This document shows, piece after piece, positions 1-64,000 of a stretch of 64,000 nt of DNA. The notes beneath the pieces were generated by a model that worked only from the letters and a program-made list of their open reading frames with translations, was not told the DNA's origin and made no database searches. This DNA is from Thiomicrorhabdus sp. Kp2 (GTDB lineage: Bacteria > Pseudomonadota > Gammaproteobacteria > Thiomicrospirales > Thiomicrospiraceae), in assembly GCF_000478585.1 (NCBI RefSeq), contig NZ_ARWI01000001.1, forward strand, positions 2,294,001-2,358,000, in the 5' to 3' direction. Position numbers and translations under genes: made by a program. Numbering within the stretch: position 1 is the first letter of the stretch; each line of letters starts with the position of its first letter.

Positions 1-852
1 GTATTCACTGGGCTACTCAAACTCATGCGCCCAAAACAGTGGGTTAAAAATGGTTTTGTGTTTGCACCGCTTATGTTTACAGGCCTGTTTTTAGATTTAA
101 CCGCGATTACTCAAACGGTGATTGCCTTCGTTTTATTCAGTTTAGCGGCCTCTGCCACCTATGTGGTGAATGATTTAAGAGACATTGAAGATGACCGAAA
201 ACACCCTGTTAAATCTAAAAAACGACCATTGGCTTCAGGGCAGGTAACGCCATCGCAAGCTAAAAAACTATTGATTGGACTCTATGCAATTTTGGCACTA
301 GGTTTTGTTTATCAACCTATGATTATGGCGGTGATTGTTGCTTATTTACTTTTAAATGTGGCCTATAGCTATTATTTAAAACATCAACCTGTATTAGATA
401 TTTTTACGATTGCAATAGGTTTTGTTTTAAGGGTTTATGCAGGGGCGGTGGCGATTTCTGTACCCGTGTCTTCTTGGATGTTTGTAACCACTTTATGTTT
501 AGCGCTCTATTTAGCTGCGGTAAAACGCCGCCAAGAGCTGGTGCAAACCACTCAAGAGGGGCGTGCCGTTTTACAAAAATATACGGTGAGTTTGGTTGAT
601 CGTTATGCAGAGATGTCCGCCACAGGCGCTTTGCTGTTTTATAGCCTTTTTGTGATGAATGCCCGCCCAGAAATGGTAATGACCATTCCATTTGTGTTAT
701 TTGGTCTGTTTCGTTATTGGTATGTAGGAGAGGTGTTAGAAGAGGGTGAATCGCCGACTGATGCGCTGTTTGCCGATAAACAACTTATGGTAACCGTACT
801 AGGTTGGATTGGGGTTTGCCTTTGGGTACTTTGGCCAGCAGGAGGCCTGTAA
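1..852 (+). CDS. UbiA-family decaprenyl-phosphate phosphoribosyltransferase-like protein (5' partial)
   Basis: Integral membrane transferase of the UbiA superfamily. It most resembles the enzyme that moves phosphoribose from PRPP to polyprenyl phosphate, the first step towards polyprenyl-phosphate-arabinose. Visible features are the family's N-terminal RPKQWVKN stretch, the first Asp-rich motif NDLRDIEDD (N49-D57 counted from the Met at base 25) and a second one starting at D125 with R135, among about eight hydrophobic segments. The frame stays open upstream of the ATG at 25, reading VFTGLLKL before MRPKQ, which fits the usual N-terminus, so the true start is probably outside the window. The next gene starts on the last base of its stop codon, implying translational coupling. 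A quinone-type prenyltransferase is less likely but possible. Confidence 0.75.
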   Translation, partial: VFTGLLKLMRPKQWVKNGFVFAPLMFTGLFLDLTAITQTVIAFVLFSLAASATYVVNDLRDIEDDRKHPVKSKKRPLASGQVTPSQAKKLLIGLYAILALGFVYQPMIMAVIVAYLLLNVAYSYYLKHQPVLDIFTIAIGFVLRVYAGAVAISVPVSSWMFVTTLCLALYLAAVKRRQELVQTTQEGRAVLQKYTVSLVDRYAEMSATGALLFYSLFVMNARPEMVMTIPFVLFGLFRYWYVGEVLEEGESPTDALFADKQLMVTVLGWIGVCLWVLWPAGGL

Positions 853-1286
853 TGTTGTACGACTATATCTATCTAATCACCCCTTTTGTGGCTTGGCTGG
901 TAGCTGGTGTGAGCAAGTTTGTGATTAATTCAATTAAAGCCAAACAGTTGGCTTTTGGGTTGATTGGTTATGGCGGTTTACCCAGTAATCACAGTGCCAT
1001 TGTCAGTAGTATGGTTTTTTTAATTGCTTTTAAAGAAGGTATAACGCATCCTGCATTTGGGGTGGCTCTTACCTTAGCGTTTATCGTATTACTTGATGCC
1101 AACAGTTTGCGTCAACAAGTGGGTAAACAGGCTAAAGCCATTAACCAGTTAAACCAGAGTTCAGACAAAATCGAAAAACCACTTCGTGAAAGAATGGGGC
1201 ATACACGCTTAGAAATTTTGGCAGGTGTGTTTGTGGGTGCTCTTGTCGCTTATTCCTTATTTCAGCTTCTTCAACTGCCTATTTAG
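852..1286 (+). CDS. Divergent PAP2 family (DUF212) membrane phosphatase-like protein
   Basis: Small membrane protein of 144 residues in the DUF212 branch of the PAP2 acid phosphatase superfamily. The family core GGLPSNHSAIVSS lies at residues 41-53, and LLDANSLRQQVGKQA around 80-94 is the second family block. I chose the ATG at 852, which overlaps the previous stop (TAATG) and has AGGAGG at 840-845, over an in-frame upstream start at 804. Next to a phosphoribosyltransferase, it may remove the 5-phosphate from polyprenyl-phosphoryl-phosphoribose, the role given to a PAP2 protein beside ubiA in mycobacteria. That role is inference from context; the family assignment is clear. Confidence 0.8.
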   Translation: MLYDYIYLITPFVAWLVAGVSKFVINSIKAKQLAFGLIGYGGLPSNHSAIVSSMVFLIAFKEGITHPAFGVALTLAFIVLLDANSLRQQVGKQAKAINQLNQSSDKIEKPLRERMGHTRLEILAGVFVGALVAYSLFQLLQLPI

Positions 1287-1294
1287 TCATTGAT

Positions 1295-2830
1295 ATGTCA
1301 ACAAAACCAAATTCTCTAGCGCTTTTTATTGCTCAGCTTACAGGCCATCAAAAGTTAATTTTATCGGCGTTTATTGTTTTAAAAATCGCGTTGATTTTGA
1401 TGTTGCCTCTCACAGGAGATGAAGCCTATTTTATTACTTGGGGGCAGCATCTTGCATTAGGCTATTACGACCATCCGCCTGCGGTCGGTTGGCTGTTATA
1501 CCTATTAGGGCAGGTTAGCGATAATTTAACTTGGTATCGTGGCTTTGCATTTGTATCGGCCATGCTCATTAGTTATCTGCTTTACAAACTGATCTGTTTA
1601 AACTCTAAAGGCTCTCAAGTTACCGCTTTTTGGGTGGCATTGGCCTTTTTTGTTTCGCCTATCTCATTAATGTTTGTAGTCACTGCAAATGATACGGTGC
1701 TGGCTCTGTTTGCAATGCTTGGTTTGTATTTTTTTGCTAAAGCGCTACAAGGTCAAAAGTGGTTAGATGTATTGTTAGCAGGCCTGCTATTAGGTATGGC
1801 GTTTTTATCAAAATATTTTGCGGGCTTTATGTTGTTTGGGCTTCTGGCCTATGCCTTGTGGCATTGGAAACACATCCATTTTAAGCAACTAGTGGTGATG
1901 GTTAGTATTGTTCTATTGGCGGTTGCTGAAAACCTTTATTTTAATGCGACCCATTGTTGGAATAATATTCTGTTTAACTTCTTTTCAAGAACTGAAGAGA
2001 GTCAATTTGCGATTGAAAATGTCATCTCTTATTTATTGATGATTGCGGTGTTGCTTTCACCCTTAGGGCTTTGGTATCTGTTTAAAAACCGTGTAAATGT
2101 AACGCCAGCTCAAGATTCTTGGTTTAATGCTTCACAATTTGTTCGGTTCGCTTCTATTCCGTTATTAATGGTGTTGCTGTTGGTGAGTTTTGGTAACCAG
2201 GTTGGTTTGCACTGGCCATTAATTGCTGTGATTGCTTTGTATGTGGTTTATCAGTCCTTGTCACTAAAACAGTTGCAAAAACTGTTTGTCTTTAACGGTT
2301 ATTTTTCGCTTGTGGCCGCTGTTATTTTGTTAGTGGCATTGTCAATGGTTGACCAACTAATATCGCCTTCTCAAAAACACCATGTAGCGGTTTACACTCA
2401 GCCAGAACAGGTTTGCAAAGCGCTACCACAAAACCAAACGTTCTTTACTTTAGATTACAGTAGCCAATCAGCACTTTCCTATCATTGTGGTAATGACGAT
2501 ATTCATGTATTTGCCAGTAAATCCAAATATGGTCGTGAAGACGATAAGTTGACCGACTTTAAAGGTTTAAATAGTCAAAATCTATTGGTGTTTGTGACTC
2601 AAGAAAAGGACATTGAAAAAGTTGAACCTTATTTTGAAAAGGTAAAGGTTAAACCCATTATTGTAGATAAAGAAGTAACCTACTATTTACTAACAGGCAA
2701 AAATTTTGATTATGAATTCTACCGAGAGCAAATTATTTTACCCGTGAATGAGAAGTTTTATAGTGCGCCAGATTGGTTTCCCAAGTGGGGCAATGGTTGC
2801 GCTTTTAAACAGAAGTATCATTTAGATTAA
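1295..2830 (+). CDS. GT39/ArnT-like (GT-C) membrane glycosyltransferase
   Basis: A 511-residue polytopic membrane protein of the dolichyl-phosphate-mannose/ArnT (PMT_2) superfamily. The first periplasmic loop carries the catalytic acidic motif TGDEAYF (D42, E43) and the YYDHPP signature (57-62) typical of GT-C enzymes that use polyprenyl-phosphate sugars. About ten hydrophobic helices follow, then a soluble tail of ~150 residues. It starts 8 bases after the PAP2-like gene, so it belongs to the same operon. The likely job is transfer of a polyprenyl-phosphate-linked sugar, perhaps the pentose made by the two upstream genes, to lipid A, a glycan or a protein outside the membrane. The acceptor cannot be told from sequence. 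Its stop overlaps the stop of convergent epmB, with no terminator visible between them. Confidence 0.8.
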   Translation: MSTKPNSLALFIAQLTGHQKLILSAFIVLKIALILMLPLTGDEAYFITWGQHLALGYYDHPPAVGWLLYLLGQVSDNLTWYRGFAFVSAMLISYLLYKLICLNSKGSQVTAFWVALAFFVSPISLMFVVTANDTVLALFAMLGLYFFAKALQGQKWLDVLLAGLLLGMAFLSKYFAGFMLFGLLAYALWHWKHIHFKQLVVMVSIVLLAVAENLYFNATHCWNNILFNFFSRTEESQFAIENVISYLLMIAVLLSPLGLWYLFKNRVNVTPAQDSWFNASQFVRFASIPLLMVLLLVSFGNQVGLHWPLIAVIALYVVYQSLSLKQLQKLFVFNGYFSLVAAVILLVALSMVDQLISPSQKHHVAVYTQPEQVCKALPQNQTFFTLDYSSQSALSYHCGNDDIHVFASKSKYGREDDKLTDFKGLNSQNLLVFVTQEKDIEKVEPYFEKVKVKPIIVDKEVTYYLLTGKNFDYEFYREQIILPVNEKFYSAPDWFPKWGNGCAFKQKYHLD

Positions 2831-3765
2831 ATCGGTGTTTTATTGGCTTCGCCAGCAATTTCTCTCACTAATTTTGGCACCAAATAACCTGGTAGTTGGC
2901 TTCTGATTTCTTCCATTAGGGCTTTTGCTTTGTTATCGTCCACTTCAAAATGGCTAGCACCCTGCACCCTATCTAATTGGTGCAGGTAATAGGGTAAAAC
3001 ACCTTGTTCAAAGAGTTTATGGCTCAACTCAATCAGTCTGTCAGCCGTGTCATTAATGTCTTTTAGTAATACGCTTTGATTCAATAGCTGAAAACCCGCA
3101 ACTCTGTATAGCTCAAGCAGGCTTTGGGTTTTATCGCTCAATTCATTGGCATGGTTGCAATGCACCACCAAAACCTTATTTAAACGGCTCTGTTTTGACC
3201 AAGTTAATAATGCCTTTTGAGGTGCAGAGCTTGGGCTAACAATGGGGGTGCGACTGTGAATTCGCAAGGTTTTTATATGCTTAATTTGTTCAATCGATTC
3301 AATTAAACGCAATAAAGCCGCTTCATTTAAACTCATTGGATCGCCACCACTTAAAATCACCTCATGTATGCTTTTGTCTTTGGCAATTTGGTCAAGCGCT
3401 TTTTGCCAATGTCTTAGATTACTGTGCTCTTCATAAGGGAAGTGGCGTCTAAAACAGTAACGACAGTGAATGTCGCATTTTGGGCTAGCAATGAGCAGAA
3501 CTCGTCCATGGTATTTATGAATGAGAGAGGGGGTGGGGTTTTTAAGTAAATCGCCAACAGGGTCTGCCGTAAAGCCTGGCATGTTAGTCAATTCTTGTTT
3601 GCTAGGTAAAACTTGTTTAAGAAGAGGGTCATTAAAATCGTTCACTGCAATCTGCTGTAAAAAATCGCTAGGTACTTTAAACGGAAAAGCGCTATCCTCA
3701 ATGGCATTAGTTTGCTCTTTATTGAGGTTTAAGGTTTCATAAAGTTCGGTAAGCGTTTTAGACAT
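2827..3765 (-). CDS. epmB: EF-P (R)-beta-lysylation protein EpmB (lysine 2,3-aminomutase-like)
   Basis: Radical SAM enzyme that converts (S)-alpha-lysine to (R)-beta-lysine for modification of elongation factor P. The 4Fe-4S cysteines are C97, C101 and C104 in SPKCDIHCRYCF, followed by a SAM-contacting GGDP motif (LSGGDPMSL). At 312 residues it has the short EpmB form, lacking the long C-terminal extension of catabolic lysine aminomutases. It is divergent from efp with a 79-base gap that must hold both promoters. Presence of efp and epmA directly next to it confirms the assignment. Confidence 0.95.
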   Translation of the reverse strand: MSKTLTELYETLNLNKEQTNAIEDSAFPFKVPSDFLQQIAVNDFNDPLLKQVLPSKQELTNMPGFTADPVGDLLKNPTPSLIHKYHGRVLLIASPKCDIHCRYCFRRHFPYEEHSNLRHWQKALDQIAKDKSIHEVILSGGDPMSLNEAALLRLIESIEQIKHIKTLRIHSRTPIVSPSSAPQKALLTWSKQSRLNKVLVVHCNHANELSDKTQSLLELYRVAGFQLLNQSVLLKDINDTADRLIELSHKLFEQGVLPYYLHQLDRVQGASHFEVDDNKAKALMEEIRSQLPGYLVPKLVREIAGEANKTPI

Positions 3766-3844
3766 AGATTTAGATTATTTTTAGTTTGGTGGTTTTTGAG
3801 TTAGAATACGCCGATTATTTTAAGTGAAGTACTCAGGTAAAGAT

Positions 3845-4411
3845 ATGGCAACTTACAGCACAACTGAATTTAAAGGCGGTTTAAAGTTCTTAATGGACGG
3901 TCAACCATGCTCAATTATTGAAAATACCCAAGTTTCTCCTGGTAAAGGGCAAGCCTTTAACCGTGTTAGATACCGTAATTTGATGACTGGTAAAGTTTTA
4001 GAGAAGACTTTTAAGTCAGGTGAAAAGGTCGATGCCGCCGATGTGGTTGATACCGATTTACAGTATCTTTATAACGATGGCGAGTTTTGGCACTTTATGG
4101 ACGAAACCAGCTTTGAACAGTACCAAGCAGCAGAAGCGGCCGTTGCCGATGTAGCAAAATGGTTAATTGAACAAGACGTATGTTTAGTAACGCTGTTTAA
4201 TGGTCAAATTATTTCGGTTACCCCTCCAAAACAAATCACGCTGGAAGTAACTGATACAGATCCTGGTTTAAAAGGTGATACTGCTGGAACAGGTGGTAAG
4301 CCAGCAACATTGTCTACGGGGGCTGTGGTGCAAGTTCCTCTATTTGTTCAGATTGGTGAAAAAGTTATTGTAAACACTGAAAAAGGTGAATACATTTCAC
4401 GTGCTAAATAA
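3845..4411 (+). CDS. efp: Translation elongation factor P
   Basis: Relieves ribosome stalling at polyproline stretches. The 188-residue product starts [12 protein letters not shown] and carries the modified lysine K34 in the loop SPGKGQAF, the site beta-lysylated by EpmA in gammaproteobacteria. The C-terminal OB domain ([11 protein letters not shown], then [11 protein letters not shown]) is intact. An in-frame start exists at 3824, but the ATG at 3845 matches the conserved N-terminus and has AGGTAAAG just upstream. Both modification enzymes flank it, so the substrate and its modifiers are encoded together. Confidence 0.97.
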
Positions 4412-4413
4412 AA

Positions 4414-4539
4414 GCTGAAAAAGTGCTTTTTACCCAGCTTCTTTGTTGCGCTGTGACTTCCGTTGCTCATGTACTTTATGTACACTCCGCTGCGGCTTCT
4501 CGCACGCCGCGAAGCTGAACAAAAATCATCTTTTTCAGC
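4414..4539. repeat. Imperfect inverted-repeat element after efp
   Basis: The arms GCTGAAAAAG (4414-4423) and CTTTTTCAGC (4530-4539) are exact inverted copies. Inside them a second pair, CAGCTTC (4435-4441) and GAAGCTG (4511-4517), is also inverted, so the whole stretch can fold into one long hairpin. The first bases (AAAAAGTGCTTTTT) could by themselves give a weak efp terminator. No coding potential is seen. It could be a REP/MITE-type repeat; no second copy was noticed in this window. Confidence 0.55.
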
Positions 4540-4564
4540 AGTTTATTGAAAGTTCTAATTCTTA

Positions 4565-4725
4565 GAGACCTTTGCACGAGTCAGGGATGTAAGAAAAACG
4601 AGATAGAATTCTTTAGATTTAGGCTAAAAAATACGCATAATAACGAGTTATTGGGCGGACTTTTTAGCCTGAAGATAGAGGATTATAGCCGTTTTTATAC
4701 GTTCATCGACTCGTGCAAAGGTCTC
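4565..4725. mobile_element. Small non-autonomous IS5-like MITE (161 bp)
   Basis: Perfect 18-bp terminal inverted repeats GAGACCTTTGCACGAGTC (4565-4582) and its complement (4708-4725) bound a 161-bp element. It is flanked by the direct repeat TTA (4562-4564 and 4726-4728), a TNA-type target duplication. The GAGACCTTTGCA end resembles IS5-family termini from general knowledge. Internal complementary runs (AGGCTAAAAA and TTTTTAGCCT) suggest further folding. No transposase is encoded; the only open frame across it has no protein-like features. It sits just upstream of the epmA ribosome-binding site. Confidence 0.8.
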
Positions 4726-4738
4726 TTAATAAGGTTTT

Positions 4739-5728
4739 ATGTTGAATAGACGTGACACTCTGCAAAAACGCTCTAACTTGTTACAACAGGTTAGGGCGTT
4801 TTTTTATACTCGTTCGGTGATTGAGGTGGATACCCCAATACTCTCACAAGCCGCCACCCCTGATGTACATTTAAGTTCGTTAAGTTCTCAGCTTCAAGTA
4901 CCTGGTTATAAAGAGCCAAAAACCTACTACTTACACACTTCGCCAGAATATCCCATGAAACGCCTTTTGTGTGAGGGCAGTGGCGATATTTTCTATTTAG
5001 GTAAAGTGTTTCGTGACGGTGATTTGAGCCCTCGTCATCAGATAGAGTTTACGATGTTGGAGTGGTATCGCCTTGGTTTTTCAATGCATCAGTTGATTGA
5101 TGAGGTGATTGAACTTATTCAAAATGTGATGACGCGTGACAGTTCTGAATTACTTGATGTTGAAAGATTAAGTTATCAGCAACTATTTGCAAAATACGCA
5201 CAAATTGAAGATGTGTTTTCAGCAACACCAGCCGATTACCAGGCCTGCTTAAAACACCATTCTATTCCTGAAATCGTGGGGGTAGACGAAGATGATAAGG
5301 ATTTATGGGAGCAATTAGTGCTTACCGAAGTGATAGAACCTCACTTGGGGAATCAACAAGGCAAGCCAGCCATTACGGTAATGTATCACTATCCTGCTAA
5401 AGATGCGGCCTTAGCGCAAGTTTCAAATGACAATCCTTTGGTTGCTGAACGTTTTGAAGTCTTTGTTAATGGTATGGAGCTGGCGAATGGTTACCAGGAA
5501 TTGGCGGACGCAGAAAGTTATCGACAACGTTTTAACGAATCTTTGCAAAAGCGACAAGAATACCAGTTACCTGCGGTGCCATTAGATGAAAACTTATTAC
5601 AAACTTTATCTTTTCAACCTTTACCCGATTGCAGCGGAGTCGCCTTAGGCATAGACCGTTTATTTGCTTTACAGCAAGGTTTTAGCCATTTAGAACAGGG
5701 AATGAGTTTTGGAATTGAAAAAGCTTAA
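4739..5728 (+). CDS. epmA: EF-P lysine ligase EpmA (GenX/PoxA/YjeA)
   Basis: Class II lysyl-tRNA synthetase paralogue that attaches (R)-beta-lysine to K34 of EF-P. The 329-residue protein is only the catalytic core and lacks the N-terminal tRNA anticodon-binding OB domain, as expected. Motif 2 begins FRDGDLSPRH (91-100) with QIEFTMLEWY following, and motif 3 is GVALGIDRLFA (300-310, Arg307). AAGG at 4731-4734 precedes the ATG, just beyond the right end of the MITE. The insertion therefore separates efp from epmA and may have changed how epmA is expressed. Confidence 0.95.
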   Translation: MLNRRDTLQKRSNLLQQVRAFFYTRSVIEVDTPILSQAATPDVHLSSLSSQLQVPGYKEPKTYYLHTSPEYPMKRLLCEGSGDIFYLGKVFRDGDLSPRHQIEFTMLEWYRLGFSMHQLIDEVIELIQNVMTRDSSELLDVERLSYQQLFAKYAQIEDVFSATPADYQACLKHHSIPEIVGVDEDDKDLWEQLVLTEVIEPHLGNQQGKPAITVMYHYPAKDAALAQVSNDNPLVAERFEVFVNGMELANGYQELADAESYRQRFNESLQKRQEYQLPAVPLDENLLQTLSFQPLPDCSGVALGIDRLFALQQGFSHLEQGMSFGIEKA

Positions 5729-5929
5729 ATTAATATTGAGGTTGTCAGGCCTGGTAAATCAATGTTAATTAGCTCTAAATGGTTGTTTTGCCTACACTAC
5801 GTAAGCTCAAGGGCTTGACAGAGGGTGTATAATAAATCTTTAACTTCAACAATCCCAAACTAGCTTAATTTAGCGCTCATGCCATTCATTAAGTTTTAAG
5901 TTTATCGTGTTTTTATTTAGGAGAGCACT

Positions 5930-6568
5930 ATGTCCGACATTCCAGTCACTAAACGTTCCGTAATGGTTTTATTTTCTGACTCTAAAAGCCCAAGCTGCCA
6001 CCGTGTGCGCTTAGTGGCAAAAGAGAAAGATATTCCAATGGAGGTGATTGAGGTAGACAAAGACAATCTTCCAGAAGATTTGTTAGAACTTAATCCTTAT
6101 GCCACTTTGCCAACGTTAGTGGATAGAGATTTAGTGCTTTATGATCCGCAAGTGATTATTGAATATTTAGATGAGCGTTTCCCGCATCCGCCATTAATGT
6201 CAGTAGATCCTATTTCTAAAGCACGTTCTCGCCAGATGTTACGTCAGATTGAAACTGAATGGTATCCGTTAATTGACACCATCGCCAACAGCGAAAATGA
6301 AGACGATGTAAAAACTGCGCGTCGTAATTTACAAGAGCGTTTGATTCAGTTGATTCCAGTATTTGATCACATGCCATATTTCATGAGTGAAGATTATTCT
6401 TTAGTGGATATCAGTATGTCGGTATTGCTATGGCGTTTACCTTCTTTAGGTATTGAATTACCAAAAGGGGCTAAGCCAATCATCGATTACGCGGAGAAGG
6501 TGTTAAGCCGTGAGATGTTTGTAGAAAGCTTATCTGACGATGAGATTGATATGCGAGATGTTATCTAA
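5930..6568 (+). CDS. sspA: Stringent starvation protein A
   Basis: RNA polymerase-associated regulator with a glutathione S-transferase fold, 212 residues. The thioredoxin-like N-terminal half contains SPSCHRVRLVAKEK and NPYATLPTLVDRDLVLYDP; the C-terminal half is the helical GST domain. A good ribosome-binding site, AGGAG, lies at 5921-5925. It is followed after 5 bases by sspB in the usual sspA-sspB order. In the 200 bases upstream there is a strong TATAAT at 5828-5833 that may be its -10 element, but no well-spaced -35 goes with it. Confidence 0.95.
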   Translation: MSDIPVTKRSVMVLFSDSKSPSCHRVRLVAKEKDIPMEVIEVDKDNLPEDLLELNPYATLPTLVDRDLVLYDPQVIIEYLDERFPHPPLMSVDPISKARSRQMLRQIETEWYPLIDTIANSENEDDVKTARRNLQERLIQLIPVFDHMPYFMSEDYSLVDISMSVLLWRLPSLGIELPKGAKPIIDYAEKVLSREMFVESLSDDEIDMRDVI

Positions 6569-6573
6569 GGTTC

Positions 6574-7035
6574 ATGACGATGATTTCTAACCGTCCCTAT
6601 TTGATTCGCGCTATTTACGATTGGATTGTAGATAATCAGTGGACACCGCATATGCAGATAGATGCCAACTATCCTGGTGCACAGGTTCCTATGGAATATG
6701 TGCAAGAGGGGGTGATTGTTTTGAATATGCATCCATCCGCGGTCGTTTCATTGTCATTAGACAATGATCTGTTTGCGTTTAAAGCACGTTTTCAAGGCAT
6801 TGAACGCAGTATCTATTTTCCGCCAGAAGCTGTATTGGCTTGTTTTGCCCGTGAGAATGGGCAGGGCATGCCATTTCCTCCAGAACCTTATCCAGAAGGG
6901 TATGAAGAGCAAGAGGACATGGAAAATAAACCAGCGTTGAAAACGGTTGAAACATCGGCTAAAAGTACGGATTCAACCGATAAAAAACCAAAAAGTTCTG
7001 ATAAAAAGAAACCGAGTTTATCGATTGTAAAATAA
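6574..7035 (+). CDS. sspB: ClpXP protease specificity-enhancing factor SspB
   Basis: Adaptor that binds ssrA-tagged peptides and delivers them to ClpXP. The N-terminal substrate-binding domain starts SNRPYLIRAIYDWIVDNQ and includes VVLNM-type strands typical of the family (here GVIVLNMHPSAV). The tail, from about residue 115, is a Lys/Ser/Asp-rich linker ending KKPSLSIVK, consistent with the short ClpX-binding peptide at the SspB C-terminus. Start could be the ATG at 6574 or at 6580. It is co-transcribed with sspA. Confidence 0.93.
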   Translation: MTMISNRPYLIRAIYDWIVDNQWTPHMQIDANYPGAQVPMEYVQEGVIVLNMHPSAVVSLSLDNDLFAFKARFQGIERSIYFPPEAVLACFARENGQGMPFPPEPYPEGYEEQEDMENKPALKTVETSAKSTDSTDKKPKSSDKKKPSLSIVK

Positions 7036-7065
7036 TCGATAGATGTCTCTTGTGGTGATTTTAGT

Positions 7066-7276
7066 TTAACCACGAAGACACGAAAGCACGAAGAATTCTA
7101 AAATCTAAACCCGTTTTATTTGAGCAAATAACCGTACAAATTGCCATTTGTTATTCGTTATAAAATTTTATAAATAAAGTATTTATGTCGCATGAGTTAA
7201 AACTCATGAACGGTGTTATTACGTAATCGCTATTACTCCTTTTTAAAACTTCGTGTCTCCGTGTCTTCGTGGTTAA
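7066..7276. repeat. CACGAAG-family element, copy 1 (~211 bp)
   Basis: Bounded by TTAACCACGAAGACACGAAAG on the left and, inverted, ACTTCGTGTCTCCGTGTCTTC then GTGGTTAA on the right. Nearly the whole interior is shared with the copy at 26309-26524, including TTTATTTGAGCAAATAACCG and TTATAAATAAAGTATTTATG. No protein-coding signal was found. It fills most of the gap between sspB and the convergent mvaD. The ends are made of the heptad-like unit CACGAAG repeated three times. Confidence 0.8.
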
Positions 7277-7335
7277 TAATTTGGTTTTATCAAATACAAA
7301 ATACGCTTACCCAGCTTTCCTTTGTATTTTCTGGT

Positions 7336-8391
7336 TTAACCAAAAGGTTTTATAATTTTTACCTCTTTAAAAGCCTGCTTAATTGCGGGCTTTTCTGTTT
7401 CTAAAAACAGTAATTTTAGGTTTGGACCTGCATCCATCGTGAAATAGACCTCAACCCCTTGTTCTCGTAGTTGCCACACAGTTTGCATCGCCTGTACAGA
7501 TTCAGGCTGCCAGTAAACAATGGGTGGCCAGGTGGCAATCATGGTGGCGTGCATGGTTAAGGCATTGTGTTCAGCGGTTTTACCAAGCAAACTAAAGTCT
7601 TTAGTTTCAATCGCTTTTAAAACCGTTTCAACATCCTTATTCGCTTGTTTTGGCCAGGCCTGGTAAAGTGAGCAAGTCTCCACCGTGTTTTGCATGCCTT
7701 GGGTAGAACTCACGGGTTTCTGTTTTACATTAATCTCTAGTAGTCCTACACAAAACTCAGGCCACTGAATATCAATCTGCTCTGCAAAGCTGTCTAAGCC
7801 ATCATCTTGGGTACCTTCATGCCAAATGGCAAAACCATTAAAGACTGAACGGCTGGCACTGCCGCTGCCAAGACGAGCTAATAGTGAAAGCTGTTTGTGA
7901 CTGAGTTGCCAGTTAAATAGGTCATTTAACGCTAACACCAATGCCGCATAACCAGAAGCAGAAGAGGCCAGGCCTGCGGCAGTGGGTACACTATTTGTGG
8001 TAATGACTTCAAACAGCGTGTTTGGGGCTTCTCTAAAGTGATTTAAAAAGGTGCTAACCCGTTTGGCAAAAGGGTGTTCGCTCTCCAGTGTTTTGCCATT
8101 TAAAGAGATTTGATCAGTAGCGTCTTCGGCTTGATTCGTTAATAAACGTATTTCAGTTTGAGTTCCCAGGCCTGGTAAACTGATGGAAACACTGCTATTG
8201 GTTGGCAGGTTTAGAATAGGCTCACGTTTGCCCCAGTATTTACTTAAGGCAATATTGACAGGAGCAGAACCATAACCAACTTCTTGACTTGTTTGTAAGC
8301 GATTATTTGACTGCGAATGTGCAATTACATGGTGCACAAAGCGCTGTTGGCGTAATTGTTGTGGGGTAAGAGTGTTTTGAGACTCAGTCAT
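7336..8391 (-). CDS. mvaD: Diphosphomevalonate decarboxylase
   Basis: Last enzyme of the classical mevalonate route: ATP-dependent decarboxylation of mevalonate 5-diphosphate to isopentenyl diphosphate. GHMP-superfamily fold with the family-specific start SAPVNIALSKYWGKR (42-56) and the ATP loop VPTAAGLASSASG (135-147). At 351 residues it is slightly long because of a ~35-residue N-terminal extension. It is the last gene of the minus-strand mevalonate operon, 78 bases after the preceding kinase. Two copies of the CCAGGCCTGG palindrome lie in it (7654-7663 read as QAW, 8166-8175 read as PGL). Confidence 0.93.
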   Translation of the reverse strand: MTESQNTLTPQQLRQQRFVHHVIAHSQSNNRLQTSQEVGYGSAPVNIALSKYWGKREPILNLPTNSSVSISLPGLGTQTEIRLLTNQAEDATDQISLNGKTLESEHPFAKRVSTFLNHFREAPNTLFEVITTNSVPTAAGLASSASGYAALVLALNDLFNWQLSHKQLSLLARLGSGSASRSVFNGFAIWHEGTQDDGLDSFAEQIDIQWPEFCVGLLEINVKQKPVSSTQGMQNTVETCSLYQAWPKQANKDVETVLKAIETKDFSLLGKTAEHNALTMHATMIATWPPIVYWQPESVQAMQTVWQLREQGVEVYFTMDAGPNLKLLFLETEKPAIKQAFKEVKIIKPFG

Positions 8392-8469
8392 GGTTATGCC
8401 TTAACTTTTAATTTAAAGTAATTCTACTTAAAGCAGTCTGTTTAAAACGGTTCTACTACAGTTCTGCTA

Positions 8470-9468
8470 TTAAAGTCGCTCTAATAAAACGGTGTTTGCC
8501 CCAGTGGGCGAAATATGAATATGCATCTGTTGATAGCGGTTTAATGTGTTTTTAGCCTCATTGAGACATTGGTTTAGAGTGCCAATACCTAATACGCAAT
8601 CACCTAATCCAGAACCTGAAATTTTAGCCGCAGCTATGGATTCGCAGCCATAAAGTGCATCAATAATACTCTGTAAGACCTTATCATTTACACCTAACAT
8701 CTGCATGGATTGTTGATAGTCTTCACAGGCCTGGTAAAACCTATGGAGTTCATTATTCTGTAACGCCTCAAAACCCATACGAGTGGTTTTGGCCATCGAG
8801 CGGTAGAGCATCTCTAGCTCAGACGGTTTGTTTTGCCACTCTTTAGCAACTTTCTCAAGCACCTCAGCTGTGGGCGTTTTGTAGCCACAATAAATCAATA
8901 CTAACGGCAGGCTGATAGCCAAGTTTTTAATTTGAGGAACAGGGTGTTGAGCACTTTTAGGTTGAAAAAAAATTACACCACCTGCAAGACTGGCCGCTAA
9001 ATCGGTAGCAGAACCACGTCCTTGAATATCAAGAATGATTTTATGCCCCATTTCAAAAAGTTGGATTAAGCTGTAATTCGTTTTACAAATGGTATTTAAA
9101 CCAGAGAGCATAGCGGCTAAAACAGCCGCAGAGCTGCCTAAACCAATGGTCGAAGAAAACTCACTTTCTATATGAATATCAAAACCATGGGATAGTTCTT
9201 TTTGGAAGGCCTGTAGAGCGGATACCACAAAGTTGAGTTTTGGGTGGGCAGTAATGACCTCCCGCTGAGTGTGATGTTCGCCCAGCGCAGAATAGATGTG
9301 AAGTGCATTATCTTCTCGTGCTTGCCAATCTATAGAGATATATTGGTCAACCGCACACGCTAATGCTGGATGGCCATAAACCACGCTATGTTCGCCCAAT
9401 ATCATGGTGTTTGCAGGAGCTTGGCTACGCCAAGAGGGTAAGCCAAGAGGGGTTATAGTATTTGGCAT
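8470..9468 (-). CDS. GHMP kinase of the mevalonate pathway (probable phosphomevalonate or mevalonate kinase)
   Basis: A 332-residue GHMP kinase. It has an N-terminal GEHSVVYG motif (25-32), the phosphate-binding loop TIGLGSSAAV (107-116), an Asp in GSATDLAASLAGG (D156) and a C-terminal glycine motif KISGSGLGDCVLG. It overlaps the upstream kinase by 16 bases. Two kinase steps are needed in this pathway and only two kinases are present, so one must be the phosphomevalonate kinase. This one, lacking the HG-x-SGID motif of true mevalonate kinases, is my choice for that step. Both proteins carry the GEH motif, so the assignment is uncertain. Confidence 0.7.
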   Translation of the reverse strand: MPNTITPLGLPSWRSQAPANTMILGEHSVVYGHPALACAVDQYISIDWQAREDNALHIYSALGEHHTQREVITAHPKLNFVVSALQAFQKELSHGFDIHIESEFSSTIGLGSSAAVLAAMLSGLNTICKTNYSLIQLFEMGHKIILDIQGRGSATDLAASLAGGVIFFQPKSAQHPVPQIKNLAISLPLVLIYCGYKTPTAEVLEKVAKEWQNKPSELEMLYRSMAKTTRMGFEALQNNELHRFYQACEDYQQSMQMLGVNDKVLQSIIDALYGCESIAAAKISGSGLGDCVLGIGTLNQCLNEAKNTLNRYQQMHIHISPTGANTVLLERL

Positions 9469-10481
9469 TTTACCCCTTGATTATCAATGGTGATACGTTG
9501 TAAATGGTAGCCAAACTCGTGACAAAGTTCAGTAGGCGCTTGATTTGAAAAACAGAGTAATACACCAGCACAATCGCCTTTTATACTGCCTGAACCACAG
9601 ACCTTGGCAGTGCCGTTACACTCTGTTTTTAGGCGTTGAATAAATTGCTGAACCTTTTCTGGTACCACACCGATTTGTTCTAACAGTTTTTCATTGTCTT
9701 CAATGTGTTGATAAAGCTTTTGGCTATCTTGCTGTGACCAGGCCTGGATAATGGCATCTGTAGTGTGAGCAAAACGTTTCCACAAGGCTTTATTGTTGGC
9801 GTGCTGATTTTTAACGTAGTCAACGGCTTGCCCAGTACTACTGGTTGGCGTGCCTGTATCAATCAACCAGGCCTTAAAGTCATTAGATTTTAGTTTTTTA
9901 GTTGTGTGGTTTGCATGAAATTCTAGCAACCCACCATAAAGCATGGTTGCAGGGTCAATACCGCTTGAACGTCCGTGCTGACGGGATTCCACTTTTCTTG
10001 CTAGAGCAAGTAGGGTTTCTTTTTCTGGCTCTAAATCGTGATGTTGAAATAGGCTCGTTAATAGCGCAACAATAACTGAGGCTGAGCTGCCTAAACCCTT
10101 GCCAATAGGAGTGTCAGAATGGATTTTAAAGAACCATTCACCTCTTTTTAGGCTATGAAAATCATTAAAGTGGTAAAGCGTATCTAACACTAAGTCAACG
10201 GGCTGTACTAAAACGCTTTGTATAGAAAGGTTGCCAAACGTGTAATTGGCGTAGCGTGCTTCAATATGAGAGGCTAGGTTTTGCCAAACAAAAAAGGGAA
10301 AGCTGTGTTTTTGCTGAAAGTCGCTCAGTTCAATGGTAACGCTGTTGAGGGTGCTGGTTTTGAAGTGGCATTCACAGCTTGTGTAAAGCTCAATAGCCAT
10401 GCTGAGTGCAGAGCTATTATAAATAACGGCATGCTCTCCAGAAAGAATCAATTTGGCTGGAACAGAACAGAGCGTTTGCAT
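9453..10481 (-). CDS. Mevalonate kinase (probable)
   Basis: GHMP kinase of 342 residues expected to phosphorylate mevalonate. Motifs are PAKLILSGEHAVIY (8-21), the ATP loop PIGKGLGSSASVI (125-137) and the mevalonate-kinase signature HGRSSGIDPATMLYGG (169-184) with the catalytic Asp176. The C-terminal GxGSGxxG-like motif reads KVCGSGSIKGDC. It lies 17 bases after the HMG-CoA synthase gene and overlaps the next kinase, which supports a tight operon. A palindrome copy at 9738-9747 encodes QAW. Confidence 0.78.
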   Translation of the reverse strand: MQTLCSVPAKLILSGEHAVIYNSSALSMAIELYTSCECHFKTSTLNSVTIELSDFQQKHSFPFFVWQNLASHIEARYANYTFGNLSIQSVLVQPVDLVLDTLYHFNDFHSLKRGEWFFKIHSDTPIGKGLGSSASVIVALLTSLFQHHDLEPEKETLLALARKVESRQHGRSSGIDPATMLYGGLLEFHANHTTKKLKSNDFKAWLIDTGTPTSSTGQAVDYVKNQHANNKALWKRFAHTTDAIIQAWSQQDSQKLYQHIEDNEKLLEQIGVVPEKVQQFIQRLKTECNGTAKVCGSGSIKGDCAGVLLCFSNQAPTELCHEFGYHLQRITIDNQGVKCQIL

Positions 10482-10498
10482 AACGAGTTACCTAAAGA

Positions 10499-11662
10499 CT
10501 AAAGTTTTTGATAATAACGTTTGTGGTCTTCAATGCCTGCTAAACGGTATGGGCCTTTATTCGTGAGCGGATAAACAATGTTATCGACCGTGCTATCAGT
10601 TTGATGATAAAAATCGAGATATTCTTGATAACTCAGTGGTTGGCGCTGCTCAATTTGCTTTCTATGATCTTTCGTCATTAGAACCGATTGATAGCCTGAT
10701 TGCATAATGCCAGTAAAGAACTCTGCAACACAGCCCGAACCATAGCTAAAAAAGCTAACACGTTTACCTTCAAGGTTATCAAGTACATTATCTAATAAAG
10801 AGATAAATCCAACAAATAACGATGCGCTGTAGCTGTTACCGACAATTCGGTTATAAAGTTGGCCTGGCAACGTTTGGGCGTCAAATTGTGCTTGTGTTAA
10901 GTTTGCACCCACTTTTTTAATTAATGTTTTGTGTGCTTTCTCAGCCATTTTAGTGAAGGGAATGTGATAACAGAAATAATCAATATCATCAAACGTTCGC
11001 TCAGTTTGTTCGGTGAAATGTTCCCAGGCATGTTTTAAGCTATTTAAATACACTTTGGTTGAATATTTGCCATCCACTAATGCGGTTGTGCGGTGGTTTG
11101 GACGCCAGAAATCCATCACATCATCGGTGTAATAGCCAGAACCTGGTTCAATGGCAATAATACGTGGAGATTCGGTCACTAGCATGGCAACGGCACCACA
11201 GCCTTGAGTTGCTTCGCCTGAGGTATCAATGTCGTATTTAGCAATGTCAGCCGCAATCACTAGAATTTTTTCTTTAGGATTGGCGCGTACCATGGTTGTG
11301 GCCATTTGCAGTGCGGCAGCACCTGCATAACAAGCGTGCTTGAGTTCAATGACTCGGCAACGATTTGATAAGCCTAAAAGGCCGTGTAAAAATACACCTG
11401 CCGATTTTGATTGATCGACACCAGTTTCTGTTGCAAACAGGATTGCACTGATTTGGCTTGAATCAATTTGTTCTAATATCGGTGCAGCCGCTTTCGCTGC
11501 TAGACTCACAACGTCTTCATCGGGAGGCGCAATCGACATCTTCTCTTGGCCAATACCAATGGTAAATTTGTTTACATCTATCTGCTTTTCAGCGGCAAAG
11601 GTATCTAAGCCTAAAAAATAGTCAGCTGTAGCAAAATGGATTAAATCAATGCCTACTTTCAT
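10499..11662 (-). CDS. mvaS: Hydroxymethylglutaryl-CoA synthase
   Basis: Condenses acetyl-CoA with acetoacetyl-CoA to give HMG-CoA. The thiolase-fold protein has 387 residues with the catalytic triad placed as in bacterial MvaS: E79 (ETGVDQSKS), C111 (LKHACYAGA) and H233 (CYHIPF). Ending near SYGSGCVAEFF is the glycine-rich thiolase motif. No acetoacetyl-CoA thiolase is encoded nearby, so that substrate must come from elsewhere. A 121-base gap containing an 11-bp stem-loop separates it from fni upstream. Confidence 0.94.
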   Translation of the reverse strand: MKVGIDLIHFATADYFLGLDTFAAEKQIDVNKFTIGIGQEKMSIAPPDEDVVSLAAKAAAPILEQIDSSQISAILFATETGVDQSKSAGVFLHGLLGLSNRCRVIELKHACYAGAAALQMATTMVRANPKEKILVIAADIAKYDIDTSGEATQGCGAVAMLVTESPRIIAIEPGSGYYTDDVMDFWRPNHRTTALVDGKYSTKVYLNSLKHAWEHFTEQTERTFDDIDYFCYHIPFTKMAEKAHKTLIKKVGANLTQAQFDAQTLPGQLYNRIVGNSYSASLFVGFISLLDNVLDNLEGKRVSFFSYGSGCVAEFFTGIMQSGYQSVLMTKDHRKQIEQRQPLSYQEYLDFYHQTDSTVDNIVYPLTNKGPYRLAGIEDHKRYYQKL

Positions 11663-11693
11663 AATCTAAAGTGGATTCGTTCTATTCGTATTA

Positions 11694-11750
11694 CTGTTTG
11701 CATCAGGCGTCATTGCCGCTTTAATGAGTCATTTAAAGCGATGCAAACAG
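11694..11750. repeat. Stem-loop in the fni-mvaS gap
   Basis: Perfect 11-bp inverted arms CTGTTTGCATC (11694-11704) and GATGCAAACAG (11740-11750). A second inner pair is GCTTTAA (11718-11724) and TTAAAGC (11733-11739). In the minus-strand transcript this folds as a two-tier hairpin between fni and mvaS. There is no T-run on the 3' side of the transcript, so it is not a plain terminator; an RNA processing or stability site is possible. Confidence 0.6.
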
Positions 11751-11783
11751 AATATGGGTTGTTAATCATCTTTGATGCCGTGC

Positions 11784-12851
11784 CTAAAAAGGTGCGACCA
11801 AAGCGGTATTTAAATGTAAGGCATCGCTGTTTTCGATGCCAAGCAAAAACTGCGCAGTTCGGAACTCTTGCTGAAATTGCTCTATTTTAGCCACAACCTG
11901 TTCGGTTGAATTTTGTGCTGGCGCTAACAATGGCGCGGCCACCCCACACAAACGGCCGCCCATTATAACAGCTTTTATCATATCGATTCCGTTTCGTATG
12001 CCTCCACTGGCAATAAACTGTGCTTTTCCCTGATAGGGTTCGGCTAGTTTAAGGCTTTCAATGGTGGTTAGCCCCCAGTCTTGAAAGAGAAAGCCTAAGT
12101 CATTTTCTGAGCGGTGTGCCTCTATACGGCTCCAGGATGTGCCTCCACGACCAGCAATATCAAAATATTGAATCCCAGCCTCTAAACCCAATTCAATATC
12201 TTGGGGAGAGAGGCCGCAACCCACCTCTTTAAGAATAATAGGCACTTCAATATTTTGTGCCAAAGCATGAATTTTATTGGCTAAGTTGGCAAAATCGGTA
12301 TCACCTTCTGGTTGAATGACTTCTTGTAAGGGGTTTAAGTGCAGGTAAAGGGCATCGGCTTCTAAAGTATCAATCGCTCTGCGAGCCTCATCCAAGCCAA
12401 AACCATAATTCAGTTGCACGGCACCCATATTGGCAATCAGAGGAACATTGGGGGCGTATTTTCTTAATTCAAAACTCTGTTTGGCGGCTTCATCAATAAT
12501 CATGGCGCGTTGTGAACCTACGGCCATAGGTACATTGCACGCTTCAGCGGCTTCAGCAAGGTGAATATTAATGTCACCCAAATTGTTTGCCGCACCACCT
12601 GTCATGGATGAGACTAAAAAAGGAAAGCTGATTTTGCGTTCCAAAAACAGGCTTGAGATATCAATGCTTGAAAAATCGAGTTCGGGTAAGGCTCGGTGCA
12701 TTAGGCGAATCTGTTCAAAACCATCTTGGTGGCGGTCAACCTGCACATCGTTTAAAACCGCATCAATGTGTTGTTGTTTACGATTGGTTACTTGCTCAGA
12801 AGCGTTCATTTCAGAAGCGTTCATTTTAGAATGGGGATTACCGTTGCTCAT
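11784..12851 (-). CDS. fni: Type 2 isopentenyl-diphosphate delta-isomerase
   Basis: FMN- and NADPH-dependent isomerase interconverting IPP and DMAPP. The TIM-barrel protein has 355 residues with KQQHIDAVL near the N-terminus, FPFLVSSMTGG, the phosphate-binding GRGGTSWSRIE and the FMN-site ASGGIRNGIDMIKAV. The N-terminus contains a 15-bp perfect tandem duplication (12796-12810 and 12811-12825), giving MNASE twice, each repeat with its own Met. The ATG at 12851 was kept because GGA lies about ten bases upstream. It follows mvaA by 14 bases. Confidence 0.94.
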   Translation of the reverse strand: MSNGNPHSKMNASEMNASEQVTNRKQQHIDAVLNDVQVDRHQDGFEQIRLMHRALPELDFSSIDISSLFLERKISFPFLVSSMTGGAANNLGDINIHLAEAAEACNVPMAVGSQRAMIIDEAAKQSFELRKYAPNVPLIANMGAVQLNYGFGLDEARRAIDTLEADALYLHLNPLQEVIQPEGDTDFANLANKIHALAQNIEVPIILKEVGCGLSPQDIELGLEAGIQYFDIAGRGGTSWSRIEAHRSENDLGFLFQDWGLTTIESLKLAEPYQGKAQFIASGGIRNGIDMIKAVIMGGRLCGVAAPLLAPAQNSTEQVVAKIEQFQQEFRTAQFLLGIENSDALHLNTALVAPF

Positions 12852-12865
12852 ATTTATCCAGATGA

Positions 12866-13930
12866 TTAGGCATTATGGCCACGTTCAAGTTTAATGTGCG
12901 CTTCCATTAACTCACCAGGATTGGTTTGTGCCGCCAATAGAGAAAGCTCTCCACAAAATGCGGTTGCTCCCGCAATACACGCTAAACGACGTGCATTTTC
13001 ACCAGGTTGCGCATCATTATTGGCGCAACCTAATAAGCTTAAATTTTCTAATACAAAATCTAAACCTTTGCCATTACCCACCGTGCCAACAATAAGGTTA
13101 GGCAGGGTCGTTGAAAAGTACAAATCACCTTCGGGTGTCACTTCGGCATGGTTAATCGCTTGCGAACCTTCAACAATATTGGCGGCATCTTGGCCTGTAG
13201 CCAAATAAAAACCTAAAAGCATATTGGCCACATGCGCGTTAGCCGAACGAAGACCGCCTGAAACAATGCTACCAATTAAATCTTTTTTAATGTGTAGGTC
13301 TACTAAAGCTTCTGGGGTCGTTTTTAAAAAACGTGTACAAAATTTTCTAGGAATAGTCGTTTCACAAACCACATATTTACCGCGACCTAAAATACCGTTT
13401 ACTGCAGAGACTTTTTTATCAGTACAGTAGTTTGCCGAGATGGAAACATATTTAAGGTCTGTGTACTCTTTTAATAACCAAGGCAAAATTTTATCTGCGG
13501 CATTGGTCACCATATTGTGTCCAGAAGCATCGCCTGTTTGAAACTCTAGGCGCAAGTAAATTAAGTTGCCCACAACTTGAAAGTTAGTGTCGATTAATTT
13601 AGCAAAACGACTGCTTTGAGAAACAACATCTTGCAAATCATCGTGACGTGTCTGTATCTGTTTTAAACGCAGAGCCGCCACGCCTGCATTAGGTGCTTCA
13701 AGCAATACCGAGCGAGTCATACGCTCATCAATTACCGTGACTCTAATGCCGCCCGAGTGAGATGCGACTCGTGCGCCACGAGCGACAGATGGCCAAAGTG
13801 GGGTTTCATAAGTGGCCATTGGCACCATTAGGTCATCAGCTTCTACATCACCAATCAGCTTAAAAGGGCCTACGGCTTGCATAGGAATCGAGGCGAATGG
13901 TTGCGTTGGGGTATTTGTCTGTTTAGTCAT
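12866..13930 (-). CDS. mvaA: Hydroxymethylglutaryl-CoA reductase (class I-like)
   Basis: Reduces HMG-CoA to mevalonate, the committed step of the pathway. The 354-residue catalytic domain has no membrane anchor. The motifs resemble class I enzymes of archaea and eukaryotes: TGDASGHNMVT, ANYCTDKKVSAVN with catalytic Lys, GRGKYVVCET, the nucleotide motif GTVGNGKGLDF and a C-terminal catalytic His in MEAHIKLERG. It is the first gene of the minus-strand mevalonate operon; its promoter must lie in the 172 bases shared with the divergent parvulin gene. Class I rather than class II is judged from these motifs alone. Confidence 0.93.
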   Translation of the reverse strand: MTKQTNTPTQPFASIPMQAVGPFKLIGDVEADDLMVPMATYETPLWPSVARGARVASHSGGIRVTVIDERMTRSVLLEAPNAGVAALRLKQIQTRHDDLQDVVSQSSRFAKLIDTNFQVVGNLIYLRLEFQTGDASGHNMVTNAADKILPWLLKEYTDLKYVSISANYCTDKKVSAVNGILGRGKYVVCETTIPRKFCTRFLKTTPEALVDLHIKKDLIGSIVSGGLRSANAHVANMLLGFYLATGQDAANIVEGSQAINHAEVTPEGDLYFSTTLPNLIVGTVGNGKGLDFVLENLSLLGCANNDAQPGENARRLACIAGATAFCGELSLLAAQTNPGELMEAHIKLERGHNA

Positions 13931-14102
13931 GGGGAATATTATAAATGAGCATCTGTGAGTAAGGGCAGGAAAATAATTAAAAAAGAGGGTGATTTACCTT
14001 GAAAGACAAAAAATAACCCCTATATTCATTTTTAACAACGTAATACTCGTTTTTTATTAGCAGAGATAGTTGGATTAAAGGTCTCTAGAAAAAGGAATAA
14101 GC

Positions 14103-14381
14103 ATGACATTAGCAACAGCACGCCACATTCTTGTGGATTCAGAAGAAAAATGTAATGAATTAAAAGATCAAATTGCTAACGGAGCTGACTTTGCAGAAGT
14201 AGCAAAAGCAAACTCTAATTGCCCATCTGGTGCAAACGGTGGTGATTTAGGTCAGTTTGGGCCAGGAATGATGGTGCCTGAATTTGATAAAGTGGTATTC
14301 AGTGCAGACGTAGGTTCAGTTGAAGGACCAGTTAAAACTCAGTTTGGTTATCACCTGCTTGAAGTAACAAGCCGTAGCTAA
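14103..14381 (+). CDS. Parvulin-type peptidyl-prolyl cis-trans isomerase (PpiC-like)
   Basis: Stand-alone parvulin domain of 92 residues, the size of cytoplasmic PpiC, with no signal peptide. Recognisable elements are ATARHILVDSEEKC at the start, NCPSGANGGDLGQFGPGMMVPEFD in the core (split here by function, not by break), and KTQFGYHLLEVTSR at the end, where the FGYHL motif closes the active site. An AAAGGAA ribosome-binding site sits just upstream. It ends before a strong palindromic terminator and is therefore monocistronic. Confidence 0.93.
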   Translation: MTLATARHILVDSEEKCNELKDQIANGADFAEVAKANSNCPSGANGGDLGQFGPGMMVPEFDKVVFSADVGSVEGPVKTQFGYHLLEVTSRS

Positions 14382-14409
14382 GCGATTTCAATATAGTTGA
14401 AAAGTTTAT

Positions 14410-14441
14410 AACCGAAGTTACCAGGCCTGGTAACTTCGGTT
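14410..14441 (+). terminator. 32-bp perfect palindromic terminator built on CCAGGCCTGG
   Basis: Bases 14410-14441 form a perfect palindrome centred between 14425 and 14426, with CCAGGCCTGG as its middle ten bases and AACCGAAGTTA as its left flank. The run TTTTTT at 14440-14445 follows. The hairpin lies 28 bases after the parvulin stop and fits a rho-independent terminator. Symmetry means it could also act on transcripts from the other side, though the T-run is only on the plus-strand side. Confidence 0.85.
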
Positions 14442-14511
14442 TTTTATTGCCTGAATTTTAGTAATTAAGGTATTTATGAAAGCAATTATGAACTTTTATA
14501 ATGATGAACTT

Positions 14512-14868
14512 TTATAACATACCTTTCTTTTGCGCTAAATAGCCTAAACCGTAGTAGATAAACACAATAATAAAGGGTAAAAACTCTGGGTTAGATTTTG
14601 CCAACCAGTTGCTCATAAAGGGAGCTGCGATAGAGGTAATAAAACTAAACCCAAATGCACAAAAAGCCACAAATAACGTGATACGTAAAAAAAGTTTTAA
14701 GCTACCAATTTGTTGTTTTAGCATGCCAAGAATATTGTCGCCATAAATGACTAATAGTGTAGCCACCATAGAGAGTACAATTTGGTTTAAATAACCTTTC
14801 ATCCAGCCTGAAACGTGCAGTAATATGTCATTTAGCCAGTTAAGTATATCCATGTGTTTATTATCCAA
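14512..14868 (-). CDS. DUF3392 family inner-membrane protein
   Basis: A 118-residue membrane protein with three hydrophobic segments (about 28-44, 58-82 and 92-112). The stretch SMVATLLVIYGDN followed by FLRITLFVAFCAFGF matches what I recall of the DUF3392 family, whose function is unknown. The start may be the ATG at 14868 or the Met at codon 6. A leftward terminator at 14912-14940 separates it from the SYLF gene upstream, so it needs its own promoter in the short gap. Confidence 0.7.
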   Translation of the reverse strand: MDNKHMDILNWLNDILLHVSGWMKGYLNQIVLSMVATLLVIYGDNILGMLKQQIGSLKLFLRITLFVAFCAFGFSFITSIAAPFMSNWLAKSNPEFLPFIIVFIYYGLGYLAQKKGML

Positions 14869-14911
14869 TTAAGTTGTAATTGCCAGTGTGGCGTTTGGGT
14901 AAATACAAAAA

Positions 14912-14940
14912 AGTCGTTTAACCAAATAGGTTAAACGACT
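14912..14940 (-). terminator. Rho-independent terminator of the SYLF gene
   Basis: Arms AGTCGTTTAACC (14912-14923) and GGTTAAACGACT (14929-14940) are exact complements around a 5-base loop. Read on the minus strand they are followed by a T-run (the A-run at 14906-14911). The site lies 24 bases beyond the stop of the SYLF gene. Confidence 0.88.
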
Positions 14941-14963
14941 GACTTTTCTTGCTAAGGCAAAGC

Positions 14964-15596
14964 TTAGTTAGGGTAAAAGTTATACTTTTGACCGCCTAAT
15001 GTTGCTTCATACATTAGCCCACCTTTGGCTAAACTGAAAACAGCCATACCTTTGTAATATTGGCCATCGGCTTTCACATAACTTTGTCCAGCATTAGCTG
15101 AGGCAGATGTACCTTTGGTAGAGGCTTCGGCATTTGCACCTGCGGTAATTACGATAGCGGAGGCTTGTGCGCCAAATTCAAAGTTTCCACTGGTAAATTC
15201 GTCATATGCACGCTGATCTTGGAAAAATATGATTTGGCTAAACGCTTGTCCGCCTAGCTGAAAGCCAATGGTGGCCTGTGTCATTTCAGCATTGCCAGAA
15301 TAGCGACCGTGTTCGTAAACACGCCCTTTACCGTAAGCACCGCCAATTACAAAGCCCACTTTTCCAATCGTTGGAAAGACCGCATACCCATAGGCGTGGT
15401 CAAAAAATGCAGCCGACTGTGGTGCTTTATGAAAGGCGTTAATGGTCTCTTCAAATTCAGCTTCGCTTACATCTTGAGTCATTTGAGCTTCTGATTCGGT
15501 ATATTCATCATCAGCCTGGCTGATTGAGCTAAATGTGGTCAAACTGGTAATGGCAAGAGTGACAATGGCGGTTTTTTGAAAGAAAGACTTAAGCAT
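14964..15596 (-). CDS. Secreted lipid-binding SYLF/YSC84-domain protein
   Basis: A 210-residue exported protein with an N-terminal signal peptide (basic n-region, hydrophobic core TAIVTLAITSLTTF, cleavage likely after SQA). The rest is one SYLF domain: AAFFDHAYGYAVFPTIGKVGF, GGAYGKGRVYEHGR, TIGFQLGGQAFSQIIFF and KGMAVFSLAKGGLMYEATLGG. Such proteins bind membranes or lipids and their bacterial role is poorly known. It is divergent from lemA and has its own terminator, so it looks monocistronic. Confidence 0.85.
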   Translation of the reverse strand: MLKSFFQKTAIVTLAITSLTTFSSISQADDEYTESEAQMTQDVSEAEFEETINAFHKAPQSAAFFDHAYGYAVFPTIGKVGFVIGGAYGKGRVYEHGRYSGNAEMTQATIGFQLGGQAFSQIIFFQDQRAYDEFTSGNFEFGAQASAIVITAGANAEASTKGTSASANAGQSYVKADGQYYKGMAVFSLAKGGLMYEATLGGQKYNFYPN

Positions 15597-15866
15597 GTTT
15601 GAATCCTTGTTTGAATGAGTGGCTTGTAAGTTAGATGGTATCTATCATGCACGTAAACTAATTTCATTTTAAGCTTAATTTTGTAAAGATTAAAATGCAA
15701 TTCTGAAAAAAAGATGAAGATAGTTTAAATCGTTTTTATGAATTAAAGCGGATTGCAGTTTTGATTTGCTTGAGAATTTAGAATAAAAAGAGCGCATTCT
15801 TGTTATTTAAGTATGCATTTACTGTGTAAAATGACGAAGATAAATTTTTAACTTGAGGAGTTTGCT

Positions 15867-16463
15867 GTGAGTACTGGAATGATTATTTTTTTAGTTTTGG
15901 TTGTGGTCTCGATTTTGTATTTAATCAGTATCTACAATCAGTTGGTTGCCTTAAAAAATCGTTTTGAAAACGCTTTTGCCCAAATTGATGTACAGCTTAA
16001 ACGCCGTTATGACCTCATCCCCAACTTAATTGAAGTGGCTAAAAAAGCCATGACTCATGAGCGTGAAACCCTAGAAGCGGTTATTGCGGCACGTAATGAA
16101 GCTTCCACTTTATTAAAAGCCGCTTCGGCTAACCCAGGCAATGCAAGCATTATGGGGCAACTTTCTCAAGCGGAAGGAGTCTTGGGTTCTGCTATGTCAC
16201 GTTTTAATATGGTGATGGAAGCTTACCCTGATTTAAAAACCAATCAAAATATGATGCAACTTACCGAAGAGCTAACCTCCACTGAAAATAAAGTCGCCTT
16301 TGCACGTCAAGCGTTTAATGACTCGGTTATGGCTTATAACACCTACCGTCAAAGTTTTCCGCAAACCCTGTTTGCCGCGATGTTTGGTCACCCTGTTGAT
16401 GCACAAATGCTTGAGTTTGAAGATCGCGAAGCCATTCAACAAGCACCCAAAGTACAGTTTTAA
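15867..16463 (+). CDS. LemA family protein
   Basis: Membrane-anchored coiled-coil protein of 198 residues. A single N-terminal helix (IIFLVLVVVSILYLISIY) is followed by the LemA core VALKNRFENAFAQIDVQLKRR, YDLIPNLIEVAKK and the closing YNTYRQSFPQTLFA-MFG block. The start is GTG at 15867 with GAGGAG at 15855-15860. The next gene encodes an M48 metalloprotease, a common partner of LemA, and the two are separated only by 60 bases holding two copies of the window's palindrome. Confidence 0.92.
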   Translation: MSTGMIIFLVLVVVSILYLISIYNQLVALKNRFENAFAQIDVQLKRRYDLIPNLIEVAKKAMTHERETLEAVIAARNEASTLLKAASANPGNASIMGQLSQAEGVLGSAMSRFNMVMEAYPDLKTNQNMMQLTEELTSTENKVAFARQAFNDSVMAYNTYRQSFPQTLFAAMFGHPVDAQMLEFEDREAIQQAPKVQF

Positions 16464-16479
16464 GTTAACCAAATTTGTC

Positions 16480-16502
16480 TAGGCCTGTTACCAGGCCTGG
16501 TA
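16480..16502. repeat. Tandem pair of AGGCCT palindromes between lemA and the M48 gene
   Basis: A partial copy (CTAGGCCTG, from 16480) is followed after three bases by a full CCAGGCCTGG at 16491-16500. It is one of nine intergenic full copies of the palindrome family. No T-run follows, so it is not an obvious terminator. Confidence 0.8.
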
Positions 16503-16523
16503 GATTATTAATTCGTTAATATT

Positions 16524-18482
16524 ATGAACTTTTACGCCGCCCAAGATAACGCTAAAAAGAAAACCAAATACTTGGTACTTTTGTATGTGTTGATTCTCTT
16601 TATTTTGACCTTTTTAAGCACCTTAGTGCTGGCTCTTTTTATGCCGCTTTTTAGTGGTCAATCCCTAACCATCACGGGCGACTTAATGTCGCTTCGATTT
16701 TGGCAGTCCGTTTTTTCGACAGAAAATTTGCCCATGTTATTTGGTGTGGGAGCTTTTATTGTGGGTGGTGCCTTAATTAGTTCATTAGTTAAAGCACGCC
16801 ATCTCTCTAAAGGGGGTGCCGTTATTGCCAGTGCTTTAGGAGGCATAAAACTCTCACCTAATAGTCGTGATATCAATGAACGTAAAGCCTTGAATGTGGT
16901 TGAAGAGATGGCCATTGCGTCTGGCATGCCAGTTCCAGAAGTGTTTGTGTTGCGTAATGAGAGCGCAATCAATGCCTTTGCAGCAGGGCAAACCGCGCAA
17001 GATGCGGTAATTGGTTTAACACAAGGCTGTATTGATAAGCTGACTCGTAGCCAATTACAGGGTGTAGTCGGTCACGAGTTTAGCCATATTTTAAATGGCG
17101 ATATGCGTTTAAATTTACGTATTATTATGTTGTTGTACGGCATTGAGTTTATTGCGTTACTGGGACGTATTTTGAGTTCATCAACTCGCAATCGTTCACG
17201 CTCTCGTTCAAAAGGTAAAGGCAATGGAGCCATTATTCTAGCGGGTATTGCATTACGTATTATCGGTTGGTTTGGCATCTTGTTTGGCAATATGATTCAA
17301 GCGGCTGTCAGTCGGCAACGCGAGTTTTTAGCGGATGCCTCTTCGGTGCAGTTTACCCGTGACCCAAGTGCTATTTCTGGGGCTTTAAAAGTAATTGGTG
17401 GTGTGACCGAAAGTTCTCGTCTTAGAAATACCGATGTCAGTGAAGTTTCACATATGTTTTTTGGCCAGGCGTTTCATACTCGCTTAGCCTTTCTTTTTGC
17501 CACCCATCCACCGATTGAAATGCGAATTCAACGAGTTGAACCCTATTGGGATGGTTCTTTTCTGAAACCATTGCCACCGCCAGAAAAGTCAGAAAACTTA
17601 GCAGATGCAGAGAGCAAGGCAAATAGTTCAGCTCTTGATGCATTGCAAGACAAATTACCGCAACCACTTACCATGTTAATGGCCGCAGGCTTAATGGTTG
17701 AGCAGCTAAGTGAAAAATCGCAATCGACCTTAGTTTCTTTGGTTGAAAAGTCGCAAGACCCAATGGAGGCAATGGCTCTGGTTTTGGCGGTTTTAGCCTG
17801 TGAAGAGGGCAAAAATGTTCAACCTATTAACTGGCAACAAGTTCTCAGTAGTGACACAGTTAAGGGCTTAGATGTTTTGGTTAAAAAACAGCTAGAACTC
17901 ATTTTGAGTGTTGATTTAGTCAATAAATTACCGCTGATTGAATTGACAATGCCAGCCCTTAAAAGCCTATCTAAAAAACAGTATTTAGAATTTAAAGCGT
18001 TGCTACAAACGGTGATGGACTTTGATGGCCAAAAAACCATTTTTGAGCAGAGTGTTTTTCAGTTAGTTACCCGCTATTTAGATGTGCATTTTGGTTTGGT
18101 TAAAGCCAATCAAGTACGTTACCGCAAAGCCAAACAGGTGGCAATGGAACTACAAATTGTATTGTCTGCTTTAGTGCATTATGGGCATAACGATTCATCA
18201 GAAAACTTAAATAAGTTAACGATGGACTTAGCATTTAATAAGGCTGTTAAACACCTTAAACTCGATGATTTGCAGCGTATGGAGATTGATGAACAGCATC
18301 AAGAGATGTTTGAACGCTCTGTTGATAAATTGCTCTACTGTTCAGAACCGTTAAAGCAACAAATTGTAGAAGCCTTAGTGCTTAGCATTGAGCACGATGG
18401 CAAAATTGAACCCATTGAAAAAGAGTTACTTTTAGCCATTGCTGCCACCATGAATGCGCCCATTCCACGATTAAGTCTTTAA
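16524..18482 (+). CDS. M48 family (HtpX-like) membrane metalloprotease with C-terminal extension
   Basis: A 652-residue zinc protease. Two N-terminal membrane helices (about 15-40 and 70-90) precede the catalytic domain with HEFSH (184-188) and the third ligand region in RQREFLADASSVQF. Further hydrophobic segments flank the active site, so catalysis faces the cytoplasm as in HtpX. The typical M48B length is near 290, and here ~300 extra C-terminal residues follow, helical and ending IEHDGKIEPIEKELLLAI, reminiscent of a TerB-like or tellurite-type helical domain. Partner of the upstream LemA protein. Confidence 0.88.
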   Translation: MNFYAAQDNAKKKTKYLVLLYVLILFILTFLSTLVLALFMPLFSGQSLTITGDLMSLRFWQSVFSTENLPMLFGVGAFIVGGALISSLVKARHLSKGGAVIASALGGIKLSPNSRDINERKALNVVEEMAIASGMPVPEVFVLRNESAINAFAAGQTAQDAVIGLTQGCIDKLTRSQLQGVVGHEFSHILNGDMRLNLRIIMLLYGIEFIALLGRILSSSTRNRSRSRSKGKGNGAIILAGIALRIIGWFGILFGNMIQAAVSRQREFLADASSVQFTRDPSAISGALKVIGGVTESSRLRNTDVSEVSHMFFGQAFHTRLAFLFATHPPIEMRIQRVEPYWDGSFLKPLPPPEKSENLADAESKANSSALDALQDKLPQPLTMLMAAGLMVEQLSEKSQSTLVSLVEKSQDPMEAMALVLAVLACEEGKNVQPINWQQVLSSDTVKGLDVLVKKQLELILSVDLVNKLPLIELTMPALKSLSKKQYLEFKALLQTVMDFDGQKTIFEQSVFQLVTRYLDVHFGLVKANQVRYRKAKQVAMELQIVLSALVHYGHNDSSENLNKLTMDLAFNKAVKHLKLDDLQRMEIDEQHQEMFERSVDKLLYCSEPLKQQIVEALVLSIEHDGKIEPIEKELLLAIAATMNAPIPRLSL

Positions 18483-18512
18483 CGGCTTTTAATTTCATTA
18501 AAAGGATTCTTT

Positions 18513-20273
18513 GTGTCTTATTTTTTAAAACAAACATTAAAAGGCCGTTTTATGAAGGTTTTAGCTTTGTTCTGCCTATTGTTACCAGGCCTGGTAAATG
18601 CACAACAAAACGTTTTAAATCAAGCGGCGGTTGCCATGCCCGATCAATACAGTGCTCAAGTGGCTCAAGAGGTTTTGGTTAACGGCGGTAATGCGGTGGA
18701 TGCGGCCGTGGCTTCAGCTTTTGTCTTGGCGGTAACCTATCCAGAAGCGGGCAATTTAGGTGGCGGAGGTTTTATGACTCTATTTGCCCCAAGCCTACAA
18801 TCGGATAAGACCAAAAACCGCGCGGTGCATTTTTTAGACTACCGTGAAAAAGCACCGAAAGCGGCCACAAAAAACATGTATTTAGATGAAAAACAGCAAG
18901 TCATCCCCTATCAATCGTTGGTTGGTTACAAGGCTTCAGGCGTGCCAGGAACGGTTATGGGGTTTTGGCAAGCGCATCAACGGTTTGGTTCTCTGCCTTG
19001 GGCAACTTTATTGCAACCTGCCATACAATTTGCCGAGCAAGGTTTTAAGGTTTCACCGCAATTAGAATCACGTTCACAATGGTTTAAAGGTTGGATTGCG
19101 GATAAATCGCCACAACCGCTTAACTTTAATGATTATTTTGCCAATTTAAAAACGGGGCAGGTTTTCAAACAACCCGAACTTGCCCAAACCTTAAAACGTA
19201 TTGCCAAGCTAGGCGTAAAGGATTTTTATACAGGCAAAACCGCTAAGTTATTGGTGAGCCAAATGCAGCAAAATGGCGGTTTAATCACTTTAGAGGATTT
19301 ACAAAACTATCAAGCTAAATGGCGTAAACCTGTTGTGGCAAACTGGAAAGAGCGCACCATTGTCTCGGCACCACCACCTAGTTCAGGCGGAATAGCGATT
19401 GTTCAACTGCTTAAAATGCAGGCTCTGCTTGAGCAAAAACTGCAAAAGGCAATTGAAACAGCAGTAAAAGAGGGGATACCACCTCAAGTGATAAAAACCC
19501 ATTTTTATGCCGAACTCGAAAAACGAGTTTATGCCGACCGAGCACACTTTTTAGGCGATTCAGACTTTGTTGATGTACCAATTAGTACACTTATTTCAGA
19601 TAACTATATTCAACAGCGAAGCCAAGGAGTTTTGTTTGATGGGATTTCAATTTCAGAAGAGATAAAACCAGGCAAAATTGAGAGCCCTGAAACCACCCAT
19701 TTTAGTATTGTGGATGCGAACGGCAATGCGGTTTCAAACACCTATACCTTAAATATGCCCTTTGGTAGTGGCGTGGTCATAGAGCGGGCGGGCTTTTTAA
19801 TGAATGATCAGATGGACGATTTTAGTACCAAACCTGGTGTCGCCAACGTGTTTGGTGTGGTGGGCGGTTCGGCCAATGCCATTGCACCCGAAAAAAGAAT
19901 GCTCTCATCGATGTCGCCCACCATTGTGCTCAAAGACAACCAAGTCGAAATGGTCGTAGGCACACCAGGTGGATCAACCATTATTACCTCAGTCTTTCAA
20001 ACGATTGTAAATGTAGTCGAAGAGGGTATGAACGCTCAGCAAGCCGTAGATGCGCCAAGAGTACATCATCAACTCTTACCCAAAGACCAAATTGCCTACA
20101 ACCCAAAGTTATCAGGCCTGGTAAAAGAAGCGTTGCAGGCAATGGGTTACACACTTAAAAAGAATAACTATATGGGCGATGTTCAGTTGATATTAAAAAC
20201 CCAACAAGGCTGGCAAGCCGCATCCGATTATCGTGGAGAAGGCGTTTCAAAAGTGTTTGATATTAACCGTTAG
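18513..20273 (+). CDS. ggt: Gamma-glutamyltransferase
   Basis: Periplasmic N-terminal-nucleophile hydrolase that cleaves glutathione and transfers gamma-glutamyl groups. The 586-residue precursor has a signal peptide (VLALFCLLLPGLVNAQ). The autocleavage and nucleophile site is T394 in ETTHFSIVD, matching the TTHYS site of E. coli Ggt. GNLGGGGFMTLF and DYREKAP near the N-terminus and TPGGSTIITSV near the end are family blocks. I used GTG at 18513 because AAAGGA lies upstream; ATG at 18552 is an alternative and gives a cleaner signal peptide. The palindrome at 18585-18594 encodes PGL inside the signal sequence. Confidence 0.95.
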   Translation: MSYFLKQTLKGRFMKVLALFCLLLPGLVNAQQNVLNQAAVAMPDQYSAQVAQEVLVNGGNAVDAAVASAFVLAVTYPEAGNLGGGGFMTLFAPSLQSDKTKNRAVHFLDYREKAPKAATKNMYLDEKQQVIPYQSLVGYKASGVPGTVMGFWQAHQRFGSLPWATLLQPAIQFAEQGFKVSPQLESRSQWFKGWIADKSPQPLNFNDYFANLKTGQVFKQPELAQTLKRIAKLGVKDFYTGKTAKLLVSQMQQNGGLITLEDLQNYQAKWRKPVVANWKERTIVSAPPPSSGGIAIVQLLKMQALLEQKLQKAIETAVKEGIPPQVIKTHFYAELEKRVYADRAHFLGDSDFVDVPISTLISDNYIQQRSQGVLFDGISISEEIKPGKIESPETTHFSIVDANGNAVSNTYTLNMPFGSGVVIERAGFLMNDQMDDFSTKPGVANVFGVVGGSANAIAPEKRMLSSMSPTIVLKDNQVEMVVGTPGGSTIITSVFQTIVNVVEEGMNAQQAVDAPRVHHQLLPKDQIAYNPKLSGLVKEALQAMGYTLKKNNYMGDVQLILKTQQGWQAASDYRGEGVSKVFDINR

Positions 20274-20282
20274 TTAGTGATA

Positions 20283-20510
20283 TTAGTCGAATATTGGGTG
20301 GAGTAATATTTCAGCTTGTGTCATTTCAGAATTTGAATGGTCGCTGGCATGAATTTCATATTCAAGATAATGGCTTTTCGGCCAGTTAATCATTTCTTCA
20401 CCAACCTGCTGTAAATAGTTTGTTGATGGGTGTTTAGTTTTAAATATCAGCCCATGGTGGCCTTTTACTTTCAATACGTACAGTGGCATTAAGGTATTCA
20501 GAGTATTCAT
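20283..20510 (-). CDS. Small hypothetical protein
   Basis: A 75-residue open frame convergent with ggt, 9 bases from its stop. It has an acceptable ribosome-binding site (AAGG about nine bases before the ATG on the minus strand) and a mixed, protein-like composition with no membrane segment or signal. I do not recognise the family and see no motif. It could be a real small gene or a chance frame. Confidence 0.4.
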   Translation of the reverse strand: MNTLNTLMPLYVLKVKGHHGLIFKTKHPSTNYLQQVGEEMINWPKSHYLEYEIHASDHSNSEMTQAEILLHPIFD

Positions 20511-20615
20511 TAGATAAACCTTGTTTCTCTTAGAAAAATCAATCGCGGTTTTAATTAATATCTATCAATATTAATCTATGTATTAAGGACTTAGCTTTCT
20601 TGAAAAGGGTCTTAA

Positions 20616-20625
20616 CCAGGCCTGG
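20616..20625. repeat. Palindrome CCAGGCCTGG, intergenic copy
   Basis: Full copy in context TTAACCAGGCCTGGTTAA, an 18-base perfect palindrome, in the gap between the small hypothetical gene and the TRIC gene. A second unrelated palindrome, ATTGTATACAAT, lies at 20662-20673 and could be a repressor operator. Confidence 0.85.
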
Positions 20626-20737
20626 TTAATTTAGAATAAGCACAACGTTGCGTGTAAGGGTATTGTATACAATGTTTTATGAATCACTAAATTATAATAA
20701 TTTACAGAGAGTTGTATGAAAAGAGGACGCCTTGCTC

Positions 20738-21373
20738 TCAAGATTTAAAGCGAAACTTGGGTAAGCTAATATCAAAATGAAGCGCTAGCAAACGGCTTAC
20801 AAAGATTAATATACCTGTTGAAATAGCCGCTACCGTGGCATCAATATTAAGATAGAGCAAACCTATAAAAAACAGTGAACCCAGCCAAGAAACGGTTCCA
20901 TACAGCTGACTCTGAAAGACGATTGGCGAAGTGTTACATAAAATATCACGAAAAATCCCGCCCATAATCCCTGTCATAACCCCCATAAAAGCCGCAACAA
21001 ACCAGGGTGCTCCAAGCATTAGTGAGGCTAAGGTTCCAGCCACACTAAATGTGGCTAAACCTGCCGCATCGGGTATTAGAAAAAACCGAGGGTTTATGGT
21101 GATATTTCTCGCCAAAATAAACATGATTAAAGCGCTGGATAATGAGGCGATAAAAAAGGCTTCATCAACAATCCAAAAGGCTTGTTCTCCAAGCAACATG
21201 TCTCGAAGCGAGCCACCACCAAGCCCTGTGGTTATGCCGATAATAATGACCCCAAACAAGTCAAACTGGCGAAACCCTGCTTTAAGCACCCCTGAAGCGG
21301 AGGAGACAATAACGGCAAATAGGGTGATCCAATAAAGGCTATTGAGCAGTTCGGGAGTTGGGTTTAATGTCAT
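20738..21373 (-). CDS. TRIC/UPF0126 family (YadS-like) membrane channel protein
   Basis: A 211-residue membrane protein with about seven helices in two pseudo-repeats. Each repeat carries the glycine-rich family motif, GITTGLGGGSLRDML in the first and GVMTGIMGGIFRDIL in the second. Members form trimeric cation (potassium) channels; some related proteins are linked to glycine uptake. Nothing in the neighbourhood suggests a specific partner. It lies 26 bases downstream of the exonuclease gene on the same strand and may share its transcript. Confidence 0.88.
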   Translation of the reverse strand: MTLNPTPELLNSLYWITLFAVIVSSASGVLKAGFRQFDLFGVIIIGITTGLGGGSLRDMLLGEQAFWIVDEAFFIASLSSALIMFILARNITINPRFFLIPDAAGLATFSVAGTLASLMLGAPWFVAAFMGVMTGIMGGIFRDILCNTSPIVFQSQLYGTVSWLGSLFFIGLLYLNIDATVAAISTGILIFVSRLLALHFDISLPKFRFKS

Positions 21374-21399
21374 GTATCTGGCCTGGGTAGTGTTATCGG

Positions 21400-22278
21400 T
21401 TAACGCGCTCTAATAGAAAAGCTGTCTGTCGCTTTGAGCTTAATTACATTAGGATTTGGCGTTTGATGTTCAATTAACCAACCGAGTTCATCTTGCAGTT
21501 TGGAATCGTCCAGTACTTTTTGCCAAACACGTTCGCCTACATTCCAGCGATAGCCACGAGAACGTAAGTCATCTTTAATATCAAAGGGTGCGCCAGTGGC
21601 TTTAACCAGTGATTTACTTTGGCGTACAGCTGTTAATAAAAAGCTAAAAGCGGGCACATTGTTTGTTGATATTTTACAAGAGAGAAGTTGGGTTAAGGCT
21701 TGTACATCATCTAATGCACGGTGTGCGCCGTAGAAGAAGTTGCCTACTTTCCAGCAGAGAAACTCTTGGCTTCTTGAGCCAATATGAGCTTCTTTCATCC
21801 AGTCTATTTGGGCGACCGAGCAACCCCAAATTTTATTGATAAAAACATCACTATAACGTTCTAAAACAGGGCGGTCAAAACTGGCATTATGCGCTACGCA
21901 AAGCTGTACATCAGCAAGTTCCGCTTCAACTTGTTGCCACGGAATTTTGTGACCTTGCACATCTTCCATGGTTAAACCTGTCACTTGAGTCACTTCGGCA
22001 CTGATTTCTCCATTAGGTTCATTTAAAAAGTTTTGCGCTTTTAATACTTTGTAAAAATTACCTTGTGAATCAAACTCAATAATTTGGTAACCGAGTTCAA
22101 TAATCTCGCACACATCGGTATCCAGCCCCGTGGTTTCGGTATCTATAATGCAGACCTTATGGGTTGGCTCTGAATTTGGCGCACAAAATTCGTTTTTGGC
22201 GACCAGTTTATTCAAGACTTGATAGTCATCGGATTGGTTAAGTTGTTCAGCGCAGTGTTGTAAGTTTTGTTCTGTCAT
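21400..22278 (-). CDS. DnaQ-like DEDDh 3'-5' exonuclease
   Basis: A 292-residue exonuclease. The DEDDh residues are D46 and E48 (IIDTETTGLD), D135 (HNASFDRP), H186 and D190 (HRALDDVQA). A C-terminal ~70-residue extension (GAPFDIKDDLRSRGYRW then VGERVWQKVL) is a recurring add-on in stand-alone homologues of DNA polymerase III epsilon. It acts on DNA or RNA 3' ends; the precise substrate is not evident. It is the second of a run of minus-strand genes with HIRAN and RluA proteins, separated from HIRAN by 87 bases. Confidence 0.88.
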   Translation of the reverse strand: MTEQNLQHCAEQLNQSDDYQVLNKLVAKNEFCAPNSEPTHKVCIIDTETTGLDTDVCEIIELGYQIIEFDSQGNFYKVLKAQNFLNEPNGEISAEVTQVTGLTMEDVQGHKIPWQQVEAELADVQLCVAHNASFDRPVLERYSDVFINKIWGCSVAQIDWMKEAHIGSRSQEFLCWKVGNFFYGAHRALDDVQALTQLLSCKISTNNVPAFSFLLTAVRQSKSLVKATGAPFDIKDDLRSRGYRWNVGERVWQKVLDDSKLQDELGWLIEHQTPNPNVIKLKATDSFSIRAR

Positions 22279-22365
22279 AGCGGTTCTTTTGAGGTCCTTG
22301 AAAAAGGCGATTTAACGTTGGATTTAACATTTAATAGGATTGTAGCAACAAATTTGCCCTTTGAG

Positions 22366-22806
22366 TTATCTGTGTGTTTTGTTCTTACCAAACAAACGCT
22401 GTGTTAGGCGGTTTAGTTTATGCCATTTTGTAATCCATTGGCTTTGAATAACTAACAGCAAGTAATGTTGCCAGGCCTGGTTAACCGTGATTTGGCAATC
22501 AACTTCAATTAGTTTGCCTTGTTGTGCGCAATGAATAACGTGAATATCTGTTATGAGGTTATGGCTGAAAAGAAAATTAAGTTTTTTACTTAAACTTCTG
22601 GGTACATAACCCAGCAATAAACCCAGTTCTGATGAACTATCTGTGGTTGGTAGCCAGATTTGAATGGCATTTTTGTCATAGCGATTATCAGGCTCTAATT
22701 TAAAGATGAGTGGAGTGTTTTTGCTGATTAGGTTCTCTTGCATCGCTAAAAAAGCACTGTAATAAAACGTGCCTTTTATTGGAAAAGAGATTAGCCTTTT
22801 CATCAC
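22366..22806 (-). CDS. Stand-alone HIRAN-domain protein
   Basis: A 146-residue protein whose N-terminal ~100 residues match the HIRAN fold: IKGTFYYSAF, then KLEPDNRYDKNAIQIW and LLGYVPRSLSKKL. HIRAN domains recognise DNA 3' ends or damaged DNA, usually fused to helicases or nucleases; here the domain stands alone. It overlaps the upstream RluA-type gene by 4 bases (ATGA), so the two are translated together. A DEDDh exonuclease follows. The palindrome at 22471-22480 encodes QAW. Confidence 0.82.
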   Translation of the reverse strand: MMKRLISFPIKGTFYYSAFLAMQENLISKNTPLIFKLEPDNRYDKNAIQIWLPTTDSSSELGLLLGYVPRSLSKKLNFLFSHNLITDIHVIHCAQQGKLIEVDCQITVNQAWQHYLLLVIQSQWITKWHKLNRLTQRLFGKNKTHR

Positions 22807-23735
22807 TCAGCCTGGTTGAGTGGGAGTAAATCGAGTTGTGATTCTTTAAGTGTAAACACTTGCAATTCACCCGTTATAGGGCAATTAAAACTCAGCTTAA
22901 ATGCGGTTAATTGCAGGTTGGGTCGCGGTTTTTGTTGTAGGTCGAGTGTTTCATTTCCATAGAGTCTATCGCCCATAATCGGGTAGCCCGTTGCCGAGAG
23001 GTGGCGGCGAATCTGGTGTTTACGACCTGTTTCAATATCAATTTGCAGACGAGAAATATCCAGCTTTTTATCATAGTCTAGCCGTGAAATGTGGCTGGTG
23101 GCGTGTTTGCCATCAATCTCTAGCCGAATGGTTTGTCTGCTATCAGGATAACAACCATAAACATTGGCCTGATAGCTTTTATGGATTTGATTTTTTTCAA
23201 AAAGTTGCGTTAATGTCGTCGCCATTTTTTTGTTATGCGCTAATAACATCAAACCTTGCGTTGCTCTATCTAAACGGTGCACTATCCAGGCCTGGCGAAT
23301 CTGGTTGTTGGGTTGATAGTGCTGTTCTACCCAGCGATATAAAGCGGTATGGTCTGCCCATTTAGAGCCTTGAGAAAACATCCCCCTGGGCTTTAACCAA
23401 ACAGAATACTCTATAAAATCGGCAATTAATATTGGTGTCGCGGGCGTTTCATTCAGCAAATCAGGGTAGTAGTAAAAATCTAATGTTTGTCCTGGCTGTA
23501 CTGTTTTCTTTAAACGGCGTAAACGTTCAGGTTTGCTGTTTGTTTTCCGTTGAATCCAAACTGCACCTTGTTGGGCAAACTGTTTGAGTTGTTGTTTTGC
23601 TAAATCTGTTTGATTGAATAATAAGTCTAGGGCTGTTTGCTCAAGCTCACAACAAATATTAATGTGCTGTTTGTTTGAGTGATTCTTGTCTAGCTGGCAG
23701 CCAGTAATGGGTGATTCGTCTTGTCTCATGGACAT
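22803..23735 (-). CDS. RluA-family RNA pseudouridine synthase
   Basis: Isomerises uridine to pseudouridine in rRNA or tRNA. The 310-residue protein has the catalytic motif HRLDRATQGLML with Asp156, then KSYQANVYG and the closing GRKHQIRRHLSATGYPIMGDRLYG block (given in two parts here: GRKHQIRRHL and GYPIMGDRLYG). The N-terminal ~100 residues may form an S4-like region. Family subgroup (RluA, RluC, TruC or other) cannot be fixed by eye. A palindrome copy at 23286-23295 encodes QAW. Confidence 0.88.
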   Translation of the reverse strand: MSMRQDESPITGCQLDKNHSNKQHINICCELEQTALDLLFNQTDLAKQQLKQFAQQGAVWIQRKTNSKPERLRRLKKTVQPGQTLDFYYYPDLLNETPATPILIADFIEYSVWLKPRGMFSQGSKWADHTALYRWVEQHYQPNNQIRQAWIVHRLDRATQGLMLLAHNKKMATTLTQLFEKNQIHKSYQANVYGCYPDSRQTIRLEIDGKHATSHISRLDYDKKLDISRLQIDIETGRKHQIRRHLSATGYPIMGDRLYGNETLDLQQKPRPNLQLTAFKLSFNCPITGELQVFTLKESQLDLLPLNQAE

Positions 23736-24022
23736 AGTATAAATGAGAAATTTGGGTGGGTAAAAATCATTTTCATTGCTATGTTATTGATTTCTCAAGG
23801 TCATAAAATTAATCGTTATTTGGTGATAAGTATTTTTTAGAGTAGAGGCTTTTTCTTTTTACGAATCTTCTTATAATGGTAGCGAGTTATATAATACTAT
23901 CTAATACAATATTATTTATTTTAGGCCGCTAAAAAAGCGATTTCAGAATAGCGAAAAAAGTGTACTATTTAAGCTTCTTTTTTGCATATTTTGCTATGTA
24001 GTTTTAACAAGGAACACCTTCG

Positions 24023-25237
24023 ATGCAAGCACAACTTTTCTTAAATAAACAACCTATACTCGATGCTAAGCAAGTACTTTATGGTTATCACCTATCGCTT
24101 GAGTTAGTGAATGATGTTGATCCATCTAAGGTTGAATGGGAAAGTGTTATGAAAGCGTTTTGTGAAGATATTGCTAAACAAGACGGCATGAGTGCGCTCA
24201 CCTCAAATAAACCTATTTTTTACCGTGCCCCCATTGAGGTTTTAACGCTGGATTGGTTACCAAAAGTGGATGACCTCTCCATGGTTACCGTTGAAGTAAC
24301 GTTAGCAAACCTACGTGATAAAACGGTGGTAGCTTCCCTAAAAGAGGTGATTAAAGCGGGTGCAAGGGTAGCCGTTTTAGGTTATGAAAATAGTGATGCT
24401 TACAAAAAGCTATTAACCATTGCCAAAACGGTTAAGTTAGATGCCAAAGAATTTTCGGCAGAAGAAGCTAAAACCATTGTAAGTGCGTTGAATTTACAGC
24501 AAGTTAATAGCGTTATTTGTGGCTTAGAAACAGAAGAGGAGTTTGCTGAATACGCACAGGCCAAAGCGACTTTTTATCAAGGTTACTTCTTTACTAATCC
24601 TGTTATTTCTGGGCAAAAAGAATTGTCGGGCAGTAAGTTAGCGATGCTTAAACTATTGGCTGAGGTGAATGATCCAGATGTCGAGTTTGATAAAATTGTG
24701 CAAACCGTAGGTTCTGATGTTGGTTTAACTCATAAGTTATTAAGTGCGATAAACCACCCAAATAATAATATTCCGCAGGTGATTGAAACTCTAAAAGATG
24801 CAGTGAATTTTATGGGATTAAAACGTCTTAAATTTTGGGTGAATATGATGGTGCTGTCAGAGGCCAATGATGTACCTAAAGAGCTATTAACCACCGCCTT
24901 AGTGCGCGCCAAGTTTATGGAAGTATTGGCTGAGAAACAAGGCAAAACAACCGATAAAGACCGCTACTTTATGACAGGCATGTTCTCAACCTTAAATGCG
25001 TTTTTAAAAGCCTCTATGGTCGATATCGTGGGGCAATTGCCATTATCATCTGAGGTAAAAGTAGCCTTGGTTGACCACTCTGGCGATATGGGTAAAGCGT
25101 TATTTGTGGTGCGCTCTCTTGAACAGGGTAATGCCAATATGGGCGGTAGTGGTATTGATATTATGTTAGTTTCTTCAGCTTATATGAGTGCCAACTCTTG
25201 GGCCTATAAAACCATGAATGGTCTGGAAGCGGCCTAG
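24023..25237 (+). CDS. EAL-HDOD signalling protein (YuxH-like)
   Basis: A 404-residue two-domain protein. The N-terminal ~190 residues resemble a degenerate EAL domain (LNKQPILDAKQVLYGYHLSL; YQGYFFTNP), lacking the EAL triplet and most metal ligands, so no phosphodiesterase activity is expected. The C-terminal HDOD domain covers about 205-395 (VGLTHKLLSAINHP, DAVNFMGLKRLKFWV). Such proteins are c-di-GMP or stress-signalling regulators. It is monocistronic, with a clear terminator at 25279-25310. Confidence 0.87.
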   Translation: MQAQLFLNKQPILDAKQVLYGYHLSLELVNDVDPSKVEWESVMKAFCEDIAKQDGMSALTSNKPIFYRAPIEVLTLDWLPKVDDLSMVTVEVTLANLRDKTVVASLKEVIKAGARVAVLGYENSDAYKKLLTIAKTVKLDAKEFSAEEAKTIVSALNLQQVNSVICGLETEEEFAEYAQAKATFYQGYFFTNPVISGQKELSGSKLAMLKLLAEVNDPDVEFDKIVQTVGSDVGLTHKLLSAINHPNNNIPQVIETLKDAVNFMGLKRLKFWVNMMVLSEANDVPKELLTTALVRAKFMEVLAEKQGKTTDKDRYFMTGMFSTLNAFLKASMVDIVGQLPLSSEVKVALVDHSGDMGKALFVVRSLEQGNANMGGSGIDIMLVSSAYMSANSWAYKTMNGLEAA

Positions 25238-25278
25238 CTTAGAATAGGTTGTTTGTGCCTTTAACAACATTATCCATA

Positions 25279-25310
25279 AACGCTCTGATGGTTTATCAGG
25301 GCGTTTTTGT
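25279..25310 (+). terminator. Rho-independent terminator of the EAL-HDOD gene
   Basis: Arms AACGCTCTGAT (25279-25289) and ATCAGGGCGTT (25295-25305) pair with one G-U wobble across a 5-base loop and run into TTTTTG. It lies 42 bases after the stop codon. Its position also argues against a TTG start at 25307 for the next gene. Confidence 0.9.
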
Positions 25311-25345
25311 TTTATAGCTTAGGAATCACCGACAGAGTAACAAAG

Positions 25346-26131
25346 ATGTTTGCACTCAAATCGCTTAAAAATTCGTTACTGCCTGAGTTGCCAACAGAGT
25401 ATCAAGTTGGCGACTTGAGTTTGCCTATTGTTTTGTCGGCAAGACGAAAATCGATTGCGATTAAATATCGCCAAGGTCAACTATGTTTAGAAATACCTAA
25501 AGCGATTAAACCCAGTCAATTAAGCCGCATTTTACAAAAAAATCAACAATGGTTATTACGCCGAGTGGCCGATTTGGCAGAAATGACAACCCCTATTTTT
25601 AGCGGAGAGCAGGGGCAGCCGATTACCTTTTTTGGGCAAAATTATCAATGTGAATGGCAAGTAAATACGCAAGCTGAAACACAAGCTAATACGCAGCGCA
25701 TTGAACTATGTGAAAAAAGCCAACGAGCTAAGTTTTTTTTGGCAAATTTAAAAAGCGACAAACAAACGGCTGAACAGTGTTGTAAAGCAACAGCGTTATA
25801 TTACAAAGAAAAAGCCTATCACTACCTAGACCCAAAACTCGATTTTTATGCACAGAAAATGGGGGTGCAATATCACTCTTTAACTGTTAAAGGTTATAAA
25901 TCGCGTTGGGGTAGTTGCTACTCAGATGGTCGTATTCAATTTAATTGGCGTTTAATGCAAGCGCCAGAGTGGGTGATTGATTATGTGGTGGTTCATGAGT
26001 TGGCGCACTTGGTTCATGCCAACCACTCAAGAGACTTTTGGAATTTGGTAGAACAGCATTACCCAAAAACCAAACAGGCTAAACAAGTATTAAAACAACA
26101 GGGTCGCGAATGGATTAGTTTTTTAAGCTGA
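25346..26131 (+). CDS. YgjP/DUF45-type zinc metallopeptidase-like protein
   Basis: Intracellular metalloprotease-like protein of the DUF45 (YgjP, SprT-related) family, 261 residues from the ATG at 25346. The zinc motif HELAH lies in VVVHELAHLVHANHS, preceded by the family block YKSRWGSCYSDGRIQFNWRL. A longer frame reaches TTG 25307, but that codon is inside the upstream terminator. No operon partner is evident. The stretch after it is filled by repeat elements. Confidence 0.88.
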   Translation: MFALKSLKNSLLPELPTEYQVGDLSLPIVLSARRKSIAIKYRQGQLCLEIPKAIKPSQLSRILQKNQQWLLRRVADLAEMTTPIFSGEQGQPITFFGQNYQCEWQVNTQAETQANTQRIELCEKSQRAKFFLANLKSDKQTAEQCCKATALYYKEKAYHYLDPKLDFYAQKMGVQYHSLTVKGYKSRWGSCYSDGRIQFNWRLMQAPEWVIDYVVVHELAHLVHANHSRDFWNLVEQHYPKTKQAKQVLKQQGREWISFLS

Positions 26132-26159
26132 CTGTATTTTATGCTTGATACAGAGTTTT

Positions 26160-26187
26160 TTAACCACGAAGACACGAAGGCACGAAG
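26160..26187. repeat. Solo CACGAAG-family end
   Basis: TTAACCACGAAGACACGAAGG plus CACGAAG matches the left end of the ~210-bp elements, but no matching inverted right end precedes the complete copy that begins at 26309. It looks like a truncated or nested copy. Bases 26188-26308 hold no gene I can see. Confidence 0.65.
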
Positions 26188-26308
26188 TTTTTAAGGTTTA
26201 ATTTTGTTGTTTTAAAATCCTTATAAACTGAAGGTTAAGCATTCTGTACAAAAAACAGTACTAAAGTTATTAAGGTAAGTGCATTTTTTGATTGATAAAA
26301 ACAAAAAA

Positions 26309-26524
26309 TTAACCACGAAGACACGAAGGCACGAAGAATTCTAAAATTTAAACCCGTTTTATTTGAGCAAATAACCGTACTAACTGGCATTTGTTATTCA
26401 TTATTCGTTATAAAATCTTATAAATAAAGTATTTATGTCGCATGAGTAAAAACACATGAACGGTGTTATTTCTAATCGATATTAATTCTTTTTAAACCTT
26501 CGTGTCTCTGTGTCTTCGTGGTTG
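26309..26524. repeat. CACGAAG-family element, copy 2 (~216 bp)
   Basis: Left end TTAACCACGAAGACACGAAGG and right end CCTTCGTGTCTCTGTGTCTTC then GTGGTT are inverted copies. The interior runs parallel to the copy at 7066-7276 with few differences, for example ATTTATGTCGCATGAGTAAA against ATTTATGTCGCATGAGTTAA. It occupies the gap between the DUF45 gene and the RDD gene. No coding potential. Confidence 0.85.
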
Positions 26525-26576
26525 GTTTTGACTAATTCACCACAAAATATGGATACCTGTTATTAAGAGGTAGAGA

Positions 26577-27053
26577 ATGTCTGAAAATTTAACCACTGAA
26601 AATACAGTGCAATATGCGGGATTTTGGCGACGCTTTTTGGCCTATATTGTTGATTGGGCGGTATTAACCGTTTTGGGCATTTTTTTGGTAATTGGCTATT
26701 CCATGTTTTTGGCATTTATGGGCAATGACTTGGGTGATGAGGCTTCTGTTTTGATGTTTCAAGCGCAGGCTAAATTGCTCACCTTTTTAATGGCTTGGCT
26801 CTATTACGCGGTAATGGAGAGTTCAGCCAAACAAGCCACCTTAGGTAAGCTCGCTTTAGGCATAAAAGTTACCAGTTTGCAGGGTGAGAGCATCAGTTTT
26901 TTAAGAGCGAGTGTACGTTTTTTCAGTAAGATTTTATCGGCACTGCTGTTTTTTATTGGTTTTATTATGATCGCCTTTACCGAAAAGAAACAGGGTTTGC
27001 ATGACATGATTGCTGGCGCAATTGTGATTAAACGTGAATCATCCAAGGCATAA
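26577..27053 (+). CDS. RDD-family membrane protein
   Basis: A 158-residue membrane protein with three or four helices. The RDD family pattern is seen in QYAGFWRRFLAYIVDWAVL (Arg and Asp in the first helix) and in TLGKLALGIKVTSL and KQGLHDMIAGAIVIKR. Some RDD proteins are ion antiporters, but function here is unknown. AAGAGGTAG precedes the ATG. It lies 27 bases upstream of the AddB-like gene and could be co-transcribed with it. Confidence 0.85.
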   Translation: MSENLTTENTVQYAGFWRRFLAYIVDWAVLTVLGIFLVIGYSMFLAFMGNDLGDEASVLMFQAQAKLLTFLMAWLYYAVMESSAKQATLGKLALGIKVTSLQGESISFLRASVRFFSKILSALLFFIGFIMIAFTEKKQGLHDMIAGAIVIKRESSKA

Positions 27054-27080
27054 AGTTAAATAATTTAAGAGTATCAACTG

Positions 27081-29909
27081 ATGCAAACCATTCACATCAC
27101 GGCCAATAGTCGATTAACCGCCGAAATCAAACAGCAAGCGATTCTTAATTCGTCAACAACCGTGGTGCAAACTCCCAAGGTAATGACCTTGGCTCAGTGG
27201 TGGCAGGAATGGCAAACCACTGCTTTATTAACGGGTGAATTGTTGGCAGCAGAGTTGCCTAAAAAGGTTTTAAACAGTTTTGAAGCGCAATGGCTTTGGG
27301 AACAGCTTTTGCAGGATGAATTGGATAGACGCCAGCAAGCCAGTGAAGATGAAAAGAGCTCTGGCAACGCATTAAAACCGATTGCATTGTTAAATATTCA
27401 CACAACCGCAAAACAACTCTACCAGGCCTGGGTATTGACTGCCGAATGGTTGCCAGAAGATTGGCAAGAGCAAGGGTTTTTATCTGATGAAGCGGAGCTC
27501 TTTAAAATTGTTTTAGACAATTACTTAACCCACCTTAAAAGTAAAAACTGGCAAGATGAAGCCTTGCTTGCCCAGCAACGATTACACTGGTTGACCAGCA
27601 AACAGGTTGGTGTTAAACGTTTGCCTCAAAGTTTTCAATTGCATGGTTTTGATGACCTTTCGCCCAATATTGTAGCCTGGCAAAAGGCTGTGGAATCGTT
27701 TGGTGTAGTGGTTGAAGAGCAGGCTTATGCACCCGCAGGTGATTTAAGCAATCAGCCAATGGGATATTACCCAGCGCAAGATGTTTTTGATGAAGCTGAA
27801 CAGGCCGCTAAATGGGCGATTGAGTCGGTAAAAAAACAGTTGCAAACTAAGACGTTTGAACAAATAAAAGTGGCCATTGTCTCGCCCAATATTGGCGAAT
27901 ATAAAAGTACCTTAATTCAGTGTTTAGATGAACAGCTCTATTTACAAGGCCTGGGTAAGTTACAAACTCAACAGCAGAAAAGTGCAGATGCAACGCCAGT
28001 AAAATCCAAACTCTATAACCTCTCTTTGGGTGAGCCGCTGTTCTCTGTACCTTTAATTGAAAACGCCTGGCAAACACTCAACCTATTTTTGCAAGCCGAT
28101 AAAAGTGTGCCTTACCAGGCCTGGAGTCAATGGCTAATTTCAGCTTATACATTGGGTGATTTTGCTTTAAGACAGCAAGCCGATGCGCAATTTAGACGGT
28201 TACAGTGGGCTAATATTAAATGGCCAAAACTGCTCGATACCAAAGCGGCAAGCAGCCTGCCACAGGCATTAAAAAAAGCGATGCAAAATGGCTTATCTTT
28301 GTATGAGTTACAAGCTAAGAGTAGCGTTTCATTAAAAGGCTTTATTGACCAGGCCTGGCAAGTTCTTGAAACCTTAGGTTGGCCAGGTAACCGCGTATTA
28401 AATTCAGATGAGTTTCAGCAAAAAACCGCTTTTGAAAATAGCCTAACCCAATTTGCCAAACTGACTGAAATTGGTGGCAAACAGAGTTATTCAAAATGGC
28501 TCAGTTTATTAAAACGTTTCTTAACCGAGCAGGTTCACCAGTCGCAAAGTGTGGGGCATCAACCCATTCAAATTATGGGAATGTTAGAGGCGGGTGGGCA
28601 AACCTTCGATGACTTGTGGATTATGGGCTTAACCAATGAAGCCTGGCCAAGAATGCCTAGCCCCAACCCGTTTATACCCATGCAACTGCAACGCCAATTT
28701 GCTCTACCAAGAAGTGATGCCAGCCGCGAACTCCTTTATGCACAAACCATTAGCCAGCGTTTAGTCGCCTCGGCTAAAAAAGTTATTTGGAGTTATCCAC
28801 AGCAAACGGGTGAAGCCTTAATGTTGCCCAGCGCCATTTTGCCAAAGGCGGATAAAGAGCATTTCAATGTGCAAACTTACCAATCGCAATCCTATCAAAC
28901 ATTATCAGAAACGTTATTGGCTTTACGTGACCCTAATGAAGGTTTGCAGTGGGAGTTAGATGCGCAAGGTGCCGCTATTGCCGAAGGAAGCCTTGCGCCT
29001 GGTGGAACAGGTATTTTGCAAGCGCAAAGTCAGTGTCCGTTAATGGCTTATATTGATTATCGTTTGGGGGCTAAATACGGTTTTGAACAGGTTGAAGATA
29101 GCCTGCAAAACACCAATCAGGGGACTTTAATTCACAAGGTGTTAGAAGATTTTTGGCTAGAAACTAAAACCCAAGTGGCGATGTTATCGCTGAGTGAAGA
29201 GCAACTGATTGAACGCTTAACGTCACATATTCAACACGCTTTTGAAAGCCTGCATGAGAGTCTTGCCAAAGGTATTTTAGAGGTTGAGCAGTCTAGGGTA
29301 TTAGAACTGTGCTTGCAGTGGATGCAAGAGGAGTCACAACGCAGTAGTTTTGCGGTTGTTGAAACCGAGCAAGAACATCATATTACCTTAGCTGGCATTC
29401 AGTTTAAGGTGATTATTGATCGTGTGGATGAAGTGGAAAACCAAGCGGTTATTTTAGATTACAAAACAGGTAAGGCTTCCATTAACAATCTGTTAAAAAC
29501 GCCATTAGCCGCACCTCAATTAGCGGTATATTTATGGGCAGTCAAACAAGATGTGGGTGGGATTGGTTACGCCTTATTGCACTCAGATGATGGTGTGAAA
29601 ATTAATGCCATTGTTGAAGAAAAAGAGGTACTTCTTGAGAAGAGCCGCAGCATTCAGGTGTTTTCTAAACTGGCTGAAAAAGAGGGGGGCGACTATTTTG
29701 AAACCACCTGGGCCGATTTTTTAGACCACTTAAAGCAGCAAGTTTTAGAGCTGGCGCAGCAAATTCAACAAGGCCAAGCACAAATGACCTTTAACAAGTT
29801 ACAAGATATGGAATACGCGGCAGGTAAATTGGCGTTACGACTGCCAGAGGTGTTACAGCAACAGAGCATCAACAGCTTATCCGATGAATTTCTTGAGGGG
29901 GCTGAATAA
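27081..29909 (+). CDS. AddB-like PD-(D/E)XK nuclease/inactivated helicase subunit
   Basis: A 942-residue protein that looks like the AddB-type partner of the following helicase in double-strand break repair. The C-terminal nuclease domain has GTLIHKVLEDFW and the catalytic VIIDRVDEVENQAVILDYKTGK region (DRVDE plus DYKTGK). The N-terminal ~600 residues resemble a UvrD-like fold without an intact Walker A. The four iron-sulfur cysteines of Bacillus AddB are not obvious. The stop overlaps the start of the helicase gene (TAATG). Three palindrome copies (27422, 28115, 28349) all encode QAW. Confidence 0.85.
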   Translation: MQTIHITANSRLTAEIKQQAILNSSTTVVQTPKVMTLAQWWQEWQTTALLTGELLAAELPKKVLNSFEAQWLWEQLLQDELDRRQQASEDEKSSGNALKPIALLNIHTTAKQLYQAWVLTAEWLPEDWQEQGFLSDEAELFKIVLDNYLTHLKSKNWQDEALLAQQRLHWLTSKQVGVKRLPQSFQLHGFDDLSPNIVAWQKAVESFGVVVEEQAYAPAGDLSNQPMGYYPAQDVFDEAEQAAKWAIESVKKQLQTKTFEQIKVAIVSPNIGEYKSTLIQCLDEQLYLQGLGKLQTQQQKSADATPVKSKLYNLSLGEPLFSVPLIENAWQTLNLFLQADKSVPYQAWSQWLISAYTLGDFALRQQADAQFRRLQWANIKWPKLLDTKAASSLPQALKKAMQNGLSLYELQAKSSVSLKGFIDQAWQVLETLGWPGNRVLNSDEFQQKTAFENSLTQFAKLTEIGGKQSYSKWLSLLKRFLTEQVHQSQSVGHQPIQIMGMLEAGGQTFDDLWIMGLTNEAWPRMPSPNPFIPMQLQRQFALPRSDASRELLYAQTISQRLVASAKKVIWSYPQQTGEALMLPSAILPKADKEHFNVQTYQSQSYQTLSETLLALRDPNEGLQWELDAQGAAIAEGSLAPGGTGILQAQSQCPLMAYIDYRLGAKYGFEQVEDSLQNTNQGTLIHKVLEDFWLETKTQVAMLSLSEEQLIERLTSHIQHAFESLHESLAKGILEVEQSRVLELCLQWMQEESQRSSFAVVETEQEHHITLAGIQFKVIIDRVDEVENQAVILDYKTGKASINNLLKTPLAAPQLAVYLWAVKQDVGGIGYALLHSDDGVKINAIVEEKEVLLEKSRSIQVFSKLAEKEGGDYFETTWADFLDHLKQQVLELAQQIQQGQAQMTFNKLQDMEYAAGKLALRLPEVLQQQSINSLSDEFLEGAE

Positions 29910-32900
29910 TGCAACAGAATGAAATGTTTGGCTCTGGTGAGTTTATTTCTGATTGTTTTGAAACGAGCAATCAATACTCAAACGACTTAGAATCGACCAA
30001 CCCCATTGCATGGCTACAAACACACTTTAATTTGCAACTAGATAGCAAACTCCCAGATGGCGAAGCGCGTTTTAAAGGCGTTCATCCTCATCACTCCTAT
30101 ATTGTGCAAGCGCCTGCAGGTTCGGGTAAAACGTCATTGTTGGCTCAGCGTTTTTTGGCGCTACTTTCACAAGTGGATTCACCCGAAAAAATTGTGGCCA
30201 TGACCTTTACCAAAAAAGCCGCAGCGGAGATGCGTGAGCGAATTATTGAAGCACTTATGCTTGGTAAAGAACCTTTGCCAGAACAAGCGAGTATTGTTGA
30301 AAAAAACACCTGGCAACTTGCTCAAAAAGCATTGCAACAAGATGCTCAACAACAGTGGTTTTTACTTGAGAATCCCAACCGTTTGCGCATTAAAACCATT
30401 GACGGTTTAAACAGTTATTTAGTGGGGCAGATGCCATTGCTCTCTAAAATGGGCGGGCAGTCGCAACTATTGCAAGACGCTACCCCTGCTTATCAAGAAG
30501 CGGTGCGCCAAGTATTAAAAATGGAGGCTTTAGAAGAGCCAGTTGGCCGTTTATTGCGTTTGGTCAACGGGCGTTTTAACCGTGCCGAAAACCTATTGAT
30601 TGGTATGTTAGCTAAACGTGACCAGTGGATGCGAACCCTATTGCAATACCAAGGTGATGAAGCCAGAGAGGTTCTAGAATCGGCCATTGAAGAGATTGTA
30701 AGTAAACTATTAGCTGAGCAATTTGCCGCCTTATATTACCTAAAACCCGCCTTTGAAGAAGCCTGCCAAATTGCCGATTATGCGGTACAAAATGACCAAC
30801 CACAATTGGCGGTTTTATGCGGTGCTTGGCCAATTGCTGAAGACAGCTCAGAGGTAGATAAATGGCGAGTGTTAGCCGATTGGTTGTTGACCAAAGAGGG
30901 AACGGTTCGCAAAAGTGTGACTAAAAACAATGGTTTTCCTGCAGGTAAAGGCGAAGCTAAAGAGCACAAAGAGCGGTTTTTAGATGTATTAGAGCAGGTT
31001 CGTGTGGCAGTAGCTAATCATGCAGAGGTTTTACCAGGCCTGGTAACTTTAAGAGACCTACCTCAACCCGATTATAGCGACAGCCAGTGGCAAGATTTAC
31101 AGTGGTTAATTCAATTATTAACCATGAGTGCGGCCTATTTAAAACTGGTTTTTCAGCAGAGCGGGCAAGCCGATTACATCGAAATCGCCCAAGCAGCGAG
31201 CCAAGCATTAGGTTCAGATTTAGAACCGACCGATTTGGCGCAACAACTTGATTATCAAATTCAACATTTGTTGGTGGATGAATTTCAAGATACCAGTAGT
31301 GAGCAGTTTAAACTGCTTAAACAGCTGATTGCGGGCTGGCAGGTGGACGATGGCCGCACGCTATTTTTGGTGGGTGACCCCATGCAATCCATCTACCGTT
31401 TTCGTGAAGCGGAGGTGGGTAATTTCTTAAAAGCGTGGCAAGGGCAGATTGGTAATGTGAGCCTTAAACAGCTCAATTTAAAGGTCAACTTCCGTTCATC
31501 GGCAGGGGTGGTCAACTGGGTAAACCAAGCCTTTAAAAAAGTACTGCCTAAAGAAAATGCCATTGAAAAAGGGGCGGTAACCTATTCCGATTCTATTGCC
31601 TTCTCGGAAGATAATGCGCCAGCAGTGAATACCCACTGGGCTTTAAATCAATCGGCTGAAGCGGAAGCTTTACAGATTCTGACGGTAATTCAAAACCGAT
31701 TACAGACTTTTGCATTAGCCGAAACAGCGCTCAATGAAAATGAACGAGAAGCCTATCGTAAAAAACATAAAATTGCGATTTTGGGGCGCTCGCGTTCCAG
31801 TTTAATGGGCATTGCAAAGCTGTTAAAACAGCATCAAATTGGGTTTAGAGCGGTTGATTTAGAAAACCTGGCAGAGCGCCAAGAGGTGCAAGATGTGTTG
31901 GCGTTAAGTCGTGCCTTACTGCACTTGGCCGATAGAGCGGCTTGGATCGCGTTATTACGTTCACCCATGGTTGGTTTGGATTTAAAAGATATTTACACAC
32001 TGATTGGGGATATGCCTTATCAGGCGGTTTGGTCTGCCATTTTGCGTTGTAAATGTGATCAAACCGAGTTAAATACTAATTACCAGGCCTGGTGTTTTGA
32101 TAAGTTACCAGGCCTGTCAGATATTGGGCAAGCACGTTTAGAACATGCAGTTCCGATTTTAGAAAATGCGCTAAAACGTTTGGGCAGTGTCGGTTTTGCC
32201 ACCTTAATTCGTGAAACTTGGCTACAACTGGATGGCGCACAAACTGTAGAGAATGCGGTGGCACTGGAAAACGTTGACGTTTTTTGCCAAACCATCGCCA
32301 ATAGTGATGCCCCAGTGATTGATTTACAGCAGTTAGAAAAACAGGTAGAGAGCCTATTTGCTCGACCAGACTCGTCACCAGAGAGTCAAAGTATTGAGTT
32401 AATGACTATGCATAAATCAAAAGGGCTAGAGTTTGATACGGTCATCTTACCAGGCCTGGGTAGAAAACCGCGTGGTGATGATGCGGCCTTGGTTTCGTGG
32501 TTTCAGTTCTTGAGTGATGCGGGTGAAGAGCAGTTGGTGATTGCTCCGATTGACCAAAAAGGAACAGCCAATTCTGGCTTACGTAACCTGTTAAAAAGTT
32601 TTGAATCGGAAAAGCAAAATTATGAACTAGGGCGTTTGCTCTATGTGGCGGTAACACGCGCCAAACAGCAATTACATCTCTTTGGGCAAATTAAATACCA
32701 ACCCAGTGATAAACAACTCGCCAGTGATGAGATAGTTATTGCCCCTACAAAAGACAGTTTATTGCAAAGCCTATGGCCATTTGTGAGTGAGGATTTTATT
32801 CTATTAGCCAAAGCCTATGAACCGATTGATGAAGCGCAAAGCGATAGCGAACAAGCTTGGCCAAAAGTGAGTCGTTTACCGATTAATCGTCAAGGTTTTG

Positions 32901-33574
32901 CCGAGTTTTATCCTCAACTGGCAAGTGACTTTGCGCCCTTGCTTAACCGCACAGCCAGCGCACAAAAAACGGCAATAGACTCAGCAGAAAACACCGCAGA
33001 GCTTGAAGAAAAATCCAATCTTCCAGGCCTGGTATTTAGCCAACAAAATGCCATATTAAATACCACGGTGGGTAACTTGGTGCACGCCATTTTTGAACAG
33101 ATGGTAGAAGAGGGTGCCGCAAATTGGTCAGCAGACACCCTACAAAATCGCCTTGAAATATACGAACTATGGCTCTTGCAACAAGGTTTGCCAGAAGAAG
33201 ATTTACCTGAAGCGATTCGCCGAGTTAAACAGTCAGTTTTAAATGGCTTGCAAAATAACCAGCTCACTTGGGCGTTAAGTCATCATCATCTAGAATCCGC
33301 TACTGAATATGCGCTCACCTCCATAGAAGAGGGCATTATCGCCAACCATATTGTGGATAGAACCTTTGTAGATGAGACAGGGACACGCTGGATTGTAGAC
33401 TACAAGACCAGTGTAAATGACAGTGAGAATATGGATGCATTTATACAAAAACAGACCGAAAAATATCAACCGCAATTGCAACGATACGGTGAACTGTTTA
33501 ACCAGCTAGAAAACCGCCCACAAAAATGGGTGCTGTATTTTAGTTACTTAGATATTTGGCATGAATTGAATTAA
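29909..33574 (+). CDS. AddA-like UvrD/Rep helicase-nuclease
   Basis: A 1221-residue superfamily 1A helicase with a C-terminal nuclease, likely acting with the upstream protein to process DNA ends. Motifs in order: Walker A APAGSGKTSLLAQRF, TFTKKAAAEMRERI, Walker B LLVDEFQDTSS, motif III GDPMQSIYRFREAE, motif V MHKSKGLEFDTVILP, motif VI LLYVAVTRAKQQL, and the nuclease motif WIVDYKTSVNDSE with downstream QLQRYGEL. All helicase motifs look intact. It holds four full palindrome copies (31034, 32083, 32450, 33023) and a partial one at 32108, the densest of any gene here. Confidence 0.9.
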   Translation: MQQNEMFGSGEFISDCFETSNQYSNDLESTNPIAWLQTHFNLQLDSKLPDGEARFKGVHPHHSYIVQAPAGSGKTSLLAQRFLALLSQVDSPEKIVAMTFTKKAAAEMRERIIEALMLGKEPLPEQASIVEKNTWQLAQKALQQDAQQQWFLLENPNRLRIKTIDGLNSYLVGQMPLLSKMGGQSQLLQDATPAYQEAVRQVLKMEALEEPVGRLLRLVNGRFNRAENLLIGMLAKRDQWMRTLLQYQGDEAREVLESAIEEIVSKLLAEQFAALYYLKPAFEEACQIADYAVQNDQPQLAVLCGAWPIAEDSSEVDKWRVLADWLLTKEGTVRKSVTKNNGFPAGKGEAKEHKERFLDVLEQVRVAVANHAEVLPGLVTLRDLPQPDYSDSQWQDLQWLIQLLTMSAAYLKLVFQQSGQADYIEIAQAASQALGSDLEPTDLAQQLDYQIQHLLVDEFQDTSSEQFKLLKQLIAGWQVDDGRTLFLVGDPMQSIYRFREAEVGNFLKAWQGQIGNVSLKQLNLKVNFRSSAGVVNWVNQAFKKVLPKENAIEKGAVTYSDSIAFSEDNAPAVNTHWALNQSAEAEALQILTVIQNRLQTFALAETALNENEREAYRKKHKIAILGRSRSSLMGIAKLLKQHQIGFRAVDLENLAERQEVQDVLALSRALLHLADRAAWIALLRSPMVGLDLKDIYTLIGDMPYQAVWSAILRCKCDQTELNTNYQAWCFDKLPGLSDIGQARLEHAVPILENALKRLGSVGFATLIRETWLQLDGAQTVENAVALENVDVFCQTIANSDAPVIDLQQLEKQVESLFARPDSSPESQSIELMTMHKSKGLEFDTVILPGLGRKPRGDDAALVSWFQFLSDAGEEQLVIAPIDQKGTANSGLRNLLKSFESEKQNYELGRLLYVAVTRAKQQLHLFGQIKYQPSDKQLASDEIVIAPTKDSLLQSLWPFVSEDFILLAKAYEPIDEAQSDSEQAWPKVSRLPINRQGFAEFYPQLASDFAPLLNRTASAQKTAIDSAENTAELEEKSNLPGLVFSQQNAILNTTVGNLVHAIFEQMVEEGAANWSADTLQNRLEIYELWLLQQGLPEEDLPEAIRRVKQSVLNGLQNNQLTWALSHHHLESATEYALTSIEEGIIANHIVDRTFVDETGTRWIVDYKTSVNDSENMDAFIQKQTEKYQPQLQRYGELFNQLENRPQKWVLYFSYLDIWHELN

Positions 33575-33626
33575 CCTTTAATTCGTGGTCAATCGGATAT
33601 TGAAAAAAATAAAAAGAGAGAAAACA

Positions 33627-34310
33627 ATGGAAAAAACCCAAGCACAAATTTTACGCCACCACGGTGGTGATGCTGAACATGCTCGTAAGATGATTACCGA
33701 AACCTATGCACGTCGTCACAATGTCGATTTTTGGGAGTTTTGGAATGCACAAATGGGCAGTGCAATCAGCAAAGGTGATGTTCTTTTAGACTTAGGTGCA
33801 GGCATAGGACAATTTGTGGAAGACTTGGCGATTCGTTACCCAGAGAACACGGTTGTAGGCATTGATGCCGCCGAGTATATGTTAACCGCTCAAGTGAGTT
33901 TGCCAGAAAACGCTCGTATGCTAAAAGACGACTTAAACGAGCCAACATCAAACATTGGCGATAACAAAGTGGCCAGTGTAATGGCCAATATGTTGGTGCA
34001 CGAATTACCGCAACCTATCAATATGTTTAAGGCTATTCACAAGTGGCTAAAACCAGGCGGGCGGTTTTGTATTATCGATTTAGTTCGCCAACCATTAGCG
34101 GACTATTTAACCCACAAATATCCAAATGCCGAGTTGTTTAATAACGATGTGAACCGTGATGAAATTGAAGACGTGTTTGAACACTTTCTAGAGCACAACC
34201 GATACCATGCCGATGATATTATTTTTATGCTCAAATCATTAGGTTTCAAACTAATCGAAAACACCCCGCAACGTGATGGGCGGTTTGTGCGTATTGTGGT
34301 TGAGAAGTAG
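33627..34310 (+). CDS. Class I SAM-dependent methyltransferase
   Basis: A 227-residue methyltransferase. SAM-binding motif I is LLDLGAGIGQFVEDLA, motif II region VVGIDAAEYML, and the post-motif strand GGRFCIIDLVRQP. The start at ATG 33627 has AGAGAG upstream and begins MEKTQAQILRHHGG; a GTG at 33585 is less likely. The substrate is not evident. It follows the AddA-like gene by 52 bases and may share its message, but a functional link is unsupported. Confidence 0.82.
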   Translation: MEKTQAQILRHHGGDAEHARKMITETYARRHNVDFWEFWNAQMGSAISKGDVLLDLGAGIGQFVEDLAIRYPENTVVGIDAAEYMLTAQVSLPENARMLKDDLNEPTSNIGDNKVASVMANMLVHELPQPINMFKAIHKWLKPGGRFCIIDLVRQPLADYLTHKYPNAELFNNDVNRDEIEDVFEHFLEHNRYHADDIIFMLKSLGFKLIENTPQRDGRFVRIVVEK

Positions 34311-34365
34311 GTTTTTATTCTGGATTTGCCCAGTGCTCACAAAGTATTAATAGCCACAGGGCATG

Positions 34366-34375
34366 CCAGGCCTGG
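34366..34375. repeat. Palindrome CCAGGCCTGG, intergenic copy
   Basis: Full copy 56 bases after the methyltransferase stop, followed closely by a T-run (34379-34385). The palindrome arms are too short on their own for a firm terminator call. It is the last copy before a 6.5-kb stretch without any. Confidence 0.8.
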
Positions 34376-34514
34376 TAGTTTTTTTAGGTTTAAGCTGGAA
34401 ACTACTCGATTTGAGTATCGCTTGCGAAGTGATTTGTGGAATGAGTGGGTGGGTTAGAGTGTTAGAACGGTTCTGAAGAACATAACTATTAGAACATAAT
34501 TATTTAGAAAAGTT

Positions 34515-34545
34515 AAAAAGGCTAACCAGTTGGTTAGCCTTTTTA
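34515..34545 (-). terminator. Terminator of the autotransporter gene
   Basis: GGCTAACCA (34520-34528) and TGGTTAGCC (34531-34539) pair, flanked by A-run on the left and T-run on the right, so the hairpin works for either strand. It lies 10 bases beyond the autotransporter stop and also ends any read-through from the left. Confidence 0.9.
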
Positions 34546-34554
34546 TTTGATTGC

Positions 34555-37443
34555 TTAGAACGGTATTCTAATATTTGCTGATACTGTTTGGTCTAAATAG
34601 TTGTCACGACTATTTAGGTTGTATTTAGCAGATAATTCTGTACCACTTTGGCTATTGTATTTTGCTCCAAAACCAGCTTGGTAAACACGTTCGCTCGGTT
34701 TAATTCCATCGGTAGTGAAGGTTGCCCCTGTACCTTGTAATGATGAGGTAACAGATGCTTTGTCTGTCGAAAAGTCATGACCAATCGCAGCACTACCAAA
34801 TATCATCATATTGTCAGAAGTAGCGTATGATAATTTAGCTCCAATGCTCGTTACTAAGCTATCGTAGGTTTGATTTTTTACATCTAAGTTTAATGCACCA
34901 GCACCTTTTTCAGAGTAGCTGTCTACATCTACTTTATGGTAATCCACATTAGCGGTGGCTGCAAAATCTAACTTATCGTTCAAAGCGAAGTGCTTTTCTA
35001 ATTCAGCATTAACATGGGTGTGTGTGCTGCCATAAGATGATGAAGCAATACTGTTGTTAAAAAGTGTTCTTTTAGTATCGTAATCAGACTTGCCTATGGT
35101 AAGGCTACCGTTAGCGGTTAGTGTGTTAGATAGGTTTTTTGTACCATAAACCGATAGTTGATAAGAGCCCACATCGGTAGAGTAACCACCGATTGATTGT
35201 TTGCTTGTTACATCACTATTTGCGGTCGATAGCGCAACGCCAACTTCTGTTGATGGCGATAGTTGACCATCTACACCAATGACAATACCTTTTGAATCGA
35301 CTTCATAACCTGCCACACCGTCTTGTTTGTTTTGCTCTGCCCAGTTGCCAAATGGTTGAATCCAGAAGTTTTTATCACTTAGAGTGTCTCCACCATTCAT
35401 TCCTCGGCTAGTTAAACTTTGCAGGTAGTCACTACGCTCACCAATAATTGTCATAGCTTGTGAAGCACCAAAAACAGCTTGCTGACCTGCATTGTTAGAT
35501 GCTGGAGCCAATGATTCAACCGCATTAGCAAGCTGTTGTTCAGTAGAATACTGCCCTAGGCCACTTAAACCTACTGCCTGATCAAGCTGCGCATTACCTG
35601 TGGTACCGTTATTAGCAAAATCATTCTGCAAGCCTTGCAAAATAGGAGCAATACCTTGTGCAGTAGTTGAGCCAGTATTTGTCACGGCGGTAACAAGGTT
35701 ACCCGTAGTTGAACCACCCGTGTTACCCGTGTTAGTTGTACCTGAGGACTCACCCGCACCTGTTGTTAACTCAAGGTCTAGGTCGCTCGCATTTCTAACC
35801 GTATTAAAATCATATGACGCAGAGTTATCTGTAATGGCAAAAGTACCGTAGTTAATTGCGGTTGTGCTTCCAGTGGAGATTACATCTTGAAACACATTAC
35901 CGTCTGACAAAACACCACTCTGCTGAACATCAATATTCATGGTGGTGTTATCTAAATCAACATCCCCATCAACATAAAGCTTTCCATAGGTAGTGTTGTT
36001 AACAATAACAACATCAATATCACCACCGCTACCAGTGAAATCGCTGAAAAACTGTGGATTAGTATTAGGGTTGGCACTTACAGTACCCCCAGTTGCAGAG
36101 GCCGCATTAGGATTTAATACCAATGTACCGCCATTAAGAATGACGTTTGCTGCATGTATTTGCTGGTTAGCAAACGGGGTATAGGTAGCACCGCTATCAA
36201 AAACAACGTCGGCATCACCTACTTGGAATTGACCATCAAAAACAGCGGTGTTGTTACCGCCAATTTCCACTTGGTTTAATGCACCTGTTGCTGAAACAAA
36301 ATTACCAACAATTTCGCCTGAGTTAATAAACTTATCGATATTTGCACCTGTAGTAATTTCAACTGCAGTATTACCTGCTGAGATGATAGTGCCGTTTGCC
36401 CCACCATTCTCTATGATGGTGGTACCATTACCAGCATTCGGCCCCAAATAAAGTGCCTGAGCGCTATTCCAATTTTCAATCAGCCCGCTATTAACTAGAT
36501 ACCCGGTTATAGTGCCGCCCGCAACATGAATCGTTGCATCGAGACTGTCATTATTGAATATGTCTCCATTATTCGTTAAGTTATTGATTGACGCACTGCT
36601 TTCAAGCTTTATTGCTGAGCCACCGCCGTTAACTGTAGTAAAGATTTGACCATTACCCTGGTTCGTAAACGTCCCGATGGTTGACCCATCCGTAATTCGG
36701 ACTACGGGAAACCCAACAGCTGAATTCGAAGAGCGAATATCGCCATCGTTTTGGAACGTTGTAATGTCTGTACGGCCAACATAAATGGCTGAATTATTTG
36801 TACCATTAATAGTGGCATTATTGTTATTTTGCAATGTCGTTACAGTACTGTTACTTGTCGCTGAACTGCTGTAGTCACCATCAAGATTGATACCTACAAC
36901 ATCACCTACAATGCTTCCATCGTTCATTATTGATGTAACAGAAAAAGGTGTTCCATCATCTTCAATTGATATTGCATTAGTACCATTTATCATTGAGCTA
37001 GCGTTATTAACAATCTCTAAATTAGTGGTTCCATTAGCATAAATACCAGGACCGCTAGTTCCTGAATTATCACCGTCGATCATTGATGAATTGTTAATGG
37101 TTAAGTTGCTTGTTTGTGAAGCATTGATTACCGCTGCAAAACCTGATGTTGCTGGGTCTAGTAATAACGAGCCATTGTTATTAATGGTGACACCAGAAGT
37201 GCTTCCAGCATTAATTGCGTAAGCATCTGTAGTGGTAATTGAAGCGCCATTATCGACAGTAATAGTGTCATTGTCTGCTGCAGTACAAGTGGTTGTTAGT
37301 GCACCTGTAACCGGGAGAGATGCACAAGAACCTGTAGCGGCTTGTACATTCATTGAGTACATGGCAAGCAGTACTGAACTTGCTAAAGTTTTGAGTGCAA
37401 ACTTTTGCGTTGTAATTTTTTTTGTTGATTGCATTGAAATCAT
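34555..37443 (-). CDS. Type Va autotransporter (beta-helix passenger, outer-membrane barrel)
   Basis: A 962-residue autotransporter. The signal peptide has a basic leader and hydrophobic core (LASSVLLAMYSMNVQA). The passenger, about residues 40-590, is rich in Asn, Gly, Thr and Ser with repeated short strands such as ITTDAYAINAGST and NNGSIVGD, typical of a beta-helix. The C-terminal ~270 residues form the barrel (FWIQPFGNWAEQNKQDGVAGY onwards, split by strands) ending in Phe. No catalytic triad was recognised in the passenger, so an adhesin-like role is more likely than protease. Start at 37443 or at the Met three codons later. Two LuxR regulators are divergent from it. Confidence 0.88.
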   Translation of the reverse strand: MISMQSTKKITTQKFALKTLASSVLLAMYSMNVQAATGSCASLPVTGALTTTCTAADNDTITVDNGASITTTDAYAINAGSTSGVTINNNGSLLLDPATSGFAAVINASQTSNLTINNSSMIDGDNSGTSGPGIYANGTTNLEIVNNASSMINGTNAISIEDDGTPFSVTSIMNDGSIVGDVVGINLDGDYSSSATSNSTVTTLQNNNNATINGTNNSAIYVGRTDITTFQNDGDIRSSNSAVGFPVVRITDGSTIGTFTNQGNGQIFTTVNGGGSAIKLESSASINNLTNNGDIFNNDSLDATIHVAGGTITGYLVNSGLIENWNSAQALYLGPNAGNGTTIIENGGANGTIISAGNTAVEITTGANIDKFINSGEIVGNFVSATGALNQVEIGGNNTAVFDGQFQVGDADVVFDSGATYTPFANQQIHAANVILNGGTLVLNPNAASATGGTVSANPNTNPQFFSDFTGSGGDIDVVIVNNTTYGKLYVDGDVDLDNTTMNIDVQQSGVLSDGNVFQDVISTGSTTAINYGTFAITDNSASYDFNTVRNASDLDLELTTGAGESSGTTNTGNTGGSTTGNLVTAVTNTGSTTAQGIAPILQGLQNDFANNGTTGNAQLDQAVGLSGLGQYSTEQQLANAVESLAPASNNAGQQAVFGASQAMTIIGERSDYLQSLTSRGMNGGDTLSDKNFWIQPFGNWAEQNKQDGVAGYEVDSKGIVIGVDGQLSPSTEVGVALSTANSDVTSKQSIGGYSTDVGSYQLSVYGTKNLSNTLTANGSLTIGKSDYDTKRTLFNNSIASSSYGSTHTHVNAELEKHFALNDKLDFAATANVDYHKVDVDSYSEKGAGALNLDVKNQTYDSLVTSIGAKLSYATSDNMMIFGSAAIGHDFSTDKASVTSSLQGTGATFTTDGIKPSERVYQAGFGAKYNSQSGTELSAKYNLNSRDNYLDQTVSANIRIPF

Positions 37444-37776
37444 CCTTTTGCGAATGGTTAATTTGATTTTATTAAGGTTTTAGAGTCTTTTAGAGAGTCT
37501 GTTCAAGCGAATGAATAAACGGATTATTTTTACTTAACGAATTCTAGTGGTAGGTTGATTTCTTATAAATAGGGGAACACGGCTACTGAGTTAATAAAAA
37601 TAAGGGTTACCACGTACTCTATTAGTGACGCAGGACAGTGTTATTTATTAATTATTAGCTGAATAATCTTAGAGCTGTTTTATGTTTTGGCTTTGTAATT
37701 AAGGGGGTTAACATTGAGCCTATGTTTGCATGACGTGTTAAGTCCCTTGATTATGAAGGGTTTTATATAGGGGATA
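37444..37776. other. Divergent promoter region, autotransporter/LuxR
   Basis: AT-rich 333-bp gap with no gene. It must carry promoters for both the leftward autotransporter and the rightward LuxR genes. CCCTT (37744-37748) and AAGGG (37756-37760) form a small hairpin followed by TTTT right before the first LuxR start, possibly an attenuator. I see no clear LuxR-type palindrome. Confidence 0.5.
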
Positions 37777-38889
37777 TTGGCTAGTGTACGTAATATTATG
37801 GGCGTTTTTAGTGGTATTTTTATTTGCATTTATTTATATTTATACAGGAGGTTAAAGCGTAGAGATAAAAATAGGAAGCAAAAAGTGCACAAACAAGCTA
37901 ATGAGCTGGTTTTAAAAATATACCGCTTGGCATATAAAACCAGTATTGCAGACTTTAAAAAGCAGTGCTTTGAACTTTTAGCCGATGTGTTGGATATTCA
38001 GAGTGGTACTTGGATTACACGTTCAGAAAAAGATATTCTTTTTTACGAAAATGATAGTTTTACATATGCTTTACCAGAGGGCTTTATGGAAGATTACCAT
38101 CACTTGTCCTCGGTATCAGAACAGGTAAACCAGGTTTTCTCAGTGCTTTTGGGTAATCAACGCAAAACTTTAGATATATTAGATGTGGTTCCCTCTGAGG
38201 ATTGGTTTGATTCAGAAATGTACCGTTTGTATTGTGATAAGTTTAATTTACATCACTCTTTGATGACTGTTGATATCAATCCAATTAATCAAGTAATGAA
38301 TCTGATTACCGTTGCACGGCATAACCCTGCTCATGGGTTTACTGAGGAAGAGAAGTCTTTGAAAGAATTTATCTTTCCCAATTTAATTGAAGCTCTAAGA
38401 ATCAATCTTTTAAATGCATTACATTCTGGGGTAGATTTTGCAGGTTCTTATCGTGCTGTGATGGACCGATATGGTAATGTTATTGAAGCTGAAGATGGTT
38501 TTTTAGCGTTGTTGAGTTCTAAGCAGCTTGCTTTAGGGTCTAAAGTGTTAATTGATTTTGAATCTCATCACCGTACTGTAGAAATCAAAGGCCTAAGTTT
38601 TCGTTACAAAAACCATAATGGTTTAGTTTTTGTAGAGGTTGATTTATCAAGCTTAATTGAAATTCTTAGCGAGCGCAAAGTTGAAGTTGCTCAATTACTT
38701 CTTAATGGCTTATCTAATAAAGAGATTGGAAATAAGTTGGGTTTGTCTCCTAATACAGTTCATAACCATCTAAAAGAAATTTATAAGACGATTGGTGTAG
38801 CGTCTCGTACACAAGCAATTGGTTGTTTGTGCCGTTTTGATTTAACAGGTAGGTTGACACAAAATGTTGAACAATCTAGGTTAAGTTAA
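37777..38889 (+). CDS. LuxR-type HTH regulator with N-terminal membrane anchor
   Basis: A 370-residue regulator. An N-terminal hydrophobic segment (GVFSGIFICIYLYLY) followed by a strongly basic stretch (RRLKRRDKNRKQK) suggests a membrane anchor with the rest inside the cell. A central ~200-residue region is unrecognised, and the C-terminus is a GerE/LuxR helix-turn-helix (QLLLNGLSNKEIGNKLGLS then NTVHNHLKEIYKTIGV). The start is probably TTG at 37777 with GGGGA upstream; ATG at 37798 would still keep the helix. It is followed at once by a second LuxR-type gene and is divergent from the autotransporter. Confidence 0.75.
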   Translation: MASVRNIMGVFSGIFICIYLYLYRRLKRRDKNRKQKVHKQANELVLKIYRLAYKTSIADFKKQCFELLADVLDIQSGTWITRSEKDILFYENDSFTYALPEGFMEDYHHLSSVSEQVNQVFSVLLGNQRKTLDILDVVPSEDWFDSEMYRLYCDKFNLHHSLMTVDINPINQVMNLITVARHNPAHGFTEEEKSLKEFIFPNLIEALRINLLNALHSGVDFAGSYRAVMDRYGNVIEAEDGFLALLSSKQLALGSKVLIDFESHHRTVEIKGLSFRYKNHNGLVFVEVDLSSLIEILSERKVEVAQLLLNGLSNKEIGNKLGLSPNTVHNHLKEIYKTIGVASRTQAIGCLCRFDLTGRLTQNVEQSRLS

Positions 38890-38891
38890 AA

Positions 38892-39806
38892 ATGCCCTTC
38901 TTAAAATTAAAAGAACCAAATCCTGTTAATAGATTAGGTGAGTGCATAGCCTCCTTCTATCATGCTTCTCAATCACCTTGTAGAGAGCAATTTCAACGTG
39001 CATGTATTAATGCTATTAATAATATTACTCCGTTAATTCGCTTTTCTTGGAAAATTGATGCCCAACAAAATCATATTCATTTAAGTAAAAACCAATGGTT
39101 TGCAATATTTGAAGGTGAAGGGAAGATAAATATTGAATTTGTTGTAAACGATTTAAGTACAGTTGTTCCCATACTTTCCGAAGATAGAGAATTTATTTCT
39201 TCAAATAAAATATTTCATAAAAAGATTATAAGTTGTCATGGAGCGAGGCATTATTTTGATATTGAACAAGTTTGTGAAAATGACCTTTTGTCAAAAAAGG
39301 AACAAACTGAATTAACAATGTTTTTGCCTCATTTAGCGGAAGCTTTGCGTTTGCATATTTTATCGCAGTTTCAAAAGGCATGGAAATGTGATGGATATTT
39401 AGGCGCTATTATAGAAAGCGGTGGCCATGAGATTTATATGGAACCTTTTTTTTATGAAAAACTCAAACAAGCTGAACTTTCTAAGAAAGAGATTTTTAAA
39501 ATGAGGGATTTCTTGGGTCAGAAATCATTTTTTTTATACAAAGACTTGTTGTTTGGTATCGAAAAAATTCTAGATGTCTATTTCATAAGAATGTTAGTTT
39601 TTAATGGTGTGTTAAGCAACTTGACGCTAAAAGAGAAACAGATTTGCTTTTATGTCAACGCAGCGTTTTCAAATACCGATATATCAAAGGCGTTAAAAAT
39701 ATCAGAAAAAACGGTTGAGAACCATTTGAGCAATATTTATCAAAAAATAAACATTGATTCTAGAGCCAAGCTCGTTTCTAGCTTGTATTCAGCAATAAAA
39801 GAATGA
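38892..39806 (+). CDS. Second LuxR-type HTH regulator
   Basis: A 304-residue protein, two bases after the previous gene's stop. The C-terminal HTH reads LTLKEKQICFYVNAAFSNTD then ISKALKISEKTVENHLSNIY. The N-terminal ~230 residues share the general layout of the first regulator but lack the membrane segment. Its codons are strikingly A/T-rich compared with neighbours outside this block. The two may form a heteromeric pair controlling the divergent autotransporter; that is inference. Confidence 0.75.
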   Translation: MPFLKLKEPNPVNRLGECIASFYHASQSPCREQFQRACINAINNITPLIRFSWKIDAQQNHIHLSKNQWFAIFEGEGKINIEFVVNDLSTVVPILSEDREFISSNKIFHKKIISCHGARHYFDIEQVCENDLLSKKEQTELTMFLPHLAEALRLHILSQFQKAWKCDGYLGAIIESGGHEIYMEPFFYEKLKQAELSKKEIFKMRDFLGQKSFFLYKDLLFGIEKILDVYFIRMLVFNGVLSNLTLKEKQICFYVNAAFSNTDISKALKISEKTVENHLSNIYQKINIDSRAKLVSSLYSAIKE

Positions 39807-39910
39807 AAGTTACCTATAAATATTATATTTATAATTATATTTATATTCGCCTCAATAAATTACCCTTGCTCTTCTTTCTTTATGCAAAGCTCGGTTTAGA
39901 TTTCTAGAAG

Positions 39911-40798
39911 ATGAATTTTCTGATGACTTTTCGACAACTACCTTTATTAGGTCTATTCTTTTTCTGTACTGCATTGCTTGGTTGCGCAGGCGTGCCGAAT
40001 GTTTCTGAAAGACAAAAATATGCAAATGTTTTAGTTAAAAAAAATGAATGGCAAAAGCAAGTTATTAGAACAAAACGCTTTGATTTAATCGCTTTTTTAC
40101 CAAATGTTGTACACAACCATAAAAGTGACGTGCTTACCGTTTACATTGAAGGTGATGGACTTGCTTGGATATCACCGAATGTTCCTTCTCATAATCCAAC
40201 CCCTATCAATCCTTTAGCGCTAAAACTGGCCATAAATGACAGTAGTGGTAATGTGGCATACTTAGCGAGACCTTGCCAGTTTGTTGAAAGCACCTCAAGA
40301 AACTGTGAATCCAAACTTTGGAAAGAGGCACGGTTTTCAACTCCTGTGATTGAGGCTATGAATCAAGCCGTTCAGCAGCTTAAAGAGCAGACGATGACCA
40401 AAAAAATTAGACTCATTGGTTATTCTGGTGGAGGCGCTATAGCCACATTGTTGGCTGAAAAAAGAAAAGATATAGAGATGCTTATTACCGTTGCAGGCAC
40501 TCTTGACCATCGCGCATGGACGCACTTTCATAAAATATCTCCATTAACAGAATCGCTTAACCCAATTGATGAGATTCATAAGCTGAAAAGTATCCCCCAG
40601 GTACATTTTATTGGTAGTGCAGATCGCATAATTCCAAAAAGTATTACCGAATCGTTTGTGCAAGAAGCAATAAAAAATGAAATAGAGAAAATAACAGTTC
40701 GTGAAATGCCTGGTTACACTCATGTTTGTTGCTGGGTTGGCGAGTGGCGTGCATTGCAACAATCCTTAGAACCTCATGTAAAGAATGAGTTTTATTGA
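39911..40798 (+). CDS. Alpha/beta-hydrolase lipoprotein
   Basis: A 295-residue predicted lipoprotein. The lipobox is LLGC in FFFCTALLGCAG, giving a lipid-modified Cys. The hydrolase core carries YIEGDGLAWI as the oxyanion region, the nucleophile elbow GYSGGGA, an acid near IGSADRIIP and a late His in GYTHVCCW. Substrate unknown; esterase or peptidase are possible. It sits 104 bases after the LuxR pair on the same strand and may be a target of them. Start is 39911 or the Met at 39923. Confidence 0.8.
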   Translation: MNFLMTFRQLPLLGLFFFCTALLGCAGVPNVSERQKYANVLVKKNEWQKQVIRTKRFDLIAFLPNVVHNHKSDVLTVYIEGDGLAWISPNVPSHNPTPINPLALKLAINDSSGNVAYLARPCQFVESTSRNCESKLWKEARFSTPVIEAMNQAVQQLKEQTMTKKIRLIGYSGGGAIATLLAEKRKDIEMLITVAGTLDHRAWTHFHKISPLTESLNPIDEIHKLKSIPQVHFIGSADRIIPKSITESFVQEAIKNEIEKITVREMPGYTHVCCWVGEWRALQQSLEPHVKNEFY

Positions 40799-40867
40799 GT
40801 CGAGTTTAAGGGTGGTTATTTAAAAAATAAGGAGTTTTAAAAGAGGGGCAAATTATTAAGGAGGTTA

Positions 40868-40877
40868 CCAGGCCTGG
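40868..40877. repeat. Palindrome CCAGGCCTGG, intergenic copy
   Basis: Full copy in context TTACCAGGCCTGGCAA, between the lipoprotein hydrolase and ppsA. It marks the return of the palindrome after the autotransporter block. Confidence 0.8.
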
Positions 40878-41059
40878 CAATCCCTTGGCCAACAATACTT
40901 TGTGAGCGTTGGGTAAAGCCTTTTCTATTGTCTATATTCGTAATCATTTACATTTCTTATTTATGAATTACAAAATTGTTATGCATTTCTTACTTAATCA
41001 GCGTAAGCTTAAAATCAGCATTTATTGAACTGCAACTCACTTCTTTAAGGAGGCTAACC

Positions 41060-43486
41060 ATGTCTGAACAAGGTCGTTCTGAACAAGCTAAATACATTCT
41101 TTTCTTTGATGAAATAGGAATTAATGACATTCCCATTGTTGGTGGTAAAAATGCTTCTTTGGGTGAGATGTATCAACAACTGACACCGCAAGGTGTTCCG
41201 ATTCCGAATGGCTTTGCGATTACGGCTGAGGCTTATCGTTGGATTTTGACAGAAAATAATCTATGGCCTGAAGTGACTCAGATTTTGGATGGCTTAGACC
41301 CAGAAAATTCAATTGAATTGCAAAAGCGTGGAGCGCAGTTACGTGGGTTGGTTTATAACGCAAAATTGCCTGATGACCTGTATCAGGAGATGGTTGAAGC
41401 TTATGAAAAACTGATTAAAGAATATGCTGGAAATGTCTCTCTGGCGGTAAGAAGTTCGGCCACCGCGGAAGATTTGCCTACTGCAAGTTTTGCTGGTCAG
41501 CAAGATACTTATCTAAATATATCAGGCCTGCAAGCTTATATAGATGCTTGCCGTCACTGTTTTGCCAGCTTGTTTACCGATAGAGCGATTCACTACCGAA
41601 GTGATCAAGGTTTTAATCATCTTGAAGTGGCTTTATCAATTGGGGTGCAAGTGATGGTGCGTTCAGATGTGGCTTCGTCTGGGGTTATGTTTACCATTGA
41701 TACGGAAACAGGTTTTGAAGATGTGATTTTAATCACTGGTGCTTATGGACTCGGTGAGAATGTGGTACAGGGTGCGGTTGACCCAGATGAGTTTTATGTA
41801 CATAAAGAGACGTTTCAAAAAGGCTTTAGAAGTGTTTTTAAACGTCACTTAGGCACTAAAAAAATCAAAATGGTCTATGCCAGTGATGTTAACCGTAGAG
41901 AGCCTGTTCATAATATTCCAACAGCGGTTTCTGAACAGAAGCAATTTTGTATTACGGATACTGAAGCGATTAAATTGGCCGAATACGCAATCAAAATTGA
42001 GAATCACTATAGTGATCATGCTAACCAACACCGCCCTATGGATATTGAGTGGGCTAAAGATGGTATTACAGGGGAGTTGTTTATTGTACAAGCTCGCCCA
42101 GAAACGGTGGCTTCTCAACAATCTAATATGGTGTTAAAGCAATACCAATTAGTTGAAAAACCAGCTGAAAGCTTGACCGTTGGTCGCTCTGTGGGCGCTA
42201 AAATCGCTTATGGTCGAGTGCGAGTAATTGAGTCGGTGGAGCATTTAAATGAGTTTCAAGAAGGTGAGGTTTTAGTTTCTGATATTACGACGCCAGACTG
42301 GGAGCCTGTGATGAAAATGGCCTCGGCTTTAGTGACTAATCGTGGTGGACGTACTTGTCATGCGGCAATTATTTCACGTGAGTTGGGTATCCCAGCGGTG
42401 GTGGGTACTGGCAATGCAACTGAGTTAATGAAAAGCGGTGAGGTGGTGACCGTGAGTTGTGCTGAAGGGGATGAAGGGCATGTTTATACAGGTCAAGTGC
42501 CTTATGAAATCATAGAAACGGATTTATCTCATATTGAAAAACCTAAGACTAAAATTCTAATGAACCTCGCCAATCCTGAGATGGCCTTTAGGGTGAATAA
42601 ATTGCCTAATGATGGTTTGGGTCTGGCACGTATGGAATTTATTATTAACAATAAAATCCAAATACACCCGCAAGCTTTATTGCAACCCGAGAAGGTAGAG
42701 AGTGAAGAGGACAAAGCTAAAATCAAACAGCTCACCGAAGGTTTTAGCAGTGGCAAAGACTTTTTTGTGCGTAAGCTTTCAGAAGGAATTGGTACGCTTG
42801 CAGCGGGTTTTTATCCTAAACCTGTTGTGGTGAGGTTGTCCGATTTTAAAACCAATGAATATGCCAGTTTAATTGGCGGTAAAGCGTTTGAATTAAAAGA
42901 AGAAAACCCAATGATTGGCTTTAGAGGAGCAGCACGTTATAACGATGCCTCATTTAAAGAAAGTTTTGCAATGGAGTGTACGGCCTTAAAGCAGGTTAGA
43001 GAGGTGATGGGTTTTGACAATATCATTATTATGGTGCCATTTTGCCGCCGTGTTGAGGAGGCCAAAAGTGTAATTGATACGCTGGCACAAAATGGTTTAG
43101 TGCGCGGTAGTAATGGCTTAAAAATCTATATGATGTGTGAGATTCCAAATAATGTATTGTTAATGGATGAGTTCTCAGAATATTTTGATGGCTTTTCAAT
43201 TGGTACCAATGATTTAGCACAGCTGGTGTTAGGGGTGGATCGTGATTCTGCCAAGGTCGCTTACAATTATGATGAGCGTGACCCTGGGGTGAAAAAAATG
43301 GTACAAATGGCCATAGAGGGTGCAAAACGCAATGGCAAACATATTAGTTTGTGTGGCCAAGCCCCTTCCGATTATCCTGAGTTTGCGGAATTTTTGGTTG
43401 AGTTAGGGATTGATGCTATGAGTTTAAATCCCGATTCGATTTTAGCAACCTTACCGAGTATTTTGGCTGCGGAAGCTAAACAGTAA
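41060..43486 (+). CDS. ppsA: Phosphoenolpyruvate synthase
   Basis: Makes phosphoenolpyruvate from pyruvate and ATP for gluconeogenesis. The 808-residue protein has the ATP-grasp N-terminal domain (VGGKNASLGEMYQQL; VRSSATAEDLPTASFAGQQ), the phosphohistidine domain GGRTCHAAIISRELGIP with H434, and the PEP-binding barrel ending CGQAPSDYPEFAEFL and SLNPDSI. The ATG at 41060 has AAGGAGG just upstream and is preferred over a start at 40976. It is monocistronic, convergent with yraN. Confidence 0.96.
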   Translation: MSEQGRSEQAKYILFFDEIGINDIPIVGGKNASLGEMYQQLTPQGVPIPNGFAITAEAYRWILTENNLWPEVTQILDGLDPENSIELQKRGAQLRGLVYNAKLPDDLYQEMVEAYEKLIKEYAGNVSLAVRSSATAEDLPTASFAGQQDTYLNISGLQAYIDACRHCFASLFTDRAIHYRSDQGFNHLEVALSIGVQVMVRSDVASSGVMFTIDTETGFEDVILITGAYGLGENVVQGAVDPDEFYVHKETFQKGFRSVFKRHLGTKKIKMVYASDVNRREPVHNIPTAVSEQKQFCITDTEAIKLAEYAIKIENHYSDHANQHRPMDIEWAKDGITGELFIVQARPETVASQQSNMVLKQYQLVEKPAESLTVGRSVGAKIAYGRVRVIESVEHLNEFQEGEVLVSDITTPDWEPVMKMASALVTNRGGRTCHAAIISRELGIPAVVGTGNATELMKSGEVVTVSCAEGDEGHVYTGQVPYEIIETDLSHIEKPKTKILMNLANPEMAFRVNKLPNDGLGLARMEFIINNKIQIHPQALLQPEKVESEEDKAKIKQLTEGFSSGKDFFVRKLSEGIGTLAAGFYPKPVVVRLSDFKTNEYASLIGGKAFELKEENPMIGFRGAARYNDASFKESFAMECTALKQVREVMGFDNIIIMVPFCRRVEEAKSVIDTLAQNGLVRGSNGLKIYMMCEIPNNVLLMDEFSEYFDGFSIGTNDLAQLVLGVDRDSAKVAYNYDERDPGVKKMVQMAIEGAKRNGKHISLCGQAPSDYPEFAEFLVELGIDAMSLNPDSILATLPSILAAEAKQ

Positions 43487-43514
43487 ACCGCATTTAGAAT
43501 TGCCTTTCTGATTA

Positions 43515-43901
43515 TTATCCTGCTTGAAAGGCATCCTGAATCCATTCGGGTTCGCTTTGCTCTGCGGTAAAACTCAGTACATCAAAACGCATTGCGAGTT
43601 CTTGATATTGTGGGTTTTTAAGTAGATAGTTTTGAGCACAGAGAATGATGTGTTGCTGTTTTTTCACGGTGACGGTTTCAGAAGGGTGGCCGTAGGCGGT
43701 TTGCTTACGGTATTTAACTTCAAAAAAGATAAGCTGAGTCTCTTCTTTATGATTGGCTTCTTGTAGGCCAATCAAATCAATTTCGCCACCTTTACAGTGA
43801 AAGTTTTCAGCTAAAATTTGAATATTACGTTTGGCTAACCAGTGTTTGGCTTGTTGTTCTTTTTGATGACCAATAGAGAACCAGCTAGATAGCTTTGACA
43901 T
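43515..43901 (-). CDS. yraN: YraN/UPF0102 family nuclease-like protein
   Basis: A 128-residue protein of the UPF0102 family with a restriction-endonuclease-like fold. Family blocks are [29 protein letters not shown] (the E and D of the active-site pattern) and [14 protein letters not shown]. Cellular role is not settled. It follows lpoA by 8 bases on the minus strand, the usual gammaproteobacterial order. Confidence 0.92.
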
Positions 43902-43909
43902 AAAAAAAC

Positions 43910-45487
43910 TTACTCTGTATCAGAATCTCGAATTAACGGAACTTCTTCTGAACGGCTTTTTATGTCCACCATAGGGGCTTCAGCAAGAACGCCTGATTTA
44001 TCGTATTTAACCCAAATTAATTGTTGTTTAATTTGATTACCATCTAAACTTAATATGCCGGTTTTGCCACTGGTTAAACAAGCACCATTTTGCAGGTTTT
44101 CAAGTTGCATGGTGACTTGAAAACTGTCCCAGCCAAAGGCTTCAAATGCGGATGTTAAATCAACAGGATTGAGTACGGCAGGGTAGGTTAAAAAACTAAC
44201 ACGATTTAAATCACGGTTTTCAGGGATGGTTTGAAAAGAGTTAGGTGTTAATTCTGTATCGCCATACAGCGGTGTATCTAATTCAAAGAAATCAAACTGG
44301 GGTCTAAAGACCGCCATACGATGAGCATTGTCAAAAATAACAATGGCATCGAGATCAGCACGAGTACGTGGGAAAAATTCGAGTTTTTCACCAATTAACC
44401 AACGTAGGTTATTTTGTCGTTCCTTGCTCAAGTTTTCATGGATGAGGTTGCCAAGCGCATCGCGAAGTTTTGGATTTTCATCTGGATAAACACTCAGTAC
44501 GGCAGAATCTTTATAGCGTAAAAGGGTTTGTTGCAACTCGGTTGCACTAGCAAGGGAGTGTTTATTATCGTTAGTTAAAATACCAATACGCTTAAAGCCA
44601 GAATGTGTAAAACGTTGTAACATTTGCTGGCTTTGATTAGCGGATTTAAAGCTAAACTGGGTAATAGCACTATTATTAACGGTATTTAAGACAAGCATTT
44701 TATCGTCATGAAAACTGGCGATTTGCTGAATGGCTTCTTTACGAAGTGGGCCAATGATTCGATCTGCACCTTCTTCTTTGGCTCGATTATAGGTGGCTTC
44801 TACGTTTTCAAGCTCACTGGTGTCGTAAAATTTAAGGGTAACGTTTTGCTGAGATGCAAAAAAAGCCTTCATAATACCGCTAAGGATTTGATTTCCAACC
44901 ACTCTATATTTACCTTCTAAAGGAAGCAATACTGCGATTTGATTGATGGCTTTTGGCGTAGGTTTTTGTGCCATTAATTTGGCTAATAGGTGTTTTTGAT
45001 AGATTGCATCCGATTCAAAGGTTTTTAAGTTCAATAGCTCTGTATTAAATTCATATTTAGAACTTGCAAAGGCTTTATGTAAACTGCCCCAAGCTTGAAT
45101 GTCTGGATTTGAATCATTGGCTAAGATTTGAATTTTTTGACTTGGTAAAGAGTTAACAATCGCCCAGGCCTGTTCTTCAATTTGTGCTTGAACGGTTGGC
45201 TTGTCTGCTTGTTTATGCCACAGTACGGTGCTGTATAGTAAGTAATCTGCCCAGCGAGCTTGTATTGCCGCATCCGCTCTTAACTTTTGAATTTCTTCTA
45301 AACTCAAATTTTGTCGGTCTTCGCCTGCTGACGCTTGAGTTTGGTTAACCGTTGGTTCACTTTTAGGTGTTGGCGCTGTAACAGGTTTGTTTGGCACGCT
45401 TCCACAAGCAGAAAGTCCTAAAATAACGGCTGAAAGTGTTAAAACCTTTAGCGGTTTTGTCATGTAAAAAGGCGAGGTCATTATCAT
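43910..45487 (-). CDS. lpoA: Penicillin-binding protein activator LpoA
   Basis: Outer-membrane lipoprotein that activates PBP1A during peptidoglycan synthesis. The lipobox is LSAC in [13 protein letters not shown]. An N-terminal TPR-like helical region (~residues 60-175) is followed by a periplasmic-binding-protein-like domain ([45 protein letters not shown]). At 525 residues the size fits. The start among the Mets at codons 1, 3 or 9 is unclear; none has a strong ribosome-binding site. Divergent from rsmI, with yraN downstream. Confidence 0.92.
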
Positions 45488-45650
45488 TTTGATTTAAAAT
45501 AGTTATCTATTATTAAGTTATTATTATGGATTATATAGCAATCCGTATTCAGATTGGGTACTGTTGCTTAGTTAAAATTCATCGGTTTTAAATACCATTC
45601 TAAATTCCCTTATGGCGTTGATAACCCTTCATAAAAAGATAAAGGTTAAT

Positions 45651-46526
45651 ATGAGTCAAAATTTTGAGAGCCAATCGTGTGGCACACTGTATGTCATTGC
45701 CACACCAATCGGTAATTTAAGCGACATTACTCGAAGAGCGATTGAAACGCTTGAAAAAGTGGATTGGGTAGCCGCAGAGGATACACGGCACAGCAAACCC
45801 TTATTACACTCATTAGGAATTAACCAGAATTTGCTCAGTTTACATGAGCATAATGAGGCGCAAAGAACGGAACAATTACTGGAAAAACTGCAAAACGGTG
45901 AGAGTGGTGCGCTGATTTCAGATGCGGGCACGCCATTGATTAATGACCCAGGTTATTTTTTAGTAAAACGCCTACGCCAAGAAGGCGTTCAAGTGGTGCC
46001 TGTTCCTGGGCCAAGTGCGGTGATTACGGCATTATGTGCGGCAGGATTACCCACGGATCGTTTTACCTATGAAGGTTTTTTGCCTGCTAAATCGAGTAAA
46101 AGAATATTGGCGTTAGAAGCTTTGGTGTCTGAAACACGTACTTTGGTATTTTACGAATCTCCACATCGTTTAATGGATTGTTTACAGAATATGCAACAGG
46201 TTTTTGGTGATGACAGAGAGATGGTGGTTGCCCGTGAGCTCACTAAAAAGTTTGAGCAGTTTGTTTCTGGCTCGGTTGGGGAGGTAGTCACTTACTTTAC
46301 GGATAACTCTGATAAGGTTCGTGGTGAGTTTGTTTTGATGTTGACAGGAGCTGAGCTTAAAACCGATGCCGATTCAGAAGCAAAATTGGTTGAAGTGGAT
46401 AAGATGATTCAAATTATGTTGAAACAGTCTTTGCCTGTAAAACAAATTTCTGAAATGATTGCTGAAATAACGGGTGAGAAGAAAAAAACGATTTACCAGC
46501 GCGTGTTAGAGTTAAAGGCGTGTTAA
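45651..46526 (+). CDS. rsmI: 16S rRNA (cytidine1402-2'-O)-methyltransferase RsmI
   Basis: Methylates the ribose of C1402 in 16S rRNA. The 291-residue tetrapyrrole-methylase-fold protein starts GTLYVIATPIGNLSDITRRA and contains AAEDTRHSKPLL, ISDAGTPLINDPGYFLV, PVPGPSAVITALCAAGLP and YESPHRLMDCL. The ATG at 45651 has AAAGG upstream and is preferred over 45612. Divergent from lpoA, as in many gammaproteobacteria. Confidence 0.95.
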   Translation: MSQNFESQSCGTLYVIATPIGNLSDITRRAIETLEKVDWVAAEDTRHSKPLLHSLGINQNLLSLHEHNEAQRTEQLLEKLQNGESGALISDAGTPLINDPGYFLVKRLRQEGVQVVPVPGPSAVITALCAAGLPTDRFTYEGFLPAKSSKRILALEALVSETRTLVFYESPHRLMDCLQNMQQVFGDDREMVVARELTKKFEQFVSGSVGEVVTYFTDNSDKVRGEFVLMLTGAELKTDADSEAKLVEVDKMIQIMLKQSLPVKQISEMIAEITGEKKKTIYQRVLELKAC

Positions 46527-46544
46527 CTGAATGAAAATCAGGGG

Positions 46545-46961
46545 TTAATCATGACGATGCATCGATTTATTTGCTGGTTTTGGGTCTAAATATTCGATGT
46601 TTATCACTTTATAAACCACCTTTAAGATACCTGTTGGGGTGAACGGTTTTTTAACCCAGGCTTTTACGCCTAGTTCTTGAGCCTCATCTCTACACGTTTT
46701 ACCATCTTCGGCACTCAGCATAATGCAAGGCGTTTGAGTGTTCTTGCCCTGGTTTTTTGCCACTTCAACTAACTCTAGGCCATTGTGGTTGTTTTCTAAC
46801 ATGAAATCCACAATCATAAGGTCGTATTTTTTTTGCATAATAAATTGAGTGGCTTCTTCTATTGTTACCGCACTATCTACTTCGATTCCATCACTTTCTA
46901 AAGTCATTTTTAATAGTGTGCGAATGACTTTGGCATCATCAAGAATAAGAATTTTTAGCAT
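46545..46961 (-). CDS. CheY-like single-domain response regulator
   Basis: A 138-residue receiver domain without output domain. The acidic pair is in ILILDDAKVIR, the phospho-acceptor Asp in LMIVDFMLENN, the Thr/Ser position in CIMLSAEDG and the conserved Lys in AWVKKPFTP. A short tail follows. The cognate kinase is not in the window. It is convergent with rsmI. Confidence 0.88.
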   Translation of the reverse strand: MLKILILDDAKVIRTLLKMTLESDGIEVDSAVTIEEATQFIMQKKYDLMIVDFMLENNHNGLELVEVAKNQGKNTQTPCIMLSAEDGKTCRDEAQELGVKAWVKKPFTPTGILKVVYKVINIEYLDPKPANKSMHRHD

Positions 46962-47044
46962 GCAACCTCTCGGGCGTTATGGAATTATTGAGTGAATTGA
47001 AGTTAAGTATAGATACGAATCTTAAAAATGCAAAGTTTAAATGA

Positions 47045-47054
47045 CCAGGCCTGG
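47045..47054. repeat. Palindrome CCAGGCCTGG, intergenic copy
   Basis: Full copy in context GACCAGGCCTGGTATG, upstream of the response-regulator gene and 55 bases before the third CACGAAG-family element. Confidence 0.8.
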
Positions 47055-47107
47055 TATGCATTGTTGCCGCCCATACTTTTGTGATTGATTTTAGTGTTAT
47101 ATAAAAT

Positions 47108-47316
47108 CAACCACAGAGTCACGAAGACACGAAGATACAAAAAAATTAGTAAAAACCATTTGGTAAACATGGTTCATTCATTAACCCAGATGGCCTAAGC
47201 TCATTATTTATAAAGCTTTAATACCCATAGCCAAGTACATTTAGATTGGTTATTTGTTCAAATAAAACAGGCAGTTAATTTTTGAATTCTTCGTGCTTTC
47301 GTGTCTTCGTGGTTAA
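47108..47316. repeat. CACGAAG-family element, copy 3 (~209 bp, opposite orientation)
   Basis: Left end CAACCACAGAGTCACGAAG and ACACGAAG; right end GAATTCTTCGTGCTTTCGTG then TCTTCGTGGTTAA. Read on the minus strand, the first ~60 bases match copies 1 and 2 (GAATTC, TTTTATTTGAACAAATAACC), while the rest has diverged. This copy is therefore inverted relative to the other two. It sits between the response regulator and rsmJ; no gene is seen in the 394-bp gap. Confidence 0.78.
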
Positions 47317-47355
47317 AGCTTTGGTTTTATCAACCATAAAATACACTTACCTTTT

Positions 47356-48195
47356 TTATAATTGATTCGATGCTTTTAACGCTTTAATCACGTAAATATC
47401 ATAACGGGTATTTGGACTGCTCACCTGGCTGCTGGGTTGAATATTGTTAATTGGGCAAAAAACAGGCACAGCGCCTTTGGGTCTTTTGACCACTACGCGA
47501 TATTTAGCTGTTTGCAGTGCGGCGGCTAATAAGTTCTCGCTGTCAGTATCGGGGCCAACCAGTTGCTGTAAAGCTTGCATCTCTTTTTTAGCGGCCGCTT
47601 TTTTCTTTTTTTCTGGATACATCGGATCCATATAAATAACATCAATGTCGGGTTTTTCATCCAATAAATACTGAGCGCTATCGGCGTTAACCAGAGATAG
47701 ATTTTGAATGCTGTTAGCCATTTCTTCGTCAAGGGCTTCTGTTGGGTTATTGGCTCTTTCAAGCGCATCATTTAAGAGTGCGGCAACAATGGGTGAGCGC
47801 TCAATCATTTGCACCTTAAACCCTAAGCTTGCAAGTACATAGCTATCACCGCCCATGCCTGCGGTAGCATCAATAATGGTGGGTAGGCGGCTGGTCTCAT
47901 TTTGAGTGATTTGCCCCATTGCCCTTACAAGCGGTTGACCTTTGCCACCACCAAACTGACGGCGATGGGCTTTTTTTCCACCCAAAAAGTCAATCGATAC
48001 AGGGCCTTGTTTATCCGAGCAGAGGGAAAGTTTGATAGTGGGGTCTTTTTTATCGCTAAGCCAGTCTAGCCAAAGGCTAGAAATTGATTGATTATGACAA
48101 ATCGGTAAGCCTAATAAATCACTTAAAGCTTTGGCTTTTTCAGGGTAGGTATTGGCAATACAAAGCGATTCTGCTGTGTTGGAATGGTTTATCAT
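47356..48195 (-). CDS. rsmJ: 16S rRNA (guanine1516-N2)-methyltransferase RsmJ
   Basis: Methylates G1516 of 16S rRNA. The 279-residue protein has the family blocks HRRQFGGGKGQPLVRAMG, SAM motif IIDATAGMGGDSYVLASLG, MIERSPIVAALL and YMDPMYPEKKKKAAAKKEM. Its start codon follows immediately after the stop of the upstream membrane-protein gene, with no spacer. Confidence 0.95.
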   Translation of the reverse strand: MINHSNTAESLCIANTYPEKAKALSDLLGLPICHNQSISSLWLDWLSDKKDPTIKLSLCSDKQGPVSIDFLGGKKAHRRQFGGGKGQPLVRAMGQITQNETSRLPTIIDATAGMGGDSYVLASLGFKVQMIERSPIVAALLNDALERANNPTEALDEEMANSIQNLSLVNADSAQYLLDEKPDIDVIYMDPMYPEKKKKAAAKKEMQALQQLVGPDTDSENLLAAALQTAKYRVVVKRPKGAVPVFCPINNIQPSSQVSSPNTRYDIYVIKALKASNQL

Positions 48196-48594
48196 TTAAT
48201 GGGCAAAACCTTTAACACTAATAATAATGGTAAAACCCAGTGCGGCATTGATAAAGCCATACAAAGAGATGCTCCAATAGAGCCACCAATATTGCTGCTT
48301 GGTTTTCAGGTAATAAAAATACGGAATAAGCAGGACTAAACTATTGGCTATAGCAATGACAATAACGCTGAGACTGTTTTGAATATTAAATAGGTCCCAA
48401 AGCAGGGTACTGGGTACAGCACCTACAAAAAAAGCGTATTGCCAAAAATGAATTTTGCCAATGGGCAGGAGTAGCGCAAATGCCAATGCCCAAATAAAAC
48501 CATAAAAAATGGATTTAGTTAAAGGATATTTATAAAAAGGCAAACTTGTTTGTTGGGCTGAACTGACGTTAGGTTCATTGCTTTGATTGTTCAT
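48196..48594 (-). CDS. Hypothetical four-helix membrane protein
   Basis: A 132-residue protein with four hydrophobic segments (about 28-46, 50-68, 72-94 and 103-127) and a polar N-terminus. I do not recognise the family. Its stop abuts the rsmJ start on the minus strand, so the two are surely co-transcribed, but nothing links it to rRNA methylation. Confidence 0.7.
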   Translation of the reverse strand: MNNQSNEPNVSSAQQTSLPFYKYPLTKSIFYGFIWALAFALLLPIGKIHFWQYAFFVGAVPSTLLWDLFNIQNSLSVIVIAIANSLVLLIPYFYYLKTKQQYWWLYWSISLYGFINAALGFTIIISVKGFAH

Positions 48595-48786
48595 AGGGTT
48601 TATTTGGTTTATTTATAAGGCTTTGTAAATTGAATGGCTATCTTATACGAAAACGATTAAACGAGGAATCTTAAGTATTCTTATTGTTTGGCTATTTATA
48701 TGAATAAAGAGGCATATAATGTACTCTTGTACTTAGATGTATTGTCGTACTGTATTGTTGTACTCAAAGAGACTTTTACAAGCAAA

Positions 48787-50136
48787 ATGAAATTAATCCA
48801 AAACACAGCACAGCCTTTTAAGGCTTTTTACCATAAACTTGCTTTAGCGAGTCTAAAGTTATTGGCGTTGGGGTTCGCTGCGTGGTCTTTTAATGTCTCG
48901 GCGGCTCAGCAAGCGCATGAGCGTATTATTTTGGATGGCTCTAATTGGCACTATTTTTCTCAACTCCCGCAAGCTGGTTTTTTGTTTGTGGATGAACAGC
49001 AAAAACTTCTACAGTCTAAAAACCCCCAGCAAGCTTATGTACCTGCATCAACGACTAAATTAATTACTGCGTTATTAAGCCTTCAGCATTGGGGTGAAGA
49101 TTATCGTTTTAAAACTGAATTTTATCTTCAAAAATCAACAGCGGCTTCACCAGTATTAGTTGTAAAAGGTTATGGCGACCCCTTTTTGGTTTCTGAAGAG
49201 TTGCAAATTCTCGCTAATAATCTCTCTAAACAGTTAGCTGAACAAGGTGTTTCACAATTATCAGGTATTCAAATTGATAGCAGTTTTTATCAACCAGGCC
49301 TGGTTATGCCTGGTACGGGGGAGAGTGATAACCCTTATGATGCGATTCCTGCTGCAGTGGCGGCCAATTTTAATAGTATTTTTGTAGAAAAGAGCGGTAA
49401 ACAGTTCTTGAGTGCAGAACCACAAACGCCTATGACCGTGAGTGGCTTGAAAATTGCCAAAACCATTAAACAATTCCACCAAACAAAAAATGGCTTAACG
49501 CAACGTATTAATTTGGGCAATGATGCCGAGCTAAATCAACGTTATTTTGCTGAGTTATTGTCGAAATTTATAGAAGGTCACGGCATTACGGTTGAGAACG
49601 TGGTGACCTTTAATGAAACCGTGCAACATCTTGAGCAAAAGCAAAAGCAAAAGCAAAAGATTTATACCCACTTAAATAGTAAAACCTTGGCCGATGTGAT
49701 TCGCCCAATGATGAAATATTCCACCAATTTTATTGCCAATCAACTAGCGCTAAACTTAGGTGTTGAATTATTTGGCATGCCAGCTAATCAAGATAAAGTA
49801 AAAAAGGCCTACCAAAAATTGCTATCAGAACAGTTTAAGTGGCAAAATTTTTATATTGAAGATGGCGCAGGGCTCTCAAGAGATAACCATCTGGCGCCAA
49901 ATCAATTGATTGATGTCTTACAGGCATTTAAACCCTGGCGTAAGCTTTTGCCAGAGATTGAAGCCAGTGTTTTTGCCAAGTCAGGTACGCTGATAGGTGT
50001 GAGCACCTTAGCAGGCTATGTCGAAAAAGATAACCAATTTTTACCGTTTGCAATGATGATTAACCAGCGAGTACCTTATCGATTCAGAAATAGATTCGCC
50101 AAAGAACTCGCCAGCGCGAAATTAATGCGTTATTAA
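48787..50136 (+). CDS. dacB: D-alanyl-D-alanine carboxypeptidase/endopeptidase (PBP4 family)
   Basis: Periplasmic peptidoglycan hydrolase of the S13 family, 449 residues from the ATG at 48787. The signal region is LKLLALGFAAWSFNVSAAQ. Active-site motifs are STTK (S88-K91), a YSTNF motif in place of SxN, and KSGTLIG (KTG box). An extended frame reaches 48688, but the ATG at 48787 fits the signal peptide. A GCAAAA hexamer is repeated four times in frame (49635-49658), coding a KQ run. The palindrome at 49294-49303 encodes PGL. Confidence 0.9.
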   Translation: MKLIQNTAQPFKAFYHKLALASLKLLALGFAAWSFNVSAAQQAHERIILDGSNWHYFSQLPQAGFLFVDEQQKLLQSKNPQQAYVPASTTKLITALLSLQHWGEDYRFKTEFYLQKSTAASPVLVVKGYGDPFLVSEELQILANNLSKQLAEQGVSQLSGIQIDSSFYQPGLVMPGTGESDNPYDAIPAAVAANFNSIFVEKSGKQFLSAEPQTPMTVSGLKIAKTIKQFHQTKNGLTQRINLGNDAELNQRYFAELLSKFIEGHGITVENVVTFNETVQHLEQKQKQKQKIYTHLNSKTLADVIRPMMKYSTNFIANQLALNLGVELFGMPANQDKVKKAYQKLLSEQFKWQNFYIEDGAGLSRDNHLAPNQLIDVLQAFKPWRKLLPEIEASVFAKSGTLIGVSTLAGYVEKDNQFLPFAMMINQRVPYRFRNRFAKELASAKLMRY

Positions 50137-50145
50137 AAATGATTG

Positions 50146-50155
50146 CCAGGCCTGG
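50146..50155. repeat. Palindrome CCAGGCCTGG, intergenic copy
   Basis: Full copy 10 bases after the dacB stop, in context TTGCCAGGCCTGGTAA. It could help end dacB transcription but no T-run follows. Confidence 0.8.
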
Positions 50156-50277
50156 TAACTTATTTAAGTCTTTAAAGGCGTAAGGTCTCTTATTCTTGCT
50201 ATATTTTTATTTATTCGATAATGCACTTTCTTAATTCGCCTTTTACAGAACATTACTGTACTATACGCACTCTAAAA

Positions 50278-50653
50278 AGTGGGTCGGACAACCGCGGGAG
50301 AGTTTACTCTTCGGAGGAAAGTCCGGGCACCATAGAGCAGGATTCCAGCTAACAGCTGGGCAGTGAAAGCTGACGGACAGTGCAGCAGAAAATATACCGC
50401 CGATGGCTCTTCGGAGAACAGGTAAGGTTGAAATGGTGCGGTAAGAGCGCACCGCGCTTTTGGCAACAAAAGTGGCAGTGAAAACCCAATCCGGTGCAAG
50501 ACCAAATAGGAAAACAACGTAGCAAGCTTGCTTGTTACAACCTGCTGCTCGCAGGAGTTTTCGGGTAGGTTGCTTGAGGCTAGCAGTGATGTTTAGTCCA
50601 GATGAATGGTTGTCGCTCGCAAGAGTACAGAACCCGGCTTATAGACCCACTTT
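50278..50653 (+). ncRNA. rnpB: RNase P RNA, bacterial class A
   Basis: Catalytic RNA that matures tRNA 5' ends. The ends AGTGGGTC (50278-50285) and GACCCACT (50644-50651) pair as helix P1. The 5' conserved core GAGGAAAGTCCGGGC (50315-50329) and the 3' core ACAGAACCCGGCTTATAG (50628 onward) are both present, as is the GGTAAGGTTGAAATGGTGCG stretch, which fits the specificity domain. The P1 stem followed by TTTTTTC also serves as terminator. Position between dacB and mraZ agrees with the common placement of rnpB upstream of the dcw cluster. Boundaries are good to a few bases. Confidence 0.95.
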
Positions 50654-51266
50654 TTTCTTTCCCCCTAGAATTCTTAAAATTTCCAAGTTTTTTATTTCGC
50701 TTCCAAGCGTGTCAATAAGTTTTCCTCTCTAGTTGATGCAGTATTGCATTGCAAAATTACTTTCAACTTCAAAATTAGCTATTTAAACGAGCTTAAATTC
50801 TGAAACCAAGTTCGTTAAAAGACTCGTTATTAATGAAAATGGTTTTGAGTCAGTCTACCAGGCCTGGTAGTTCTCTTTTGTATCGTTGTAATTTCATTTA
50901 TTTGGATGCCACATGCTAGATTTTTAAAAAATAAGGTCAAAACACCCACTTTTTTTATTTTTTTTGAAAAAAAAGAAATAAATCCCCACTTTGATTTAAA
51001 AAATATACGGATAGAAATATACATACTATATGTTGTGTCTATTGATTGTGTGTTTGCATATATGTAGTTTATGAGAGCGCTGTTGTCGACTATGTAATTT
51101 TACCAAGAACAAGACAAAATGTTGTTGACTCTAGTTAAAATAACTTTTTTATGATTGTTATAACTGGTTGAAATATAAAGATAAATAAATAATGTAAAAT
51201 CTTTTCTTATTTTTCTAAAAGCGCTCTAAGTTGTTGTCAGTAAATGGAATTTGCCTTTTTGGATGG
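50654..51266. other. Long AT-rich intergenic region upstream of mraZ
   Basis: No gene seen. It carries one full palindrome (50858-50867, context CTACCAGGCCTGGTAG) and, around 50943-50996, two CCCACTTT-type boxes on either side of a T-run/A-run inverted stretch (TTTATTTTTTTT and AAAAAAAAGAAATAAA). CCCACTT is the complement of the AAGTGGG-like MraZ box, so this may be a second, remote MraZ site. Otherwise it is A/T-rich filler. Confidence 0.5.
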
Positions 51267-51295
51267 TTGACAGTGGCGTTAAAAGTTCATATAGT
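51267..51295 (+). promoter_or_regulatory. Sigma-70 promoter of the dcw cluster
   Basis: TTGACA at 51267-51272, a 17-base spacer, then TATAGT at 51290-51295. The -35 is a perfect consensus match and the spacing is ideal. Transcription would begin near 51302, about 30 bases before the mraZ start codon. Confidence 0.85.
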
Positions 51296-51327
51296 GGCAC
51301 CAAGTGGGGCAAAGTGGTGAAAAGTGG
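51293..51327 (+). promoter_or_regulatory. MraZ operator: four AGTGG boxes at 10-bp spacing
   Basis: AGTGG occurs at 51293, 51303, 51313 and 51323, exactly one per 10 bases, with a further AGTGG at 51272. MraZ binds such tandem TGGGN/GTGGN repeats and represses its own operon. Here they cover the -10 element, the start point and the leader up to six bases before the ATG, so bound MraZ would block both polymerase and early elongation. Confidence 0.88.
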
Positions 51328-51332
51328 TAAAT

Positions 51333-51791
51333 ATGCTTTTTTTTAGAGGAATCAATTCGGTCAGTATCGATACTAAGGGAAGAATGGCTATCCCTAAGAA
51401 GTATCGTGAATCGATTTCTGACGCCAGCGATAACCAACTGGTTGCCACAATTGATCTGCATAGCCCATGTTTGCTGATTTATACCCTAGACGAGTGGGAA
51501 ATCATTGAGCGTAAATTAATGTCTTTGCCAAACGTTGATCCTCAGGCGAGATTGTACCAGCGTTTACTATTGGGACATGCTTCGGAGATGGAAATTGATT
51601 CACAAGGTCGTGTGTTATTGCCGAGTTTGCTGAGAGAGCATGCCAATATTGATAAGCCAGCGATTTTACTAGGGCAGGGCAATAAGTTTGAATTGTGGTC
51701 ACAAGAGGCTTGGGATAATAGCCGTCCAGAAATGTTGGATACAGCCATGTCAAACGAGATTTCAGAATCACTTGCAAGTTTAAGTTTGTAA
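51333..51791 (+). CDS. mraZ: Transcriptional regulator MraZ
   Basis: SpoVT/AbrB-type regulator and first dcw gene, 152 residues. Two copies of the family motif are visible, SVSIDTKGRMAIPKKYRE near the start and MEIDSQGRVLLPSLLREHA in the second half. I chose the ATG at 51333 (MLFFRGINSV), which matches the usual FRGIN start, over the GTG at 51324. No good Shine-Dalgarno is present because the MraZ boxes occupy the leader. Confidence 0.95.
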   Translation: MLFFRGINSVSIDTKGRMAIPKKYRESISDASDNQLVATIDLHSPCLLIYTLDEWEIIERKLMSLPNVDPQARLYQRLLLGHASEMEIDSQGRVLLPSLLREHANIDKPAILLGQGNKFELWSQEAWDNSRPEMLDTAMSNEISESLASLSL

Positions 51792-51835
51792 TTTAGAACT
51801 ATACAGAGCGACATAATCCAAAACAAGGGTGCAAC

Positions 51836-52765
51836 GTGGATTCACAAGAAACACATTTTTCAGTTCTTTTAAATGAATCTTTAGATGGTCTTAATATTAA
51901 ACAAGATGGCGTTTATATTGATGGCACATTTGGTCGAGGTGGACACAGCACGGCTTTGCTAAAACGCTTAGGTGAAAATGGCCGATTAATTGCCATAGAC
52001 CAAGATCCCGAAGCGATTGAGTATGCCAATACACATATTAAGGATTCACGTTTTGAAATTCAGTACGGCAGTTTTGAAGATGTAAAACAGTACTGCGAAA
52101 CGCGAGGTCTAGTGGGTAAAGTTGATGGACTGCTATTAGATTTAGGTGTTTCTTCTCCACAGTTAGATGATGCTGAACGCGGTTTTAGTTTTATGCGTGA
52201 AGGCCCTCTTGATATGCGCATGAACCCAGAAGAGGGTTTGAGTGCCAAAGAGTGGTTAAAAAAAGTAGATGAAAAAACCTTAAAGTTGGTTTTGCAAAAC
52301 TACGGCGAAGAGCGGTTTTCTGGGCGTATCGCTCGAGAGATTAAAGAAGCCTCTATAAAAGACGAATTACAAACAACGTTGGATTTGGCAAGGCTTGTAC
52401 AGAGAGTTTCGCCAAAGACTGAAAAAAATAAACATCCAGCAACTCGTACCTTTCAAGCAATACGTATTGCAGTAAATCGTGAATTGGATGTGTTAAAGAA
52501 TGTATTAGAATCTGCGATGGAAATTTTAACGCCTGGTGGAAGGCTTTCAGTAATTAGCTTTCACTCGTTAGAAGATCGAATAGTTAAAGTGTTTATTCGA
52601 GATCAATCAAAGATTCGAGACCTGTTTCCAGATTCACCGATTCAATTAGAAGTGATTGAGCCGGTGTTGAAGAAAGTCGGAAAGCCTATCTTTCCAAGCA
52701 CAGAGGAGTGCAAGCAAAACTCAAGATCCCGCAGCGCGGTACTGAGAATTGCTGAAAAACTATAA
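51836..52765 (+). CDS. rsmH: 16S rRNA (cytosine1402-N4)-methyltransferase RsmH
   Basis: Methylates N4 of C1402, the same base whose ribose is methylated by RsmI in this window. The 309-residue protein shows HFSVLLNESLDGL, the SAM motif GTFGRGGHSTALL, LLLDLGVSSPQLDDAERGFS, NYGEERFSGRIA and FHSLEDRIVK. Start is GTG at 51836. It follows mraZ by 44 bases. Confidence 0.95.
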   Translation: MDSQETHFSVLLNESLDGLNIKQDGVYIDGTFGRGGHSTALLKRLGENGRLIAIDQDPEAIEYANTHIKDSRFEIQYGSFEDVKQYCETRGLVGKVDGLLLDLGVSSPQLDDAERGFSFMREGPLDMRMNPEEGLSAKEWLKKVDEKTLKLVLQNYGEERFSGRIAREIKEASIKDELQTTLDLARLVQRVSPKTEKNKHPATRTFQAIRIAVNRELDVLKNVLESAMEILTPGGRLSVISFHSLEDRIVKVFIRDQSKIRDLFPDSPIQLEVIEPVLKKVGKPIFPSTEECKQNSRSRSAVLRIAEKL

Positions 52766-52828
52766 CGAAGTGTTATAGAAAAAGAATGTTATTACTGTTT
52801 ATCATGCTGATTAAGGGGAATCGTCGCC

Positions 52829-54061
52829 ATGAATTTTGTAGGAAAAGAAGTATCACCAGTTAGGACACCTGGTATGCCAGTCATTAAAGTTATTGGCTTA
52901 GGCGGGGGCGGCGGTAATGCCGTTGATTATATGGTTCGCTCAAACGTTAAGGGCGTTGAGTTTATGTGTGCAAACACAGATGCTCAAGCATTAGAAAATG
53001 CCAATGTAAAAACATGTATTCAATTAGGTGCTGGCGGTTTAGGTGCTGGTGCAGATCCAGAGCGTGGCCGACAAGCCGCTAAGGATGATATTGATGCCGT
53101 AAAAGAACAATTAAAAGATGCGGATATGGTATTTATCACTGCTGGTATGGGCGGTGGTACAGGAACGGGTTCTGCACCTGTTGTTGCTCAAGCAGCACGT
53201 GAGATGGGTATTCTTACTGTTGGTGTGGTGAGTAAGCCATTTGGTTTTGAACGTCGTAATCATATTGCTGAAGCAGGTATTACTGAATTAGCTGAACATG
53301 TAGATTCATTGATTACGGTTCCAAATGATAAATTATTAAAAGTATTAGGTCGCGATTTTGTATTAGCCAAAGCGTTTGACTATGCAAACGAAGTACTATT
53401 TGGTGCGGTACAGGGTATTTCTGAATTGGTCACTCGTCCTGGCATGATTAACGTGGATTTTGAAGATTTACGTACTGTCATGGGTGAGCGTGGAATGGCG
53501 ATGATGGGTGTAGGTCACGCTACGGGTGATGATCGTGCCATCAAAGCAGCCGAAAAAGCGATTGCTAACCCGTTATTAGAAGATATTTCAGTGTCTGGTG
53601 CGCGTGGTCTTTTAGTAAACATCACCAGTGGTCTTGATTTTACTCTGGGTGAATTCAATGAGGTAGGTGATGTTATTGACCAGGTTGCTGCGGCAGACGC
53701 TCGTGTTATTATTGGGACTTCTGTTGATGAGTCAATGACCGACGAAATTCGTGTAACGGTGGTGGCTACTGGTTTAGAAACTGTTGAAGCCGCAGCTGGT
53801 AAGCCTGAGTTTGTTAAACCTAACTTGCAAGCTGTTAAAGCAAACCAAGAAGCTAAAGTGGCCGCTCCTGTTGTTGAGGAGGCGCCTAAGGTTGTAAATG
53901 CTGAAGCGCAACAAGCTACGATAGAAATGACACAGCCAGATTTATTAGCAGAGCCTGAAGTGGTTCGCCCTAAAATGGTTGTCAACGGTGCTACAGCAGG
54001 AAGTATGGAAAGTTCTAATTATTTAGATATTCCTGCTTTCTTACGACGTCAAGCAGACTAA
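52829..54061 (+). CDS. ftsZ: Cell division GTPase FtsZ, located between rsmH and ftsL
   Basis: A 410-residue tubulin homologue. The N-terminal [15 protein letters not shown], the tubulin signature [12 protein letters not shown] (G108-G114 core), and the catalytic T7 loop [11 protein letters not shown] are intact. The C-terminal conserved peptide [13 protein letters not shown], which binds FtsA and ZipA, is also intact, so it looks functional. AAGGGGAA precedes the ATG at a good distance. The place is odd: in gammaproteobacteria ftsZ normally lies after ftsA at the far end of the dcw cluster. Whether this is a second copy or a relocated only copy needs the rest of the genome. Confidence 0.96.
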
Positions 54062-54138
54062 TTCTGTTTTTGGTATTCGTTAGTCCAACGAGTATTAAAC
54101 GGAGTTACGTCAACGATTGCACTGTCGGATAGGTCGAT

Positions 54139-54510
54139 ATGCAAAGTCGGTTCCCAGAACCCACACACTTAAAGAACTTTAAGTGGCGTGGGTTTTTTCT
54201 GTTTATATTAGTCACTCTTGTTTGCGCAAGTTTGCTGGCTATTGTTCACGTACAACATCAAATTCGTAATATTGAATCCCGTTACTACCAATCTTTACAG
54301 CAATCCCTCGTTGCTAATGAAGAGTGGGGGCGTTTAATGTTAGAAAAGAAACATCTCACTTCGCCTACCATGGTGGAGCAAGTTGCTAAACAAAAACTTG
54401 GCATGACCCTGGATAAAACGCACTTTCAATATATCTATATCGAACCCACTTTTCCTAGAATAGAAACATCAGAAATGATTGAGCAAGAGGCAGAGCATGT
54501 TGAAAATTAA
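54139..54510 (+). CDS. ftsL: Cell division protein FtsL
   Basis: A 123-residue bitopic protein of the divisome. A short cytoplasmic part is followed by one membrane helix (GFFLFILVTLVCASLLAIVHV, about 33-53) and a periplasmic coiled-coil (RNIESRYYQSLQQSLVANEE) ending in a region with EKKHLTSPTMVEQVAKQKL, as in FtsL. It overlaps ftsI by 14 bases. Confidence 0.9.
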   Translation: MQSRFPEPTHLKNFKWRGFFLFILVTLVCASLLAIVHVQHQIRNIESRYYQSLQQSLVANEEWGRLMLEKKHLTSPTMVEQVAKQKLGMTLDKTHFQYIYIEPTFPRIETSEMIEQEAEHVEN

Positions 54511-56425
54511 ACGTGATTCTGTTGTCTATGCACTGATTTTTTTGGGCTTTGTGGCTATTGGTGTTCGTGCTTTCTATGTACAAGTGATTAAGACAGATTT
54601 TCTACAGGCGGAGGGGGATAAACGACAAATTCGTACTATTGCCATACCTGCACCAAGAGGTGAGATTTATGACCGTAATGGGAGTTTGCTTGCTTTAAGT
54701 ACCCCAATGGCTTCAGTTTGGATTGATCCTAAACAAATCATTACCCATGAACAAAACTATTTAGCGTTCTTGGATCTACTCAATTTAACTGACTCAGAAT
54801 TAACGGCTTTAGGTAAACAAAATCGTTATAAAAAATTAAGTTTTATTAAACAAGTTAGCGATAACAGCATTATTGATGAGCTGGCTAAACTCGATTTGCC
54901 AGGCACTTATACCAAGTATGTTGAAATGAGCTATGACACGCCAACAAATCATATTGAAGTGAATAAGCTGCTGCCCTCTATTTGGGTCGATATGCGTTTG
55001 ATTAATCGCTATCGTTACACGCCTGCAAGACTGGCTCAGGTGTTAGGTAAAGAGCGTTTACAAATTGTCTCTAAAATCTATAAAAATCCTAAAAGACGGT
55101 TTCTCTATTTACAGCGTGGCTTAGTGCCTGATGTGGCTAAAAAAATTGAGGATATGCATTTAACAGGCGTTTATACGCAAGGTGAGTATCGACGTTATTT
55201 TCCTGCGGGTGAGAGCAGTGCAAACCTGATTGGTTTTACCAATATTGATGACCAGGGGCTTGAAGGGATTGAGTTAGCTTATGACAATTGGTTAAAAGGT
55301 GTGCCTGGTAAAAAACAAGTTGTTAAAGATAGAGCAGGTCACGTTGTTGATTTTATAAAGGATGTGAAAGCGGCCAAACCAGGTAACCCGATGACATTAA
55401 GTATTGATCAAAATATTCAATATTTTGCTTACCGAGCGCTTAAAAAAGTGATGATTGAACACCAGGCCTTAGCGGTAAGCAGTGTGATTTTAGATGCCAA
55501 AACAGGTGAGATTTTATCTATGGTGAGCCTGCCCAGTTTTAATCCTAATGATTCAACGCAAAGGCGTGGTGCGGGCATTAAAAATAGAGCGATTACCGAT
55601 TTAATGGAACCAGGTTCAACCATGAAGCCTTTTACTATTGCTAAGGCAATAGACTTAGGGTTGATAGATGAAACTTCTGAAATTAATACTTCACCTGGTT
55701 CAATCAGAATTCAAGGCAACCGAATCACGGATTCGCATAATCATGGCATGTTAACACCATTAGAAATTATTCAAAAATCGAGTAATGTTGGCGCCTCAAA
55801 GATTGCGTTGAAAATGTCGGCAGAACAACAAAGAAACTTTTGGGCTGACATTGGCATTGGTCAAGAGAGTGGTCTGTTTTTACCTGGTGAAGCGATGGGC
55901 TATTTAAAGCCAGCCCATGCATGGAAAGAAATTGACCAAGCCTCAGCATCATTTGGTTATGGGTTTAATACCAACCTCTTAGATTTAGCCCACGCCTATT
56001 TGCTGTTTGCAAATAAGGGTGAGATGGTGCCATTAAGTATAATTAAGCTTAATCAACCACCAATTGGCGAAAAGTTGGTTAAGCCAGAAGTCGCTCAAGC
56101 GGTTTTAGAGATGATGGAAACCGTGGTCGCAAAAGGTGGAACGGCTCCAAAAGCACAAATTCCAGGTTATCGTGTGGCAGGTAAAACGGGAACGGTACAC
56201 AAAACCAATAAGGTGGGAGGCTATGAAAAAAATACATACCTCTCTCTGTTTGCGGGGGTTGTACCCGTTTCTAACCCTGATATGGTCATGATTGTGACGG
56301 TGAATGAGCCAAGCCGTGGTATCTATTATGGTGGGTCAGTTGCCGCGCCTGCATTTAAAGAGGTGATGCAAGAGGCATTACGCTTACGAAATATAGCGCC
56401 CGACCAGATAATGGTGGCGGATTAA
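54497..56425 (+). CDS. ftsI: Peptidoglycan D,D-transpeptidase FtsI (PBP3)
   Basis: Septal transpeptidase, 642 residues. One N-terminal helix (VVYALIFLGFVAIGVRAF), the RGEIYDRNGSLLA pedestal motif, then active-site motifs STMK (S374-K377), SSN (KSSNVGA) and KTGT (AGKTGTVHK). The ATG at 54497 has AGAGG at 54485-54489 and lies inside the end of ftsL; TTG 54479 is less likely. Its stop overlaps the murE start (TAATG). Confidence 0.95.
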   Translation: MLKIKRDSVVYALIFLGFVAIGVRAFYVQVIKTDFLQAEGDKRQIRTIAIPAPRGEIYDRNGSLLALSTPMASVWIDPKQIITHEQNYLAFLDLLNLTDSELTALGKQNRYKKLSFIKQVSDNSIIDELAKLDLPGTYTKYVEMSYDTPTNHIEVNKLLPSIWVDMRLINRYRYTPARLAQVLGKERLQIVSKIYKNPKRRFLYLQRGLVPDVAKKIEDMHLTGVYTQGEYRRYFPAGESSANLIGFTNIDDQGLEGIELAYDNWLKGVPGKKQVVKDRAGHVVDFIKDVKAAKPGNPMTLSIDQNIQYFAYRALKKVMIEHQALAVSSVILDAKTGEILSMVSLPSFNPNDSTQRRGAGIKNRAITDLMEPGSTMKPFTIAKAIDLGLIDETSEINTSPGSIRIQGNRITDSHNHGMLTPLEIIQKSSNVGASKIALKMSAEQQRNFWADIGIGQESGLFLPGEAMGYLKPAHAWKEIDQASASFGYGFNTNLLDLAHAYLLFANKGEMVPLSIIKLNQPPIGEKLVKPEVAQAVLEMMETVVAKGGTAPKAQIPGYRVAGKTGTVHKTNKVGGYEKNTYLSLFAGVVPVSNPDMVMIVTVNEPSRGIYYGGSVAAPAFKEVMQEALRLRNIAPDQIMVAD

Positions 56426-58059
56426 TGGCAGCTGAAATGAACTTATCGAACTTACACAGTAAAACATTATTAGAGATTGCTGCTTTTATAACCGAGCAGT
56501 CTGCCTGTTTTGATTCTAGCCATGACTTACAAGGCATTCTGGCTAATAAAGAGACCAGGCCTGGCGACTCTGATTTGGATACACCGATTCATCATCTCTC
56601 TTTGGATTCAAGGCAAATAAGCCAACACGATCTATTCTTTGCTATTCAAGGCGAAAGTCGGCATGGAATCGACTATTTAGATTCTGTTTTAGAGAAATTA
56701 CCAGGCCTGGTTATTTGTGATAGGGTTTTAAATAAACAAGAACAATTAATTTTAGATAAAGCTGGTGCGGCTTGCCAAGTTTGGATTGTTGAGGATATTA
56801 AAGAGTTTATTGGCCATTTTGCTTCGTGGTTTTATGATTCTCCAAGCCAGCACCTTAAAGTAGTCGGTATTACGGGCACAAACGGTAAAACATCAACCGC
56901 CTTTTACACAGGGCAATTACTGAAAGGTTTTGGCGTTCAGGTGGCTTTAATTGGCACTTTGGGTAACGGGTCAATTGATGCTCTTGTGCAATCAAACAAT
57001 ACTACGCCTGAAAGTGTAACGGTGCACAGACTACTTCACGAGTTTTATCAGCAGGGTATTGAATGGGTCATTATGGAGGTCTCTTCACATGGTTTGTGTT
57101 TAGGCCGTATTCAAGGGGTGCATTTTCAAACCGTTGCCTTAACCCAAGTGACCCGCGACCATATTGATTTTCATGGCACAGAAGAGGCCTATAAAGAGGC
57201 AAAAACCAAGCTGTTTAGCGAGTATCCAACGCAAAACCAGGTGTTGAATTTAGACGATTCCGTGGGTGAGGTTTTATGTAAAAAACAGAAAAATCACTCT
57301 GCACTACCAGTTTGGTGTTACAGCGCAAATCAGCAGGCAAGTCAGCAATCAAGTCATTTAAATCGACAAACGGATTTAAGCTGTTCTAATGTTCAGCTTA
57401 GTCAAGAAGGCATTGCGTTTGATTGTTCAATCCAAGGTAAGCAGGCGTTTAAAGCGGTTAAGCTACCATTAATGGGTGCGTTTAATATTGAGAACAGCTT
57501 GTGTGCATTATCGATTTTACTGGTTAATGGTTTTGATAGTGAACAACTCTTTAGCCAAGTCAATAGCCTAACTTCCGTCTCTGGTCGAATGCAGGTATTG
57601 GCAAAAGCGCCAACGATTATTTTAGATTTTGCACATACCCCCGATGCGTTACAACAAGTGTTACTGGCCGTTAAAGCTCATCTAAGTCTTTCAATGGGTA
57701 AACTCATTGTGGTCTTTGGCTGTGGTGGCAACCGAGACCAAGGTAAAAGACCGTTAATGGCGGCCATTGCAGAAAAGCTTGCAGATAAGGTAATGTTGAC
57801 CAGTGATAATCCTCGCGATGAAAAGCCAGAACAGATACTGTTGGATATTGAAAAGGGGTTAAGTCATCCTGAATATTCAGATAAAGAACTCGATAGAGAA
57901 GCCGCCATTTTAAAGGTGTTAAATGGCGCTTCTGAGAATGATATTGTGGTGATTGCAGGAAAAGGGCATGAAGATTACCAAGAGATTAGCGGTAAAAAAA
58001 TACCTTATAGTGATGCAGCGGTGGTTACTCAATGGTTAACCCTAAACTCAAGACAGTAA
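56425..58059 (+). CDS. murE: UDP-MurNAc-tripeptide synthetase MurE (meso-DAP adding)
   Basis: Adds meso-diaminopimelate to UDP-MurNAc-L-Ala-D-Glu. The 544-residue Mur ligase has the ATP loop GITGTNGKTSTAFY, DHIDFHGTEEAYKEAK with the carbamylated-Lys region, and DNPRDEKPEQI, whose DNPR motif marks specificity for DAP. It is somewhat long (E. coli 495) because of an N-terminal stretch containing two palindromes: 56555-56564, read in the rare TRPG frame, and 56701-56710, read as PGL. Confidence 0.95.
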   Translation: MAAEMNLSNLHSKTLLEIAAFITEQSACFDSSHDLQGILANKETRPGDSDLDTPIHHLSLDSRQISQHDLFFAIQGESRHGIDYLDSVLEKLPGLVICDRVLNKQEQLILDKAGAACQVWIVEDIKEFIGHFASWFYDSPSQHLKVVGITGTNGKTSTAFYTGQLLKGFGVQVALIGTLGNGSIDALVQSNNTTPESVTVHRLLHEFYQQGIEWVIMEVSSHGLCLGRIQGVHFQTVALTQVTRDHIDFHGTEEAYKEAKTKLFSEYPTQNQVLNLDDSVGEVLCKKQKNHSALPVWCYSANQQASQQSSHLNRQTDLSCSNVQLSQEGIAFDCSIQGKQAFKAVKLPLMGAFNIENSLCALSILLVNGFDSEQLFSQVNSLTSVSGRMQVLAKAPTIILDFAHTPDALQQVLLAVKAHLSLSMGKLIVVFGCGGNRDQGKRPLMAAIAEKLADKVMLTSDNPRDEKPEQILLDIEKGLSHPEYSDKELDREAAILKVLNGASENDIVVIAGKGHEDYQEISGKKIPYSDAAVVTQWLTLNSRQ

Positions 58060-58068
58060 GGTCAGGTT

Positions 58069-59604
58069 ATGAGTGTAAAGAATACCCAAAATTTAGAGAG
58101 TGCTGAACAACAGGTTGCCCGTTTACAAACACAAATTAGTCATTCCGACGATGACCATCTACCAAAGGAACCCAATATGTTTTCATGGACACTTGAACAA
58201 CTTTGCGAAAGTACCGATGGCGATATCATTGGTCCCATTTCAGAGCGGGTTGAGTTTACCTCAATCAGTACTGACACTCGTACCCTTGAACCAGGTGCAT
58301 TATATATTGCGATTAAAGGTGAACAGTTTGATGGCCATGCCTTTATTGATGAAGCCATTAAACAAGGTGCGGTAGCGGCATTGGTGTCAGAAGATGTAGA
58401 GCTGATTATTCCAGGTGTTCAAGTGAATGATACCCGTATCGCTTTAGGTGAGTTTGCGCGTTGGCATCGTATGCAAATGCCCGTTAAAACGCTAATTGCG
58501 GTAACGGGGAGCAATGGTAAAACCACCACTAAAAGTTTACTTGAAAATATCTTTGCTAAAGTAGGTAATACCTTAGCCACCGTGGGGAATTTAAATAATG
58601 ATTTTGGCGTGCCAAGAACCCTATTGAACCTAAGACCAGAACACGAGTTTGCGATTATAGAAATGGGGGCAAACCATAAACATGAGATTGCTTATTTAAC
58701 GGCTTTGGCTTTGCCAGATATTGCAATGATTAACAATGCTTCTGGCGCGCATTTAGAAGGCTTTGGTAGCCTGCAAGGTGTGATTGACACGAAAGGTGAA
58801 ATCTTTCAAGGTTTAAATAAAGTGGCTGGGCGTCAAGCAGGCACCGCGATTATCAACACCGACTCGCCAGGCTATAAAGATTGGTTAAATGAACTGGATA
58901 GGTTGGGGGTACAAAACATAATCCGTTTTGGAACGCGCGACGATGCACAGGTTAGAATTTCTGAATTTAAGGTTGTTGACGCTGAAAACTCAACCATTCA
59001 ATTTACCCTCAGGCTGTCTGGTTTAGGTTTTGAAGAATCGTCTCATCAAGTTGAGATGCCTGTATTGGGTTTTCATAATGCGATGAATGCCGCAAGTTGT
59101 ACGGCCGTTGCTTTAGCGGCTGGATTAAGTTGGAATCAGATTGAGCCTGGCCTGGTTAGTTTTACAGGTGTTTCAGGAAGGTTACAAAAAACCAGAATAA
59201 GCTCTGGTTGGTTGATCGATGACAGTTATAATGCCAACCCCGAATCGGTGAAAGCGGGTATTGATGCGCTAACCTCTTTACCAGGCCTGGCAACCCTCTG
59301 TTTAGGAGCGATGGCTGAAATTGGGGAAACCTCTGAAACCGTTCATCAAGAAATTGCGGAATACGCTAAAAATAAAGGGGTTTTAAACCTTTATGTTTAT
59401 GGTGAAGCCACCAAAACGATGCCAAAGATATTTGGTGAAAATAGTGCCTATTTTGACTCGCATGATTTACTTGCAGAGGCGCTGTTAACCACATTAAAAA
59501 ATTGTGCAAGCGAACAGCAAACCATGAACGTTTTGGTAAAAGGGTCAAGAAGTGCCAAGATGGAACGCGTGATTCAGCAAGTCTTGGAAAAGATTCGTGC
59601 CTAA
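58069..59604 (+). CDS. murF: UDP-MurNAc-tripeptide D-Ala-D-Ala ligase MurF
   Basis: Adds D-Ala-D-Ala to complete the pentapeptide precursor. Motifs are AVTGSNGKTTTKSLL (ATP loop), TVGNLNNDFGVPRTLL, EMGANHKHEIAYL and DDSYNANPESVKAG. Homologues start near MFSWTLEQLCESTDGD, which here follows a second good start, ATG 58177 with AAAGGA six bases away. The 36-residue polar extension from 58069 (AAGG also upstream) is unusual, so the true length is 511 or 475. The palindrome at 59281-59290 encodes PGL. Confidence 0.95.
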   Translation: MSVKNTQNLESAEQQVARLQTQISHSDDDHLPKEPNMFSWTLEQLCESTDGDIIGPISERVEFTSISTDTRTLEPGALYIAIKGEQFDGHAFIDEAIKQGAVAALVSEDVELIIPGVQVNDTRIALGEFARWHRMQMPVKTLIAVTGSNGKTTTKSLLENIFAKVGNTLATVGNLNNDFGVPRTLLNLRPEHEFAIIEMGANHKHEIAYLTALALPDIAMINNASGAHLEGFGSLQGVIDTKGEIFQGLNKVAGRQAGTAIINTDSPGYKDWLNELDRLGVQNIIRFGTRDDAQVRISEFKVVDAENSTIQFTLRLSGLGFEESSHQVEMPVLGFHNAMNAASCTAVALAAGLSWNQIEPGLVSFTGVSGRLQKTRISSGWLIDDSYNANPESVKAGIDALTSLPGLATLCLGAMAEIGETSETVHQEIAEYAKNKGVLNLYVYGEATKTMPKIFGENSAYFDSHDLLAEALLTTLKNCASEQQTMNVLVKGSRSAKMERVIQQVLEKIRA

Positions 59605-59681
59605 AGCACGGCTTATAAAGAGTCAGAACTTAAAACATAACCTAAAAACATAACCCCGACTAGATAATAGGAAATGGTGAC

Positions 59682-60764
59682 ATGCTCATTTATTTAACAG
59701 AATATTTACAACAATATATCTCCGGTTTTGGTGTATTTAGCTATATCACCATGCGTGCCATTATGAGTGTGTTAACCGCCTTAATTTTGTCTTTTTTAGT
59801 TGGTCCCGCGTTGATTCGTTGGTTAACACGATTAAAGGTGGGGCAGTCAATTAGACAAGATGGACCGCAAACGCATTTGATTAAAGCCGGTACACCGACA
59901 ATGGGTGGTACCATGATTTTATTCTCGGTGGCCATGGCGGTGATTCTTTGGGGGAACTTGACCAATCATTACTTGTTAGTGATTACCTTATCCATGCTTG
60001 GCTTTGGGGTAATTGGGTTTATCGATGATTATAAAAAAGTGGTTTATAAAGACCCTAATGGTATGCGAGCGCGTACTAAATATTTGTGGCAATCCATTGT
60101 GGGGTTTGCAACGGCCTACACGCTGTTTGCCTTAGCGACGGTTCCAGCAGAGAGTCAGTTATTAATTCCATATATGAAAGATACCGTGATTCACTTAGGT
60201 GCTTGGACCGTTGTGTTGAGTTATTTTGTGATTGTGGGAACCTCAAATGCAGTGAACTTAACGGATGGTTTAGATGGTTTGGCGATTATGCCAACCGTCA
60301 TGATTTCAGGTGCGCTTGGCGTTTTTGCCTACTTATCTGGACATGTCTATTTTTCGGATTATTTAAATATTCCCTATATTCCAGGGGTGGGCGAACTCAC
60401 CATTTTAGCGGCCGCATTGGTGGGCGCTGGTTTAGGCTTTTTATGGTTTAACGCACATCCTGCTCAAGTCTTTATGGGCGATGTAGGTTCCTTGGCCATT
60501 GGTGCGGCATTAGGTGGTATGGCGGTTGCAGTAAAACAAGAGCTTGTTCTGTTTATTATGGGGGGGATTTTTGTAGCTGAAACTGTTTCGGTTATCTTGC
60601 AGGTGGGTTCCTTTAAATTACGTGGCAAACGTATATTTTTAATGGCGCCATTGCACCACCATTATGAACAGAAAGGCTGGCATGAGTCGCAAGTTATTGT
60701 GCGTTTTTGGGTGATTACCATTATTTTAGTATTGATTGGTTTAGCCAGTTTAAAACTGCGTTAA
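59682..60764 (+). CDS. mraY: Phospho-MurNAc-pentapeptide transferase MraY
   Basis: Ten-helix membrane enzyme making lipid I on undecaprenyl phosphate. The 360-residue protein shows [31 protein letters not shown] (Asp pair), [31 protein letters not shown] and [15 protein letters not shown], all catalytic blocks. It follows murF by 77 bases. Confidence 0.97.
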
Positions 60765-60785
60765 AAGTAAAAGAGAGTTTTGTAA

Positions 60786-62162
60786 ATGTATTTAGTGGCA
60801 GGGTTAGGAGTTACAGGTCAGTCCGTACTGCGTTATTTTCAGACACAGGGTGAGCCTTGTTTCGCTTTTGATACGCGTATCAGTCTCGATGTAACTGAGC
60901 TACAAACTCAGTTTTCTGACGTACAGTTTGCCTTGGGTGAGATTCCTTCTAGCTGGCTTAAACAGTTTGACTTTATTGTTTTAAGTCCAGGTATCGCTCT
61001 GTCTGAACCGTGGGTAGCGGCATTGCAAAAGATGGGCAAACAGGTGGTTGGTGATATTGAACTGTTTGCACGAGCCGTTGGTGCACCCGTTATTGCTATT
61101 ACGGGTTCAAATGGTAAAAGTACCGTCACAACGATTACCGGTATGGCTCTTCAGGAGGCAGGTTATCACGTTGGGGTGGGTGGAAATATTGGTCAACCTG
61201 CTCTCGATTTATTGATTGATGACAATGAATATGACGTTTATGTACTGGAATTATCGAGTTTTCAATTAGAAACCACTTACTCTTTAACGACTATCTCTTC
61301 GACGGTATTGAATATCTCAGAAGATCATATGGATCGCTATTTGGGTATTGAGGACTATATTCAAGCCAAAACCAAGGTGTTTGCCGATACTGAACTTGCG
61401 GTAATACCGAAAGAACTTGGGGTAGAAGGCGTGATTCATCATGGAAAAATAGTGCGCTTTTGTATTGAAGAAGGCTCTATTAAAAGTGATAAAGATTACG
61501 GCATTATGCAACACAACAACCAGGCCTGGTTAGGTCATGGCGAGTGTCCGCAAGTGCCTGTTTCCGCGATGAAGTTACAAGGCCATCACCACCAATTAAA
61601 CGCTTTGGCTATGTTGGCATTATGCCGCCCATTTCATATCGATAATGCCTGTTTTGAAAAGGTATTAAATGAGTTTACTGGTTTACCGCATCGTACCGAG
61701 GTCGTGGAAGTCGCTAATGATATCACCTGGGTGAATGATTCAAAAGGTACTAATGTGGGTGCAACTATTACCGCCATTAACAGTGTGGGGCAACAAACTA
61801 AAGGCCGATTGATTTTGATTGCAGGTGGCGTGGGTAAAGAGGCGGACTTTTCTGGCTTACAAGCACCTATAAATAATTATTGTAAACAAGTGATTTTATT
61901 TGGCCGCGATCAGGATTTGATAGCTCAAGCGTTTTCATTTGAGAAATGCAATGCTTTTACTGAAGAGATGCTGGTTAAGGTGGATGATTTGGCTTCGGCG
62001 GTTGCGATTGCTTTAGAAAATGCTTTGCCTAATGACTGTGTACTCTTTTCACCCGCTTGTGCGAGTTTTGATCAATACACCAATTATGTTAAACGAGGAG
62101 AGCACTTTATTGAGTTAGTGCATCAAGCTTGTAATGTGATTCGTGTAAATGAAAACGCCTAA
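60786..62162 (+). CDS. murD: UDP-MurNAc-L-alanine D-glutamate ligase MurD
   Basis: Adds D-glutamate to UDP-MurNAc-L-Ala. The 458-residue Mur ligase starts YLVAGLGVTGQSVLRYF and has GSNGKSTVTTITG, GGNIGQPALDLL, NISEDHMDRYLGIEDY and VNDSKGTNVGATITA, then GRLILIAGGVGKEADF. The palindrome at 61520-61529 encodes QAW. Confidence 0.96.
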   Translation: MYLVAGLGVTGQSVLRYFQTQGEPCFAFDTRISLDVTELQTQFSDVQFALGEIPSSWLKQFDFIVLSPGIALSEPWVAALQKMGKQVVGDIELFARAVGAPVIAITGSNGKSTVTTITGMALQEAGYHVGVGGNIGQPALDLLIDDNEYDVYVLELSSFQLETTYSLTTISSTVLNISEDHMDRYLGIEDYIQAKTKVFADTELAVIPKELGVEGVIHHGKIVRFCIEEGSIKSDKDYGIMQHNNQAWLGHGECPQVPVSAMKLQGHHHQLNALAMLALCRPFHIDNACFEKVLNEFTGLPHRTEVVEVANDITWVNDSKGTNVGATITAINSVGQQTKGRLILIAGGVGKEADFSGLQAPINNYCKQVILFGRDQDLIAQAFSFEKCNAFTEEMLVKVDDLASAVAIALENALPNDCVLFSPACASFDQYTNYVKRGEHFIELVHQACNVIRVNENA

Positions 62163-62177
62163 TCAACCTGTAATCTA

Positions 62178-62187
62178 CCAGGCCTGG
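62178..62187. repeat. Palindrome CCAGGCCTGG, intergenic copy (family index)
   Basis: Copy in context CTACCAGGCCTGGTAA between murD and ftsW. Starts of all full copies seen: 7654, 8166, 9738, 14421, 16491, 18585, 20616, 22471, 23286, 27422, 28115, 28349, 31034, 32083, 32450, 33023, 34366, 40868, 47045, 49294, 50146, 50858, 56555, 56701, 59281, 61520, 62178. Nine are intergenic. One-sided variants include 5238, 8729, 20114, 32108 and 41523. Confidence 0.85.
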
Positions 62188-62243
62188 TAAAATCAAAATG
62201 AACTTAATTGCTAAAATTAAAACGATCAAAATAAAATAAACCA

Positions 62244-63491
62244 ATGAAATCATTATTTCACACCTTAAAACAGCAAAACAAAACCTGGCCAATGGACTTT
62301 TGGTTATTAGGCTTGGTTGTTATTTTGGCGGTAATGGGTTTAACCATGGTGGCCTCAAGTTCTGTTGCTATCAGTCAAAGCCGTTTTGGTAATCCTGACC
62401 ACTATTTTTTTCGGCAACTTATGTCGATGGGATTAGGCGGTTTTGCCGCCTATATCTTCTTTCAAGTTCCGCTGGCGTTTTGGGAGAAACATCGCGGTAA
62501 AATCTTTTTATTTGCCATTTTCCTGTTAGTTGCGGTATTGATTTTTGGGCGTGAAATAAACGGTAGTAAACGTTGGCTACCGCTGGTTGTTATGAATTTT
62601 CAGCCATCGGAGTTTATGAAGCTTGCTATCGTGGTCTTTATGGCGGGCTATTTAGATAAACATGCCTCAGCGGTAAAAGAGGATTTTGGTGCGGTTATTC
62701 GTTTGGCGTTACCGTTTGGTTTAATGGCGATTTTGCTGTTAATGGAACCAGATTACGGCAGTACCTTTGTTATAGCGGTGATTATTACGGGTATGTTATT
62801 GATTGCAGGGGCGCCTTGGCGTTACTTTGTATTGACAGTTTTACCGATGGTCACCATTTTGGTCGCATTGGTCGTCACCTCAAAATACCGTATGGCGCGA
62901 GTCAGTAGTTTCTTAGACCCTTGGCAAGACCCCTTTGGCGCAGGTTATCAATTAACTCAAGCTTTAATTGCCTCTGGAAGTGGCGAATGGTTTGGTGCAG
63001 GTTTGGGGGCAAGTGTACAAAAGCTTTTATACTTACCTGATGCGCACACTGACTTTTTATTCTCAATTTACGCCGAAGAGTTTGGTTTTATTGGTGTGGT
63101 GTTTTTGGTTGGGCTCTATTTGGCGATTTTGTATCGTCTATTCCGAATAGGTCGTAAAGGTATTGAAGCGAATCACTTTTTTGGCGGTATGGTCGCTTAC
63201 GGTATTGGTATTTGGATTATTTTGCAAGCGGGCATCAATATGGGGGTAAACCTCGGTGCCTTTCCTACCAAAGGGTTAACTCTGCCATTTATGAGTTATG
63301 GCGGTAGTAGTGTTTTATTGTTGAGTATCGCTTTGGCGGTGGTGTTTAGGGTTGATTATGAAACCCGTTTTTATCCACGAGAACCAAAAGAAGAGAAGAG
63401 TGAAGACGATGTTGACAGCAACCAAATAGAAAGCAAGCCTCGTAAACGCAGACGAGTTCAATCCGACTCACGCGGTGTTGCGGGAAGTTAG
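62244..63491 (+). CDS. ftsW: Septal peptidoglycan glycosyltransferase FtsW
   Basis: SEDS-family polymerase of septal peptidoglycan, 415 residues and about ten helices. The N-terminal WLLGLVVILAVMGLTMVASS-type helix, NGSKRWLPLVVMNFQPSEFM, LLMEPDYGSTFVI (catalytic Asp region), RVSSFLDPWQDPFGAGYQL and LTLPFMSYGGSSVLLLSIA are family blocks. The tail is charged and cytoplasmic (KPRKRRRVQ). It stands 81 bases after murD. Confidence 0.96.
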   Translation: MKSLFHTLKQQNKTWPMDFWLLGLVVILAVMGLTMVASSSVAISQSRFGNPDHYFFRQLMSMGLGGFAAYIFFQVPLAFWEKHRGKIFLFAIFLLVAVLIFGREINGSKRWLPLVVMNFQPSEFMKLAIVVFMAGYLDKHASAVKEDFGAVIRLALPFGLMAILLLMEPDYGSTFVIAVIITGMLLIAGAPWRYFVLTVLPMVTILVALVVTSKYRMARVSSFLDPWQDPFGAGYQLTQALIASGSGEWFGAGLGASVQKLLYLPDAHTDFLFSIYAEEFGFIGVVFLVGLYLAILYRLFRIGRKGIEANHFFGGMVAYGIGIWIILQAGINMGVNLGAFPTKGLTLPFMSYGGSSVLLLSIALAVVFRVDYETRFYPREPKEEKSEDDVDSNQIESKPRKRRRVQSDSRGVAGS

Positions 63492-63562
63492 CTTGGTTTT
63501 TCACTTCCACTTTCTAAAGTGATGATGACTTTAGATTTCTAAATAACAAACAGTAGACTTGT

Positions 63563-64000
63563 ATGACGCAGATAAAGAAAGTTTTAATCATGGCTGGCGG
63601 AACGGGTGGCCATGTTTTTCCAGGTATTGCTTTGGCAGAAGCCTTAAAAGCGAAAGGGGTTGATGTTTTTTGGTTGGGTACCGAAGGCGGTATGGAAGCC
63701 ACCTGGGTAAACAACGCACAAATCCCATTGTATAAAATCACCATTAAAGGTTTGAGAGGCAATGGCTTAAAAGGGTGGTTACAAGCCCCTGTTAATGTCA
63801 CAAAAGCGTGGTCGCAAGCCAAAAAAATCATGCAAGATATTCAACCCGATTTGGTGTTGGGTATGGGCGGTTTTGTTTGCGGGCCTGGAGGCTTGGCGGC
63901 AAAATCGTTGGGCATTCCATTAGTTCTTCATGAACAAAATGCGATTCCAGGATTAACCAATAAACTTTTAGCCCCATTGGCTCGATTAGTTATAACCGCT
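63563..64000 (+). CDS. murG: UDP-GlcNAc lipid I transferase MurG (3' partial)
   Basis: Starts at the ATG at 63563 and runs off the window with no stop. It makes lipid II from lipid I at the inner membrane face. The first 146 residues show KVLIMAGGTGGHVFPGIALA (first G-loop), GTEGGMEATWV, LVLGMGGFVCGPGGLAAKS (third G-loop) and LVLHEQNAIPGLTNKLLA, all diagnostic of MurG. Next in dcw order after ftsW, as expected. Confidence 0.96.
   Translation, partial: MTQIKKVLIMAGGTGGHVFPGIALAEALKAKGVDVFWLGTEGGMEATWVNNAQIPLYKITIKGLRGNGLKGWLQAPVNVTKAWSQAKKIMQDIQPDLVLGMGGFVCGPGGLAAKSLGIPLVLHEQNAIPGLTNKLLAPLARLVITA

Follow-up and report, generated by a model that had tools for sequence, protein, structure and literature searches.

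A putative LuxR-solo pair and a candidate operator beside exchangeable surface-protein genes in Thiomicrorhabdus

What do two adjacent LuxR-type regulators control when they face an autotransporter gene, and is one of them held in the membrane? These questions are raised by a locus of Thiomicrorhabdus sp. Kp2, which we analysed within a 64,000-nucleotide stretch of its genome (the window; Table 1). The original prediction described a membrane-anchored LuxR protein (LuxR1) paired with a soluble one (LuxR2), a divergent autotransporter and a downstream lipoprotein hydrolase, the four together possibly forming a self-contained surface-sensing switch. Its gene assignments are borne out: the C-terminal LuxR HTH scores above the cut-off in both regulators, whose genes lie on the same strand with a gap of 2 bp; the divergent gene carries an autotransporter β-domain; and the downstream product is, by its lipobox and GxSxG nucleophile motif, a lipoprotein-type α/β hydrolase of predicted activity.

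Table 1. Features of the locus in window coordinates, with the evidence for each
Feature	Position	Strand	Evidence and remarks
Autotransporter, 962 aa, divergent	34555-37443	-	PF03797 164.6 bits (cut-off 26), residues 693-942, C-terminal; Milos-T2 orthologue
Divergent control region	37444-37884	.	441 bp
Operator candidate W1: ATAGGGGAACACGGCTA	37569-37585	+	125 bp from autotransporter start
Terminator-like hairpin, weak	37744-37760	+	just 5′ of W2; 1 found vs 0.3 expected in shuffles
Operator candidate W2: ATAGGGGATATTGGCTA	37767-37783	+	holds TTG 37777 and SD-like AGGGG of the long reading; Milos-T2 counterparts
Stretch upstream of LuxR1, in frame	37777-37884	+	probably untranslated leader/promoter DNA
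LuxR1 (regulator 1)	37885-38889	+	GTG start; PF00196 59.3 bits (cut-off 23.5); orthologue starts; AF2 model pLDDT 75.6; fold match
LuxR1 GAF/AHL-receptor-like domain	about 37885-38427	+	fold match of predicted structure
LuxR1 PAS-like middle segment	about 38446-38643	+	putative, from strand/helix order only
LuxR1 HTH	about 38662-38820	+
LuxR2 (regulator 2)	38892-39806	+	PF00196 52.7 bits (cut-off 23.5); AF2 model pLDDT 71.4; GAF-fold match of N-terminal domain, Z about 10
LuxR2 HTH	about 39618-39779	+	N-terminal domain GAF-like, smaller
Lipoprotein-type α/β hydrolase	39911-40798	+	lipobox LLGC at 22, GYSGG at 170; DLH match 24.9 bits (cut-off 21); 104 bp after LuxR2

The N-terminal helix and basic stretch attributed to LuxR1 are indeed encoded in the upstream frame, but they are probably not translated: read from TTG 37777, this frame yields the hydrophobic 17-mer IMGVFSGIFICIYLYLY (mean Kyte-Doolittle 2.02) followed by basic residues, and ATG 37798 is an alternative start for a slightly shorter form with the same run. 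The three LuxR1 orthologues that we found, all of the same genus and 52-56% identical, have in-frame stops 0, 0 and 6 codons 5′ of their ATG, and these stops leave room for a start no more than two residues away from the position of GTG 37885 in the window. When the window protein begins at that GTG, a conserved Asn is residue 6, as compared to residues 8, 8 and 6 in T. marina, G050 and Thiomicrorhabdus sp. Milos-T2, and the intergenic region measures 441 bp, versus 440 bp in Milos-T2. The transmembrane segment is conserved in none of the three orthologues, whose stops and starts rule out a membrane anchor as a conserved feature.

It is nevertheless conceivable, albeit improbable, that LuxR1 is truly tethered here through a lineage-specific extension, with a single N-out/C-in helix and a basic stretch that would make it a surface-stress sensor paired with the soluble LuxR2. 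Favouring such an anchor, the upstream frame stays open for 36 codons, to which the local stop frequency assigns a probability of about 0.023, and the 17-residue run with its basic flank is plausible; yet a 17-mer of mean hydropathy at least 1.9 occurs in 197 of 2604 segments (at least 25 aa) of shuffled local DNA. The SD-like AGGGG ahead of TTG 37777 gives a stronger duplex (-6.4 kcal/mol, attained by 4.8% of 2000 20-mers drawn at random from the window) than that of GTG 37885 (-4.2 kcal/mol), but with a spacing of only 3 nt, such that energy favours TTG and spacing favours GTG. Moreover, this TTG and its AGGGG fall within one copy (W2) of a repeated DNA element, described below, which also occurs where no such ORF is present. 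Codon usage likewise weighs against translation of the stretch: its score of -0.342 per codon is lower than that of any of the 113 overlapping 35-codon windows in the LuxR1 body and LuxR2 (lowest, -0.338), although it exceeds the median for 514 non-coding windows (-0.667). Scoring of synonymous choices alone favours neither reading: values as low or lower occur in 17/165 neighbouring gene windows and 8/717 housekeeping windows, while 231 of the 514 non-coding windows score below the stretch. In our view GTG 37885 is the most likely start of LuxR1, which would then have no membrane anchor, and the anchor is probably a start-site artefact; the tethered sensor of the original prediction is not supported, all three orthologues indicating initiation downstream of the hydrophobic segment. 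There is also a long-shot scenario in which an operator-bearing leader was captured as coding DNA in this species: loss of stops would have created a new membrane helix and basic stretch, one of two paired regulators would have become membrane-tethered, and the start codon of this anchored LuxR1 would fall within its own operator or immediately behind it, thereby linking binding and translation.

As for the remainder of the regulators, their central regions had been said to match no domain. At the level of Pfam sequence searches this stands: an autoinducer-binding family was listed for neither LuxR1 nor LuxR2 at E up to 1, nor for four LuxR1 N-terminal regions at E up to 10, in searches where, at high E, the HMMER filters discard most weak matches. 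A PDB sequence search with the LuxR1 N-terminal profile returned no match at E up to 1, and the 31 sequences found with the full LuxR1 profile were each matched by the HTH end. The statement fails for the predicted structure of LuxR1, residues 2-180 of which match the ligand-binding domain of RhlR (7r3h; Z 14.6, 159 aligned, 3.5 Å); the ligand domains of SdiA and LasR are also among the fold matches. However, a GAF domain (3k2n; Z 13.8, 165 aligned, 3.6 Å) lies within 1 Z unit of RhlR, and with these two matches tied the AHL-receptor fold of the LuxR1 model is not distinctive. The EpsA model TIGR03020 gave 45.1 and 39.4 bits, on the HTH part only, against a full-length cut-off of 170, and so we rejected that identity for both regulators.

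The fold match and the HTH would together suit a pair of AHL quorum-sensing receptors, with autotransporter expression tracking cell density, but the unlisted Pfam family and the near-equal GAF score lead us to regard this as very improbable. The Asp-Pro pair, which represents conserved ligand-contact residues of AHL receptors, is absent throughout LuxR1 and LuxR2 of the window in a scan at sequence level. We found no match to a LuxI-type synthase in the genome, but the search control matched 0/14 genomes, so this is not evidence of absence.

Do the four genes travel as a unit? Full-length LuxR1 and LuxR2 occur in the same 4 of 62 genomes of the family, adjacent every time, whereas all four genes are found together in only 2 of the 62; the autotransporter and hydrolase are therefore not fixed parts, and the lack of co-occurrence that would count against the original prediction applies in part. 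Milos-T2 has an autotransporter orthologue, 67-69% identical, in the same place, while near the pair or its element T. marina has genes for a lipoprotein/FadL and for a secreted protein of 326 aa, and G050 has one for a lipoprotein. G020 belongs to a different genus and carries related autotransporter and hydrolase genes side by side; full-length LuxR1 or LuxR2 was not found in that genome, and hence the surface genes have an independent existence. More widely, the N-terminal domain of LuxR1 was matched in 8/369 sampled genomes of the class, the window's own included.

What probably ties the regulators functionally to these changing neighbours is a short repeated element. The pattern ATAGGGG-N5-GGCTA, taken from W1 and W2 alone, has exactly two copies in 2.73 Mb, both in the autotransporter-LuxR1 intergenic region. 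Variants occupy the same intergenic region in Milos-T2, and others precede further exported-protein genes near the LuxR pair in Milos-T2 and T. marina, and more weakly in G050. Across 32 genomes of the genus there are six exact matches (two in the window, two in Milos-T2, one each in G022 and G037), as against five for the reversed control; both Milos-T2 matches lie no more than about 9 kb from the pair. ATAGGN7GGCTA has two exact matches in the 19-kb locus of T. marina versus 0.03 expected, a number reached by 0/200 shuffles. With a weight matrix trained on four window and Milos-T2 sites, a third Milos-T2 site ranks first in its stretch (24.8; runner-up, 12.0). This third site falls within the 326-aa gene when that gene is read as its longest open frame, and precedes it only if the start suggested by T. 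marina is used. Two T. marina sites also rank top in theirs, at 17.1 and 16.1 (60 shuffles: 95% point 15.9, maximum 19.8), and the best G050 score is 15.2 (95% point 14.5, maximum 16.3).

Pooling of these sites yields a 17-bp bipartite consensus, ATAGGKRRNATWGGCTA, often present in duplicate with a spacing of 150-250 bp, one copy at times being weak. We derived it by eye from W1, W2, the three Milos-T2 sites, T. marina L067 13386 and 15091, and G050 L068 12509; we left out L067 14980 and L068 12355 (2 mismatches), the weaker matrix matches L067 13135 and L068 12377, and the 2-mismatch matches L069 3754, L068 1527 and L068 4567. W1 does not fit the consensus within 1 mismatch, and in G050 the full consensus is unmatched even with 1 mismatch. 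All five of its exact matches in the 32 genus genomes are in LuxR-pair genomes, within about 10 kb of the pair, the consensus having been derived from sites that include these five. Mismatch tolerance drowns the signal: when as many as 2 mismatches are allowed, the window has 2 matches versus 2.88 expected, and with up to 1 the whole genome has 4 versus 6 for the reversed control. In the relatives' 19-kb loci, the window-derived pattern with up to 2 mismatches gives 3 matches each versus 0.83, 0.73 and 0.59 expected, and 3 or more were reached in 8, 8 and 2 of 200 shuffles. The 1-mismatch sites outside the locus (G029:C77, G032:C2) show no clear regulon, and the ten-base pattern at 1 mismatch has 0 matches in the G020 locus, which says little, since 0.36 are expected by chance. 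Because Rfam over 34300-41100 gave a single sub-threshold match (MicX at 34506-34652, 22.1 bits vs 75), the element is not explained by any known RNA element. Sigma-70 scans found promoter-like sites to be no commoner than in shuffles (1 vs 2.7; 2 vs 4.0).

Does the element, then, serve some other regulator that is not linked to it, or is it a general feature of promoters, with the LuxR pair merely lying nearby? We judge this unlikely but credible. Binding by the pair is something that we infer; the autotransporter and hydrolase exist together in G020, as noted above; and the T. marina sites are closer to exported-protein genes than to luxR1. Set against this are the confinement of the exact consensus matches to the surroundings of the pair, albeit with the circularity described, and the placement near the pair of four of the six matches to the window-derived pattern. 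The element is probably the landing site of the LuxR pair, and we treat it as a candidate operator.

We hypothesize, as somewhat better than an even bet, that a soluble LuxR-solo pair, with LuxR1 starting at GTG 37885, works through this operator to regulate exchangeable neighbouring genes for surface proteins. The genomes compared show the two regulators side by side and inherited together, and they show the element and where it lies; the pair's binding to the element, ligand binding, heteromer formation and the direction of control are what we infer. Through their N-terminal GAF/AHL-receptor-like domains, LuxR1 and LuxR2, probably co-transcribed and cytoplasmic, would presumably recognise either a small ligand in the cytoplasm or a partner. 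Together, perhaps as a heteromer, they would bind the 17-bp element and switch transcription of the adjoining exported-protein genes, which in the window means the autotransporter; through the second copy of the element the pair may control its own operon. Such self-control is perhaps not conserved, since none of the 8 best matrix matches in T. marina lies before LuxR1. Over evolution, the LuxR pair and operator would be retained as the surface gene under their control is replaced from one species to another. Of the surface-sensing switch originally proposed there survives a LuxR pair that is tied physically, and by the shared element probably functionally, to surface-protein genes; the membrane-tethered sensor probably does not.

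If this is right, the LuxR-solo pair and operator are a portable control module with surface-protein cargo that is swapped between species, and regulators with usually unknown regulons gain a concrete target site in Thiomicrorhabdus, a genus of sulfur-oxidising chemolithoautotrophs. It would also remove what is probably a wrong start site, which if left to stand would put a rare membrane-anchored LuxR protein on record. Our literature search turned up nothing on LuxR or autotransporter control in Thiomicrorhabdus, nor any description in print of the LuxR1-LuxR2 pair or its element.

Among known systems, the AHL-receptor relatives RhlR, SdiA, QscR and VqsR resemble LuxR1 in predicted ligand-domain fold and C-terminal LuxR HTH; the window pair differs in lacking an autoinducer-family sequence match, in the extra PAS-like segment that LuxR1 appears to have before its HTH, and in its tandem arrangement. 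Single-copy LuxR regulators elsewhere in the class possess a LuxR1-type N-terminal domain (about 21-30% identity), and in three of seven loci the divergently transcribed neighbour encodes a Kelch/Ig lipoprotein, a PhoD phosphatase or a DUF7151 protein, but a LuxR2 partner stands beside the gene in 0/7 loci. CsgD, FimZ and VpsT are LuxR/NarL-type regulators of surface structures with receiver or receiver-like N-termini. The window HTHs match the CsgD and FimZ models, and the LuxR1 profile matches VpsT, in each case by the HTH part only, while the N-terminal domain of the window regulators is GAF-like. Membrane LuxR proteins are already known in print: the Coriobacteriia regulators DadR, HcdR and CadR are described as membrane-spanning, with an N-terminal domain of 10-12 TM segments (PMC9734109). 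With these, as there described, LuxR1 has the LuxR HTH in common, and would share a membrane location only if its anchor were real; in place of their 10-12 TM domain, LuxR1 is modelled with a soluble GAF-like domain and has at most one doubtful helix.

The genome carrying the window is a single contig of 2.73 Mb, with Thiomicrorhabdus marina 6S2-11 and Thiomicrorhabdus sp. Milos-T2 among its genus mates. The gene set of the original prediction was borne out: two adjacent LuxR-type genes, a divergent autotransporter and a downstream lipoprotein-type hydrolase. Genes and co-inheritance are both read directly from sequence, as are the repeated element described below and its placement. LuxR1 and LuxR2 are each found at full length in 4 of 62 family genomes; the four are the same for both, and the two genes are neighbours every time. 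The autotransporter has whole-length matches (67-69% identical) in the window and Milos-T2 only, the latter being the sole relative with the same divergent autotransporter; more distant relatives were found in G020, a genome of another genus (26%), and as barrel-only matches in G007 and G028. The hydrolase is present in three of the 62 (window, Milos-T2 and G020). The co-occurrence proposed for a self-contained switch thus holds for the two regulators and not for the four genes, which are together in only two genomes. In G020 (84% complete) a gap of 3 bp separates the autotransporter gene from that for the hydrolase (41%), and neither LuxR1 nor LuxR2 was found at full length in that genome; autotransporter and hydrolase therefore have an older association, and the arrangement suggests that it may be the autotransporter that the hydrolase serves.

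Elsewhere the pair has other neighbours. In T. marina it lies near lipoprotein genes, a FadL-type porin and a secreted-looking protein of 326 aa that has no Pfam match; in G050, the third relative with the pair, it adjoins a lipoprotein gene. Milos-T2 also encodes the FadL porin and the 326-aa protein (72% identical to that of T. marina). Among 32 genus genomes only these two, both carrying the pair, encode the 326-aa protein; the window's genome lacks it. A leucine-rich-repeat protein of 1261 aa with a signal-like N-terminus is encoded ~2.3 kb upstream of the T. marina pair.

Coordinates of features at the pair locus and at related loci (window positions unless a locus is named)
Feature	Position	Strand	Remark
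Autotransporter	34555-37443	minus	divergent from LuxR genes
Divergent region	37444-37884		
Element copy W1	37569-37585		
Hairpin	37744-37760		
Element copy W2	37767-37783		
LuxR1, long reading	37777-38889	plus	GerE HTH
LuxR2	38892-39806	plus	GerE HTH; 2 bp from LuxR1
Half-site-like sequence	39810-39817		single
Lipoprotein-type hydrolase	39911-40798		
Leucine-rich-repeat protein	L067 (T. marina) 2566-6351		
326-aa protein	L067 12099-13079		
326-aa protein	L080 (Milos-T2) 4441-5589		
Hydrolase	L079 (G020) 1628-2461		
Autotransporter	L079 2465-5497		
Single LuxR + Kelch/Ig lipoprotein	L094 7651-8787 / 8779-11991		divergent
Single LuxR + PhoD phosphatase	L095 5555-7324 / 7453-8400		divergent
Single LuxR + DUF7151 protein	L098 6065-7762 / 7837-8826		divergent

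In its long reading LuxR1 has the N-terminus MASVRNIMGVFSGIFICIYLYLYRRLKRRDKNRKQKV, in which a hydrophobic helix plus basic stretch had been taken to mark a rare membrane-anchored LuxR protein; the in-frame start candidates are TTG 37777, ATG 37798 and GTG 37885. Such a protein is probably absent. Full-length orthologues, 52-56% identical, were found in T. marina, Milos-T2 and G050 (62 family genomes searched, own included); all three lack the extension, their frames being closed 0, 6 and 0 codons, respectively, before an ATG whose aligned position is no more than two residues from GTG 37885. If LuxR1 starts at this GTG, the divergent intergenic region measures 441 bp, and that of Milos-T2 is 440 bp. 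The stretch 37780-37884 has a gene-trained codon score of -0.342 bits per codon. All 113 overlapping 35-codon windows taken from the LuxR1 body and from LuxR2 score higher (minimum -0.338). The stretch falls within the non-coding range, above its median (-0.667; 514 windows); a synonymous-only codon test did not separate it from the neighbouring genes. The anchor is favoured by a 36-codon run without a stop, which has a chance of ~0.023 at the local stop frequency. The SD duplex is stronger at TTG, yet its spacing to the codon is only 3 nt, and both TTG 37777 and its SD-like AGGGG fall within W2. Taken together, we regard a real membrane anchor as unlikely.

Comparison of the divergent regions of the window and Milos-T2 brought out an element, ATAGGGG-N5-GGCTA, with exactly two copies in the window's genome (W1 and W2), both in the divergent region. 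Milos-T2 has a further copy, differing by 2 mismatches, in its own divergent region, so each of these regions has two. Among 32 genus genomes the window-derived pattern has 6 exact matches, two in the window, two in Milos-T2 and a single one in each of G022 and G037; a reversed control has 5, one in G050. Both Milos-T2 matches are at the pair locus, one in the divergent region and the other ~71 bp upstream of where the T. marina sequence would place the start of the 326-aa protein. The G022 and G037 matches each fall in a frame free of stops (861 and 1137 nt). The second Milos-T2 match, tested likewise, falls in one of 1215 nt, the frame of the 326-aa gene when reading begins at a more upstream point. 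At 1 mismatch the window's genome gives two further places, and the reversed control 6 matches; at 2 mismatches the window has 2 matches vs 2.88 in shuffles, i.e., no enrichment.

The ten constant bases ATAGG-N7-GGCTA match twice in the 19-kb T. marina pair locus (expected 0.03; 0 of 200 shuffles reach 2), at intergenic sites before the 326-aa gene and between lipoprotein and FadL genes; the element lies upstream of the inferred start of the 326-aa protein in both genomes that encode it. A weight matrix trained on four sites from the window and Milos-T2 ranks the same two T. marina sites top (17.1 and 16.1; 60 shuffles, 95% point 15.9, maximum 19.8). Its top site in G050 precedes the lipoprotein gene (15.2; shuffles, 95% point 14.5, maximum 16.3), where a 1-mismatch ten-base copy is not beyond chance (2 in the locus, expected 0.45, 14 of 200 shuffles). 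Exact matches to the pooled consensus ATAGGKRRNATWGGCTA number 5 in the 32 genomes, all at pair loci, partly by construction; W1 is not among them. Allowing as many as 1 mismatch raises the number to 18, of which 8 fall in the four pair genomes (6 at the locus; G050 none) and 10 in the other 28; its reversed control has 23, 1 in a pair genome. At the G020 locus the ten-base pattern found no match at 1 mismatch (0.36 expected by chance). Directly upstream of W2, a weak hairpin resembling a terminator (5-bp stem, T-rich tail) could attenuate transcripts running into the luxR operon. A half-site-like TTACCTAT lies between LuxR2 and the hydrolase gene, a gap in which no complete element was found.

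The central regions of both regulators had seemed to match no nameable domain, and above-cut-off Pfam matches are indeed confined to the HTH (GerE in both; additionally HTH_24 in LuxR1, over the same helices), with no autoinducer-binding domain listed for either; for LuxR1 a fold can nevertheless be predicted. AlphaFold2 models from six-row alignments (proteins of the window and of loci L083 and L084) have a mean pLDDT of 75.6 (LuxR1) and 71.4 (LuxR2). The first 28 Foldseek matches of the LuxR1 model in the PDB are all quorum-sensing LuxR-type structures. By VIA-align, its residues 2-180 match RhlR (7r3h_C; Z 14.6, 3.5 A, 159 aligned), tied with domain 3k2n (Z 13.8, 3.6 A, 165 aligned), and phytochrome GAF domains score Z ~13.4; because these values are so close, we call the first predicted domain GAF/AHL-receptor-like, the two folds being tied. 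In the model, residues 188-253 have a strand-strand-helix-strand-strand-strand order that resembles a PAS core. The LuxR2 model matches GAF domains at Z ~10 (Cph1 8rvx_A, Z 10.7, 4.1 A, 145 aligned).

The LuxR1 N-terminal domain was matched in 8 of 369 sampled class genomes, own included. A LuxR2 relative beside the LuxR1-like gene was found at none of the 7 other loci. At three of the seven that gene is divergent from one for a Kelch/Ig lipoprotein, a PhoD phosphatase or a DUF7151 protein (a small count with no control, genes being called as longest ORFs), so the family may tend to regulate exported proteins from divergently placed genes.

In the most likely reading, LuxR1 and LuxR2 are a soluble LuxR-solo pair, produced from one operon, whose GAF-like domains would sense some ligand. 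The pair would bind the element, sited in the region that separates its operon from the autotransporter, and we infer that the two regulators cooperate in activating or repressing transcription. The domains are ordinary and the arrangement is of interest: judged from sequence, the element is a candidate operator common to the pair and to exchangeable surface-protein genes. Read on the other strand, its halves, TAGCCWAT and YMCCTAT, resemble one another. The NarL heptamer is TACYYMT; the right half of the element resembles it, which a LuxR/NarL HTH would fit.
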